From positions 868,001-932,000 of the forward strand of contig NW_026705173.1 of assembly GCF_029867415.1 (NCBI RefSeq): 64,000 nucleotides of DNA, read 5' to 3'. Of the stretch, positions 1 to 64,000 are shown in pieces; positions within the stretch are counted from its first letter, which is position 1, and the number at the start of each line of letters is the position of its first letter. Source of the stretch: Vicia villosa. Its lineage: Eukaryota > Streptophyta > Magnoliopsida > Fabales > Fabaceae. The notes beneath the pieces were generated by a model. The model was not told the origin of the DNA. It did not search any database and saw only the letters and a program-made list of their open reading frames with translations. Both the position numbers and the translations under genes were made by a program.

Positions 1-165
1 GAGACTAATTCTTCTATTGATTGATCCTTTGCCTAAGTTCCTTTACTTCTGACCATCCTCGATTAAATGCCAGATGAAGAAGTGACTGCTCTTGGGCATT
101 TGTTTTAATTGATGAAAAGCCTGAAGATATGACATCTCAGGGGGGTCAAAAATTAGGGTATGACA
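1..165 (-). mobile_element. 5' start of an Ogre-type LTR, cut by window edge
   Basis: On the minus strand an LTR begins at 165 with TGTCATACCCTAATTTTTG and runs out of the window at 1. The first 60 or so bases match the LTR start at 33839 on the plus strand, including the GACCCCCC...TGAGATGTCATATCTT stretch. Only the beginning is present, so it cannot be said whether this is a solo LTR or part of a full element. It sits inside the older LTR at 166-1294. Confidence 0.8.
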
Positions 166-1294
166 ACTTGTTTTATTGATATATTTCGAATTAACCGAAA
201 ATTGTGATTTCGTTTTGGATGCTTTTGTTGGGATTAATGTTATGATTGCCAATATGATTATTTTGTGCATTCTAATATGAGTAGTCTCATAGTATGAATT
301 ATAGCAAATTTTGATATTTTGTATATAACGCTATGAATTGATAAGTTGTGTTGTGAGCCTTTGACTAAAATGGAATGGTGTGATGTCGATATGTGACCGT
401 GGTTGTATTGTTGTTATGTTGTTATTTCGTTGTCGAATCATGGTCATTGTATGTTCCGCATAGCATAGCATAACATAAAGTTGAACGGTGTGATGTTGAT
501 ATGTGACCGTGTTGAAGGCTTTGCCTTATGCCTCGGAATTACTGGCAATGTTCTAAGTTGGGAGTTTTACTCCAATGGTACCACATGCATATGCATAGTT
601 GAGTCGCATTCGAGTTGTTGTTAGTTGAAGTTGTTGTCTATGCATTTTGATGCTTATGTGTTGATTTGTTGAAGATGCCGATGTGTTGATATCAAGACTA
701 TTCTTTGATGATGTTCTTTGTGTTGTTTATGTTGATGTTGTGTGAAACGGTGATTCATTTATATTCCTTACCTAATATATGATTTATCATAATCCTATTT
801 ATATAGTTTGATATCTCACCCTTTCTGTTTGAATGTTGCCTCCACGTGGGTAACGTGCAGGTAATCCAGATGAGTAGTTGTTTCCGCTTATAGTCGAGTT
901 TTGGGTGTCATTGCTCTGATACGTAGCACTTGGGGGGAAATGAACACTTGCTTGAGGTTGTTATTTGTTTATTGAACCTTATGATGTATTTGAGGAGTTG
1001 TTTGTATCGTTGTTTTTTTATGATTCAAAAGATGTTATGTCTTAGTTGTTGAATCATTGTGAATCTTTTGCATGTTGAACCTAAGTTTGGGTTATGCTAT
1101 GAATACTATGTTATTCAGAAGTAGATATATATGCTATGAGTTTAGTTCACTCCAATCCTGATAGTGTTATGTATTAGTTTAAAAAGCATGACAGGTTTAT
1201 GTTTATGTTGAATGTGTGACATCCTGATTCTGTTGAGAATTTTTATACTCTGATTTTTCCGCATAAATGTTTGGGGTAGATTTGGGCTGTTACA
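166..1294 (+). mobile_element. Truncated LTR of the TGTAACA...TGTTACA family
   Basis: The segment ends at 1294 with GGGTAGATTTGGGCTGTTACA, the same LTR end seen in reverse at 10477 and 13211. It shares landmarks in the same order with those 1822-bp LTRs: the 'aaggct...ccttatgcct' stretch near 515, 'ggtaccacatgcat' near 577, and a segment near 915-935 equivalent to the 'cccgagtgct' zone. It is a diverged relative. About 690 bp of its 5' part is missing because the LTR at 1-165 was inserted there. GACCG at 1295-1299 is the adjoining host base run and may be half of a target duplication. Confidence 0.7.
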
Positions 1295-3894
1295 GACCGC
1301 TTTTTGAGCACGGTACTTGACGTCATACTCGAATAATAGCATTTGCCACTGGGAAATCCTTCCTGTTAAGGTAGGATTTTCAAAGACGTTCTTGATTGGA
1401 TCCATTTTGGAGATTAACTAAGTAGTATTGTTGATCATGTATTGGCAGAGACGTTTTGAAGCCCAGGCCAAAGCACAACATGTTTTTTCGAGCATGGAGT
1501 AACGAGACTCATAATCTGTGAATTTCTTACTCAGGTAACAGATGGCATGCTCCTTCTTACCGGTTTCATCTTGCTGTCCAAGCATACAACCCATGGATTA
1601 TTCCAACACGGTAAGGTACATGATTAATGGTCTTCCTTCAACCGGAGGAATCAATACTGGTGGTTCTAACAGGTATTCTTTGATACTGTCGAACGCTTTC
1701 TGGCAATCTTCAGTCCATACAACCCCTTGATCTTTACGGAGAAGCTTGAAAATTGGCCCACAAGTAGCAGTCATTTGAGAGATAAATCTAGAGATATAGT
1801 TCAATCGTCCGAGAAATCCTCTTACTTGCTTTTCAGTTTCTGGTGCTGGCATCTCTTGAATAGCTCTGACTTTGTCGGGATCTACTTCGATACCTCTTTG
1901 GCTGACAATGAAACCCAAGAGTTTTCCAGATCTAACCCCAAAAGTACATTTGTTAGGATTCAAGCGAAGCTGATATTTCCTTAGTCGTTGAAACAACTTC
2001 CAAAGGTATTCAATATGTTCTTCTTCCGTGCTAGACTTGGCTATCATGTCGTCCATATAAACTTCAATTTCTTTATGCATCATGTCATGAAAGAGAGTAG
2101 TCATTGCCATTTGGTAAGTCGGGCCTGCATTCTTTAATCCAAACGACATCACTTTGTAGCAAAAGGTACCCCATGGGGTGATGAAAGATGTCCTCTCCAT
2201 GTTTTCGGGAGCCATCTTGATCTGATTATAACCGGAGAACCCGTCCATGAAGGAAAAGACGTTGAACTCAACGGTGTTATCGACCAGCATGTCGATATGT
2301 GGTAATGGAAAGTCATCTTTTGGATTGGCCTTGTTTAAGTCACGTTAGTCAACACACATTCTGACTATTCCATCTTTTTTCGGAACTGGCACTATGTTGG
2401 CCAACCATTGAGGATACTCGGAGGTGATGAGAAAACCTGCGTCGAGTTGTTTTTAAACGTCCTTTTTAATTTTGTTAGCCATATCAGGGTGAGTCCTTTG
2501 CAATTTCTTCTTTACTGGCGGACATTCTGGCTTCAATGACAAGTAATGCTGAACAATATTGGTATCCAACCCAGGCATGTCTTGGTAGGACCAAGCAAAC
2601 ACGTCAACATATTCTTTGAGAAGATTTATCAGTTTACTCTTGATATCAGCATCAGGCATCGATCTAATGGTCACTTCTTTTTTGTCTTCTTCAGAACCCA
2701 AGTTGATTCTTTCTAAAGGTTCTTTGTGAAGCAGAATGGCTCTTTCCTCGTGCTTAAGTAATCGAGAGATGTCGTCCGGGATCTCTTCTTCTTCCTCTTC
2801 TTCGGCTTCGAACACAGAAAACTCAAAGTTGGGAGAGGGCATAGGGTTATTGCATTCAATGGGTTTATCAATAGTAAATATGCACATATAATTTATGTTT
2901 GTTTCAGAAAAACTATGAATGCAACAGTGTATGCAGATTTTTGAAAAGTTTTTTTTTAGTTTTTTAGGATTACCATTTCAAGAAAAAACAAAAAAAATAA
3001 AACACATAGTGTGGGGAATTCGAATGACACTTTATTTATGATTCATTTTTGAAACAAAGCCCTAAACACAAACTCATTTTTCTTGGGTAGGACAAAGAGG
3101 GAAACTTTTAAAACAAAGCCATATACACAAACTTATTTGGGCAAAACATTTAAAAGCAAAGCCCTATAAAACATCTCTCTGCTTTGGGCCAGACAAGAGG
3201 TCAAAATAACAGCGAGGTGATTACTTTGAGCGGTGAACAACAATTGGAACGTCGACAACTTTCCAGTAGCAATAAACTCCTCTGTGTATTATGTATTCAG
3301 GCATATTTTTCTCGGAATCATCTTCAGTGATGACATTGACCGTTGGTCAAGCAGGATTTGAAGGTCCTGGTTGGTCAACCTTATTCTTTGTAGTACTGAG
3401 GCGGTCTTCTTCTGCTTCTTGAAGAGCATAAGATGAGTAATTTGTAAGAGGCACATGCTCTGGATCTTCAGGATATAGTTCCCAATCTTCAGGATGAAGA
3501 GACTCATTGTCAGAGACTCTTTCCAAGTCAACTGTGGGGCCATCTTCCCCATCATCTTCAAAAATGGCGTTTATGTGAGGATAAATGTCTTCAAAGTTAT
3601 CAACTTTGGCAGATGCGTTGAAGCTAAAATCTTCAATAATTTCAGGCTGCTGTGAAAGTTGAGAGAGCTTGTAGGCCTCTTCTTGTTGACTGTTATATTC
3701 AAAGGGATCTCCCCATCCAGTTGGTTGGATGTCTTCGATCGAAATCTTTGAACTTTCAGGAGCAATATATTTCACCATATAATCATACTTGCCACTTGGT
3801 TGTCCCAAGGTATCCCAAACCTCTGCAGGATCAAGCTCAGTTTCTTTGCCTTTGGATTTCTCTGAAGGAGGATAGAACGATGAAAAATCGGTTT
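1295..3894 (-). pseudogene. Ogre/Tat pol relic: PRO-RT linker, intron, RT, RNase H
   Basis: Minus-strand remnant of a Ty3/gypsy polyprotein. The order is an acidic linker (3894 to about 3225, with DTLGQPSGKYDYMVKY as in the copy at 53007), a candidate intron (3224-2880), a glutamate-rich pre-RT segment, RT with intact YMDD at 2059-2048, and Ty3-type RNase H (about 1600 to 1295, motif YLSKKFTDYESRYSMLEK). Stop codons break it at about 3347, just below 2453, about 2345, 1598 and near 1430. It ends at 1295, where the LTR 166-1294 was inserted, so the second RNase H and integrase are missing. Its 5' side ends at the palindrome at 3895, so gag and protease are also missing. RT sequence differs clearly from the plus-strand copy at 8950, by eye about three quarters identical, so the two come from different lineages. 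Confidence 0.88.
2880..3224 (-). other. Candidate Ogre intron between PRO linker and RT, acceptor lost
   Basis: On the minus strand the linker reads to TCAAA followed by GTAATC at 3224. The pre-RT segment resumes in frame after TGCAT at 2880. The homologous junction in the other element (52474-52150) has GTAGGA and TGCAG at the same places and the same phase. Here the acceptor reads AT instead of AG, so this copy would not splice at that site. Ogre elements are known to carry an intron between protease and RT; the exact boundaries are my inference. Confidence 0.5.
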
Positions 3895-6610
3895 CATCAT
3901 GTTCCTTGTGAAAAATCGAGCAAGATAGGCTATTCACTTGATCAAAACAATCCAGTTTCAAAGATTTTCAAAAATCAGTTAGGGTTGTGTTCTTGGCGCC
4001 AGATTTGGTTTGAAAATTTCAATTTCTTAATTTAAAATATAATTAATTCAACGCGTGTATATTACAAGCCACAAGCGTGGCTCAGTTGGCTTTTGTTTTG
4101 AGTAATGACCTCAAGGTCACGAGTTCAAGTCCCTTAGGGACCAAAACCAATTTTTTACCACTATTTTCCATCATTTTTTTTCACAACTTCAATCAATTCA
4201 CTAACCAATCAAAACTCATCATTTTTTGTACACTCTTTATTTAATATGTATATTTTATGAATATCCAAAAAAATCACAAAAATATTATTTTTTTAAAATA
4301 TTTTTATTAGGTTTAAAATGACTTATTTTTAAGTGTTTTTGAATACTTTAAATATTGTTTTTCATTTGATTTTTTAAAACCTAATCACTTGTAAATATTT
4401 TGTGATCAAACCCTAATCACTTAGGTCTCAATTAGGTATAAGCTTTTTCTTTATCTTAATTAAGTTGACTTTAGTCAAAATTCAAACTGTTTTAAAACAA
4501 ACGATCCAAGTTCTTCAAAACGACGAAACCTCGCGTCTTTTTACAAAAAACAATCAACCATGTTTTATAAAATAAAACATGGGCCTCTACTTATGAGTTG
4601 TAAGTCCCATTCCTTTTATTGCTTTTGTACATATCTTCTTAAAATTTTTTGTACATAACTTCTGCGAAACTTTTGTTTTAAACCAGAACTAGGGTTTTCC
4701 AATAACAACAAAACACTTGGGCCTCCCTCAAGGTATAAGTCCCAACTCCCTTTGTAAATATTTGTTTACATAGCTTTGAATAAACTCAATGGGCCTCTCC
4801 CCGAGTATAAGCCCCATTCCCGTGTACATAACCTTGTTTGATAAACCGTTCATCCGTAAAGGTATATTTCCTTCATAAACTCCAATGTACACTTTATCAT
4901 ATATACTTGTTCATATACTTGTTCATGTTTGTTCATATGCTTGTTCATATTTGTTCATACACTTGTTCATGTTATATATACTTGTTCAACTTAGTACAAC
5001 ACTAGGCTCACCATAGCCTCCTATAGGGCCTCGTGCAAAGAATCTCCCTTAGCTAGGTTAGGACATAGAGTATGGTTTCCCGGTGAAATCGCTCTAAGAA
5101 CTCAAACCAACTATACCATGCCTCCTCTTGGGCTTCATACAAACGACTTGTCCCTCCCATAGCCTCCTCTTGGTCTTACGGTACAAGGACCCTCGATTGT
5201 CCCTCTTGGGCTTCATACAAACGACTTGTCCCTCCCATAGCCTCCTCTTGGTCTTACGGTACAACGACCCTCGATTGTCCCTCTTGGGCTTCATACAATC
5301 GAGGGTTTTTGTATTGTAAGCCCAAGAGGAGGCTATGGGAGGGACAAGTCGTTTGTATGAAGCCCAAGAGGAGGCATGGTATAGTTGGTTTGAGCTCTTA
5401 GAGCGATTTCACCGGGAAACCATACTCTATGTCCTAACCTAGCTAAGGGAGATTCTTTGCACGAAGCTCAATAGGAGGCTATGGGGAACCTAGTGTTATA
5501 CTAAGTTGAACAAGTATATATAACATGAAGAAGTATATGAATAAATATGAACAAGCATATGAACAAACATGAACAAGTACATGAACAAGTATATATGACA
5601 AAGTGTACATTGGAGTTTATGAAGGAAATATATCTTTAAGGATGAACGGTTTATCAAACAAGGTTATGTACACGGGAATGGGGCTTATACTCGGGGAGAG
5701 GCCCATTGAGTTTATTCAAAGCTATGTAAACAAATATTTACAAAGGGGGTTGGGACTTATACCTTGAGGGAGGGCCCAAGTGTTTTGTTGTTATTGGAAA
5801 ACCCTAGTTTTGGTTTAAAACAAAAGTTTCGCAAAAGTTATGTACAAAAACTTTTAAGAAGATATGTACAAAAGCAAAAAAAGGAATGGGACTTACAACT
5901 CATAATGAGAGGCCCATGTTTTATTTTATAAAACATGGTTGATTGTTTTTTGTAAAAAGACGCGAGGTTTCGTCGTTTTGAAGAACTTTGATCGTTTGTT
6001 TTAAAACAGTTTAAATTTTGACAAAAGTCAACTTAATTAAGATAAAGACAAAGCTTATACCTAATAGAGACCTAAGTGATTAGGGTTTGATCATAAAATG
6101 TTTACAAGTGATTAGGTTTTAAAAAATCAAATGAAAAACAATATTTAAAGTATTAAAAAACACTTAAAAACAAGTCATTTTAAACCTAATAAAAATATAT
6201 TAAATAAATAATATTTTTGTGATTTTTTTGGATATTCATAAAATATACATATTAAATAAAGAGTGTACAAAAAATGAAGTAAAAATGATGAGTTTTGATT
6301 GGTTAATGAATTGATTCAAGTTGTGAAAAAAATGATGGAAAATAGTGGTAAAAAATTGGTTTTGGTCCCTAAGGGACTGGAACTCGTGACCTTGAGGTCA
6401 TTACTAAAAAAAAATCCAACTGGGCCACGCTTGTGGCTTGTAATATACACGCGTTGATTTAATTATATTTTAAATCAAGAATTTGAAATTTTCAAACCAA
6501 ATCTGGCGCTAAGAACACAACCCTAACTGATTTTTGAAATTCTTTGAAACTAGATTGTTTTGATCAAGTGAATATCCTATCTTGCTCGATTTTTCACAAG
6601 GAACATGATG
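3895..6610. repeat. 2.7-kb near-perfect palindrome of two opposed LTR pieces
   Basis: Left arm 3895 to about 5291 and right arm about 5318 to 6610 are reverse complements over about 1.3 kb, with only scattered mismatches and small gaps in the stretches compared. The short spacer lies around 5292-5317. The arms are mid-LTR sequence of the Ogre type: the same order of tRNA-like module, AAAATCACAAAAATATT, AACCTCGC and TCCCGGTGAAA blocks occurs at 36540-37200. The left arm carries one extra copy of a roughly 78-bp unit (5150-5290). Outside 3895 the pol relic begins; outside 6610 the minus-strand LTR continues. No coding content. Confidence 0.92.
4074..4146 (+). other. tRNA-like module inside LTR (mirror copy 6362-6431)
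   Basis: The stretch has an A-box-like TGGCTCAGTTGG (4078-4089) and a B-box-like AGTTCAAGTCC (4122-4132) at tRNA-like spacing, and ends GGGACCA. A convincing cloverleaf is not present, so it is not called a tRNA gene. The right arm of the palindrome carries the reverse copy. Equivalent modules occur in the other long LTRs. Confidence 0.5.
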
Positions 6611-8949
6611 GTACCATTTAATTTCATTTATTTTCACTCTAAGGCTATCAATTTTTTAATGAACACAAAGAACCCTAATTCTATAATTCAATCTGAAATC
6701 GTGTAGGTGCAAGATAAATAGCAATTGATTGAGGGTTAATGATCCATACATATGCAGAAACATGATGGAAAATCAATTTTTCATTTATGATGCATGTATG
6801 ATGAAGTTTGAAGTTCGTGACACTTACCTTAAAAACTTGCAAAACTGAAAATCGAATTCGTGCCTGGAGGTGTTACAAATGTTGTTTCTTGATCTAGACA
6901 GCTTCAATGGACCTAATGGAAGGTGTTTTAATGCTTGGAATGGATTGAATTCATCTGGTTCAAAGTATGTAACTCGATTTGCAGTCACTTGGAGCATGAA
7001 TCGAATTTGATGATTCTGATTTTACAGGTCATGGATGATGATTGGGATAGCTCACATATAGTGTATGGATGATGTTTGAAGTGCTAGTTTGGACAGATAT
7101 GAGATGGTATGAAAATTGGCATGATGAGGATCTCTTTGTGCATATATGGAAGTGAGGTAGTGATTCTGAGTTTTAGGTGTTTTTGGGGTGTGTGAGTGGA
7201 TCAAACACATCCCACATGATGTTTATGAGATGTTAGAACCATCACTTTGGCCATAACTTCAATGGTTTGGAGGTTGGATTTTATCCCTCTTTGAAAACTA
7301 TGAAACTTGCAACTTAAGAAAGAAAGAGAAAACCTATGCTTTGGAAGGTTTTGGTGTTCTTTTGAATGAAGAAATGACCTCTATTTATAGGCCAAGAATT
7401 CTAAACTCCAAACTTTGCAAGTTGAGATTAGAATGGTGATTTGGCATTAAGAGATAAAATGGAATCTTTCACATTTAATGCATAAGGTTAAAATGGATAA
7501 CCATGGTTAAAACTTCCAATGCTTCTTATCTCTTTCCAATCTGATCTCAAATGATAAATATCTTACACTCATTGCTTGTTTATGTCATTGCTTGCATCAT
7601 GAGGCAAAAATGTTCATAACTTTGTGAAAATGGTTTGAAATTTTAAGCTTAAGGACCTCTAATGACAAAATTCAAAACCATAGCTCCACTCAATATTTTT
7701 TCATGCTCTTGGACATTTTGGAAAGCCCTTGGTATGTACTTCAAATCTCTAGTTAAAAGCTTCTTCAAGATCTTTAAGGAAATAGGTGACAAAGATCCAT
7801 GAACTTTGGAAAAAATGAAGTTTTTAGTGAATTTTTCAAAAGATACCAACTTTGAAGCTCCATATCTCTTAAATGGTTGATCCTTTAGAAAAAAAACATA
7901 TGTGAAAAAGTTGTTCATTGGATCAAAATCTACAACTTTCATGTTGGAAGTTTTTTTCAGTTTGTAGGTGAAATTTTGAGATATTCCCTTCCAAAGTTTA
8001 GAAAAAACTCTAAGTATGAAAAGTCAAACTTTTGACTTTTTGATTCTTGATTGATTTTCTTGATTTTCCTTGATCAAATGACTTCAAATATCATATATTG
8101 ATGATTTAAAAACTTCAAAAGTCATGGTGGACCAAATTTTCCAAAAAGTCAATGGTGATCTTGTATAGTTGACTTTTTTAGGTGAATCGCGTTTCTGGAG
8201 ATTTCAAATGAATCAAGCTATCCTCACCAAATGAATGGTATGAATGGATTACAATGAGGTATTAGAGGACCATGAGTCATGGTTTGAGTTGTGGCATCAT
8301 GTCCTGATTAAAAAGTCAGTTGTTCAGGTGAATTAAGTTAAAAACCCTAATTGTGGGCCAAATGAAATTGATGACTGTGGCTCTTGAATTGAAGTACAAT
8401 TTTCATTCGATATTGACATAGTGACTATTTGAAGATGATTGAACCCTTTGATTGATGTTTGGAGCTTTTTAGGGTTTCCCAAATGTGATCCCTGATTTCA
8501 GTCCCTGATAGGTCAAAACCCTAGTCTGATGACTTGAAATTTCACTGTTGATCAATCCTTGTGTGGTATATGTTTTGACCCAATAGATTAGGTCAAGAGG
8601 ATGCATTTGGAGTCTTGAGGTCATTTCCCAAGCCAATAGGTCAAATCCTAAGCAATAGTCAGGAGTATGTTGTCTTCAGTCAAAACCCTAATCTGGTTGA
8701 TTCAAAGCCTTTGAGCTTGTTGAAATGAATCTTTGAGGACCAAATGTTGATTGTTGATGAAGATGGTTTATTGAGATGAATGGAGAATAAAACCCTAATT
8801 GATTGTCACTTGTACTGATGAGTGATTTCTTGATTAAACCCTGCTGAGTCACAAGTAGCAAACACAAGCTATGCAATTTGTTAGAGATGCAAATGATGCA
8901 TATGCTATGATATGAGGTGGTATCTTAGGTCAAAAATTGGGGTATGACA
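5311..8949 (-). mobile_element. Minus-strand Ogre-type LTR, 3' part lost at the palindrome centre
   Basis: The LTR starts at 8949 on the minus strand (TGTCATACCCCAATTTTTG) inside the RT of the plus-strand element. It runs to the centre of the palindrome and overlaps its right arm. Landmarks shared with the LTR at 33839 include the segment 'gaaagttgtagattttgatcc' (7942 here, 34705 there) and the tRNA-like module. Relative to the 6308-bp LTR at 33839, the last third or so is missing. CCTAG (8950-8954) may be one half of the target duplication; the other half was not found. Confidence 0.8.
7381..7389 (-). promoter_or_regulatory. LTR TATA box
   Basis: Minus-strand TATAAATAG about 1.56 kb into the LTR that starts at 8949. 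It occupies the same relative position as TATAAATA at 35422 in the LTR that starts at 33839 (about 1.58 kb in). It is the likely start of transcription of the element. Confidence 0.6.
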
Positions 8950-10476
8950 CCTAGCAAGATATGCTTGGCTTCTACATAGATATTGTGGAGCATCGTTTGC
9001 CGTTGAGACCTGAATGTCCTCTTGTCAAGCAAAAGCTAAGAAGAAGTCATCCCGATATGGCGGAAAAGATTAAGAATGAGGTTTTGAAGCAGATAGATGC
9101 AGGTTTCCTTGTCACTTCTGTATACCCTCAGTGGAATGCCAATATTGTGCCTGTTCCGAAGAAGGACGGAAAAGTTCACATGTGTGTTAATTATAGAGAT
9201 TTGAATAAAGCCATTCCGAAAGATGATTTTCCTCTACCTCAAATCGACATGTTGGTAGATAGATGCAAAGTTTGATGTTTTCTCCTTCATGGATGGTTTT
9301 TCAGGATACAACCAGATTAAGATGGCACCTGAAGACATGGAAAAGACAACCTTTATTGTGCCATGGGGAACATTCTGCTACAAAGTAATGCCTTTTGGAT
9401 AGAAGAATGCTGGCGCGACGTATCAAAGGGCCATGACCACTCTTTTCCATGATATGATGCACAAAGAAATTGAGGTTTATGTGGAGGACATGATTGCCAA
9501 GTCCCAGTCAGAGGAGGGGCACGTGGAGGATCTTTTGAAGTTGTTTTAGCGTTTGAGAAAGTACCGTCTCCGCTTGAATCCAAATAAATGCACTTTCGGT
9601 GTCCGTTCTGGAAAATTATTGGGTTTCATTGTCAGTCAGAAAGGAATCGAAGTAGATCCTAATAAAGTAAAAGCAATTCAGGAAATGCCTGCGCCAAATA
9701 CTGAGAAACAATTGAGAGGTTTCTTCGGACGTTTGAATTATATCTCCAGGTTCATTTCCAATATGACTGCTACCTGTGGGCCAATATTCAAGCTGTTAAA
9801 GAAAAATCAGGGATGTGTGTGGAATGAAGATTGTCAGAAAGCTTTTGACAACATCAAAGAATATCTGCTTGAACCCCCCATTTTGCTCCCTCCAATTGAG
9901 GGAAGACCTCTAATTATGTACCTTACAGTTCTTGAGAATTCAATGGGATGTGTGTTGGGTCAGCATGACGAGTATGGTCGAAAAGAGTATGCAATATACT
10001 ACCTTAGCAAAAAGTTTACCGAGTGCGAAACAAGATACTCGCTGCTTGAGAAAACTTGTTGTGCTTTGGTGTGGGCTGCTCGCCGACTAAGACAGTATAT
10101 GTTGAATCACACCACCCTATTGATTTCCAAAATGGATTCAATTAAGTACATATTTGAAAAACCTGCATTAACCGAAAGGATTGCTCGCTGGCAAATGTTG
10201 CTATCTGAATATGGTATTGAATACCGAGCTCAAAAAGCTGTAAAAGGAAGTGTGTTAGCAGAGTACCTCGCTCACCAACCAATTGATGATCATCAATCTA
10301 TCAGAATGGACTTCCCGGATGAAGATATAATGTATTTGAGAGCTCAAGATTGGGATGAGCTGTTGCCAGAAGAAGAACCAGATCCTGGATCCAAATGGGG
10401 TTTAACTTTTGGTGGAGCTTCTAATGATCATGGTATTGGTTCCGTTATTATCACTCCGTAAGGTTCACATGTTCCT
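8950..10476 (+). pseudogene. Tat-lineage RT, RNase H and start of second RNase H
   Basis: Plus-strand pol fragment. It begins mid-RT (QDMLGFYIDIVEHRLPLRPECP), continues through the fingers (VPVPKKDGKVHMCVNYRDLNKA), FSFMDGFSGYNQIKMAPED and Ty3-type RNase H (CVLGQHDEYGRKEYAIYYLS, TERIARWQMLLSEYGIEYRA), and enters the plant-type second RNase H (GSKWGLTFGGASNDHGIGSV). The catalytic YMDD is YVED (9478-9489). A small deletion near 9270 shifts the frame, and stop codons occur at about 9399 and 9547 (TAG). The open stretch 9553-10461 covers RT thumb through RNase H. The 5' side is cut by the LTR at 8949; the 3' side is interrupted by the element 10477-15032 and resumes at 15033. Confidence 0.92.
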
Positions 10477-12298
10477 TGTAACACCCCAAATCTACCCGGT
10501 AATTATAATAAAAATCAGAGTATAAATTGCAAACAACATTCATTTGAGGTATCACATATTCGTCATTCAAAAACAATTATGGCTTAATTGCCTTCATATA
10601 GATACATAGCGCGTAACTTAAAACGGACAATTAAATCATTATTAAAAAATCACTTTGTTTCAAATTAAATAGTTAACTCGCAGCGGAATCATCAAACTTC
10701 ATAAATATTCTAATCAAATCGTAGCATCATTGCACAATAACTTTAAGTTACAATTTAAAACATAATTCACTTAAAAATTCAGCAAACAAATTAATAAATA
10801 AAACAACCGCTTTATCCCCCCGAGTGCTAGGTATCAGAGCAAGACACCAACTCGATTAACAGCAATTAAAGACTTCATAAAATCACTTCAAATTTCCATC
10901 GCTATCTTGAGTACCTGTCAATTTCCCATGGTAGGGAAACATCATTCAGAAAGGGTGAGATATCTACCAATATAAACAAACGCATGATAAACAATATATT
11001 AGAATTTAATCATACGAAATTATCACGTTACAGCTTTCAGACTACATTTATAATAACAATTAACCTGAACAGTTATAATTAACAAAAATCAATAACGACA
11101 ACATATTAATAGTTATAACAACTATTTCTCATCTTCCAGACAATACTTGTCACAACACGTCATTAGTATAACAATTTATAATTACAACTCCACATTATCA
11201 CAATTTAACAACAACTCAAGTCACATCACAATTAAATCACACTCATGCCACATACAATGAGACTCTACAACTGCACATGCATGTGGTACCCAGGGCTTCA
11301 GCCCCCATCGCCAATTGCCAGTTAAACAGAGGCATCAAGGCATAAGCCTTCGTCACTAAATTGCCAATCTAGGCCGTCGCCAAAAATGCATATGTATATG
11401 AATGCAACAAACACACACAACAAACAAAATCATCGTCACAAGGCATAAGCCTATATCGTCGCTATACTAATAAATAGAGGTATACATCGTCACTGAAACA
11501 TCCTTCAACTTCGCATAAAACAACAACAATTATCACCACAACAACAACTAATTTCATCGAATCAACACAACAGAATCACAACAACTAATCAGGAATAATT
11601 TCCTACGAATTTAACCCCCACATATCATTCATCATGAGTCCGGTTATAGAGTAAGAACCCCACCCCTTACCTTGTATTCGGAGTCCATTCTACAATTCTA
11701 CCGATCGAAGCCATCTAGCCTTAGCTCCCAAACATTGCCTCTTTTCATCCGAATAAAAAGTTGAAAATTTTCCTTAATTTGCAGCTACAGTGCGATGATG
11801 ATATCTCACAACTCAGACCTTATTTTGAAGATCCCAACGGTCAAAAGTTAGATATAGGTGTTGCGAACCTACCCACAAAATTTGGTGACGATCCAACGGT
11901 TAACGAATCGGGGATCTTCGATTTAGTGAGACTGCTGCAAGAAAAACGGGAATGAATTTCTCTCCTATTTTCTCTCTTCTCTACAACTTCCCATAACAAA
12001 TTCCCCAAGACTTTTTCTCTTCTAATTAGCCTAATCCTTATCTTAACCTAATTTCATTAAATCTATTGGGCCTAACATTCACACCCCACCTTTTACTACC
12101 ACCATCACTTAATTAAGTCCATATAATAAATCTAGTATTTCTTCAATACTATTTCTACAACTTAATCAATTAATTAATCGACTAATTAATCATAAAAACC
12201 CATGTCAACAATTCTCAACACTCCACAAATTCAATAATTAAATTCGAAATAATTTGAATGTATATAATTAAATAATTAACTAAATACCGGGTGTTACA
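10477..12298 (-). repeat. 3' LTR of the 10477-15032 element
   Basis: On the minus strand it starts TGTAACACCCGGTATTTAG and ends GGGTAGATTTGGGGTGTTACA, with TG...CA ends. A 64-codon open frame at 11761-11955 (plus strand) is repeated exactly in the other LTR, so it is LTR sequence and not a gene. Confidence 0.95.
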
Positions 12299-12310
12299 AC
12301 TCTCCCCCAC
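12299..12310 (-). other. Polypurine tract of the LARD-like element
   Basis: Minus strand GTGGGGGAGAGT directly before the 3' LTR start TGTAACACC, the expected place and composition for plus-strand priming. Confidence 0.85.
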
Positions 12311-13191
12311 TTAGAATATTTTCGTCCTCGAAAATTTATCCGATACAACCATCATCAACTTCACCTCCACGTCCAACCATCCAACATAACAAACCATTAA
12401 CATATCTCAAATCGATTACACATATGTCGACCATTCCGGTACTTCTTCAACATAACCGTTACTAACTTGTAAACTATTCCAACGCTATTCGAAAGTGCGA
12501 ACATCGACGCCATGCAGCGACACTCTTTACGGTATCTCCAAAACTTCTCAAATGGTACACTAATTCTTAAAATTTATTTTCAATAAACCTATTAATTACT
12601 CCTTAAATTCACTCAACTTTGACGCTGACGTCCTGTGCGGCACCAACAAACAAGTCCAGTTTCAAGAACAAGCATAACCGCAAATCCCATCTCTTTCCAA
12701 CATCATCCTGTTATAAATAAGTCTATTACAGCTTCTGAAACCATTTTTAAAATAAATTTCATCTCGTTAGCTTTCCAACGCTTCAAACGGGACTAAAATC
12801 GGATGTCCAGAACTCAAGTTATGAATTTTTGAAGTTTCACAAAACATTCAACAATTTCCTGCGTTTTGCTTACGGAATTTCCACTCCAAAACTCATTTTT
12901 CTTCAACTTAAACATATTCCAAACAACTCTTAACATATCTCCTCACTTCCCAACTTTTTATAACTCGAGAGACACATTCTTTCGCCGAAATTCAGTTTCC
13001 GAAACACCAAGACAACAATCCTCTTTGCGAACTTGCAACTGAACCACATCCGAGAAGCAAAGCTTCTCCCCCACTTCGCTCAAACTAATTCCTGCAACAA
13101 CCAGAAAGCAACAAGTACCGACAGTGTTATACACACTTGTAGCGTACTAAGGGATAAACAACAATTAAACGACTCTGGCCGGACGAACCGA

Positions 13192-13206
13192 CCTGCTCTG
13201 ATACCA
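13192..13206 (-). other. Primer-binding site, initiator tRNA-Met type
   Basis: Minus strand TGGTATCAGAGCAGG, four bases after the 5' LTR end TGTTACA. TGGTATCAGAGC is the classic plant PBS complementary to the 3' end of initiator tRNA-Met. It fixes the orientation of the element. Confidence 0.95.
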
Positions 13207-13210
13207 CTAA

Positions 13211-15032
13211 TGTAACACCCCAAATCTACCCGGTAATTATAATAAAAATCAGAGTATAAATTGCAAACAACATTCATTTGAGGTATCACATATTCGTCAT
13301 TCAAAAACAATTATGGCTTAATTGCCTTCATATAGATACATAGCGCGTAACTTAAAACGGACAATTAAATCATTATTAAAAAATCACTTTGTTTCAAATT
13401 AAATAGTTAACTCGCAGCGGAATCATCAAACTTCATAAATATTCTAATCAAATCGTAGCATCATTGCACAGTAACTTTAAGTTACAATTTAAAACATAAT
13501 TCACTTAAAAATTCAGCAAACAAATTAATAAATAAAACAACCGCTTTATCCCCCCGAGTGCTACGTATCAGAGCAAGACACCAACTCGATTAACATCAAT
13601 TAAAGACTTCATAAAATCACTTCAAATTTCCATCGCTATCTTGAGTACCTGTCAATTTCCCATGGTAGGGAAACATCATTCAGAAAGGGTGAGATATCTA
13701 CCAATATAAACAAACGCATGATAAACAATATATTAGAATTTAATCATACGAAATTATCACGTTACAGCTTTCAGACTACATTTATAATAACAATTAACCT
13801 GAACAGTTATAATTAACAAAAATCAATAACGACAACATATTAATAGTTATAACAACTATTTCTCATCTTCCAGACAATACTTGTCACAACACGTCATTAG
13901 TATAACAATTTATAATTACAACTCCACATTATCACAATTTAACAACAACTCAAGTCACATCACAATTAAATCACACTCATGCCACATACAATGAGACTCT
14001 ACAACTGCACATGCATGTGGTACCCAGGGCTTCAGCCCCCATCGCCAATTGCCAGTTAAACAGAGGCATCAAGGCATAAGCCTTCGTCACTAATTTGCCA
14101 ATCTAGGCCGTCGCCAAAAATGCATATGTATATGAATGCAACAAACACACACAACAAACAAAATCATCGTCACAAGGCATAAGCCTATATCGTCGCTATA
14201 CTAATAAATAGAGGTATACATCGTCACTGAAACATCCTTCAACTTCGCATAAAACAACAACAATTATCACCACAACAACAACTAATTTCATCGAATCAAC
14301 ACAACAGAATCACAACAACTAATCAGGAATAATTTCCTACGAATTTAACCCCCACATATCATTCATCATGAGTCCGGTTATAGAGTTAGAACCCCACCCC
14401 TTACCTTGTATTCGAAGTCCATTCTACAATTCTACCGATCGAAGCCATCTAGCCTTAGCTCCCAAACATTGCCTCTTTTCATCCGAATAAAAAGTTGAAA
14501 ATTTTCCTTAATTTGCAGCTACAGTGCGATGATGATATCTCACAACTCAGACCTTATTTTGAAGATCCCAACGGTCAAAAGTTAGATATAGGTGTTGCGA
14601 ACCTACCCACAAAATTTGGTGACGATCCAACGGTTAACGAATCGGGGATCTTCGATTTAGTGAGACTGCTGCAAGAAAAACGGGAATGAATTTCTCTCCT
14701 ATTTTCTCTCTTCTCTACAACTTCCCATAACAAATTCCCCAAGACTTTTTCTCTTCTAATTAGCCTAATCCTTATCTTAACCTAATTTCATTAAATCTAT
14801 TGGGCCTAACATTCACACCCCACCTTTTACTACCACCATCACTTAATTAAGTCCATATAATAAATCTAGTATTTCTTCAATACTATTTCTACAACTTAAT
14901 CAATTAATTAATCGACTAATTAATCATAAAAACCCATGTCAACAATTCTCAACACTCCACAAATTCAATAATTAAATTCGAAATAATTTGAATGTATATA
15001 ATTAAATAATTAACTAAATACTGGGTGTTACA
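13211..15032 (-). repeat. 5' LTR of the 10477-15032 element
   Basis: Same length (1822 bp) as the partner at 10477-12298 and almost identical. Differences seen include tgctacg for tgctagg, cacagtaac for cacaataac, and atactggg for ataccggg. It is followed by the second target duplication TTCCT at 15033. Confidence 0.95.
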
Positions 15033-16602
15033 TTCCTTTCACTACAAGGATATGTTTTTATTGTACAAATAATATTGCTGAATATGAAGCTTGCATCATG
15101 GGACTTGATGAAGCCATTAATTTTAGGATTAAGATTCTTGATGTTTATGGATATTCCGCGCTTGTGATTAATCAGATCAATGGAGAATGGGAAACTCGTC
15201 ATCCTGGTTTAATCCCTTACAAAGATTACGCCAGAAGGTTGTTGACATTTTTTAACAAAGTTGAATTCCACCACATCCCTCGAGATGAGAACCAGATGGT
15301 TGATGCTTTAGCCACATTGTCTTCCATGTACAAAGTGAATTTCCATAATGAGGAACCTCGGATTACAATCAGGCGTCTTGATAGACCTGACCATGTGTTT
15401 GCAGTTGAGAAATCAGTAGATGAGAAAACTTTGAGGATATTGCCAGGCAGTTTCTTCATCAATGCGGATGTTTTATACAAAAAAGAAATGACATGGTTTT
15501 GCTCAGATGTGTGGATAGACACGAAGCAAACATGTTGATGCATGAAATTCATGAAGGTTCTTTTGGTACTCATGGCAATGGATATTCGATGGCTAAGAAG
15601 ATGCTTAAAGCAGGTTACTATTAGTTGACAATGGAATCTGATTTCTACAAATTTGTAAAGAAGTGTCACAAGTGTCAAGTATATGCTGACAAGATTCATG
15701 TGCCTCCGACACTTCTCAATGTTATATCATCTCCATGGCCTTTCTCTATGTGGGATATTGATATTATTGGCATGATTGAACCCAAGGCTTCGAATGGACA
15801 TCGATTCATCCTGGTAGCAATTGATTATTTTACCAAATGGGTGGAAGCTGCTTCATATGCTAGTGTAACAAGGCAAGTTGTGGTCAGATTTATCAAGAAC
15901 AATATCATCTGCCGATATGGTGTGCCATGTAAGATCATTACTGATAACGGCTCGAATCTGAATAACAGCATGATGAGAGAACTATGTGAAAGCTTCAAGA
16001 TTGAACATCACAATTCTTCGCCTTATAGGCCAAAGATGAATGGAGTTGTTATAACAGCAAATAAGAATATTAAAAAGATTGTTCAAAAGATGGTTGTTAC
16101 GTACAAGGACTGGCATGAGATGCTCTCATTTGCTCTGCATGGGTACCGTACATTTGTTCCTACTTCAACCGGGGCAACTCCCTTTACTTTGGTCTATGGT
16201 ATGAAAGCAGTGCTCCCCATTGAGGTTGAGATTCCATTATTGAGAGTTTTAATGGAAACCAAGTTATCTGAGGCTGAAATGTGTCAGAGTGGGTTTGATC
16301 AATTGTATTTGATAGAAGAAAAAAGAATGACGGATTTATGCCATGGTCAGCTATACCAGAAAAGAATGAAGAAAGCTTTTGATAAGAAGGTTCGACCTCG
16401 TGTATTCAGAGAAGGCGACCTCGTGCTCAAATGGATCTTGTCTTTCACCTCCGATTCAAGGGGCAAGTGGACTCCTAATTTTGAAGGACCATATGTTGTT
16501 AAGAAAGCCTTCTCTAGCGGTGCATTAATTCTCGCAACTATGGATGGAGAAGAGCTCCCACGTCCCGTGAATGCTGATGTAGTCAAGAAATACTTCGCCT
16601 AA
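15033..16602 (+). pseudogene. Tat element: rest of plant-type RNase H, and integrase
   Basis: Continuation of the pol interrupted at 10476. It begins with the plant-type RNase H segment (NIAEYEACIMGLDEAI, ALVINQINGEWETRH, DENQMVDALATLSSM). Next comes a spacer that is about 30 codons shorter than in the copy at 42650 and carries a frameshift near 15490. The HHCC zinc finger follows, with a stop TAG near 15623, then the integrase core to the stop at 16602. The core shows WDIDIIGMIEPK and IITDNGSNLN (two catalytic Asp). The expected Glu in NGAVEAANKN is replaced: here the text is NGVVITANKN (16051-16053), so the DDE triad is broken. The integrase C-terminal part ends RPVNADVVKKYFA. Confidence 0.92.
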
Positions 16603-16624
16603 AAATTAATAAAATAACATCTCA

Positions 16625-16767
16625 CTAAGTTGAAAACCCAAAAGGGTGACTTAGGCAAAAAGGAGCGTCTCGGTGGACTGAAAACCCAAAAGGGCGGTCC
16701 AGGCAAAAATTAGAGACATAAACAGAATAAAATACCCGGTGGACTGAAAACCCGAAAGGGCGGTCCA
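16625..16767 (+). other. Three tandem stem-loops after the integrase stop
   Basis: Hairpins at 16625-16654, 16674-16701 and 16740-16767 share one plan: a 7-8 bp outer stem, an AAAA bulge on the 5' side, a 3-bp CCC/GGG inner stem, a 4-base loop (AAAA or GAAA), and GGCAAAA after the hairpin. Outer stems are CTAAGTTG/TGACTTAG, TGGACTG/CGGTCCA and TGGACTG/CGGTCCA. The same trio with different, still complementary, stems follows the integrase at 44404. The first hairpin starts 23 bases after the stop codon. The function is unknown; a conserved RNA structure is the natural reading. Confidence 0.75.
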
Positions 16768-17834
16768 GGCAAAAGTTAGGGATTCATGGCAAGTAACTAC
16801 ATCATACAAGACTTGATCATCAGCGGTCATCTGTTTATCATGAGAAGTTCAACACATTTCAACGGAAGCCTTTACTCAGGAATTCAAACTTGAGAGAGAG
16901 GATAGGGTCATTACATTTCAATGTACCTTTTCCATAAAATTACCACTTTCTAAACTTTGTAATCATCCATGGAGTCTTGCCTTTTGCAGGCTACCATCCT
17001 TTTAATAAAGTTTGAGCCTTTACCCATTATTTGCAATCTTATTTCTTTCATATCTCTTAAATATCATTTATTGTTGATAGTAATTTTTGAAACAAAAAGA
17101 AAATTGATTTCAACAAAATCCTTTTTGAAAAATATAAAAGAAGTTTTATTTTGATTCATGAGTATATTATAAGGAATGGATATGTTAATATATTCATGAG
17201 AAAAAGAGGAAGAATGTATTCCAGTTGGTGTACCTCTGGCCTGGTTCGAATATGATGTAGAACTCAGTTATCTTATTCTCTCAACTTCAATGTTTCCTCA
17301 GTGTTGAGTAGCATATAATCCAAAGTCATCAAAAGCTTGTCGTGGCAACCCTCTGCTCATGTTTGTGGATGATACCTCGAGTGCTCAGATAGAGACATGC
17401 TTGATTATGTTGTTTCTTGTACTCTATCTCTTGAGTTAATCCTTGTGCTAAGTTTTGGCAGCATATGCATCATTAACATGCATCAAAAACAGTCATGCAT
17501 TCACATTTGCTATCATGAAGTTTACTGTCAATCAGATTGCTCTTTCATTTAGAGTGTCTTTAGGCAGAAAATACTCACTTTTCTTGAAATCCCCACTGAA
17601 TTTGTTTCTATATGGATAATATGTTTCAGTTATTCTGTTCAAAATTCTTATGAACAGAAATACAGTGAGTTATTCCCTCACTTGATCCTATCTTATTTGG
17701 CAGCTTCTTTCCATTTGGCCATGGATTGAATTTTGGTTGTTGGATGATGTATGTTAAGATTGTGCACTTGTGTTTGCACCCTCAATCTTTGAAAAGAAAA
17801 GCAAAGTATTATTCTAAACTTATAATTTTCTCTT

Positions 17835-18480
17835 CACCGTTAATGGTTAGTCGGTGCATCTCACCTTCAGTGGAACGTTGGTGCATTTTATATCTTCACC
17901 GTCAATGGTACGTCGGTGCATCTCTTCATACCTTCAGTGGAACGTTGGTATATTTTATCGTTAGTGGTACGACGATATATCTTTTTCCTACATCCAGTGG
18001 TACGTTGGTAGCTCACCTTCAGTGGAACGTTGGTGTATCTTGTTATATTTTCATCGTCAATGGTACGTCAATGAATTTCTATTCATACCTTCAGTGGAAC
18101 GTTGGTATATTTTATCATCAATGGTACGATGGTATATGTTTTTCCTACCTCCAGTGGAACGTTGGTATCTCATCTTCAGTGGAACGTTGGTGTATCTTGT
18201 TATATCTTCATCGTCAATGGTACGTCGATGAATTTCTATTCATACCTTCAGTGGAACGTTGGTATATTTTATTGTCAGTGGTACAACGGTATATCTCTTT
18301 TCTACCTCTAGTGGAACTTTGGTAGCATACCTTCAGTGGAACGTTGGTATATTTTATCGTCAGTGGTACGACGGTATATCTCTTTTCTACCTTTAGTGGA
18401 ATGTTGGTGTATATTTTTATCTTCATCGTCAGTGGTACGTCGATGTATTTTTATTCATATCATCAGTGGATCGATGGTGT
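17835..18480 (+). repeat. Degenerate tandem array of 'TCAGTGGAACG' hairpin units
   Basis: About 15 units of roughly 25-60 bp carry a constant core (TTCAGTGGAACGTTGG or GTCAATGGTACGTCGG) bordered by short inverted arms that vary together: CACCG/CGGTG (17835-17856, 17897-17918), ATACC/GGTAT (17928-17951), TATCG/CGATA (17956-17977) and CATCG/CGATG (about 18210-18231). Tandem repeats in the 3' UTR are known for Ogre-type elements and can seed satellites; the paired variation of the arms is what I see here. Confidence 0.85.
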
Positions 18481-18544
18481 TTTCTCCTTATATCTTCAAA
18501 ATGAAGGGTTGGTATTTTTGATTCTCCAGTGAAAGGTGATATAT

Positions 18545-18790
18545 TTACTCACCCCCAGTGAAAGAGGGTGCATTCTTTCTCCACCTCCTTTGAAAGTTGG
18601 CGTATTTTCTCATCCCCAGTGAAAGGTGATGCTTTAACCTCTCTGGTGTGAAATGTTTTCCCCAGTGAAGTTTCTTTTCCCAGCAAAGTTTCTCCAACAA
18701 AGTCTTGATTTCCCCAGTGGAGTTCTTCCCGCAAGACATTTGTTTCCCTAGTGGAGTTCCTTTTCCCCTAGTGGTGTTCTGTTTCATCCT
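18545..18790 (+). repeat. 'CCCCAGTGAAG / CCCCAGTGGAG' repeat array
   Basis: Eight or so copies of a TCCCCAGTG(A/G)AG core spaced 20-50 bp, some forming hairpins (CACCC...GGGTG at 18550-18570, CATC...GATG at about 18610-18631). The core resembles the acceptor-stem text TCCCCAGCAGAGTC that complements the primer-binding site of the Ogre elements further right. Confidence 0.7.
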
Positions 18791-19194
18791 CATCATATGC
18801 ATTCTTTAAAAATTGCATTACATCTTAGGATCAAAAATTGTGTGTTTATGTATTTAAGTCTCTTCAATCTCGTCAAAACGAAGATTTACAATCATCGTAT
18901 CTCCGGATCAAAGAAACTTAAATAGGGGCATCTGTCATACCCCAATTTTGACCCTAAGATCACATATCATTTGCATATCAATCATCAATCAAGAATTTTT
19001 AACTTAGAACTCTACTTGTGAAGTTGTGCTCAATTCATCTGCAAAGGAATCATCGAGCACCAATGTTTTTCTTGTATATGTTGTTTTACTAACCAAAATA
19101 CCAAAAATATTGCCTTGTGCTTTTGTATGTTTGTGTTTTGTAGGTACCAAGTCAAAGTATCCATCAAAAAGGGCATTTTTCAACAATTTCACTG

Positions 19195-20166
19195 TGCAAA
19201 TTAATTTGCATAAGGTGTAAATCAATTTACACAACTGTTTCTGCACTAGATTTGCTTCTGCCATCAGTGCAAATCGATTTGCACAAGACAACAATCAATT
19301 TGCATAGCTGTTTTTGTTCCAGATTTTTCCTTTTTCAGTAGTGCAAATCGATTTGCACAAGATGTAAATCGATTGCACCAGTGCGAATTTGGAAAAATAA
19401 ATGCAAAATTCAGCTTTTGAAAGTGTTGACATCATTTGCAAGCATGAGAAGCATGACTTAGCTCTTGTATTTGATTACCTACATCACTTGATCATAAACT
19501 CTCATTTGATTGCATCAAGACCATTGGATCTCATTTTTGGCTCCAAATCCACTTCCCAAGCCTAATTCTATTTTCTAAGCCTAACTCCAAACCATAAAAA
19601 TTTCCAAGCCTAAGTCCTATAAATTGAGGCCTTCCCCTCTTCATTTTTCAAGCTTTGATAGCCAAGAAAACTCCTGCTCTTTCTCTCCTCATCTCTTCCA
19701 AACCCCTCACTCAAAGCTCTTTTTCTTCCATAAAAATTAGTGAGTCACATCTTGAACCTCACTAATTTAGAGCTAAACCTCCATCTAAACATCATTTTCT
19801 TCATCAATTGTGGGAGATCAAGGCTTGTGGTTGTGTGTTCTTGAAGAAGATTCAAAGTTTGTGGAAGATTTGGTAAAATTCTAGATCCTTTCCATAATTC
19901 AAGATGTGATCCATTTTTGTTTATGTTTGATGCACCTTTGGTGCTACATTATTGATTTTTGCTTCCTTACTTGATACATTTTCGTGCACAATTTGATCCA
20001 AGATCACAAGGTGTTTGGTTTTATGTTTAAACAAGTTTTCTTCTCCTGATTTGCTGTTTTTTTGAAAAACTGTGTTGTGCAAATCGATTTGCATCTGGTG
20101 CAAATCAATTTACATAACTGAAAAACTGCGTAGATTTGAAAACAGAGTTATGCAAATCGATTTACG
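19195..20166. repeat. Dispersed palindromes with ATCGAT core in LTR
   Basis: Inverted repeats occur at 19195-19210 (TGCAAATTAATTTGCA), 19216-19231 (TGTAAATCAATTTACA), 19267-19284 and 19341-19358 (GTGCAAATCGATTTGCAC), 20078-20093 (TGCAAATCGATTTGCA), and imperfect forms at 20099-20114 and 20151-20166. The arms change in pairs (TGCAAAT/ATTTGCA versus TGTAAAT/ATTTACA). Confidence 0.85.
19618..19625 (+). promoter_or_regulatory. LTR TATA box
   Basis: TATAAATT about 690 bp into the LTR, followed by GAGGCCTTCCCCTC. It is the only well-formed TATA box in this part of the LTR. Confidence 0.55.
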
Positions 20167-22209
20167 TTTGAGCAGAATGTGTTTTTTTGCCTTTTTTGAC
20201 TTGTTTTTGGTTCTAACTCTTCTTCTACTTCATTCTTTTGATATTTTCTTTGAATCACAAGTTAGAGGCCTAATTTCTCTCTAATTTCAATGGACTTAGG
20301 GCGTCGATAGGATGAGAATCCAAATCCGCAATATTAAGTGATTAAAATTATGGATGAAAGGTGCTTTTGAATGTGGTTCCATCTTTTATTTCGTTTTCTT
20401 TTGATCGATGAACGTCTTAACACCTTGGGAATTCTTATGGATTCTTGGTAAAGACGAGATCGCTCTCTGTTTTTCTTTCCGTGCGGTATGGCTTTCGGAT
20501 AGTGATCTATATATCGCTTCTCTCGCATGCATTAGTACATAAAGTTTTGACCGGCCTCGTTGTAGGGTGATTTCTACATAAATCACTTGGTGATCTGCTT
20601 AACATAGCGCAATATTTCGTGTCCTGATAAAAAAAGATCAAATATGGAAGATAATTGTATGCGGTTGATTTAAGACTTATGGAGGTTTATCGTGTAGTCA
20701 CTATGATTTTATCGTGTCCATTGAATTTAAATCCGAGAACATCCTTCACTCACCATCGATCTTTATTACTAACTTTGATAACATACTTGACAAGTTTCAA
20801 GATGGGTTATCTTTAACATCTAACAATTGACTTTAATTTTCGCAATTTATTATATCACTCTTTATTTTTCTCTTTATTGCTTTATTTTATCATTTCATCA
20901 TGTTTATGCCATTTTCTTTTTGTCCATTTGGACGTTTACATTCCGCTATTTTCTCTTTGTCCATTTGGACGTTTTGTTTATGTTTCCGCTATTTTCTTTT
21001 TGTCCACATGGACCATACTTTACTTTTATGCTAAAACACTAATAAACAACAAAAATCTAAAAAACGTTTAAGGCTCTCTTTCGGACTATTGGTTACTATC
21101 TCGAGCATTTTGGAGATTCGGACTTATGGACTTAGTACCTCTGGACCCTATTATTCTATTGTTACTCTGTTGTTATTCTGTCTGTCTGGCATTGGATTAT
21201 TGTCTATTTGTGTATGCAAGTATTTCCTTGAAAGTCCTTGATGGTTAATTCCAAGGCATTGAGATAAGGATTTTACCCGAAAACAGCCGTTACTCTGCCC
21301 GATTTTCGTCAGAATTTTAATGTGCTTAATGCAAAGTGGTGCTAAGATAATAAGATCATCTGGATCCCCAAGTGGTAATGCTCCGGTTTAGTGTTAGTAT
21401 TCCAAAGGATGGGAAATCTACCTTGACTCGTAATGTCAAGTGTTGGCTTCTTATTTCGGTTAGACCGTTCTTTTCCTTAGCTTTTATTTTACGCATTAGG
21501 ATAGCCTCTTCATCTCCTCCCACATCTTAGATTTTCAAAATTTTCTCCCTTTTTGCAAAACCTTCTTATGTTTGTAAAACCTTTTTAAATCTTTTCTTTA
21601 AAAAGTTTAGACACGACTAATTGTTGAAACGAGTGGCGATACCCCACGATTTTGAAATTGATTGATATAATGAGATCTTTTCTGCGTGATAGAGCTAGTG
21701 GCATACTCGCTGATTTACATCCGAGTTGGAGCCCTTCTTTCATTTGCGATGAAAAGAACTCGTTTGTTCTCATGCTCAAGATCAATGGCTGAGTATTTCT
21801 CTCCGACGACGATAAAGTGTTTATTCCTTTTAAAAACTGTTTTTCCCTTTTAAGTGGAACTACATTAGCTCTGATTCTCCATTGCACCGAGGAGGTATGT
21901 AGGTACAAGGCTTAACATCTTACCGAGCTTATTTTAAAAATAAAACAAACTCTTTTTTTTAGCACACACGACACAAATTTTCAAAAAGGTTCCTGTGGAA
22001 TACCACAGATATGAGGGGTGCTTAAAACCTTCCCCTTGTATAATCAACACCCGTACCTAAGATCTCTTTTTGTTTTAAAAAAATAAACTTTGGGTTTTAT
22101 TCGTTCTTTTCCCTTTTCCTTTGGAAATAATAAAGCGTGGTGGCGACTTTCACTGAAATATTGAGTCGAGTCAATCCCATGGCTTCGATCTCAGATTTTC
22201 CCCTCTATA

Positions 22210-22500
22210 GGATCCTTAGAAATGAGGTGTGTTTTCGGAAGGACAAGTGGAGTGTAAATGGTATCGTTTGGAATATAAAGTTGCTCGTTTGGAAGTGGAC
22301 GTTTTGTGGAAAAATTACTCATTCCAATTTCTCTTTTTACGAGTTCGTTAAGAAGCCATTGTATTTTCTCTCGTAAATATAGTTGGTTTGTAATTTTCTA
22401 TTTATGTAAGGGTTTCCCGCGTCCTCTTATAATCGGGTTGGGGAACCCATTGTTCTCCCTTAATATAAAATATCTCTTGCTTACTTAAAATATATTCAAA
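22210..22500 (+). pseudogene. Possible degraded LINE 3' end
   Basis: The frame around 22230-22375 reads WNIKLLVWKWT...NFSFYEFVKKPLYFLS, which resembles the last residues of plant L1-type LINE ORF2 (a W-x-W stretch, then a 'NPL' type end). It is followed by GTAAGGGTTTCCCGCG...GGGTTGGGGAACCCATTG...TTAATATAAAATATC, typical of the short text after such ORFs. The similarity is weak and there is no poly(A) or target duplication, so this is tentative. Confidence 0.3.
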
Positions 22501-22549
22501 TTTTCATACAATATTTTCAGCAATGAAACAAACTTACTATTTCTTTAAA

Positions 22550-22769
22550 GGGTTAATACTACTTTTCACCCCTGTAATATAGGCGAAATTCGCTTTACCC
22601 CCTTGTAATATTTTATTTTTCGTTTCCCCCCTGTAATATTTTTTTTGTTTGGATTACCCCCCTAAGCGTGTAATTTAAACACCAAATCTAGGGGGGGATC
22701 AAACAAAAAAAAATTACAGGGAGAAAAAGCGAATTTCGCCAATATTACAGGGGTTTGTATATTTAACCC
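22550..22769. mobile_element. 220-bp Mutator-like MITE with 9-bp target duplication
   Basis: Terminal inverted repeats of about 45 bp start GGGTTAATAC at 22550 and end ATTTAACCC at 22769. Both contain CCCCTGTAATAT and GGCGAAATTCGC. The flanks carry TTCTTTAAA at 22541-22549 and 22770-22778. The inside repeats the 'CCCCCTGTAATATT' text. There is no coding capacity. A 9-bp duplication points to Mutator-type mobilisation. Confidence 0.92.
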
Positions 22770-22778
22770 TTCTTTAAA

Positions 22779-23640
22779 TTGTAACTATCGTGTATTTTAT
22801 ATTATAATATTATTTTGATACCAAAATCAAATTTTGTTTTATTAAATTATTTTAGCATTAAATAATTTAATTTGTGCAAATTACTTCTGCATTTCGAAAA
22901 AAATTATTCAACAAACTGTAAATGTTTATTGTGAGTTTGATCAATTGTTATAATATTAATTTCTTAATTTAACTTTTTCACAACTCTAGATTATTCTAAT
23001 TTTATGCTTCAAACATATAATTATTATTATTACATTTTTTACTATTTAGGAAATATTTTTATAATTATATGTTTCATTGTTATATTTTTAAATTTTTTTG
23101 AGTTTATTTATGTTCTTTTCTTATTCACTTTTACTATGTATTTTTTATAACACATTATATAATATAAATATTATAAAAATCATCAAATAAATACAAATAA
23201 ATATTGGAGATTAGAAACTAAAATTCATTTCAATTTATGTTTTTAAATATTTCTTAACCTCCAAAATAAGATAGTGTCTTTTTGCAGTAGAAGCTACTAT
23301 CAATATAGTTGAAAGAAGTTTTAGATGAAACTATATTGATTTTGATATTTGATTGATATAATTTACACGACTAGCACAACAGGACAATTGAAAATAATGA
23401 AAAATAATATCAAACGATAGAAATATTTGAGTAATTATTATAGGTTTATTTCTTCATTATATATATTCAATTAAATGATAATCATGTCTATTTCTTCATT
23501 TCTTTTTGTAATAATTTATTCCTCAAAACAAAATTAAAATATTTATACTTTTATTATAGGTTTAAAGTTCAGAAAAAAATTTAAATAATAAGGTTTAAAA
23601 AAATATTAAAAAAAAAACAAGTTTTTCAAAAAATTTACCA
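22779..23640. other. AT-rich intergenic DNA
   Basis: Very AT-rich with many short poly-A/T runs. I see no open frame of note, RNA gene or transposon end. Confidence 0.6.
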
Positions 23641-23672
23641 AAGTGTATAGGTTTTGCAGGATCCCCTGAAGT

Positions 23673-23735
23673 ATGCGCCAAATGAATTGGCGCATTGGTA
23701 CAAAAATTAATTGTATGCACCAGATGGTTTGGTGC
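23673..23735. repeat. Two adjacent hairpins with matched arm changes
   Basis: The first has arms ATGCGCCAA (23673-23681) and TTGGCGCAT (23687-23695) with a 5-base loop. The second has arms GCACCA (23717-23722) and TGGTGC (23730-23735). GCGCCA/TGGCGC has become GCACCA/TGGTGC, one paired change. Confidence 0.75.
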
Positions 23736-23751
23736 CAGTGTGTCACCCACA

Positions 23752-24050
23752 CACTACAAAAAAAAAGGTCTCCGGCCACGAAACTGCGGCAATATGCAAA
23801 ATAATCGTGGTGTAACGCTTGGGCCACGGTTTGGCCACGGAAACCCGACTGAGGGATATGCGAGCGTGGCCTAAAGTATAATCCATGGTTTTCTTGTTTA
23901 TGCCACGTTTTATGGACATCCGTGGCTTGTATAGGCCACAGTTTAGGTATCTAGATTAAGGTCGTGGTTTGTCTTTGCCATGGGTACAAAACTGTGGCCA
24001 TATCGTAAAACCACTAATTAAAACCACGACTATATGTAGGCCAATTTTAC
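23752..24050 (+). mobile_element. Single end of a CACTA (En/Spm) transposon
   Basis: Begins CACTACAAAAAAAAA at 23752, the diagnostic CACTA terminus, followed by about 280 bp of subterminal repeats in both orientations with GGCCACG/CGTGGC cores (23776, 23820, 23833, 23865, 23903, 23920, 23933 and others). No opposite end (TTTTTGTAGTG) was seen nearby and there is no transposase, so this is a one-ended remnant. Confidence 0.8.
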
Positions 24051-24321
24051 TAATCAACTAAACATGTCAATTTTACACGTAAAAAATCAATTTTAGAATC
24101 AATTCCAAGTACTCCAATAGTGAAACCAAACTTGCCCAAAGGGCTGATTTTCTTTTTCAAACCAACACACCAATCACTTGCGCAAATTTTGAAGAATTTA
24201 AAGTTTAATTACTATAATTGTATGAATACAAATTATTTTACTGTCTACACATCAATGATAATAACATCAGTATATGAATGACTGAGTGCATTATATATCT
24301 AATAAACCTGAATCAAAACTA
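24051..24321. other. AT-rich intergenic DNA
   Basis: No gene, RNA or element end recognised. Confidence 0.5.
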
Positions 24322-24675
24322 AATTAATTTAACTTTTCTTAATATTTGACTTATTTTAAGTTCATTTTTGAAAAGAAAAAAAATAAAAATATATTTTCAA
24401 AAGTGTATTTTAGTCAAATGGATGGGCAATTTAATAAGTTTTATATTTGTTATTTTTATTGTGTAATTATGGCTTTTCTTGAAGGACAATTTATTTGGTT
24501 GGTAGTATGCAAAAATTTGAAATTTTAATACTTTACTTCATATACTTGATAAATGATTAATTTAAATATATATCTTTCCTATGACACTAAATTTTATCCA
24601 TTCATTTTTATAATTCTAACGGTCTATATTTATTCATTTAATGTTGAAGTTGTTCAATTTAATTAATTCATTTAT

Positions 24676-24857
24676 GAGTTAAAAGGTAGTGCACTGATAG
24701 TGTAAAATTGTTTTACACTCTCATCCAATAGAAAATTATAAATGTGCCATGTCATTAAGTGTTTTTTAAATAAAAAATTGTTTAATTGGATACATGGGTG
24801 GTGATTGGTTGACAGTGTAAAAATATTTTACACTGTCAGTGCATCACCCCTTTTCTC
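24676..24857. mobile_element. 182-bp Mutator-like MITE, with preserved empty site
   Basis: The ends match as inverted repeats: GAGTTAAAAGGTAGTGCACTGA at the left, and GAGAAAAGGGGTGATGCACTGA on the opposite strand at the right, both followed by AGTGTAAA. The 9-bp target duplication TTCATTTAT sits at 24667-24675 and 24858-24866. The duplicated segment at 26781-26789 has one TTCATTTAT and no insert. There is no coding capacity. Confidence 0.94.
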
Positions 24858-24944
24858 TTCATTTATTTCCTTTATACATATTAAATGAGATTTGTTTTTC
24901 AATATGAAATCATAAATTTTATTATTATTTATATTATGCAAATT

Positions 24945-25712
24945 GTATGATGATAAGTTTTTTATTTGGAATTAAAAAATATCCAATAGTTTAACGGCTA
25001 TAAATAACAATCTTTTAATACTATAATTACCATAATCAAGTAAAAACGTCAATTCATAATTGAAATTTAAAAACAATTTGTTTTAAAATATAAAACTATA
25101 TTTATTAAAGTAGTAAAATTGTAACATAAATAAAAATTAGTGACTCTATACTGATAATCATAATATTTCTATTTATAATAATAAAAACGACACAAAAAAT
25201 ATTAGTTTTTACAAAATAAAGATAATATTTGACCATTATCTTAATTATATGCAAATTAAATATCTTAATAAGCTACTTCTAATTGCCAATTATAGTCCAA
25301 TTTAATTACTAAAATACCTATTATGTAAATTCTTTGATGATAAGTTTTTTTTGGAATTTGAAAAAATCCAATATTTTCTCGCGTATAAATAACTGTCTAT
25401 TAATATTATAATTACCATAATCAAGTAAAAATGTCAATTCATAATGCAAATTTAAAAAAAAAATTGTTTTAAAACATAAAATGATATTTATAAAAGTTGT
25501 AAAATTGTAATATAAATTTAAATTAGGACTCTAAATTAATAATCATAATATTTATATTTATAATAATAAAACGAAACAAAAAGTATTGTTTTTTACAAAA
25601 TAAAGATAATATTTGACCGTTCTCTTATAGATGTGCAAAATAAATATCTTAATAAACCACTTTTATTCGCCAATTATAATCCAATTTCAGTATTAAAATA
25701 CCTGTCATTGTA
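24945..25712. repeat. Two tandem copies of a roughly 385-bp unit
   Basis: The unit at about 24945-25330 (GATGATAAGTTTTTT...CCAATAGTTTAACGG...TATAAATAAC...CATAATCAAGTAAAAA) is followed directly by a diverged copy to about 25712. A third, truncated copy lies at 26870-27074 within the second half of the larger duplication. No open frame is conserved between units. Confidence 0.85.
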
Positions 25713-25721
25713 CTATTGATT

Positions 25722-25723
<2 letters not shown>

Positions 25724-25762
<39 letters not shown>
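25724..25762. repeat. (AAT)n microsatellite
   Basis: Thirteen or so AAT units, interrupted once near the end (AATAGTAAT). Confidence 0.95.
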
Positions 25763-25763
<1 letters not shown>

Positions 25764-25969
25764 GTAATAAAGTTAATAGTAAACATATAGGAGAAAATAC
25801 ATTATTATACCTTTTACTCATTAATTTGACATCAAATTACATCCCTTCATTTTTATTATATGTGTCTCGGACTTTATTATACATACATTATTATATGACT
25901 ATGACCAAACCATAATTCAAAACACAAATAGGGTATGCCTTTTTCCATTTTTTTAAATGGCAAAATTTA

Positions 25970-26314
25970 TCATCCTATAGTACAACAACATTTATAAGAA
26001 CTAGGATAAATTATTCTGCAGGTACCACCTTTCTTAAATCCCTTTTTACTACAATCTGTATTGCATTGTTCATCAGATGCACATTTACCATCTTGACATT
26101 TGATATCCATAAGGCTGTACTCACCCCTTGATAAATCTACAACCAAACAAACTTAGAGAGAAAAAACTAGAGAGAAAAATCAAGCAACATCATAGAAAAA
26201 TCAAGTATACAACTAGAGAGAAAAAACAAACTTTTATTTACTACCTGAAAGCAACATCATAGATATGAACAAAATCAAGCAAAAATAAGATCGATTGAAT
26301 AACACGGAGGCCAT
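25970..26314 (-). CDS. Defensin-like cysteine-rich secreted peptide (two exons)
   Basis: Exon 1 runs 26314-26245 and exon 2 runs 26136-25970, joined across a 108-bp GT-AG intron (26244-26137, phase 1). Together they encode 78 residues ending in TGA. Residues 1-24 are a signal peptide (MASVLFNRSYF, then a CLILFISMMLLS hydrophobic core), so the product is expected to be secreted. The mature part has eight cysteines spaced C-x4-C-x5-C-x3-C-x10-C-x9-C-C-C. CxxxC (CNTDC), GxC (GTC) and CxC (within CCC) are the marks of the cysteine-stabilised alpha-beta fold of plant defensin-like/LCR peptides. A split between signal-peptide exon and cysteine exon is typical of that family. Role and target are unknown: antimicrobial, pollen/seed or nodule-type functions are all possible. 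Spacing does not match the usual four- or six-Cys nodule NCR pattern. The intron holds repeated TTTTTCTCTCTAG tracts (decoy acceptors) and a 13-base copy of exon 1 text. No disabling change was found. Confidence 0.85.
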
Positions 26315-26370
26315 TTTAAAAAAGTTCTCCTTTTACTATTTTTCCTGTGAGATTTAGGACTCACACTCTT

Positions 26371-26381
26371 CCTTATATATA
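26371..26381 (-). promoter_or_regulatory. TATA box of the defensin-like gene
   Basis: Minus-strand TATATATAAGG, 57-67 bases upstream of the ATG at 26314. This gives a short 5' leader of about 30 bases if transcription starts at the usual distance. Confidence 0.65.
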
Positions 26382-27074
26382 CTATTTAACTGATTTTTAG
26401 CATGTAAAGAATATACTTTAAAGAAAAGAAATAAATTAATTTAACTTTTTTTAATATTTTTCTTATTTTAAGTTCATTTTTTAAAAGAAAAAAAATTAAA
26501 AAAAATATTTTCAAAAGTGTATTTTAGTCAAATGGGTGGACAATTTAATAAGTTGTATATTTGTTATTTTTATTGTGTAATTATGGCTTTTCTTGAAGGA
26601 CAATTTATTTGGTCAGTAGTATGCAAAAATTTGAAATTTTAATACTTTACTTCATATACTTGATAAATGATTAATTTAAATATATATCTTTCCTATGACA
26701 CTAAATTTTATCCATTCATTTTTACAATTCTAATGGTCTATATTTATTCCTTTAATGTTGAAGTTGTTCAATTTAATTAATTCATTTATTTCCTTTATAA
26801 ATATAAAATGAGATTTGTTTTTCAATATGAAATCATAAATTTTATTAATATTTATATTATGTAAATTGTATGATGATAAGTTTTTTTTTGGAATTAAAAA
26901 ATATCCAATAGTTTAACGGGTATAAATAACACTCTTTTAATACTATAATTACCATAATCAAGTAAAAAAGTCAATTAATAATTGAAATTTAAAAACAATT
27001 TATTTTAAAATAGAAAACTATATTTATTAATGTAGTAAAATTGTAACATAAATTAAAATTAGTAACTCTATACT

Positions 27075-29357
27075 TGTAACATCCTAAATTCTCTAAGCAT
27101 GAGAATAAGACTAATGAACCTAATGGCAACTAAGAAAGAGAAGTTAGTGAAAATCAAAAGGGATTGATTAGAATCTAACTAAATGGCAAACTAGTAAATA
27201 TATCTTAGTTAGAGGGCAAATTGGTCTTGTTCCAATTAGTGAATAACATAAGGCCTTGTTTGGTTACATATGCCATTCATTTATTTCAAGAAATCAGAAT
27301 TTAGTAATAAGATTGGAGGGAGAGAAAGTGAAGAACATGGACAATGAAGAAGGGATGTCCAAGATTCTTCACCGTCAACATGCATGTGCAAAATACTTAG
27401 AGATATCAAAGTTTGATTTTAAGGATCATGCTTAGTGTGTGTGGATCATCGTCATCTCCATCATCAATTCAGAACTTTTGAACTCAAGGTGAGTTCCATA
27501 GTTAGAACTTGGGGTAGGAATTGGGGTTTTGTGAATTGCAAGTTTGGGAACCAGGATTAGAATGAGAAAATTATTGATGCATGTTGGTATTGATAGGTGT
27601 GTTGATACATGTATATGCTGCTATAGAATGTTGTTACATGTTAGGGTTCGAATTTGGATTGTTGGGGAACCTATGGATGAGTTAGAACACTATTGGAACT
27701 GGTTTTATGCAAGAAAACGTGATTATTGCTTCTGGTTCAGTAAGCAATCGATTGCAGGGGTCAAGCAATTGATTTCACTGTGAAAAATTGACTTTCTGCG
27801 CTTCTCGTTCAGCGAGCAATTGATTGCCCACCAGTGCAAATCGATTGCACCTGACAGAAAATCATCCCTTTACTGTTTCGACCATATCTGGAGTTTCGTA
27901 ACTCAGAATTGGGCGTCGTCGAAGGCATTGGAAAGCTAATGGAAAGGGCTAAGAGATGTCTAAGCTTACACAACCTTAGAATACTATTAAGTACTAATTA
28001 AATCCATGTGAATATTCTTGTATCGTGGTTACTAAACGATAGTGCTTGGATAATCGTTTTGTTAATCATTCTAAATGCCTTGGTGCATAAATCTTCCTTC
28101 AACTGGGTTGTAGGGATCATGGAATGAGTGGTAATGTAAATCAAAGTTATCCACGTACACTAAAGACGTTGAGGTCTTATAGCTTGTGAAGCTAGGCATG
28201 TGAACCAAGAGGCGAGGGGGTCTTACAACTTGGTGTAACTTGTGTACGTCGATTAACAAAATATGGATATGGTAAGTTGAGCCTTAGGATACCTAAACTA
28301 AGATTTATGAACATATTCTAGCCTGATATTTCCTCTTTCCTATCAAGCGACTTCTTCTGAAATTCTACAATCTAATGGTGTAGTAAGTATGTGACGAGGG
28401 GTTAGAGGACATACAAAAGGACAGTAACTGCGAGTAGGCACGTTACATATATGTTGGCTACTTCTTGTGAAGAAATTCCAAGGATGCCCTTGTGCCATAT
28501 ATATTGCAGGCATTCTCGGGCTTTGGTCTCGGAAATGGGTCGATTCCTTAGTTCACGAGTTATTCTTCGGGGATGAAGTCCCGGGGATGTGTACCTCACC
28601 TTATCATTTTGTTGTTTCCTTATGGATGAATTTCTATGTGAGATTTGGACCCAGGAAATTGGACGAGTTGAATTGTTGTAGCGATTCAATGTCGGTTCCA
28701 TGGTTCTCTATAATCATATGAGTTACTTACCATGTAGATTTAAAAGGAGTGTTTTGGGGTCTTGTTTCGAGGGCAGATAGGCAGGTAAACCCGGAAGACC
28801 AGACCTTGAGGGTAGCTCCAGACAGAAGCTTATCAGGTAAATCGGAATACCTATTCTGGAGGAAACATGTACCTAATATTTGAACATGTGATATGTTCTC
28901 ATTGGATCCAATTGGGTGGTCAGTGGATACTCAGTCGTGGTGCTACGAGTTGATAGGCTTTCCTGTACTGGATACTGAGGAAACCTTAGGATCTGAGATG
29001 GATCTGTAAATTATGTATGTACCTTGTAGAGCCGAGAGGACCCATAAGATAGGGGAACTCACTGAGATTGATTAATCTCACCCCATTCATCTTATTATTT
29101 TTCAGGTACCGTGAAAGATCGAGTTTTGCTAGATGCTTGGATAAGGAGCTTTTGATCGGATGTCGTGAAGACCGTGCCTAATCTTTTCTTCCGTTGTGTA
29201 TTAATATCTTTGTGTAGATATATTCATTGTATCCATCTTCAAGATGATTTTGAAATGTACACACTTATGTTATTATTCCTGACTTTTGTATGTACTCAGT
29301 ACCAGTTATTAGTATTCTGCTGATATGATTCTAGACACATATTGGTAGGGTATTACA
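27075..29357 (+). repeat. 5' LTR of the 27075 element
   Basis: TG...CA ends. Contains palindromes of the GTGCAAATCGATTGCAC type at 27743, 27816 and 27834. ATACT (27070-27074) would be the left target duplication; its partner lies outside the window. No clear tRNA-complementary PBS follows 29357. Confidence 0.88.
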
Positions 29358-31891
29358 GTTGAATTCCTATATGGTGGGAGTTAACATTGGGAATCTCTTC
29401 TGTGTGCCATGTGTGAGTGAGTACACACCTAGCATAGGAACTCGAACTAGATTCGTAGCAAGTTGATCTAGTTTGTTGCGTTCAGGGGAGATAAACCTTG
29501 AACATGTGACTAGAAGGATCTAATTAGCGATGACCTCAGTTGAGACATGTTTAATTAGTTGTTCGTGGCTATAGGATACAGGTGGAGATCGTTATACGCT
29601 ACTGGATGGGTTACTTAAGCGCATGGCCTCGGAGTTGGACCACCATGTTAGTACTACCAGACATGTATATCGCCACAGTATCGCTATCATGCACGAGGCA
29701 TGTGAGTCATTCTTTCCTGACAGATGTGGGACATGTTGATATGGAACTCAAGGTAGGATGAGATTGGTATTCGTGAGATGCAGAGATAAGAATCCACATG
29801 TTGCACTCAATGATTGAGGATTATGCGAGTAGGCGACGACAAGGTGGGTTAAGTTCTGATACTATACTCTGATGAGACCTTGGGTGGTCGTGATCGCGTG
29901 AGAATTTTAGATTTTACATCGTGGATGATCCTTGTTCTGTTGGAGTTAGTGAACCTTTATGTATATCTATGAGATGGGGATGTGTGTGTAATCATCATAC
30001 TCCAACCAGCGCATTATGTGACTACTCATTAACATTGGTGATTAATATTAGAATGGACGAAGTATGTCTTGGGTTACCTCGATGTGAGAAGTATCGAGGG
30101 GAGTATCTGTAGATCCTTAAAAGATAAATAATGTCAGTCTCGGTAAGCAGAGACACATTGGTTTTGGGAGTGTCATGGAATTTCAAAGGGGAATATCCAA
30201 GGCACAAAGTTTGATTCCTTGCATTATGATATACACTTAACTTCTAGAAATGATGCATTGGGGAATGCGACCGAGGGAGTCAATTTAGTGCCAGTTTCGG
30301 AAATGAAAAGGCATTAGATGACAATGTGGTTGAAGTGCGACTATGCAAGTATTGTTATATCGGTTAAGCCATATGGATTCTGGGAAGTGTTGTCATGCCA
30401 GCGGTATGAAGTCGTATGGTTGAGAATAAACTATGGACAGGTTGACAAAGTTATTGTAGCATCTGTATGATTCGGGAATTAGTAAAGTAACATGAATTCA
30501 TTTTTGGCGAGTATTCAGTTTCAGAAGTTCGGAAAATGAAATGTATGACAAGGGTTGTATTCTAAGGAGAATTTTCCAAGGATGACGGAGTATTTAGTGA
30601 CTTGATGTTAAGAACTACTCGACCTCGACTAGTAGTGTTGGTGAGTGTGGTTAAGACTCTAGCACATATCATAATTGGAAGAATGTCGAGAAGGAATTGT
30701 TGCTACCAAGGGATTGAAAGCAATAGAGTAATGAAGCCAAGTGGATTATGGACACAATATGGCTTAGAGGGGTTCGTGAAGTGTGTGATCGGTTGAGATC
30801 AGAATAGTGCAGCAGACAAGAATGAGACATTCCTTTAGTAGGTATGTATGGGGATACCTTCCAAAGATGAACTCGACAAAGTAATGTTTCGTTCATTGTA
30901 GACTCAAGGATCCACCATAATCTAGAGAAACCCGCCGATGGACTAGTATAGAAGGACGCTGTGGTCGAGGTATAATCGGAAGTTTCATGGGCTGGCTTGT
31001 GAATATCGGAAGGAGTATTGTGACCATTGGAGATGCTGGAAGTAAGTAGAGGATTTTACTTGACGAAGTCTTATTTGACTATGTCGGGTAAACTTGTGAG
31101 CGTATGTGGAGAATTTGAGCGATGTTGCAGGTCAACCGTTAGAGCTTTCTCTTCAGTAGCAAGACCTTGTGTGAAGTATTTAGCTATCAAGATAGATAGT
31201 TGCAGGAATTGTACGCTCTTGTGGATTTTGGATTCAATTGTTCCGACCAAGATCGGAAGGAGGATCAAAGTGGGAAAGTGGTTGTTGTATAGTGAAGGTG
31301 AACTTTGAATCAATCCTTCTAAGCATTTGGGAATTAGAAGTCAAGACGCAAGAAATTAGCATACACCTGTGTGGCTCCATATGGATTCATGTAGCATTGA
31401 ATCTGGAATATCATTGCTATATGTTAAAGATGTAGCAGGGATTCCTTAGAGTGGAGGAAAATCAAGGAAACAAGACAAATACGTGGGAAACCAACGACGT
31501 ATATGAGTAAGAGGTTACGGGAAAGACGCAGATTGGAGTCAACGAGTGACCCATCCGACTAAGGGGTATTAGTGTATAATGCTATTGAGACTTAGTGCGA
31601 AGAAGTAAGGGTTTCTAACCTTGGAAGGATCTATCCTTAAGCGTATCAAAAGGCGTATCAGAAGAGGCATGTTTATGTAACAACTATGGTGACCTGTAGA
31701 CAGATGCTAGTACGCAAAGGTATCGAAGGGTTGGGTTTTCTTGTATGGGATAACTTTCTACGGAGTCATATGGTTATCCAAAGGAGGAACATTAGGGGCA
31801 TTCTCACTCTCATTGGAAGAGGTTGGGAGGAGTTTGTTCTCATTGTGATTGGAAGGAATTCGAGGGCGAATTCTATTTAAGGGAGGGAGAA
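29358..31891 (+). other. Internal region of the LARD-like element
   Basis: About 2.5 kb with stop codons in all frames and no protein motif I recognise. It ends with the purine tract TTTAAGGGAGGGAGAA (31876-31891), the plus-strand primer site immediately before the 3' LTR. Confidence 0.75.
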
Positions 31892-33838
31892 TGTAACATC
31901 CTAAATTCTCTAAGCATGAGAATAAGACTAATGAACCTAATGGCAACTAAGAAAGAGAAGTTAGTGGAAATCAAAAGGGATTGATTAGAATCTAACTAAA
32001 TGGCAAACTAGTAAATATATCTTAGTTAAAAGGCAAATTAGTCTTGTTCCAATTAGTGAATAACATAAGGCCTTGTTTGGTTACATATGACTTTCATTTA
32101 TTTCAAGAAATCAGAATTAAGTAATAAGATTGGAGGGAGAGAAAGTGAAGAACATGGACAATGAAGAAGGGATATCCAAGATTCTTCACCATCAACATGC
32201 ATGTGCAAGATACTTAGAGATATCAAAGTTTGATTTCAAGGATCATGCTTAGTGTGTGTGGATCATCGTTATCTCCATCATCAATTCAGAATTTTTGTAC
32301 TCAAGGTGAGTTCCATAGTTAGAACTTGGGGTAGGAATTGGGGTTTTGTGAATTGCATGTTTGGGAACCAGGATTAGAATGAGAAAATTGTTGATGCATG
32401 TTGGTATTGATAGGTGTGTTGATACATGTATATGCTGCTATAGAATGTTGTTACATGTTAGGGTTCGAATTTGGATTGTTGGGGAACCTATGGATGAGTT
32501 AGAACACTATTGGAACTGGTTTTATGCAAGAAAAACGTGATTTTTGCTTCTGGTTCAGTAAGCAATCAATTGCAGGGGTCAAGCAATTGATTGCACTGTG
32601 AAAAATTTACTTTCTGCGCTTCTGGTTCAGCGAGCATTCGATTGCACACCAGTGCAAATCGATTGCACCTGACAGAAAATCATCCCTTTACTGTTTCGAC
32701 CATAACTGGAGTTTTGTAACTCAGAATTGGGCGCCGTCGAAGGAATTGGAAAGCTAATGGAAAGGGCTACGAGATGTTTAAGCTTCCACAACCTTAGAAT
32801 ACTATTAAGTACTAATTAAATCCATGTGAATATTCTTGTATCGTGGATACTTAACGATAGTGCTTGGATAATCGTTTTGTTAATCATTCTAAATGCCTTG
32901 GTGCATAAATCTTCCTTCAACTGGGTTGTAGGGATCATGGAATGAGTGGTAATGTAAATCAAAGTTATCCACATACACTAAAGACGTTGAGGTCTTATAG
33001 CTTGTGAAGCTAAGCATGTGAACCAAGAGGCGAGGAGGTCTTACAACTTGGTGTAACTTGTGTACGTCGATTAACAAAAATGGATATGGTAATCTGAGCC
33101 TTAGGATACCTAAACTAAGATATATGAACATATTCTAGCCTGACATTCCCTCTTTTCTATCAAGCGACTTCTTCTGAAATTCTACAATCTAATGGTGTAG
33201 TAAGTATGTGACGAGAGGTTAGAGGACATACAAAAGGACAATAACTACGAGTAGGCACGTTACATATATGTTGGCTACTTCTTGTGAAGAAATTCCAAGG
33301 ATGCCCCTGTGCCACCTATATTGCAGGCATTCTCGGGCTTTGGTCTCAGGAATGGGTCGACTCCTTAGTTCAGGAGTTATTCTTCGGGGATGAACTCCCG
33401 GGGATGTGTACCTCACCTTCTCCTTTTGTTGTTTCCTTATGGATGAATTTCTATGTGAGATTTGGACCCAGGAAATTGGACGAGTTGAATCGTTGTAGCG
33501 ATTCAATGTCGGTTCCATGGTTCTCTATAGTCATATAAGTTACTTACCATGTAGATTGAAAAGGTATGTTTTGGGGTCTTTTTTCGAGGGCAGATAGGCA
33601 GGTAAACCCGGAAGGCCAGACCTTGAGGTTAGCTCCCGACAGAAGGTTGGCAGGTAAATCCAGAAGACCTATTCTGGAGGAAACATGTACCTAATATTTG
33701 AACATGTGATATGTTCTCAGTGGATCCAATCGTGGTGCTACGAGTTGATAGGCTTTCTTGTACTGGATAGTGAGGAAACCTTAGGATCTGAGATGGATCT
33801 GTAAATTATGTATGTACCTTGTAGAGTCGAGAGGACCC
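31892..33838 (+). repeat. Partial 3' LTR of the 27075 element
   Basis: Matches 27075-29043 throughout and is cut at GAGAGGACCC by the Ogre LTR. The missing 314 or so bases should lie beyond the far end of that Ogre insertion. Confidence 0.9.
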
Positions 33839-35421
33839 TGTCATACCCTAATTTTGACCCCCCCTGAGATGTCATATCTTTTAACTGTTCATCAAAGTCA
33901 AAGTAGATACTCAGAGCAGTCACCTATTCATCTGGTACTTAGTCGAGGGTGTTCAGGAACAAAAGAACTCAGGCAAAGGATCAATCAGAGAAAGGGATGG
34001 TTTCTAACAAAACTATGGGACTCAAAATCTTCATTCTACTCACCTATGATTTATTAGATACCCATCACCTGGACTCAGGATTGCTTACCTCACCAGTCTA
34101 GGGTTTTGAGCTCATCAAGGACTAAAATCAGGGATCACATTTGGGAAACCCTAGAAAGCTCAAGGGCATCACTCAAAGGCTTCAATCATTATAAATTAGT
34201 TCATATGACAATGTCCATAGGGCATTACACTTCAATCCAAGGCCTACAGTCATCAATTTCATCTGGTCGACAATTAGGGTTTTTGACCTAATTCACCAAG
34301 ATAGTTGACTTTTTAATCAGGACATGGATCCAAAACTCAATGTAAGACTCAAGAGTTTCTATTACCTCAATATAATCCACTCACATCACTCATTTGAAGA
34401 GGAGAGTTTGATTCATCAGAAAAGTCCAAGAATTCACTTCATTTGGAAAAAGTCAACTGTACAGGATCACCTTTGACTTTTTGGAAATTTTGGTCAACCA
34501 TGACTTTTGAAGTTTTAAATCATCAATATGTGATATTTAAAGTCATTTGATCAAGAAAAATCAAGAAAATCAATCAAGAATCAAAAGTCAAAAGTTTTAC
34601 TTTTCATACTTAGAAAATTTTCTAAGTGTTTTCAAGTGGTTTTTGCCAAACTTTGGAAGGGATTTTCTCAAAATTTCACCTACAAACTGAAAAAACTTCC
34701 AACATGAAAGTTGTAGATTTTGATCCAATAAACAATTTTGACACATATAATTTTTTTGGCTAAAAATCAACCATTGAAGAGATATCGAGCTTCAAAGTGG
34801 CTGCCTTCACAAAACATGCAAGAAAACCCTAGTTTTCTTCAAACTTTATGCGACTTTTTCACTAATTTCCCTAAAGAATTTGGGCAAACACCAAACTAAT
34901 GAATTGAAGTACATGTTAAGGGCTTTCCAAATTGTGCTCAACCTTCTCCAAATTCATTTTGAGCTAGGAGATATGATTGATCAAAGTTAGGCACTTGAAG
35001 TGAAAATTATAGGTCATGTGCAATTTGGAACTTTGCAATTTTGTGCAAATGACTTCACTAAGTGATGCTACCCGACCTCTAATACATCTGAAAGCACACC
35101 ATACATCCATTTTCATCATTGAATAAGGATTAGAGAATATTCCCAAAAACAAAGGCATGTGATTATGTAATGATTACATTTGAGAATTTATGGCAAGATG
35201 ATGAATCACCAAAGGAATCTCTTCCCAACCAATTGGAGCTCATTTCTGTCTCAGATTTGTCCCCTAAGATCAAGCAAAATCGAGGGCTAGGGGATTGATC
35301 AAATTGAATCAAAATTCCCATCATTGCATTGTGGATATTTTTGAATTCCTTCATAGCCAAGAAACCAAATCAACCTCACTAAGTAACCACACTCCTCTGC
35401 AACTATACTGAATCATTTGCC

Positions 35422-35429
35422 TATAAATA
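35422..35429 (+). promoter_or_regulatory. LTR TATA box
   Basis: TATAAATA in TTGCCTATAAATACAAG about 1.58 kb into the LTR, the likely start of element transcription. Confidence 0.65.
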
Positions 35430-36389
35430 CAAGTGCTATCCTTCATAAAATTCACACCAAAGCAACTCTATTCCTTGCTTTCTCTTTCTCTTCTCATGCT
35501 TATGGTTTTTCAAAGTTCTTTGGCAAGAAGAATTGTTTTCTTCAAACCAGAGCTTCTCTTTGGAAAGTAAGCATTCTAACATCTCAAGAGGGCTCATTTG
35601 AGGTGATCCAAGCACCTGGATCACTTCTATAGGTGGAGGAACACCATTGTTGCTTTCACTTTGGAGTTGTTGCAGTTGGAGGTCCATAGAGCAATTCAGA
35701 AGGTTTCAAACAAAGCCAAGCATCCAGACACGTTCCTTAGGGCATAATGAAGCTGTTCAGATGGCTGCAACTCATCTGTAACTGAAGATTCATCATCCTC
35801 CATGTTCACTTGAAGCTCAAATCGAAGGTGTCGGGTAGAGCAATTCAGAAGGATTGAAGCCACAATAAGCATTCAGTTAGCATCATTGAGTCCAAAGGAA
35901 GCTTTTAGGATCACTCACACAAGCCCAGGTGTTCCTCATTATCCTCACGACCTCCATTTTCAGAGGTATTTTTTCAAACTCCAACCCACTTATTTGAGTA
36001 TTCTTTCTCATATAGCTCGATACTATCTTGTTCAGCATCATCAGAGGATTGAAAACCCTCTATCATCATTCATTTATTCATCTTGTTTGTCATTTAATTT
36101 TAAATTTAGGGTTTATGTGTTCTTCGTGTTCATACTGAAATTAGTTAGTTACACTTAGAATAAATGAATTTTGAACCCATGATCATGTTCCTCGTCCAAA
36201 AACGAGCAAAATTGATGTTTACATCATACCATTTGGTTGAGAAACCAGAGAGTTAGAATTTTGAATTCTCACAACCTCAAGGAGGAAGACGACCATGGCT
36301 ATGGCGCGCAATTTTCAAATCTCTGGGAAACGTTTATTTTATTTTTAATGGTAGGCGTTTCTTAAACGAATGAATAATTTGCCCTAGTG

Positions 36390-36608
36390 GCCTCACATGC
36401 GCTCTTAGTCTCCTCATGCCTCAAGTATGGGGTTCGAATCCCCCTCACCCCAGACTTTTTGATCCTTTTATTTTTTTAGATTCTCTGACTTGTTTTAAAA
36501 CAAAACCAAATGCGCGCGTGTTATAGTCACCACCTGGCGTTTGCCCCAGTGGTGTTATTTTGAGTGTGTGACTATAAGGGCGTGAGTTCAAGCCTTGCTA
36601 GGACCAAA
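36390..36608 (+). other. Two tRNA-like modules in the Ogre LTR
   Basis: The first (about 36390-36460) has A-box-like TTGCCCTAGTGG and a perfect B-box GGTTCGAATCC. The second (about 36541-36608) has TTGCCCCAGTGG and AGTTCAAGCCT followed by AGGACCA. The arms do not fold into clean cloverleaves. Equivalent modules lie at 62582-62805 (minus) in the partner LTR. Confidence 0.55.
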
Positions 36609-37561
36609 ACCTAATTTTTTATCACTTTTCTCACTTAATTTCTTCACAACTTTAACCAATTATTTCACCTATCAAAATAAGTCATTTTCACTTCATTTTT
36701 CACACACTTTTTGATTAATATATATACTTCATGAATAAATCAAAAAATCACAAAAATATTATTTATTTTGTACATTTTTATTAGGTTGAAAATGATGTTG
36801 TTTTAATGTTTAAAATATGTTTTAATATATATTTTCATATAACTTTTCAAAAACCTAATACTTCATAAATATTTTGTGATAAAACCCTAAGCCATTTAGG
36901 TCTCAATTAGGTTTAGATTTCATCTTTACCCTAATTAAGTTGACTTTTGTCAAAATTCAAAACTGTTTTCATATTTCAAAATAAACAGACGATCAAGGTT
37001 GTCAAACGATAGAACCTCGCATCATTTTCAACTGTTTTCATAAACAGTAAATCATTTTTCATTGGGCCTCTATTAGAGTGTAATACCCAACACCTTTTTC
37101 TTTTCATAGTTTGTTTTCAAAAACTGTATTTACAAAATTTTCTTTCTATTTTCAAAACATTCTTCTAGTATTTGAAGGGCATTATTCCCGGTGAAACTCT
37201 TCAGATACCTATGGACCTTTGTCCATCCTCACTTCTTCTGTTTTCAAAACTTTTAACTGTTTATCATAAATATTCAACTGTTATCAATAAATAAACCAAA
37301 AAAATTGTTGGTAAGGCTTTGTACATACATCTTCAAAGGCCTCCACTCCATCCAGGTTAGGCTTTACAAGCTTTCAATTTACATTCTTTATTTAAATTAC
37401 TGTCAAATATAGAACTGTTTATATACTGTTTAGAACTACGTTTGAGTATAAACCCTAGGACAGTTAAACTATATATATTATAGGAATATGGCCTAGGATT
37501 GAGAATGTCTTCCCGATGAAGGCTCTTTCCTAATTAGAGATCTGTAGTTCAAACCCCCAAG

Positions 37562-37705
37562 ATGAATTATTCCCGGTGAAACATCTTGGCAAAAGCCTTA
37601 GAACCCAAAATAGGACACATCCACCCAAAGAGGAATTATTCCCGGTGAAACATCTTGGCAAAAGCCTTAGAACCCAAAATAGGACACATCCACCCAAAGA
37701 GGAAT
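37562..37705 (+). repeat. 71-bp tandem duplication in LTR
   Basis: The unit GGTGAAACATCTTGGCAAAAG...CCAAAGAGGAATTATTCCC is present twice head to tail, identical by eye. The minus-strand LTRs (51530-51630 and 61570-61670) have a single version. Confidence 0.9.
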
Positions 37706-38184
37706 TATTCCCGGTGAAACCTCTTACCCATTTGCTTAAAGCCAAAATAAGTTCAAAACCACATAGCTTTCTCTTATGCTATAACAAGGACCCTCGATGA
37801 CCCTCGATTAGCCTCCTCTTGGGCTTTGTACAAGGACCCACAGGCTTCTTAAAAGCAATTCCAGCTTCCTCTTGAGCTTGTATACAAGGACCCATCAGGT
37901 TTCTTATAAACATAGGAACAGGTCTTTAGTTACCTTTTAGCCTATCCTGGTGAGTTTCTTCCACTTTAAACCAGACTTTAAACAAGCCAAGTTTGTGTCA
38001 ATCTCATATTGAGTACACTTTTTGGAATGAGAGACATGGACAGTCTCTGTCACCCTTATCTTCATCAATCTTCCTTAGCAGAGTCTAGGATCCATATTTG
38101 CTTATCCTCAATCAGTGTCAGCCTCAATCTTGGGCTTTAAACAAGAAGTCTCATCTAGATAATCTTTCTGCCATTTTTTAACAA

Positions 38185-38560
38185 AAACCACTGGAAAGGG
38201 TTAGCCTCCACAAATTCCTTCATTTTAACAAAAACCCTGGAAAGGGTTAGCCTCCAATCATTCCTTCATTTTAACAAAAAAAACCCCTGGAAAGGGTCAG
38301 CCTCCAAAATCACTCCTCCAAATCCAAAGATTCATTCTTTCAAAGAGATAAATTCCCCAAAAGGAGTCAAAACGCCTGGAAAGGGTCAGCCTCCAATCAT
38401 TCCTTCATTTTAACAAAAAACCCCTGGAAAGGGTTAGCCTCCACAAATTCCTTCATTTTAACAAAAACCCCTGGAAAGGGTTAGCCTCCAAAAATCTAGT
38501 CTTTTAATAGACAATTTCTCCAGCTGAGTCAAAATCCCTGGAAAGGGTTAGCTTCCAAAA
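38185..38560 (+). repeat. Seven units of 'CCCTGGAAAGGGTTAGCCTCCA'-type repeat
   Basis: Copies start near 38190, 38231, 38284, 38371, 38423, 38468 and 38532, spaced 40-85 bp. Each holds a small CCC/GGG hairpin, and many are followed by TTCCTTCATTTTAACAAAAA. The minus-strand LTRs carry the same array with different copy numbers (50610-51060 and 60830-61100). Confidence 0.9.
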
Positions 38561-38639
38561 AAAACATAAAAATAAAACAGTTTGTTAAAACCTCTAGCAG
38601 AATAAAACTCCCCTAGTGAGTCCTTTGTCATTAAGTAGC

Positions 38640-39190
38640 CACAACCTTGGGCTTTGTACAAGGCAGATAAACCATATTTCCCTGTGTCAAAGATTCCTAA
38701 TCTCAAGGATCTTTTCCCCATAGAGTCTTCCATACTCAGTTTCTTTAAGAGTCCGCCACAACCTTAGGCTTTGTACAAGGCAGAAAATAATCTTTCCCTA
38801 GCTAGAGTAGCCACAACCTTGGGCTTCATACAAGGCACAAATTAATAATTTCCACAGTAAAGAGTCAGCCACAACCTTGGGCTTTGTACAAGGCACACAA
38901 ATAGAGTCATCCATAGTCTTAAAAAACTCAGTTTCCTCAGCAACCAGCTACAACCTTGGGCTTTGTACAAGGCACACAAAAATAGAGTCTCCCTAAAAAG
39001 AGTCAGCCACAATTCTGGGCTTTATACAGAACACCAAATAAAATCCATCAAATAAACACTCTCCAGTCAGAGTCAGCCTCAATTCTGGGCTTTGTACAGA
39101 ACACAAAAACCTTAGTTTAAATTCTCTGCAGTAGAGTTTTTCTCCCAGAGTCAATAAATCAATCAAAAACCTCAAGCTCGGGCCTCATGC
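38640..39190 (+). repeat. Hairpin array 'CAACCTTGGGCTTTGTACAAGG'
   Basis: Eight or so units with constant centre GGGCTT(T/C)(G/A)TACA and arms that vary in step: CCTTG/CAAGG (38645, 38816, 38875, 38953), TTCTG/CAGAA (39013, 39084), and a diverged unit at 39175. Related units outside the block are TCTTG/CAAGA (38127) and CCTTG/CAAGG (39576). Found again in the minus-strand LTRs at about 49970-50540 and 60185-60760. Confidence 0.88.
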
Positions 39191-40152
39191 AAGCCAGCTA
39201 AAAAATCAAATCTTTCAAATAATAGATAGACATAGCTCATCTTCATAGGTAGATATTTCTCTTATCTCACCACAAGCAATCATCATTTCAAACAAATCAT
39301 CATTTCAAATTTTCTCCCATTTAGGACACTAAAAGGCATGCTCTGGCAACACACCCAGACTTGTACGACCATTTCCCTAATTTGGTTGAGAATCTTTCAT
39401 TTTAGAGGCACGATGGCTGTCTTACTTGATCAACCAAGTAGACTCCCCTCTTAATGAAACCTTTTTTAGCTTTTCTGTCACTTTTAAAATGTTTGTGGTG
39501 GAATAGTAGAAATACCTCTATGTAAAGATGATTTCGTGTCTCTTTATTGTAAACAGAGATTTAATTCAAAGCTTCAACCTTGAGCTTTAAGCAAGGCACC
39601 AAAAAATCATTTAAAATCCCTAATTAGTTCCCCGAACTACATTAAGCTCTGACTTCCATTAGGGATATGTAGGCATGAGGTTCACAAGGAATCTCAGCGA
39701 GCTAATAAAATACCAAAAATAGTCTGTTTGTCTGTTTGTCTATTTGTCTGTCTTTTCAAATCAATTCAATTTTCTCTCCTAACACAAAGGAGAAACTTTC
39801 CCAATCATTAGCAGTAAACACAATCACAATGACACAGAGAAGGTTCCCGTAAAGTACTACGGATATGTAGGGTACTTAAACTCTTCCCTATGTATAACCG
39901 ACCCCCCGAACTCCAGAATTTCTAGTCTAGGTGAAATCCCCACACTTAGCAAACTCCTAGGGTTAATTTGAAATCTTTTTCCCCTCTCCTACTCGTTAGG
40001 ACAATTAAAAAGTTCGTGTGATATCGTAGGAAGAACTGAAACAAAATTCATCCCTCCCCGGGCGCATTCTCCTTCCAAATTTCGCGTGAAGGGTCTAGCG
40101 TGCCGTCATCCCAAGTGAAACGGGGAGGTAAAAAAACGACACCACAGAAAAA

Positions 40153-40170
40153 TGGCCACTCTGCTGGGGA
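40153..40170 (+). other. Primer-binding site, Ogre (tRNA-Arg) type
   Basis: TGGCCACTCTGCTGGGGA, six bases after the LTR end. It differs by one base from TGGCGACTCTGCTGGGGA in the minus-strand element. Ogre elements are known to use tRNA-Arg, whose 3' end this complements. Confidence 0.88.
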
Positions 40171-40448
40171 TATAAGTGTTAAAAACCTTGATTTTTCATC
40201 CAAACCAATGGTTGACCTGTTGCTGGTCCAGCCCCAATGAGGAATTAGGGATGCCAAATTCCCCCTCAAACAAGAGAGGTCCTGCCTAACCTCTGTGTCA
40301 TTTCATGTGTTTGCTGCATTTATACTTGTTTATTTTATTTATTCTGTATCGGGAAAGGGCTTGATTCCCCCTTGTGGCGAGAAATCCTCTACCCGGATTT
40401 GAGTGCAACATAAGATAGGATGGAGGATGTCTTCTCGGTGAAGGCCCT

Positions 40449-40769
40449 CTAATCTTGGTTTCCAAATCTACTCCTGGGATTCGCCTGGCTGGTTGTGATT
40501 AACTGCGCCAATGCATTCTGAGACTGATTTGTACCAGGAGGACCTAGAAACACATTAACCCCTCTTAAAGCCTTTTTAGGACGTAAAGCGGTGATTACGG
40601 AAGTAATTGTAACGCAGATACTACACTCAGAGAAAACTCTCTTATAGATACCAATCAACGTATCTTTAAGGGTGAGCAAAAACTCTGAAACTCCTAGAAC
40701 CCGTTCTACAGGCACAAAAATCCTTATCCTTAGTTTACCATTGGGGCGAGGTTTGCGTTGTAACTTCAT
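40449..40769 (-). CDS. Conserved antisense open frame in the Ogre leader
   Basis: A frame of 106 codons on the strand opposite to the element, between PBS and ORF1. It starts at ATG 40769 (a GTG two codons earlier is also open) and ends TAG at 40449. The product is basic (starts MKLQRKPRPNGK) with a middle hydrophobic and Ser/Thr-rich part (SECSICVTITSVITALRPKK). I do not recognise the family. The minus-strand Ogre has the counterpart at 58617-58938. Over the first 66 codons I count 11 substitutions, 8 of them silent, although the counterpart then has a one-base insertion. After that point differences are mostly replacing. Whether it is translated is unknown. Confidence 0.45.
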   Translation of the reverse strand: MKLQRKPRPNGKLRIRIFVPVERVLGVSEFLLTLKDTLIGIYKRVFSECSICVTITSVITALRPKKALRGVNVFLGPPGTNQSQNALAQLITTSQANPRSRFGNQD

Positions 40770-40912
40770 GACCACTATACCCTTCTACGCCATGTTTGTT
40801 TAAAATCTCTTGTGTGTGCATTCATGCATCCATTCATTCATTCATCATAATAATTAAAACAAAAAAGAGTCTTTTTCGAGTCGTTTTTCAAGGAAACTAA
40901 ATAACGAACGTT

Positions 40913-42391
40913 TTGAACTTCATAGAAAGAGAGAAACGGAGAAAGGACTTAAGGATCTATACCATGGATTACGGAAGAAAGAGAGCTAGGAAATACACCT
41001 TCAAGATTCCTAAGGTCGGGGAATTGGAAAAGCTCGGAAAACGGGTGGTCAACCCCCAGGCTTTCAAGGAAAAGTATGGAAAACTTTTGCCTCTTCTCAA
41101 CACTAACGTTGTGGATGGGATCCTTCCCACATTGGTACAGTTTTACGATCCAACGTATCACTGCTTTACCTTTCCGGATTATCAACTCATGCCTACGTTG
41201 GAGGAGTACTCTCGTCTGATTGGAATACCCGTGTACGCGCAAGATCTGTACTCTGGTTTGGAAAAGAATCCTGACGACATTATCATTGCTGCAACGACTC
41301 CTTTGAACGTAGTCGACGTCAGAACTCATATGGTGAGTAGGGGGGGAATTCAAGGATTACCTTCCAAGTTCTTGTTGGATCAAGCTCGGTACTTCGTCAG
41401 CATCCAAGATATGAGTGCATTTGAAGAAATCTTGGCATTGCTTATCTACGGATTGTTTTTGTTTCCAAACATTAACGATTTCATCGACATTAACGCAATT
41501 AAGATCTTCTTGATTGGAAATCTAGTTCCAACCTTGCTTGCGGATGCTTATCACTTTGTGCACTCAAGAAACCTGCAGCGAGGAGGATTAATCACATGTT
41601 GCGTACCGTTGTTATACGAATGGTTCTTCTCGCACCTACCAAAGTCTAGCACTTTCTGGAACATGAGGGATGGCCTTTACTGGTCACAGAAAGTCATGTC
41701 TCTCACTCATACAGATATTGATTGGTGTAGTCCTGACAATGACGAAACCAAGATCATCTTTAGTTGTGGAAGTTATCCCAACATACCCCTTATTGGAACT
41801 AAGGGAGGAATCAGCTATAATCTAGCTTTAGCCCGTCGTCAATATGGCTATCCCATGAAAAACATTCCAAGTAGTATTCAATTGGAGGGTATGTTCTTCA
41901 AGAACATCGATGATCATGGTAACATGCTGAAGAAGGAAATTGTCCAAGCCTGGCGTCTTGTTCACACAAAAGGGAGAAGATTGTTAGGAAAACATCTTTG
42001 CATCTCCCTGGATCGTTACCTCCAATGGGTACGCATCAGAGCATTCAAGCTCAGGATGCCATATCAACATCAAGAACCTATTCCCCTAAGGGAACCAATT
42101 TACCTTTTCTCCACTGATGTTGAAAAACTGCAAGCGGCATTAAACAAGTTATGCCAAGAAAGGAATGCTTGGAAGAACAAGTATCGAATCGTCAACAAGG
42201 AAAATGTTGAGATTCAAAACATCCTAAGAAGGAAGGATGAGTTACTTGAAGTACTCGATCGACAAGTGACACAATCATCACTTTCTCATCATATCCCTCC
42301 TGCTTCCTGGATCATCGATCAGCTCACGTCAGAGAACGCTCAGCTCAAGAAAATGTTAGAACATGAAGTCGGCTCTTCATCAAAGTTTTAG
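40913..42391 (+). CDS. Ogre ORF1 protein, intact (492 aa)
   Basis: Long uninterrupted frame between the leader and the (deleted) gag. Ogre elements carry such an extra ORF1 upstream of gag; its function is not known. The N-terminal third has a basic start (MNFIEREKRRKDLRIYTMDY), then a globular part with LPTLVQFYDPTYHCFTFPDY, LEEYSRLIGIPV and a segment around residues 150-340 with FEEILALLIYGLFLFP. This layout resembles plant mobile domain (PMD) proteins; that link is inferred by eye. The last 80 residues (EKLQAALNKLCQERNAWKNK... to the end) look like a coiled coil. The counterpart at 58470-56983 is closely similar (roughly 94%) but has one stop codon. Intactness over 492 codons suggests relatively recent activity of this copy. 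Confidence 0.85.
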   Translation: MNFIEREKRRKDLRIYTMDYGRKRARKYTFKIPKVGELEKLGKRVVNPQAFKEKYGKLLPLLNTNVVDGILPTLVQFYDPTYHCFTFPDYQLMPTLEEYSRLIGIPVYAQDLYSGLEKNPDDIIIAATTPLNVVDVRTHMVSRGGIQGLPSKFLLDQARYFVSIQDMSAFEEILALLIYGLFLFPNINDFIDINAIKIFLIGNLVPTLLADAYHFVHSRNLQRGGLITCCVPLLYEWFFSHLPKSSTFWNMRDGLYWSQKVMSLTHTDIDWCSPDNDETKIIFSCGSYPNIPLIGTKGGISYNLALARRQYGYPMKNIPSSIQLEGMFFKNIDDHGNMLKKEIVQAWRLVHTKGRRLLGKHLCISLDRYLQWVRIRAFKLRMPYQHQEPIPLREPIYLFSTDVEKLQAALNKLCQERNAWKNKYRIVNKENVEIQNILRRKDELLEVLDRQVTQSSLSHHIPPASWIIDQLTSENAQLKKMLEHEVGSSSKF

Positions 42392-42649
42392 AGTCCTTTC
42401 TCTCAGTTTCTCTGTATTTCCCTTTTCAAAGTGTGTAAAAACGGAGTTTTCGCTTAATTAATAAAAGTTTGATGTTTCATAACGTAATTATGGTTCTTCC
42501 TTGAAAAATTATAACTTAATTACACATCATGCATCGCTTTATTTGTACGCACTGACACGATAATTGTCGCGGATCTAATAGTCATTTTCCTTTCTCCAGA
42601 AAGAGAGGAGGAGAAGGAGGTGAACAAAGGCATTCAAGCTGTCTCACCT

Positions 42650-44404
42650 GACGAAGGACCTGAGATAGGATCCCAGTGGGGCTTGATCTTTGACGGAGCT
42701 GTCAATACTTATGGATGAGGAATTGGGGCAATCATTGTTACACCTCAGGGTACCCATATTCCATTTACCGCCAGATTAACTTTCAAATGCACAAACAATG
42801 AGGCCAAATATGAAGCATGCATCATGGGTCTCGAAGAGGACGTGGATCTAAGAATCAAACACTTGGATGTATACGGAGATTCTGCTTTGGTCATCAATCA
42901 AATCAAAGGAGAATGGGAAACACGCCAACCAGGGCTAATCCCTTACAAAGACTACGCGAGAAGATTATTACCATTCTTCGACAGGGTAGATTTTCATCAC
43001 ATTCCTCATGAAGAAAATAACTTGGCTGATGCATTAGCCACACTCTCTTTCATTATTAGGATAAATCATTGGAATGACATTCCTCAGATCGATGTTATGC
43101 GCCTGGATAGGCCCGCTCTTGTTTTCACAGTAGAAGCAACCATAGATAACAAACCGTGGTATCATGACATTAAGAACTTTCTTCAAAGGAAAGAGTATCC
43201 TCTTGGGGCATCAAAAAAAGATAGAAAGACTTTGAGAAGGTTGGCTGGCAGATTCTTCCTGGATGAAGATGTTTTGTACAAGAGAAATTTCGACATGGTT
43301 CTGCTCAGATGCGTTGACAAGAAAGAAGCAGAAATACTCATGAGAGAAATACATGAAGGTTCCTTTGGTACTCATACCAATGGACACACCATGACAAGGA
43401 AAATACTGAGAGCAGGATATTATTGGCTGACGATGGAGTCAGATTGCTACTAGTATGCAAAGAGGTGTCACAAATGCCAGATCTACGCCGATAAAATTCA
43501 CGTGCCACCATCTCTTCTCAAGATACTCTCTTCCCCTTGGCCTTTCTCCATGTGGGGAATCGACATGATTGGAATGATCGAGCCGAAAGTGTCCAACGGA
43601 CATCGCTTCATCTTGGTAGCCATAGACTATTTCACCAAGTGGGTCGAAGCAGCTTCGTATGCAAACGTCACAAGACAAGTTGTCGTCAGGTTTATCAAGA
43701 ATCACATCATATGTCGCTACGGCATTCCTAGCAGTATAATCACTGACAATGGGTCAAATTTGAATAACAAAATGATGAAGGAGCTTTGTGAAGAATTCAA
43801 GATCGAACATCATAACTCATCTCCTTACAAACCAAAGATGAATGGAGCTGTAGAAGCAGCTAACAAAAACATCAAGAAAATCAATCAGAAGATGGTCATC
43901 ACTTACAAAGATTGGCATGAAATGCTCCCATTTGCTCTTCATGGTTACCGTACATCTGTACGTACTTCGACTGGAGCAACTCCTTTCTCCCTTGTATATG
44001 GCATGGAGGCAGTCCTACCTATAGAGGTTGAGATTCCATCAATGAGAGTCTTGATGGAGGCAAAATTAACAGAAGCCGAGTGGTGTCAAAGCAGATTCGA
44101 TGAATTGAACTTAATCGAAGAAAAGCGCATGACAGCTTTATGCCACAGACATCTATATCAACAAAGAATGAAGAAAGCTTTCGACAAAAAGGTCCGACCT
44201 CGCACAATCAAAGAAGGCAACCTTATACTCAAAAAGATTCAATATATTCTCACTGATTCGAGAGGGAAATGGACTCCCAATTATGACGGCCCATACGTGG
44301 TCAAGAGAGCTTTTTCAGGAGGAGCCTTAATACTCACAACTATGGATGGGGAAGAATTCACCCGTCTTGTGAACGTCGACGCAGTCAAGAAATACTTCGC
44401 CTAA
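42650..44404 (+). pseudogene. Plant-type RNase H and integrase, nearly intact
   Basis: One frame with just two stops: TGA at 42716 and TAG at 43451. The plant-type (second) RNase H shows GSQWGLIFDGAVN, NEAKYEACIMGLEED, ALVINQIKGEWETRQPG and HEENNLADALATLSF. It is followed by the zinc-finger domain (HEGSFGTHTNGHTM ... CHKCQ) and the integrase core with all catalytic residues: WGIDMIG, ITDNGSN and NGAVEAANKN. The C-terminal part ends VDAVKKYFA. The double RNase H is a mark of the Tat/Ogre lineage; here only the second is left. There is no start of its own, so expression would need the deleted gag-pol reading or an internal start. Confidence 0.9.
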
Positions 44405-44424
44405 ATAAATAAAGGAACAGCTCG

Positions 44425-44572
44425 CTAAGTTGAAAACTCGCAAAGAGCAACTTAGGCAAAAAAGAGCGTCTCGGTGAATCGAAAACCCGAAAGGGCGATT
44501 CAGGCAAAAGTTAGAGACATAAAAAATAATAATCAATCCCGGTAGACTTAAAACCTGAAAGGGGTAGTTTAC
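44425..44572 (+). other. Three tandem stem-loops after integrase (second copy)
   Basis: Hairpins at 44425-44455 (CTAAGTTG/CAACTTAG, inner CTC/GAG), 44475-44502 (TGAATCG/CGATTCA, inner CCC/GGG, GAAA loop) and 44542-44572 (GTAGACT/AGTTTAC with one G-T pair, inner CCT/GGG, GAAA loop). Each is followed by GCAAAA. The plan matches 16625-16767, but the stem sequences differ by paired changes. Confidence 0.78.
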
Positions 44573-45605
44573 GCAAAAGTTAGGGATAAATGGCAAGTAA
44601 CTGTGTTCAGGACAAACTTGATCATTCGAAATCCATAGCGGAGTGTTCATCATCAGTAGGTCATCTTTTACGAAGCACGCATGCAGCGCAATTCAGAGTG
44701 GAAGGGAAAGATAACGGTCGTCACGTTTCATCGTAGCTCTTTTCCTAAAAAATTACCAATTTCCAACTTTGTAAATACTCCATGGGATCAAGCATTTGGC
44801 TGGTTACCATTCCATAAATAATAATTTGAGTCTTGTGCCTTTTCTTTGCAATCGAGTCTTATTCAGTTTCTTAAAATGCGTTTTATGTTTAAACAATCAT
44901 TTTCTTGAAACAAAATGTTTTCATAAAATAAAATTAATTTACTTGCAAAAATAAAGGTGAAATTTCTTTCTAAGGTTTACATACAATAGGAAGAATGCAA
45001 ACAGTTGCTCCGAAAACGGTTGAGACTCCGGGAACCCAGATTTCCCCCATGAGATCGCTTTGCGAACATCTCCCGATGACGGATCTTCACTTCAAGTCAT
45101 ATCACTCACTTCAAAACAGCGGGCAACTGATTACCAGATATCCCCAACAAAGTGCAAAGTACAAATTGCAAGAAGAAGACATCTTCTGATCGTCCCAAGA
45201 TTCAAGTCGTATCATAGGATTTCACATCCGCGAAAATTCTATTCACATTCACTTTACGTTTTATAATTTTCATGCATACATCACATCATAATTGCATAGT
45301 TAGCATAGTTAGTGCCCAAGTCACAGAGACGTGTACCCGAGTTTCCCCTGCGAGTCGTGGAGGAACTTTCTTCTTCAAGACGACGGTTCATACACAAGGA
45401 TCTCCCCGAGCAAGTCGACGAATGGCAATCTCGTTTAAAGAGATAGTTTGTTCACTTTTGGAGTTCCCCACCCGAGATTCTCCCGTAGAGCGACACTCGA
45501 TAAGATAGTTTGTTTCGCATTTGCTTTCCTCACAGAGTCGTTGGATATCCCCAGCGGAGTCAATGGATGACAGTCTTCATCAGGAAAATAACTTTGATTC
45601 CCCGG

Positions 45606-48527
45606 TGTAGCAACCTGCCTAAAATTTTAACTTAGAGAGTCGCCACCTATTCTACCAAGGCGAATAGGAAACCTTTATCAATTAAGAGATTTAGGGTAAG
45701 ATACCATATTCGGGTTAAGGGAAGGTGTTAGGCACCCAAAACCCTTTTCTAAAGGTTAACATTGCAAAGATCAGGGTTGTGGCAAGAACATAAAAGAGGG
45801 TAACAGACAAATAATAGGGTTAAAAGTTAAGGGTTAAAAGTTAAATTATTGAAAATGATTAGGGTTTGGAGGAGGGGGACTCGCCTTGTTGCTAAGTGCC
45901 TACGTATCTCCTTAGGGAGAATCAGAGTCAACGTAGTTCGGGAAGGGTTGTACGCCATTTAGAGTCGAATTTGATTTGATATGGGTTTTTTAAAGGCTTT
46001 TTGAATGGCCTGTCGTAATTTGATGATTCGTAGTTTTGAATGGATTTAAGAAATATTTTAAGATTTGGGCGTACAACCTGATTTGGCACTATTAACCGCA
46101 ATGATCAATAGATTTGATCACCATAGTTAGAAGATTTGGAGGTTTACATCACTACCAATTTAAATCGATTGATTCGATTATCACTAATAATGAATTAATG
46201 TATTTTATTATTTTGTGAATTTTATTTTGTATTGTTACCCCTCATAACCGATTAATACGATTACAAATAATAACAAATTAAAACGAGAGGAAAAGAAGGA
46301 TTAATCATCACAATTAATAAGATAATTGCAACCGTTTAATTGAATATAAATTAATTTGTATTTTAAATTAAATAGTATTTTAATTGAAATTATTGTTGAT
46401 CATAGCGATTAATTGATTTAATCGGCACGAACAACAAATTAACATTTTTTTAATATAACTATTATATATTTATTTTATTTATAAAATAATTATTATATAA
46501 TTAATATATATTTAAAAATGATATTTCAATTTAAAACCAAATAAAATAATTAAAATTAATTAAGTTTTATTAAGGGTTATGATTAGATGTGGCAGCTTTG
46601 ATGGCTTATAATATAGGGAACAAATTCCGAGCATTAGATCTGAATTAGTGGTGAGTTCTACGGTTTAGATTTGAGGGTGCATAGTGTTCTATAGGACTGA
46701 CAGCGCATGTGATTAGGGAGGAAAAACAAAGAAAAATATTATGAAAGGGCCGGGGATCGAACCCTGGACCCTGGGGATAAACACAGCGCGCATCCACCAC
46801 TTCAACTAACGTAGTTAGTTGTTCAAACAATGCAACCAATGCGTGATATCTACGCATAACGACACGCAAAGGAAAATTAGCGCGAAATTCAAACCGGCCA
46901 GTAACGTGGAGACACGTCCTCGTCTCCTTGACAAAAACCTGCAACACGCTTACATCTTAGCTACGAATCAGCTACGATTCATCTCCTAGCAAACACACCT
47001 CAAAAAATAGCGAATTGCCCATATATTCACATAAATAGTGCGCACCCCCCCAGATTTATTCTTCCTGATTATACGAACCTGACCATGCCCCCAATTTGTT
47101 CCAATTTTACCTCTAGCGCAAACCCCCAAATAAAACCCTAAAAGCTTAATTCATCCGTTAATGGCGACACACGATTAAAGCAGACAAACTCAAGATAATC
47201 AAACCAGAAACGTTCACAACATTGAAACAAACAAGAACATGCGATTAGATTTCAATGATTATGCATATATTATCCTAATCGAAGAGATTTTTCGAATGAC
47301 TTACCTTGACAAATACGAGGTAATTCTGGGGGTGCTGGTGTCGCGTGAGTATCCCAACAGCTTCAGAATGATCCAAGGAAGCTATAGCAATGCTTGAATC
47401 CCCTTGAAACCCGTCCAATCTTTGAAACCGAATTCCACTTTTTGAAGGTTTTTTTTTGTTCTTGCTCTTTGCCTCTGATCCGAATTTTTTCACCCCTAAT
47501 CCCTTGCTCTGTCTTGCCTACTTATGGAGAATCCAATTAGGTCAAGGAATGAAGCACAAAGTCTCTTAAATCCATTCTTGCAACCTTTGGAAATTTGCTT
47601 TGATTCTTGAATCACAAGTTTCCTCTTTTGGCCAAATCTTGTACTAATCTCTTCCAATTTTATTGTGCACGAAAATTATCATATATTTGGTCATTAATAT
47701 TGATTGGAAACAATCAATATATCTCCCTTATCAAAATAATTGATTTTTATCTTAATTAAATTAAGTATAAATGCTAATTTTCGTGGCAAGTGATTTTTGG
47801 GTATGCTAATGACTTGTGGACCAAGTTTGTATCATAAAATCATAGGCCCATTTGCAAAGTTTCTCAATTTGAACCTTCTTTTTTTCACATTTGGTCCTCT
47901 AAAATCGCCCAACTTTGATCAAGCATATCTCACTCAATTTTTAAGCTATGAGGGAGTTCTAATACTTTTTGGAAACCTCAAAGTGTCCTCTACAAGCCAC
48001 TTTGGAACATATTTTTCATTTGGGGCTTTTATCTTGATCATATCCTCTTTGACAGAAAACTGCTTTTGAAGGATGCCTGAGAATGATCTGTAATCTTTTG
48101 CTTTGTACCTCTCAAATGAAGCATTTCTGGTCCTGGCTTGTGAGAGACAAATTTGTAGAGAACCCAATTTCCTTCAAAATAGGATTTGAGTGGGGAATTT
48201 TTGATGCTCCATGTGAAAGTTATGATCAGTCAAAGTTGAGTTGACTTTTTACTAGAGAAACCCTAATCTGAACCTTTTTGTATTTGTTCATCTCTGAGTT
48301 TCTACTGATAAATCATGATCAAATTTTGATCAAATGATGGATATACACTTATGTACTTGATATTTGACCAATGATTAGAAGTTTGAATCATGCTTTGATG
48401 GTAGTTGATCTTTAAGTTTGGATCAGTTGACTGTGGATCTTGGGATTGCTTGAGCAGGTGATCTTTGGAGTTGAATCTTGAACCTTGTTATGAGTGAAGT
48501 ATGGGAGGTAAATTTTGGGGTATGACA
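45606..48527 (-). mobile_element. Solo LTR (2922 bp) with CCCGG target duplication
   Basis: On the minus strand it starts TGTCATACCCCAAAATTTACC at 48527 and ends GGCAGGTTGCTACA at 45606. CCCGG flanks it at 45601-45605 and 48528-48532. Near its 3' end are TTAACCCGAATATGGTATC and GGTGGCGACTCTC, the R/U5 text typical of Tat-type LTRs. No internal region or second LTR is present, so it is a product of LTR-LTR recombination. Apparent frames within it (for example 47797-48069) are chance. It is inserted in the 3' UTR of the plus-strand Ogre derivative. Confidence 0.93.
46745..46830 (-). other. tRNA-like module in the solo LTR
   Basis: Minus strand shows TAGTTGAAGTGGTGG (A-box-like) and GGGTTCGATCCCC (B-box) at tRNA-like spacing. 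This is the third LTR type in the window with such a module in LTR-sense orientation. Confidence 0.5.
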
Positions 48528-49012
48528 CCCGGCGAAGTTGACAAGCGACAAGTTTTCTCCCAGGAAGATGCTTCAACAAATCCCCAGCAGAGGCAGTAAA
48601 TGATAATCTTCTACAAGAAGATAGTTCAAATTCCTCAGCACGAGTCAACGAACGACAGTTTTCACCTCAGAAAACGATTTGTTTCCGCCCCAGCAGATTG
48701 ACCAAGGATGGTCCTTCTTCGAAAAACGGTTCATCCGCCTTCAAGCAAAGTCATTAGCCCCTCAAAAGGATAAATGATCATATGGCATTCATTCAAGAGC
48801 TTTGAATTAAAAGAAAGCATGGTGGAGTTTCTTATCAATCATCAAATGGCATCTCTCCAACAAGCGCTGGTGAGAAGTTTGGTGAGGAAACAAACCTTTG
48901 GAAATTTTCTCTTTATCTGAGATATTGTCCAAATTATAACTGAGACTAGTTCCGCGATATAGACATCCGGATCGAGGGGAGGTTATCACAACTGAGACCA
49001 GTTTCGAGATAT

Positions 49013-51847
49013 TGTGGTGTCGTTTTTTTTACCTCCCCGTTTCACTTGGGAGGACGGCACGCTAGACCCTTCACGCGAAATTTGGAAGGAGAATGCGCCC
49101 GGGGCGGGATGAATTTTGTTTCAGTTCTTCCTACGATATCACACGAACTTTTTAATTTTCCTAACGAGTAGTAGAGGGGAAAAAGATCTCAAATTAACCC
49201 TAGGAGTTTGCTACGTGTGGGGATTTCACCTAGAATAGAAATTATGGAGTTCGGGGGGTCGGTTATACATAGGGAAGAGTTTAAGCACCCTACATATCAG
49301 TAGTACTCTACAGGAACCTTCTCTGTGTCATTGTGATTGTGTTTATTGCTAATGATTGGGAAAGTTTCTCCTTTGTGTTAGGAGAGAGAATTGAATTGAT
49401 TTAAAAAGACAGACAGGCAGACAAACAAACTGACTATTTTTGGTATTTTATTAGCTCGCTGAGATTCCTTGTGAACCTCATGCCTACATATCCCTAATGG
49501 AAGTCAGAGCTTAATGTAGTTCGGGGAACTAACTAGGGAAATTAATTATTTTTGGTGTCTTGCTTGAAGCTCAAGGTTGAAGCTTTGAATTAAATCTCTG
49601 TTTACAGTAAAGAGACATGAAGTCATCTTCATAGAGAGGTATTTCTACTATTCCACCACAAACATTAAAAGAGTGAAAAAATAACTGAATTCATTTCATT
49701 CAAGATGGGGACCTTACTTGTGTATGTGCAAGTATACCGGTCAATTGTGTCTTGAATGAAAGAAAGATGCTCGTCCAAATTAGGGAAAGTTAATCACATG
49801 TCTGGGTTTTACTGCCTGCTCATGCCTTTCAAAATCCTAAATGGGAGACTTGATTAAAATTAAAATGAAATGTAATGTTTGTTTGTATGGATGTGGTAGA
49901 GTAGTAAAAATATATCTCTATAGAGATAAGCTATATGTATCTATTGTATAAAAGATTTTACTTTAGCTGGCTTGCATGAGGCCCAAGCTTGAGGCTTTTG
50001 ATTGTTTTTATTGACTCTGGGAGATAACTCTACTGGGGGTTAATTTACAGGGAATTTGTGTTCTGTACGAAGCCCAGAATTGAGGCTGACTCTAGTTGGA
50101 GAGTGTTTATTTGATGGATTTTATTTGGTATTCTGTACAAAGCCCATAATTGTGGCTGGCTCTACTTAGGGAGACTCTATTTGTGTGCCTTGTACAAATC
50201 CCAAGGTTGTGGCTGACTGCTGAGGATAACTGAGTTTTTTAAGACTATGGATGACTCTATTTTGTGTGCCTTGTACAAAGCCCAAGGTTGTGGCTGACTC
50301 TTAACTGTGAAAGTTATTTAATTTGTGCCTTGTATGAAGCCCAAGGTTGTGGCTACTCTAGCTAGGGGAAAGATTATTTTTTGCCTTGTACAAAGCCCAC
50401 GGTTGTGGCGGACTCTTAAAGAAACTGATTACGGAAGACTCTATGGGGAAAAGATCCTTGAGATTAGGAATCTTTGACACAGGGAAATATGGTTTATCTG
50501 CCTTGTACAAAGCCCAAGGTTGTGGCTACTAAAAATGAAGGACTCACTGGGGGAGTTTTATTCTGCTAGAGGTTTTAACAAACTAATTTATTTTTTTATG
50601 TTCTTTGGAAGCTAACCCTTTCCAGGGATTTTGACTCAGCTGGAGAAATTGTCTATTAAAAGACTGGATTTTTGGAGGCTAACCCTTTCCAGGGGTTTTT
50701 ACTCTATTGGGGAATTTATCTCTTAAAGGAATGAAACTTTGTTAAAATGATAGAATGATTTGGAGGCTGACCCTTTCCAGGGATTTTTGTTAAAATGAAG
50801 GAATGTGTGGAGGCTAACCCTTTCCAAGGATTTTTGTTAAAATGAAAGAATGTGTGGAGGCTAACCCTTTCCAGTGGTTTTGACTCTTTTGGGGAATTTA
50901 TCTCTTAAAGGAATGAATCTTTGTTAAAATGATAGAATGATTTGGAGGCTGACCCTTTCTAGGGATTTTTGTTAAAATGAAGGAATGTGTGGAGGTTAAC
51001 CCTTCCGAGGGGTTTTTGTTAAAATGAAAGAATGTGTGGAGGCTAACCCTTTCTAGGGGTTTTGTGTTAAAAAAGAGAATGGCAGAAAGATTATCTAGTG
51101 GAGACTTCTTGTTTTAAAGCCCAAGATTAAGGCTGACTCTGACTGAGAATAAACAAACATAGATCCTAGAATCTGCTAAGGAAGATTGATGAAGATAAGG
51201 GTGACAGAGACTGTCCATGTCTCTCATTCCAAAAAGTGTACTCAATATGAGATTGAGACAATCTTAGCTTGTTTAAAGTCTGGTTTAAAGAATGGAAGAA
51301 ACTCACCAGGATAGGCTAAAAGGTAACTAAAGACTTGTTCCTATGTTTATAAGAAACTTGATGGGTCCTTGTATACAAGCTCAAGAGGAAGCTGGAAATG
51401 CTTTTAAGAAGCCTGTGGGTCCTTGTACAAAGCCCAAGAGGAGGCTAATTGAGGGTCATCGAGGGTCCTTGTTATAGCACAAGAGAAAGCTATGTGGTTT
51501 TGAACTTATTTTGGCTTTAAGCAAATGGGTAAGAGGTTTCACCGGGAATAATTCCTCTTTGGGTGGATGTGTCCTATTTTGGGTTCTAAGGCTTTTGCCA
51601 AGATGTGTCACCGGGAATAATTCATCTTGGGGGTTTGAACTACAGATCTCTAATTAGGAAAGAGCCTTCACCGGGAAGACATTCTCAATCCTAGGCCATA
51701 TTCCTATAATATATATATAGTTTAATTGTCCAGTTTACACTCAAACGTAGTTCTAAACAATATATATAAACAGTTCTATATTTGACAGTAATTTAAATAA
51801 AGACTGTAAATTGAAAGCTTGTAAAGCCTAACCTGGATGGAGTGGAG
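49013..51847 (-). repeat. 3' LTR remnant (last 2.8 kb)
   Basis: Matches 59233 to about 61890 and the last part of the LTR at 33839-40146, ending AACGACACCACA at 49013. It contains the hairpin and CCCTGGAAAGGG arrays, the latter with extra units relative to 60830-61100. The 5' boundary at 51847 is the deletion point (GATGGAGTGGAG then ACATCTC). Confidence 0.9.
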
Positions 51848-52150
51848 ACATCTCATAAGACCAAGCGAAGACATCTGAGAATTCTCTAAGCAGCTGTATC
51901 AAATTCTCTCTGATCTCTTAACTGAGTGAAGCTCCAATCTTAACCTCTTTTCTGTTTCCATCGGAACCAAGGTTAATGATCTCTAGAGGCTCATTGTATG
52001 GCTGAATGGCCTCTTCCTTTTGTTGAAGTAACCGTGAAATTTCCTTTGATATTTCTTAGTCTTCTTCTTCCTCTGCCCCGAACACAGGAAACCCAAAGCT
52101 TGGAGAAGTCATACGGTCGCACGTTTCAACGGGGTATTTTATGATTAATC
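51848..52150 (-). pseudogene. Start of RT exon, truncated
   Basis: About 100 codons with the acidic segment FPVFGAEEEED, NEPLEIINLGSDGNRKEVKI and the pre-RT motif LIQLLREFSDVFAWSYEM, then the deletion join at 51847. Stops at about 52059 and 51920. It matches the relic at 2879-2570. Confidence 0.85.
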
Positions 52151-52474
52151 TGCATATGTGTGATAAGTTTTATTTAGAAAACGGGGGAAGACTCGGTGTA
52201 TGCAGTTAATGGAATTATTGATGTTTTTAAGGGTGTTTTTTAGGATTACCAATTTCCGAAAAAAGAAAAGGAAAAACTAACGAAGGAAGAAAATGACATT
52301 TTTATTTATCAACAGTCATTTCTTGAAACAAAGACCCTATAAAACAAAACTCTATTGCTTTGGGCGAAGCAAAAAGGGACATTTTCCTAAGAAATAGTAA
52401 AATGCAAAGCCCTATAAAACATCTCTTCACCCTGGGCTATGGTGAGAGGACAAAATAACGGTGAAAGTTCCTAC
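52150..52474 (-). other. Candidate Ogre PRO-RT intron (GT...AG)
   Basis: Minus strand: donor AAGTAGGAA at 52474, acceptor ATATGCAG at 52150, 325 bp. Removing it joins the linker to the RT exon in the same frame and skips the TAG that otherwise ends the linker. The counterpart at 3224-2880 has the same phase. Splicing between PRO and RT is known for Ogre elements; these exact sites are predicted from the sequence only. Confidence 0.6.
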
Positions 52475-55400
52475 TTAGGAGTACGAACAACAGTTGAAAC
52501 TTCAACAACTGTCCAATAGTGGCGAACCCCATTGTGCACTAAGTAATCTGGCACCTTAGGCTTAAGCTGGCCTGTGGTAGGTCTTGATTTACCAACCACT
52601 GTCTTTGCTACACTCAGACGGTCTTCTTCTACTTCAGCAGACTGAGCGGTGTGAGCACACCCATTTCCAAGTAGAGTATGTCGGTTTTTCTTTTGAGGAA
52701 ACTTCCAATCTTCTGAATGGAGAGACTCGTTGTCGGAGACACTTTCGAGGTCATCCTCTTCTGTATTTTGGTCTTGCTCTTCTCCCAAGATGGCATTGAC
52801 TAGGTATGTGAACTCTAGATCCGTAGCCTCGGAAGGTGACTTGGGGATATAATCCTCAATGATGATTTCACCAGATGCTGATGATGAATAGCGAGGGTTA
52901 TACATCTCTTTTGGCTGAGAGAGGTACTCGTAATTAAAGTTCCATCCAGTTGGAACAATGTCTTCAAGAGAGATTTTTGAACTTCCAGGAGCGGAGTATT
53001 TCACCATGTAGTCGAATTTTCCGCTTGGTTATCCTAATGTATCCTAAGTCTCTTCGGAGATAGGGGGAACTTCTTCTGATGAACCATGACTTCTGGTGGT
53101 GAAGCTGTTAGTAACTTCATCACTACTTGGTTGAGTCTTACTTTCAGATCCTTTAGTCGGATAACAGCAAGGTGAATCAGACTCTAATAAGGTTATGTAT
53201 CCTGCCTCGAGAAGATAGGACATATATTCCACTTCAAAATTCTCATCGGGGTCTTCCGTACCGATGGTATTGACCGTTTGTTGAACAGGTTGAAGACAAC
53301 CTCCACTGCGGAAAGTTTCTTGAATTGGGAGAACTACCTCAATTCCTGGAATAGCTTTTGATGATGTTGGAAAGAATCCAACTCCTGTTCTTTTCTTGTT
53401 GTTGGTAGGAATATCAATGTGCCCCCAACCACTGGTAGTGCCATCCTTTACAACTTGGATTGCATCTTTGTAGGAAGAAATAGACGCTACTTTCTCCTTT
53501 CCTTTTTCCTTGTCCAAGGAAAGTGCTTGGAATTTAGTTCCAGTGACTTCTTTTGGTTCTATGTCGGAGAATGATGACAGGTTACTGACGATCAAAGCTC
53601 GTTCTCCACAGACGGTTACCAATTTGTCATTTCTTATGAACTTCAGTTTCTGATGAAGTGTTGAAGTAATTGCCCCAGCCTCATGAATCCATGGGCGACC
53701 TAGCAAACAACTGTATTGTGCCGGGATATCCAAAACTTGGAAAGTGATCTTGAACGTCTGAGGTCCAATAGTTATGGGAAGATCTACTTCTCCAAAAACT
53801 GACTTTCTTGATCCATCAAATGCTTTGACGATGACGTGACTGTCCCTCAATGGGTAATCTTTGAAGGATAATCTTGACAATGTTGATTTAGGCATGACGT
53901 TGAGAGAGGATCCATTGTCTATTAGGACTCCTGTGAGTACATCACCCATGCAGCTAACTGAGATGTGAAGTGGAAGATTATGGTCCACTCCTTCTTCAGG
54001 AAGATCTTCGTCACAGAAACTCATACTAGCTCATGCGGAGATGTTGCCAATGATACTGTTGAATTGTCCTACAGTAACACTTGGTTCTACGAAAGCTTGT
54101 TCCAAAACTTTCTATAGAGCTTCTCTATGAGCTTCAGAACTCAATAGTAGGGAGAGAACAGATATCCTAGATGGAGTATGTAGTAGCTGGTCTACAATGT
54201 TGTATTCACTCCTCTTGATTAACTTCAAGATTTCATCATTTTCTTTCGCTTGAACAGCATTGGTTGGATTATTGTCTTGCCTATGTGGTGCTTCTTCTGA
54301 AGGCTTTTCCATATTTTCTGTTGCTCTGTTGAAGACTCGTCCACTTCTGGTGACTCGACTAACGTCAGCAATGTTGACAACAGATGGTAATGGTATCTCC
54401 TTACCATTTTCAATGAATGTAGCGTTGTACTTGTATGGTATAGCCTTGTCAGACTCATACGGTACAGGACCTGGTAAGTAAATGACTAATGGAGCAGTTG
54501 ATGTCTTCCTGCTGTCATACTTGACTTGCATAGGTTCAACTTGATTAATTTGAAGAGATACGGTAAAAACTTTGTCATCTTCTCTGTTGGCAAGAACTGT
54601 AATGGTATTTTCATCCATCAGTTTCTGAATGTCGTTGCGAACATGCAAACATCCTCGTGAATTTCTTCGACAAATTCTGCATCTACTGTTAGGATGGAAA
54701 TCCGTTCCAAAGTAGGCAAGTCCATTTAAAGTCTTATGAAACCTGACTACCGATCCTTCGAGATCTTCAACTTTGTAGATTTTGTATTCTCCTGGACATC
54801 CTTGAACCATGTTGATGTCGTGCTCAGTTTTGACTCGAATCTATTGAATCCATCCTAAGTCCATTTGTTCTTGTAATGCAGCTTGAACTACGGCACATCC
54901 TTGATTATTCTTTGGACAAATTTCACACGTGAAGTAGTTGTGAGGTGGTACGTGGCCATATCCAGCTTTTCTAGCGTGCATTCTGACGAGATTTTCCCCT
55001 ATCTGGCGAATGTCATAGATTTGAATGACATTGGGGTGCTGATCTATCAGATTCACTGAAGCCTCTTTATGCTGCGGCAAAGGATTTGCTTGGACGTTAG
55101 GATTAGTACATTTGAAGGATAACATTCCATTCTTCACTAATCTTTGAACGTCGGCCTTGAAACTAAAACATCTCTCAATGTTGTGACCTGGTGCCCCTTG
55201 ATGATAGGGACAAGATTGATCAACCTTGAACTAAGATGATGATTCGTTTACAGGATTTGAAGGGCTCTTTGTCTGAATGAGTCCTTTCGCCAGTAGTGTT
55301 GGGAATAAATCCGCACATGGCATTGGTATGGGATCGAAGGCAGGATACCTTGGAATCCGATTGTTGTTGAAATTTGGTGGTCGAACCTGCTGCTGAGGTT

Positions 55401-56694
55401 GTTGCGCCCTTTGTTGAAATGGTTGTTGCGAAACCTGAGGTTGATAAGTTGGCGCTGAGTTAACAACCGGAGTTACTGTAGCAACCTGAGGTGAAAACCT
55501 CTTCTTTGCTTTGTGCAAGACATTGTTGACATCTTGATCCTTTTTCTTCTGGAAAGAACTTTCATACTTCCTAGGACCAATAGAAGATTATGGTTCTTTG
55601 TTCAGGCGTCCTTCTCGAACTGCTTCTTCTAAACGTACACCCATGTTTACCATCTCGGTAAAGTCACTTGGTGCACTTGCAACCATTCGTCCGTAGTAAA
55701 ATGGACTCAAGGTTTTGAGATAAATTTTTGTCATTTCTTTCACTTCAAGTGGTGGACAAATTTGAGCAGCAACTTCACGCCATCTCTGAGCGTATTCCTT
55801 GAAGCTTTCTTTATCCTTTTGAGTCATGGCCCGGAGTTGATCTCTGTCGGGAGCCATATCCAGATTATACTTATACTGTTTGACGAAGGCCTCTCCGAGG
55901 TCTCGAAAAGTACGAATCTCTGAACTGTCCAAGTTCATGTACCATTTGAGTGTAGCACCAGTCAGGCTGTCTTGAAAATAATGAATGAGCAATTGTTGAT
56001 TATCAGTATGAGTTGACATTCTTCGAGCGTACATCACGAGATGACTTTGTGGGCATGAATTCCCTTTGTACTTTTCGAACTCTGGTACTTTGAATTTGTG
56101 AGGAATCTTAACATTTGGAACCAGACAGAGGTCTGCAGCATTCTTTCCAAATAGATTTTGTCCTCGGAGAGTCTTGAGTTCCTTTTGCATTTGCAGAAAC
56201 TGTTCTTGGAACTCTTCCAATCTCTCATACACGCCAGCGTCCTCACTTGGAGCGTGATGATATACTTGTCCACCCGGTGGAGGAAAAGTATGCATAATCA
56301 GTCGTGGAGAAGCCATGATAGCAGATCTTGGTATCTCAGCATTCTGTTGTGTGAAACCCATTGCCGTTGCTCTTGGAACTTCAATTTCCAGAGGTTTGTA
56401 ACCCTCTGGTGGACGCATCTCCGTTGTAGCTCTCGGAACTTCAGAAGCTGGAGGTATGTACCCTTCTGGAGTAAAGTTATACGGCATGCCCCAAGGTCGG
56501 TCGGGCGGCATGGTATACTGAGGAATAGGAGTAGAAACAATCTCGGAAACCACAGTCCTTTGCGGTTCTTCTGGCGTTGGTTGATTCTGCGCAACTACCA
56601 GGGCTTCTACCATACTATTGAGCCTTTCGACAATACCCTTACGAGTATTAATCTCTTCTCTGAGTTCTTCATTCTCTTGCTCAAAGTTTTCCAT
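52475..56694 (-). pseudogene. Ogre gag-protease polyprotein, one frame with nonsense codons
   Basis: Starts MENFEQENEELREEINTRKG at 56694. Domains in order: coiled-coil and proline-rich N-terminus; gag core (FEKYKGNSCPQSHLVMYARR, LTGATLKWYMNLDSSEI, QRWREVAAQICPPLEVKEM); a Gln/Pro-rich stretch (about 55500-55330); zinc knuckle CPYHQGAPGHNIERC (about 55210-55165); two further Cys-rich modules with CEICPKNNQGC and CRICRRNSRGC; retroviral-type aspartic protease with VLIDNGSSLNVMP and LLGRPWIHEAGAI (54024-53500); acidic linker to 52475. All open pieces are in the same frame. It is broken only by stop codons at 55588, about 55229, 54841, 54112, about 54033, 53044 and about 53025; no frameshift was seen. 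Confidence 0.9.
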
Positions 56695-56982
56695 TCTTTT
56701 CTTGCGACTTGAACGAGTGTTGTATGGATGAGACAGCTTAAAAGTCTTTGTTCACCTCCTTCTCCTCCTCTCTTTCAGGAGAAAGGAAAGTGACTACTAG
56801 ATCCGCAACAATTCTCGTGTCAGTGCGTACAACTAAAGCGATGCATGATGTGTAATTAAGATTATTTTTCAAGGAAACACCATAATTACGTTATGAAACA
56901 TCAAACATTTATTAATTAAGCGAAAAATGCCGTTTTTACACACTTTGAAAAAGGGAATACAGAGAAACTGAGAGAAAGGACT

Positions 56983-58470
56983 CTAAAACTTTGACGATGA
57001 GCCAACTTCACGTTCTAACATTTTCTTTTGTTTCTTGAGCTGAGCGTTCTCTGACATGAGCTGATCGATGATCCAGGAAGCAGGAGGGATATGATGAGAA
57101 AGTGATGATTGTGTCACTTGTCGATCGAGTACTTCAAGTAACTCATCCTTCTTTCTTAGGATGTTCTGAATTTCAACATTTTCCGTGATGACAATTCGAT
57201 ACTTGTTTCTCCAAGCATTCCTTTCTTGGCATACCTTGTTTAATGCTGCTCGCAGTTTTTCAACATTGGTGGAGAAAAGGTAAATTGGTTCCCTTACGGG
57301 AATAGGTTCTTGATGCTGATATGGCATCCTGAGCTTGAATGCTCTGATGCGTACCCATTGAAGTTAAGGATCCAGGGAGATACAAAGATGTTTTCCTAAC
57401 AATCTTTTCCCTTTTGTGTGAAGAAGACGCCAGGCTTGGACAATTTCCTTCTTCAGCATGTTACCATGATCGTCGATGTTCTTGAAGAACAGACCCTCCA
57501 ATTGAATACTACTTGGAATGTTTTTCATAGGATAGCCGTATTGACGACGGGATAAAGCTGGATTATAGCTGATTCCTCCCTTAGTTCCAATAAGGGGTAT
57601 GCTGGGATAACTTCCACAACTGAAGATGATCTTGGTTTCGTCATTGTCAGGACTACACCAATCAATGTCTGTATGAGTGAGAGACATGATTTTCTGTGAC
57701 CAGTAAAGGCCATCCCTCATGTTCCAGAAAGTGCTAGACTTTGGCAGGCGTGATATGAACCATTCGTATAGCAACAGTGTGCAGCATGTGATTAATCCTC
57801 CACGCTGCAGGTTTCTTGAATGCACAGAGTGATAAGCATCCGCAAGGAAGGTTGGAACTGGATTTCCAATTAAGAAGATCTTAATTGCGTTGATGTCGAC
57901 GAAATCGTTAATGTTAGGAGACAAAAACAATCCGTAGATAAGCAAAGCCAAGATTTCTTCAAATGCGCTCATATCTTGGATGCTGACGAAGTACCGAGCT
58001 TGATCTAACAAGAACTTAGAAGGCAATCCTCGAATTCCTCCTCTACTCACCATATGAGTTCTGATGTCGACTACATTCAAAGGAGTAGTTGCAGCAATTA
58101 TAATATCGTCAGGATTCTTTTCCAAACTGGAGTACGGATCTTGCACGTACACGGGTATTTCAATCAGACGAGAGTACTCCTCCAACATAGGCATGAGTTG
58201 ATAATCTTGAAAGGTAAAGCAGTGATACTTTGGATCGTAAAACTGCACCAATGTGGGAAGGATCCCATCCACAATGTTAGTGCTAAGAAGAGGTAGAAGT
58301 TTTCCATACTTCTCCTTGAAAGCCTGGGGGTTGACCACCAGTTTTCCGAGCTTTTCCAATTCCTCAACCTTAGGAATTTTGAAGGTGCATTTCCTAGTTC
58401 TCTTTCTTCCATAATCCATGGTATAGATCCTTAAGTCCTTTCTCCGTTTCTCTCTTTCTATGAAGTTCAA
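56983..58470 (-). pseudogene. Ogre ORF1 protein, one nonsense codon
   Basis: Counterpart of 40913-42391: 368 codons, a TAA at about 57366-57364 where the intact copy has TAC, then the remaining part in the same frame to the stop at 56983. The C-terminal coiled-coil part has three or so extra residues (KKQKKML) relative to the intact copy. The TAC-to-TAA change is the only disabling change found. Confidence 0.88.
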
Positions 58471-58616
58471 AACGTTCGTTATTTAGTTTCCTTGAAAAAC
58501 GACTCGAAAAAGACTCTTTTTTTTTGTTTTAATTATTATGAATGAATAATGCATGAATGCTTGAATGCAAACACAAGAGTTTTTAAACAAACATGGCGTA
58601 GAAGGGTATAGTGGTC

Positions 58617-58938
58617 ATGAAGTTACAACGCAAACCTCGTCCCAATGGTAAACTAAGGATAATGATTTTTGTACCTGTAGAACGGGTTCTAGGGGTCTCA
58701 GAATTTTTGCTCAACCTTAAAGATACGTTGACTGGTATCTATAAGAGAGTTTTCTCCGAGTGTAGTATCTGCGTGACAATTACTTCCGTAATCACCGCTC
58801 TACGTCCTAAGAAAGGCTTTAAGTTGGGTTAATGTGTTTCTAGGTCCTCCTAGTACAAATCAGACTCGGAATGCATTGGCGCAGTTAATCACAACCATCC
58901 AGACAAATCCCAATAGTAGATTTGGAAACCAAGATTAG
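58617..58938 (+). pseudogene. Antisense open frame of the Ogre leader, frameshifted
   Basis: Counterpart of 40449-40769 on the strand opposite to its element. It starts MKLQRKPRPNGKLRIMIF and is open for 66 codons to RPKK, where one inserted base (CCTAAGAAAGG versus CCTAAAAAGG) shifts the frame. The remaining text to TAG at 58936-58938 still matches in the shifted frame. Confidence 0.45.
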
Positions 58939-59208
58939 AGGTCCTTCACCGAGAAGACATCCTCCATCCTATCTTATGTTGCACTAAAATCCGGGTATAG
59001 GATTTCTCACCACAAGGGGGAATCAAGCCCTTTCCCGATACAGAATAAACAAAATAAACAAATATAATATGCAACAATCACATGAAATGACACAGAGGTT
59101 AGGCAAGACCTCTCTTGTTTGAGGGGGAATTTGGCATCCCTAAATCCTCATTGGGGGAATTTGTCAACCATTGGTTTGGATGAAAACCCAAGGTTTTTAA
59201 CACTTATA

Positions 59209-59226
59209 TCCCCAGCAGAGTCGCCA
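59209..59226 (-). other. Primer-binding site, Ogre (tRNA-Arg) type
   Basis: Minus strand TGGCGACTCTGCTGGGGA, seven bases inside the LTR end ACCACA at 59233. It fixes the orientation and shows that 59233-62875 is the 5' LTR. Confidence 0.9.
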
Positions 59227-59232
59227 TTTTTC

Positions 59233-62200
59233 TGTGGTGTCGTTTTTTTTACCTCCCCGTTTCACTTGGGATGACTGCACGCTAGACCCTTCACGCGAAA
59301 TTTGGAAGGAGAATGCGCCCGGGGCGGGATGAATTTTGTTTCAGTTCTTCCTACGATATCACACGAACTTTTTAATTGTCCAAACGAGTAGGAGAGGGGA
59401 AAAAGATCTCAAATTAACCCTAGGAGTTTGCTAAGTGTGGGGATTTCACCTAGACTAGAAATTCTGGAGTTCGGGGGGTCGGTTATACATAGGGAAGAGT
59501 TTAAGCACCCTACATATCCGTAGTACTCTACGGGAACCTTCTCTGTGTCATTGTGATTGTGTTTATTGCTAATGATCGGGAAAGTTTCTCCTTTGTGTTA
59601 GGAGAGAGAATTGAATTGATTTAAAAAGACAGACAGACAGACAAACGAACTGACTATTTTTGGTATTTTATTAGCTCACTGAGATTCCTTGTGAACCTCA
59701 TGCCTACATATCCCTAGTGGAAGTCAGAGCTTAATGTAGTTCGGGGAACTAACTAGGGAAATTAATTATTTTTGGTGCCTTGCTTGAAGCTCAAGGTTGA
59801 AGCTTTGAATTAAATCTCTGTTTACAGTAAAGAGACATGAAGTCATCTTTATAGAGAGGTATTTCTACTATTCCACCACAAACATTAAAAGAGTGACAGA
59901 ATAACTGAATTCATTTCATTCAAGATGGGGACCTTACTTGTGTATGTGCAAGTATACCGGTCAATTTTGTCTTGAATGAAAGAAAGATGCTCATCCAAAT
60001 TAGGGAAAGTTAATCACATGTCTGGGTTTTACTGCCAACTCATGCCTTTCAAAATCCTAAATGGGAAACTTGATTAAAATTAAAATGAAATGTAATGTTT
60101 GTTTGTATGGATGTGGTAGAGTAGTAAAAATATATCTCTATAGAGATAAGCAATATGTATCTATTGTATAAAAGATTTGACTTTACCTGGCTTGCATGAG
60201 GCCCAAGCTTGGGGCTTTTGATTGTTTTTATTGACTCTGGGAGATAACTCTACTGGGGGTTAATTTACAGGGAATTTATGTTCTGTACAAAGCCCAGAAT
60301 TGAGGCTGACTCTAGTTGGAGAGTGTTTATTTGATGGATTTTATTTGGTGTTCTGTACAAAGCCCAGAATTGTGGCTGGCTCTACTTAGGGAGACTCTAT
60401 TTGTGTGCCTTGTACAAAGCCCAAGGTTGTGGCTGACTGCTGAGGATAACTGAGTTTTTTAAGACTATGGATGACTCTATTTTGTGTGCCTTGTACAAAG
60501 CCCAAGGTTGTGGCTGACTCTTAACTGTGAAAGTTATTTAATTTGTGCCTTGTATGAAGCCCAAGGTTGTGGCTACTCTAGCTATTGGAAAGATTACTTT
60601 CTGCCTTGTACAAAGCCCAAGGTTGTGGAGGACTCTTAAAGAAACTGATTATGGAAGACTCTATGGGGAAAAGATCCTTGAGATTAGGAATCTTTGACAC
60701 AGGGAAATATGGTTTATCTGCCTTGTACAAAGCCCAAGGTTGTGGCTACTAAAAATGAAGGACTCATTGGGGGAGTTTTATTCTGCTAGAGGTTTTAACA
60801 AACTAATTTATTTTTTTATGTTCTTTGGAAGCTAACCCTTTCCAGGGATTTTGACTCAGCTGGAGAAATTGTCTATAAAAAGACTGGATTTTTGGAGGCT
60901 AACCCTTTCCAGGGGTTTTGACTCTTTTGGGGAATTTATCTCTTAAAGGAATGAATCTTTGTTAAAATGATAGAATGATTTGGAGGCTGACCCTTTCCAG
61001 GGATTTTTTTTTAAAATGAAGGAATGTGTGGAGGCTAACCCTTTCCAGGGGTTTTTGTTAAAATGAAAGAATGTGTGGAGGCTAACCCTTTCTAGGGGTT
61101 TTGTGTTAAAAAAAAGAATGGAAGAAAGATTATCTAGTGGAGACTTCTTGTTTTAAAGCCCAAGATTAAGGCTGACTCTGATTGAGAATAAACAAACATA
61201 GATCCTAGAATCTGCTAAGGAAGATTGATGAAGATAAGGGTGACAGAGACTGTCCATGTCTCTCATTCCAAAAAGTATACTCGATATGAGATTGAGACAA
61301 TCTTAGCTTATTTAAAGTCTGGTTTAAAGAATGGAAGAAACTCATCAGGATAGGCTAAAAGGTAACTAAAGACTTATTCCTATGTTTATAAGAAACCTGA
61401 TGGGTCCTTGTATACAAGCTCAAGAGGAAGCTGGAAATGCTTTTAAGAAGCCTGTGGGTCCTTGTACAAAGCCCAAGAGGAGGCTAATCGAGGGTCATCG
61501 AGGGTCCTTGTTATAGCACAAGAGAAATCTATGTGGTTTTGAACTTATTTTGGCTTTAAGCAAACGGGTAAGAGGTTTCACCGGGAATAATTCCTCTTTG
61601 GGTGGATGTGTCCTATTTTGGGTTCTAAGGCTTTTGCCATGATGTTTCACCGGGAATAATTCATCTTGGGGGTTTGAACTACAGATCTCTAATTAGGAAA
61701 GAGCCTTCACCAGGAAGACATTCTCAATCCTAGGCCATATTCCTATAATATATATATAGTTTAATTGTCCTAGGGTTTACACTCAAACGTAGTTCTAAAC
61801 AATATATATAAACAGTTCTATATTTGACAGTAATTTAAATAAAGACTGTAAATTGAAAGCTTGTAAAGCCTAACCTGGATGGAGTGGAGGCCTTTGAAGA
61901 AGTATATACAAAGCCTTACCAGCAATTTTTGTTGTTTTATTGATAAAACTTGAATATTTATGATAAACAGTTACAGGTTTTGAAAACAGAAGAAGTGAAG
62001 ATGGACAAAGGTCACATAGGTATCTGAAGAGTTTCACCGGGAATAATGCCCTTCAAATACCAGAAGAATGTTTTGAAAACAGAAAGAAGATTTTGTAAAT
62101 ACAGTTTTTGAAAACAAACTAATGAAAAGAAAAAAAGGTGTTGGGTCTTACACTCTAATAGAAGCCCAATGATTTATTTACCGTTTAAAAAAAACATTTG

Positions 62201-62875
62201 TTTAAAAAAATATTGAAATATGTTTGAGATTTGACAAAAGTCAACCTAATTAAGGCAAAGACAAAATCTATACCTAATTAAGACCTAAATGATTAGGGTT
62301 TTAACTTAAAATCATTCACAAAATGATTAGGTTTAAAAAAACAAATGAAAATGTATTTAAAAGTATTTTAGAAATACTTTAAAAAACATCATTTTAAACC
62401 TAATAAAAATTCATGAAATAAATAATATTTTTTGTGATTTTTTTGATTATTCATAAAATAGATATATTAAATGATAAGTGTGTGAAAAATGAAGTGAAAA
62501 TGATTTAATTTGATAGGCGAAATAATCATGTGAAGTTGTGAAGAAAATAAATGAGAAAAGTGATAAAAATTAAGGATTTGTCTCCACCAAGGCTTGAACC
62601 CACGCTCCCATGGTCACCACACAAAACAAAGCCAACTGAGCTACACGCTCAGTGTGACTAAAGAGGGATCCGAGTTGATTATATGTGAAACACGCGCGTT
62701 TAAAATAAAAAAGAAAACAAAAGGTCTGAGGGGGGATCGAACCCCATACCTAAGGCATGAGAATGTGAGAGGCGCTTGTAACCAAGTGAGCTGAACGTTT
62801 TAGTCGTTCAAAACACACTTCCAATTGATTATATTTTAAACTTGCTTCTGAAAACTCAAAAAAACGCGCGCAAAG
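59233..62875 (-). repeat. 5' LTR of the minus-strand Ogre, 5' part missing
   Basis: The last 3.6 kb of an LTR equivalent to 33839-40146, with hairpin arrays at 60185-61100. Its upstream part is cut at 62876 by another LTR. Homology to the LTR at 33839 reaches back to about position 36310 there. Confidence 0.9.
62582..62805 (-). other. Two tRNA-like modules in the minus-strand Ogre LTR
   Basis: On the minus strand, one unit (62805-62718) has GGGGTTCGATCCCCC. The second (about 62657-62582) has TGTAGCTCAGTTGG (A-box) and GGGTTCAAGCCTTGG (B-box), close to tRNA text. Counterparts of 36390-36608. Confidence 0.55.
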
Positions 62876-63680
62876 TATAACACCCCGAATTTTATTTAAT
62901 TGGTTAATTATATTATTGAAGGATTTAAATATTTGATTTAGTCGAATTTGGATTGTCGGTGTTATTTAAGGGCGTATTTGGAATTATATAAATTGAAGTC
63001 GGATAGTCGGAAAATAATATTAAGAATAATATTATTTATATGTCGGAATTATTATATTGAAGGAATTATTATTATAAGTGATATAATTGATTATTTGAGT
63101 TATATCTCTTATTGGGCCTAAATTGATTTTGGAGGATATTAAATAAAGAGAGGATTTAAACACTAAGCCCAATTGGTTTTATATTAGGGTTTTAGAGATT
63201 TTGGAAAGTGAGAGTTGTCATAATGAAGAAGCAAGAATAGAGGAGAAAGAGGCAAGACTATGGAGAAGAAGAAGCTTGAAGATTTTTCATCCGTGGTGTC
63301 ACCCATTGAGTTGCTTCCATTGATAAGGTAAGGGTGGGGTTCTTTTCCTATAATAGGGTTTATGAGCATTTGTATGTTGGGGATGAGGGATTTATATTAT
63401 TCCAATTGCTTGTGTTAATTGTTGCTGGAAATTAGGATATAGGTTGTAGTTAAAGTTGCTTTCTCCTGCCTTTGATGTCCGGCAGCAAATTTTGTATGGC
63501 GGTCGTTGCCGAGCGACACACCCACTTACCCATGTTATTTTATTTCGTTGCTTTTAATTGTCTGCTGTATCCATGCTGTGACCTTGCTTGTTTCTGTTTC
63601 AAATTGTTTTACATTGTTTGTTTCTGTTTCATATTACATTCCATTATTTATTCTCATGTTTATACAGTAGCTTAATATAA

Positions 63681-63682
<2 letters not shown>

Positions 63683-63763
<81 letters not shown>
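63683..63763. repeat. (TA)n microsatellite
   Basis: About 40 uninterrupted TA units, self-complementary. Confidence 0.95.
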
Positions 63764-63764
<1 letters not shown>

Positions 63765-63849
63765 CTTAATCATACCTTATATGTGCCGTGTGTTACTTAA
63801 ATATGTATATGTTACTTAATGAAACATATATAATATATATGTGAATAAT

Positions 63850-63951
<102 letters not shown>

Positions 63952-64000
63952 AATGTAAAACAGCCACGTTCGATCGAAATAACCAAATTAAGCGGTATAA

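What the first reader, a model, noticed from the sequence alone, without database searches (positions are those of the whole stretch)
16625..16767. Conserved trio of covarying stem-loops directly after the integrase stop codon
Two diverged Tat/Ogre elements (16625-16767 and 44425-44572) carry three consecutive hairpins of identical design: 7-8 bp stem, AAAA bulge on one side, 3-bp inner stem, GAAA/AAAA loop, then GGCAAAA. Stem sequences differ between the elements in a paired way. TGGACTG/CGGTCCA versus TGAATCG/CGATTCA contains two full double changes plus a G-T to G-C change. The inner stem CCC/GGG versus CTC/GAG changes in both strands. The first stem goes from two G-T pairs to Watson-Crick pairs. 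This points to an RNA structure kept by selection, perhaps for packaging, dimerisation, export or 3' end function. I know of no description of it.
Basis: partly seen in the sequence, partly recalled or inferred. Interest (0 to 1): 0.82.

Follow-up and report, generated by a model that had tools for sequence, protein, structure and literature searches.

The report
Tandem RNA hairpins in Ogre retrotransposons
Just after the integrase gene, the Ogre-type jumping genes of this plant genome carry a row of small folded RNA hairpins whose paired letters change together in evolution, so the RNA shape itself seems kept by selection and probably helps the element's RNA get copied into new places.

Summary
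Hairpins lie at 16625-16767 and, with a damaged third, at 44425-44572. The window's 2.03-Gb genome holds 14,418 copies of the core (up to 3 mismatches; reversed control 0). Of 100 integrase ends sampled without reference to hairpins, 60 have the exact core downstream and the other 40, all read, carry at least one hairpin. In those 40, parsed on landmarks alone, 98.4% of stem cells pair, with 92 G-U against 2 A-C, so the sense RNA is what is selected. On an integrase tree, changes within lineages kept pairing 35:3, on single-copy branches 53:36. A family of at least 30 copies, integrase dead in all 16 examined, keeps three modules more conserved than their flanks. That argues for a cis-acting genomic-RNA element rather than one serving the integrase stop. 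My choice is export of intron-containing RNA (0.4), then packaging (0.3). No Rfam match; no description found in the open-access papers searched. Only this one genome was compared.

The parts
15625..16602 (+). Integrase ORF of element A (rve domain); stop TAA at 16600-16602, 18 nt before P1 of the first module
   Evidence: Pfam rve E 5.8e-14; sequence
16621..16665 (+). Module 1 (type A) of element A: P1 CTC 16621-16623 / GAG 16663-16665; P2 CTAAGTTG/TGACTTAG 16625-16654; AAAA bulge; P3 CCC/GGG; loop AAAA; 3' side of the internal loop GCAAAAAG
   Evidence: P1 here is 3 bp, weaker than in most copies; model R1 did not report it, probably because it overlaps module 2 by one base
16667..16717 (+). 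Module 2 (type B) of element A: P1 GTCTC 16667-16671 / GAGAC 16713-16717; P2 TGGACTG/CGGTCCA 16674-16701; loop AAAA
   Evidence: model R1 70.2 bits
16735..16781 (+). Module 3 (type B) of element A: P1 CCC 16735-16737 / GGG 16779-16781; P2 TGGACTG/CGGTCCA 16740-16767; loop GAAA
   Evidence: model R1 73 bits
43502..44404 (+). Integrase ORF of element B (rve domain)
   Evidence: Pfam rve E 4.4e-13
44420..44467 (+). Module 1 (type A) of element B: P1 GCTC/GAGC; P2 CTAAGTTG/CAACTTAG; P3 CTC/GAG; loop GCAAA
   Evidence: not reported by model R1, probably for overlap with module 2
44468..44518 (+). Module 2 (type B) of element B: P1 GTCTC/GAGAC; P2 TGAATCG/CGATTCA; P3 CCC/GGG; loop GAAA
   Evidence: model R1 71.6 bits
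44536..44587 (+). Module 3 (type B) of element B: P1 ATCCC/GGGAT; P2 TAGACT/AGTTTA with a T.T mismatch and an extra G near the inner stem
   Evidence: model R1 61.2 bits
40913..42391 (+). DUF7745 ORF 0.4 kb upstream of the RNase H/integrase ORFs of element B. No room for gag, protease and RT lies between, so element B is internally deleted or a joint of two copies
   Evidence: Pfam PF24924 E 3.2e-124; ORF coordinates; homology break near 42.65 kb

Best explanation
Shown by sequence comparison: directly behind the integrase stop, the sense RNA of this genome's Ogre-type elements carries one to three modules of one design (some lineages have extra variant stem-loops): P1 (3-5 bp), an asymmetric internal loop (one or two bases, mostly G, on the 5' side; GGCAAAA plus a few bases on the 3' side), P2 (7-8 bp), an AAAA bulge, P3 (3 bp) and a mostly GAAA or GCAAA loop. 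Modules 1 and 2 abut without a gap. Pairing is maintained while the sequence changes. Inferred: the modules are a tandem protein-binding platform, in which the stems hold nearly invariant A-rich bulge, loop and internal loop in place, acting in cis on the full-length genomic RNA. The step I think most likely is escape of the unspliced, intron-containing RNA from the nucleus, as the constitutive transport element of simple retroviruses and the RNA transport element of mouse IAP elements do, also from the 3' part of their RNA. Pea Ogre RNA is reported as partially spliced (a paper title only, seen in a reference list), yet a copy that keeps its intron must be reverse transcribed from unspliced RNA. 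The export step itself is untested.
For: Structure and selection; 28 module types, chosen with a pairing-aware parser: 99.3% paired, 8 of 10 pairs with double changes, slid registers 22-53%; landmark-only parse, 244 modules in 103 of 121 sequences: WC 2088, GU 296, AC 9, other 47; part of these loci were found with patterns that fix stem letters, so repeats it on the 40 loci found by integrase end only: 92 modules, WC 813, GU 92, AC 2, other 13; 30 elements aligned without structure; RNAalifold finds 42 of my 44 pairs; 98.2% paired against 25-49% when slid; 35:3 kept:broken inside lineages against 53:36 on single-copy branches, Fisher p 2.6e-4; GU:AC 16:1 inside lineages. Ubiquity: 100 of 100 integrase ends. 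Cis role: 16 of 16 examined copies of a family of at least 30 have stops in every frame of the 400 nt upstream, five stop triplets in all 16, and three recognisable modules; modules 2-3 have 22 of 121 variable columns against 275 of 712 in the flanks, p 8e-6. Export analogy: IAP deletion derivatives keep an RTE near the 3' LTR (passages of PMC2674570); an Ogre family with an intron in POL (passage of PMC2533021).
Against: No function was measured. No match to any Rfam family. The intron was not tested in these elements. Packaging fits the same data almost as well. The dead-integrase family was not shown to have moved by retrotransposition; its copies are dispersed on several chromosomes and contigs and share the lesions. 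By strict landmarks only 8 of its 16 copies have all three modules undamaged (7 have two, 1 has one). Stem sequences are themselves quite constrained (only 11 copies with a pyrimidine at the fourth P2 position), so sequence-specific recognition may also matter. The count of further pair types is not above shuffles (498 of 500 and 499 of 500 reach it).
Confidence: 0.4

Rival explanations
1. Packaging or dimerisation signal: the modules are bound by Gag and select the genomic RNA for the virus-like particle.
For: Kept in a dead-integrase family, which would have to be packaged in trans. [quoted passage not shown] Repeated hairpins with invariant loops are typical of Gag targets (recalled).
Against: [quoted passage not shown] Model R1 reported no further convincing module in the window (3 weak matches, E 0.28-0.73), but it also failed to report the two known module-1 copies, so this is not a firm absence. 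GAAA loops are not self-complementary, so a kissing-loop dimer is unlikely.
Confidence: 0.3
2. Shield against nonsense-mediated decay: the modules protect the RNA because a long 3' region follows the integrase stop.
For: Position directly after the stop, like the Rous sarcoma virus stability element after gag (abstract of PMC5580461); structured recoding elements downstream of a stop stabilised a plant reporter (abstract of PMC6277124); tandem-repeat 3' regions are common in Ogre and other Tat elements (passages of PMC7004042).
Against: The dead-integrase family keeps the modules although no integrase frame is left to terminate there. In the same plant study a stable hairpin forming in the unstructured region just after the stop abolished protection. 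The length of the 3' region was not measured here.
Confidence: 0.13
3. Site for reverse transcription or recombination: the structures pause the enzyme or guide template switches, which could also seed the tandem repeats further downstream.
For: Tandem repeats lie about 1.3 kb downstream in element A (17858-18425). Published idea that such repeats arise by strand transfer between co-packaged copies (passage of PMC7004042).
Against: Would not by itself require nearly invariant A-rich loops; in element A the repeats do not start at the modules.
Confidence: 0.07
4. No function: inherited inverted repeats or chance.
For: Many copies are recent relatives, so raw counts overstate independence.
Against: Double changes on internal branches (12 kept, 1 broken), GU:AC asymmetry, register controls, excess conservation over flanks in a family without integrase.
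Confidence: 0.02

Closest known systems
RNA transport element (RTE) of mouse IAP LTR elements
   Same: Near the 3' end of an LTR retrotransposon and kept in gag-pol deletion derivatives (passages of PMC2674570); multi-hairpin (recalled)
   Different: No Rfam match of the window to any family (whether Rfam holds the RTE was not checked); the Ogre modules are tandem copies of one design right after the integrase stop; binding to an export adaptor untested
Constitutive transport element (CTE) of Mason-Pfizer monkey virus
   Same: 3' location and repeated internal-loop motifs (recalled); serves export of unspliced genomic RNA (abstract start of PMC4829213 in a search listing)
   Different: One long hairpin with two internal loops, other loop sequences (recalled); no Rfam match of the window to any family
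[quoted passage not shown]
   Same: Immediately downstream of a stop codon with a long 3' region (abstract of PMC5580461)
   Different: About 400 nt after gag; the Ogre modules persist where the reading frame is dead
Conserved non-coding motifs of Sireviruses (Ty1/copia)
   Same: Conserved non-coding signals in an otherwise diverged plant retrotransposon genus (abstract and outline of PMC2829016)
   Different: Those are multiple polypurine tracts, an inverted repeat at the PPT/3'LTR junction and LTR repeat boxes, not covarying RNA modules behind integrase
Hypervariable tandem repeats of Tat/Ogre 3' UTRs
   Same: Same part of the same element group (passages of PMC7004042)
   Different: Those vary in sequence and monomer length and gave rise to satellites; the modules are conserved and short, and in element A lie upstream of such repeats

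Membership tests
Ogre lineage (Ty3/gypsy, Tat) | Integrase core domain in the ORF that ends just before the hairpins | tested here: met
   rve in both elements; shared with many other retroelements, so not diagnostic
Ogre lineage (Ty3/gypsy, Tat) | Extra ORF upstream of gag | tested here: inconclusive
   DUF7745 ORF lies upstream of gag in the minus-strand copy (57364-58470 and 55588-56694) and 0.4 kb upstream of RNase H/integrase of element B, where gag to RT are missing; not tested for element A
Ogre lineage (Ty3/gypsy, Tat) | Intron within the polyprotein region | not tested
   Reported for an Ogre family in PMC2533021 (passage); no transcript data here
Ogre lineage (Ty3/gypsy, Tat) | Primer binding site for tRNA-Arg | not tested
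   Named for Ogre families in PMC2533021 (passage)
Any curated RNA family (Rfam 15) | Match to a covariance model | tested here: not met
   0 matches in the whole window at gathering scores; 0 up to E 1 for 16560-16900
CTE/RTE export elements | Position in the 3' part of the retroelement RNA, outside coding sequence | tested here: met
   Behind the integrase stop in 28 of 28 and 100 of 100 loci
CTE/RTE export elements | Binds NXF1 or an adaptor and exports unspliced RNA | not testable with these tools
   -
NMD stability elements (RSE type) | Lies directly after a used stop codon | tested here: inconclusive
   True behind integrase ends (100 of 100); the dead-integrase family keeps the modules without such a frame
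Packaging signals | Binds Gag and is required in cis for encapsidation | not testable with these tools
   Retention in a dead-integrase family is compatible

The most novel reading that the evidence does not exclude
A previously undescribed cis-acting RNA element of plant LTR retrotransposons: a tandem array of one covarying module behind integrase, present in more than ten thousand copies in one genome, that decides which RNA is exported or packaged and that defective elements keep in order to use the machinery of intact ones.
Probability: 0.6. Interest if true: 0.82.

Novelty: new variant of a known kind. Interest (0 to 1): 0.72.

Why it matters
Ogre and related Tat elements make up much of several large plant genomes (recalled), yet I found no paper that names their cis-acting RNA signals. 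The ten paper searches are (two were about animal analogues), in an open-access library only; the Gene papers by Macas and Neumann on Ogre structure appeared only in reference lists. A defined module with internal controls (stems that can be broken and re-paired, different numbers of modules per lineage, a family without an integrase) makes the question of how a giant plant retrotransposon chooses its genomic RNA directly testable. It is also a ready marker for integrase ends of this group, and could become an RNA family entry.

Tried and rejected
Viral contigs (3 patterns; the first was off by one base) and bacterial/archaeal contigs held no match, so no other plant could be compared.

Selecting variants by an odd fourth stem base gave 11 places, mostly copies with a broken pair, not compensated lineages. 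Selecting an odd middle base of the inner stem gave 181 places (control 1); of the 100 listed most read CTC with GGG (wobble or decay), and those with CTC and GAG are nearly all the dead-integrase family (the element B lineage also has CTC/GAG, but with a five-base loop that this pattern does not match). Both sets are biased, so the tree test was repeated without the selected pairs (30:2 against 42:28, p 3.6e-4) and on the sample plus window alone (13:0 against 17:7, p 0.038). The and patterns also fix both sides of the inner stem and part of P2 in one module per locus; therefore the pair count was repeated on the 40 loci found by integrase end only.

The first landmark parse for the tree lost ATCCTGG modules; one search replaces it. 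An early parser missed most 4-base loops. Model R1 does not report module 1 in the window, probably because of a one-base overlap with module 2.

I considered reading the minus-strand copy at 49-62 kb, which lacks RT, integrase and modules, as a mobile derivative without modules. Its junction runs from RT into the inside of an LTR-like repeat, which looks like a later deletion, so I do not use it either way. The search for its junction did not complete.

Full report
What was checked. The two stretches were read directly and scanned on both strands with a strict descriptor. The stem comparisons in the finding are correct. Sense-strand RNA of 16603-16785 and 44405-44590 folds better than shuffles (z -3.35, -3.93); the antisense strand of the first does not stand out (z -1.49).

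The elements. Both hairpin sets follow an integrase ORF with an rve domain. A DUF7745 ORF lies 0.4 kb upstream of the RNase H and integrase ORFs of element B; gag, protease and RT do not fit between, so this copy is internally deleted or a joint of two. In the minus-strand copy at 49-62 kb the same domain precedes gag. An ORF upstream of GAG and an intron in POL are given as Ogre features in a passage of PMC2533021. The Ogre assignment of elements A and B is therefore likely but not proven here. The window lies in a genome of 2.03 Gb.

Ubiquity. The core pattern (bulge, inner stem, loop, 3' half of P2 and GGCAAAA) occurs 14,418 times within 3 mismatches, its reversed control 0 times. To avoid choosing by hairpin, I searched for the integrase terminus with its stop codon: 10,248 places, control 51. 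Of the first 100 listed, 60 have the exact core 60-250 nt downstream on the same strand (20 of these 60 were also fetched). The other 40 were all fetched and read, and 40 of 40 carry at least one module right behind the stop: by reading, 34 have three modules (a parser found three in 33 of them and missed one near the edge of L102), one has lost part of module 2 by a deletion (L119), and five belong to a lineage with a longer A-rich first stem-loop followed by one or two modules (L082, L085, L091, L105, L118). All 28 loci taken from the list have an integrase end within 200 nt upstream. Another lineage (L024) has two further stem-loops followed by GGCAAAA before two standard modules.

Architecture. 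For type-B modules P1 pairs in 798 of 850 cells at the true register and in 18-53% of cells one to three positions off (the parser asks for a pyrimidine-rich 5' strand, nothing of the 3' strand). RNAalifold on 30 elements aligned without any structure returns 42 of my 44 pairs, P1, P2 and P3 of all three modules. GGCAAAA is therefore the long side of an asymmetric internal loop. Loops are GAAA (213), GCAAA (43), AAAA (9) and four rarer forms (8) among 273 parsed modules; the parser admits only A-rich loops of four or five bases.

Covariation and selection. With 28 module types, picked by a parser that looks at pairing and so biased, 99.3% of cells pair and 8 of 10 pairs show double changes. 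With landmarks only (A bulge, loop, GCAAAA; no pairing asked), 244 modules from 103 sequences give 2088 Watson-Crick, 296 G-U, 9 A-C and 47 other cells; 18 of 121 sequences were left out because no integrase stop matched. Some of these loci were found with patterns that fix stem letters, so I repeated the count on the 40 loci found by integrase end only: 92 modules, 813 Watson-Crick, 92 G-U, 2 A-C, 13 other, 98.4% paired; P2 alone 98.3%. G-U and A-C are equally close to Watson-Crick by one transition, so the excess of G-U marks the sense RNA as the selected strand. On the 30-element alignment 98.2% of cells pair (shuffled mean 96.4%, 0 of 500 reach it; slid 25-49%), 7 pairs have double changes (shuffled mean 3.8, 1 of 500 reaches it), while the count of further pair types is not raised (499 of 500 shuffles reach it; 498 of 500). 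On a tree of 60 integrases, changes shared by at least two sequences kept pairing 35 times (12 of them double) and broke it 3 times; changes on single-copy branches, which I take to be mostly decay after insertion, kept it 53 and broke it 36 times (p 2.6e-4). The result holds without the pairs used for ascertainment (30:2 against 42:28, p 3.6e-4) and weakly in the smallest sample (13:0 against 17:7, p 0.038). This is one parsimony reconstruction on one tree.

A family without integrase. L038, L039, L050, L058 and L120-L131 (16 copies, of at least 30 places in the genome) have only a degenerate integrase end. In the four copies compared by tblastn the remnant shows 29-34% identity over 85-124 residues (six copy-query pairs). 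In all 16 copies every reading frame of the 400 nt upstream holds at least one stop; 5 stop triplets are shared by all 16 and 2 more by 14 and 15. All 16 keep three recognisable modules with stem sequences of their own, though by strict landmarks 8 have three undamaged, 7 two and 1 one. Modules 2-3, which played no part in finding the copies, show with their linker 22 of 121 variable columns against 275 of 712 in the flanks (p 8e-6) and 6 against 100 informative columns (p 0.005); mean pairwise identity is 96.9% against 92.55% upstream and 92.2% downstream. In lineages with integrase, the modules are about as conserved as the integrase gene (97-99.6%, module 2 being favoured by the way the copies were found, against 97-98%); the region after them is less conserved in lineage 1 (82-84%), but hardly so in lineage 2 (97.5%, then 94%).

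Reading. That the RNA fold is real and selected I hold at about 0.97. That it acts in cis on the genomic RNA rather than for integrase translation I hold at about 0.7, resting mainly on the dead-integrase family, whose mode of spread is inferred. Within that, I choose export of the intron-containing RNA (0.4), by analogy with the IAP RTE, which deletion derivatives also keep (passages of PMC2674570), over packaging (0.3; [quoted passage not shown] A shield against decay at the integrase stop (0.13) is weakened by the same family and by the plant study in which a hairpin just after the stop abolished protection (abstract of PMC6277124).

Novelty. Rfam holds no match. Ten full-text searches of the open-access library listed no paper that describes it by title or abstract start, and the one for the sequence itself found 0 papers. 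A 2025 study of the related Retand lineage discusses the pol-3'LTR region; the words hairpin, stem-loop and secondary structure do not occur in its main text (find; I read its abstract and first part). Hairpin and secondary structure are also absent from the main text of PMC7004042 on Ogre-derived satellites (find). The Gene papers by Macas and Neumann on Ogre structure were seen only as references, so a mention there cannot be excluded.

Noticed in passing
L082, L085, L091, L105, L118 (also L011, L015): A lineage ending GCATAGA has, instead of module 1, a stem of the type CCTGAT/ATCAGG (one mismatch or wobble in L082) followed by CAAAA, around an A-rich loop of roughly 25-75 nt.
   Followed up: partly
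L024, and partly L021, about 100 nt upstream of the standard modules: Two further stem-loops without the AAAA bulge design (CTAGGT/ACCTAG and CAAACC/GGTTTG in L024), each followed by GGCAAAA.
   Followed up: partly
window 49013-61889, minus strand: Ogre-type copy with DUF7745, gag and protease ORFs in which most of RT, integrase and the modules are missing; the deletion runs from RT into the inside of an LTR-like repeat.
   Followed up: partly
window 10477-12298 and 13211-15032: Direct repeats of 1.8 kb, 99.6% identical, 0.9 kb apart, just before the pol region of element A: looks like a young small LTR element.
   Followed up: no
window 27075-29043 and 31892-33838: Direct repeats of about 2 kb, 95% identical, start to start 4.8 kb: probably another LTR pair.
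   Followed up: no
window 17858-18425: Tandem copies of a 157-bp unit (three in register and a partial fourth) 1.3 kb behind the integrase stop of element A, as in the known hypervariable Ogre 3' regions.
   Followed up: no
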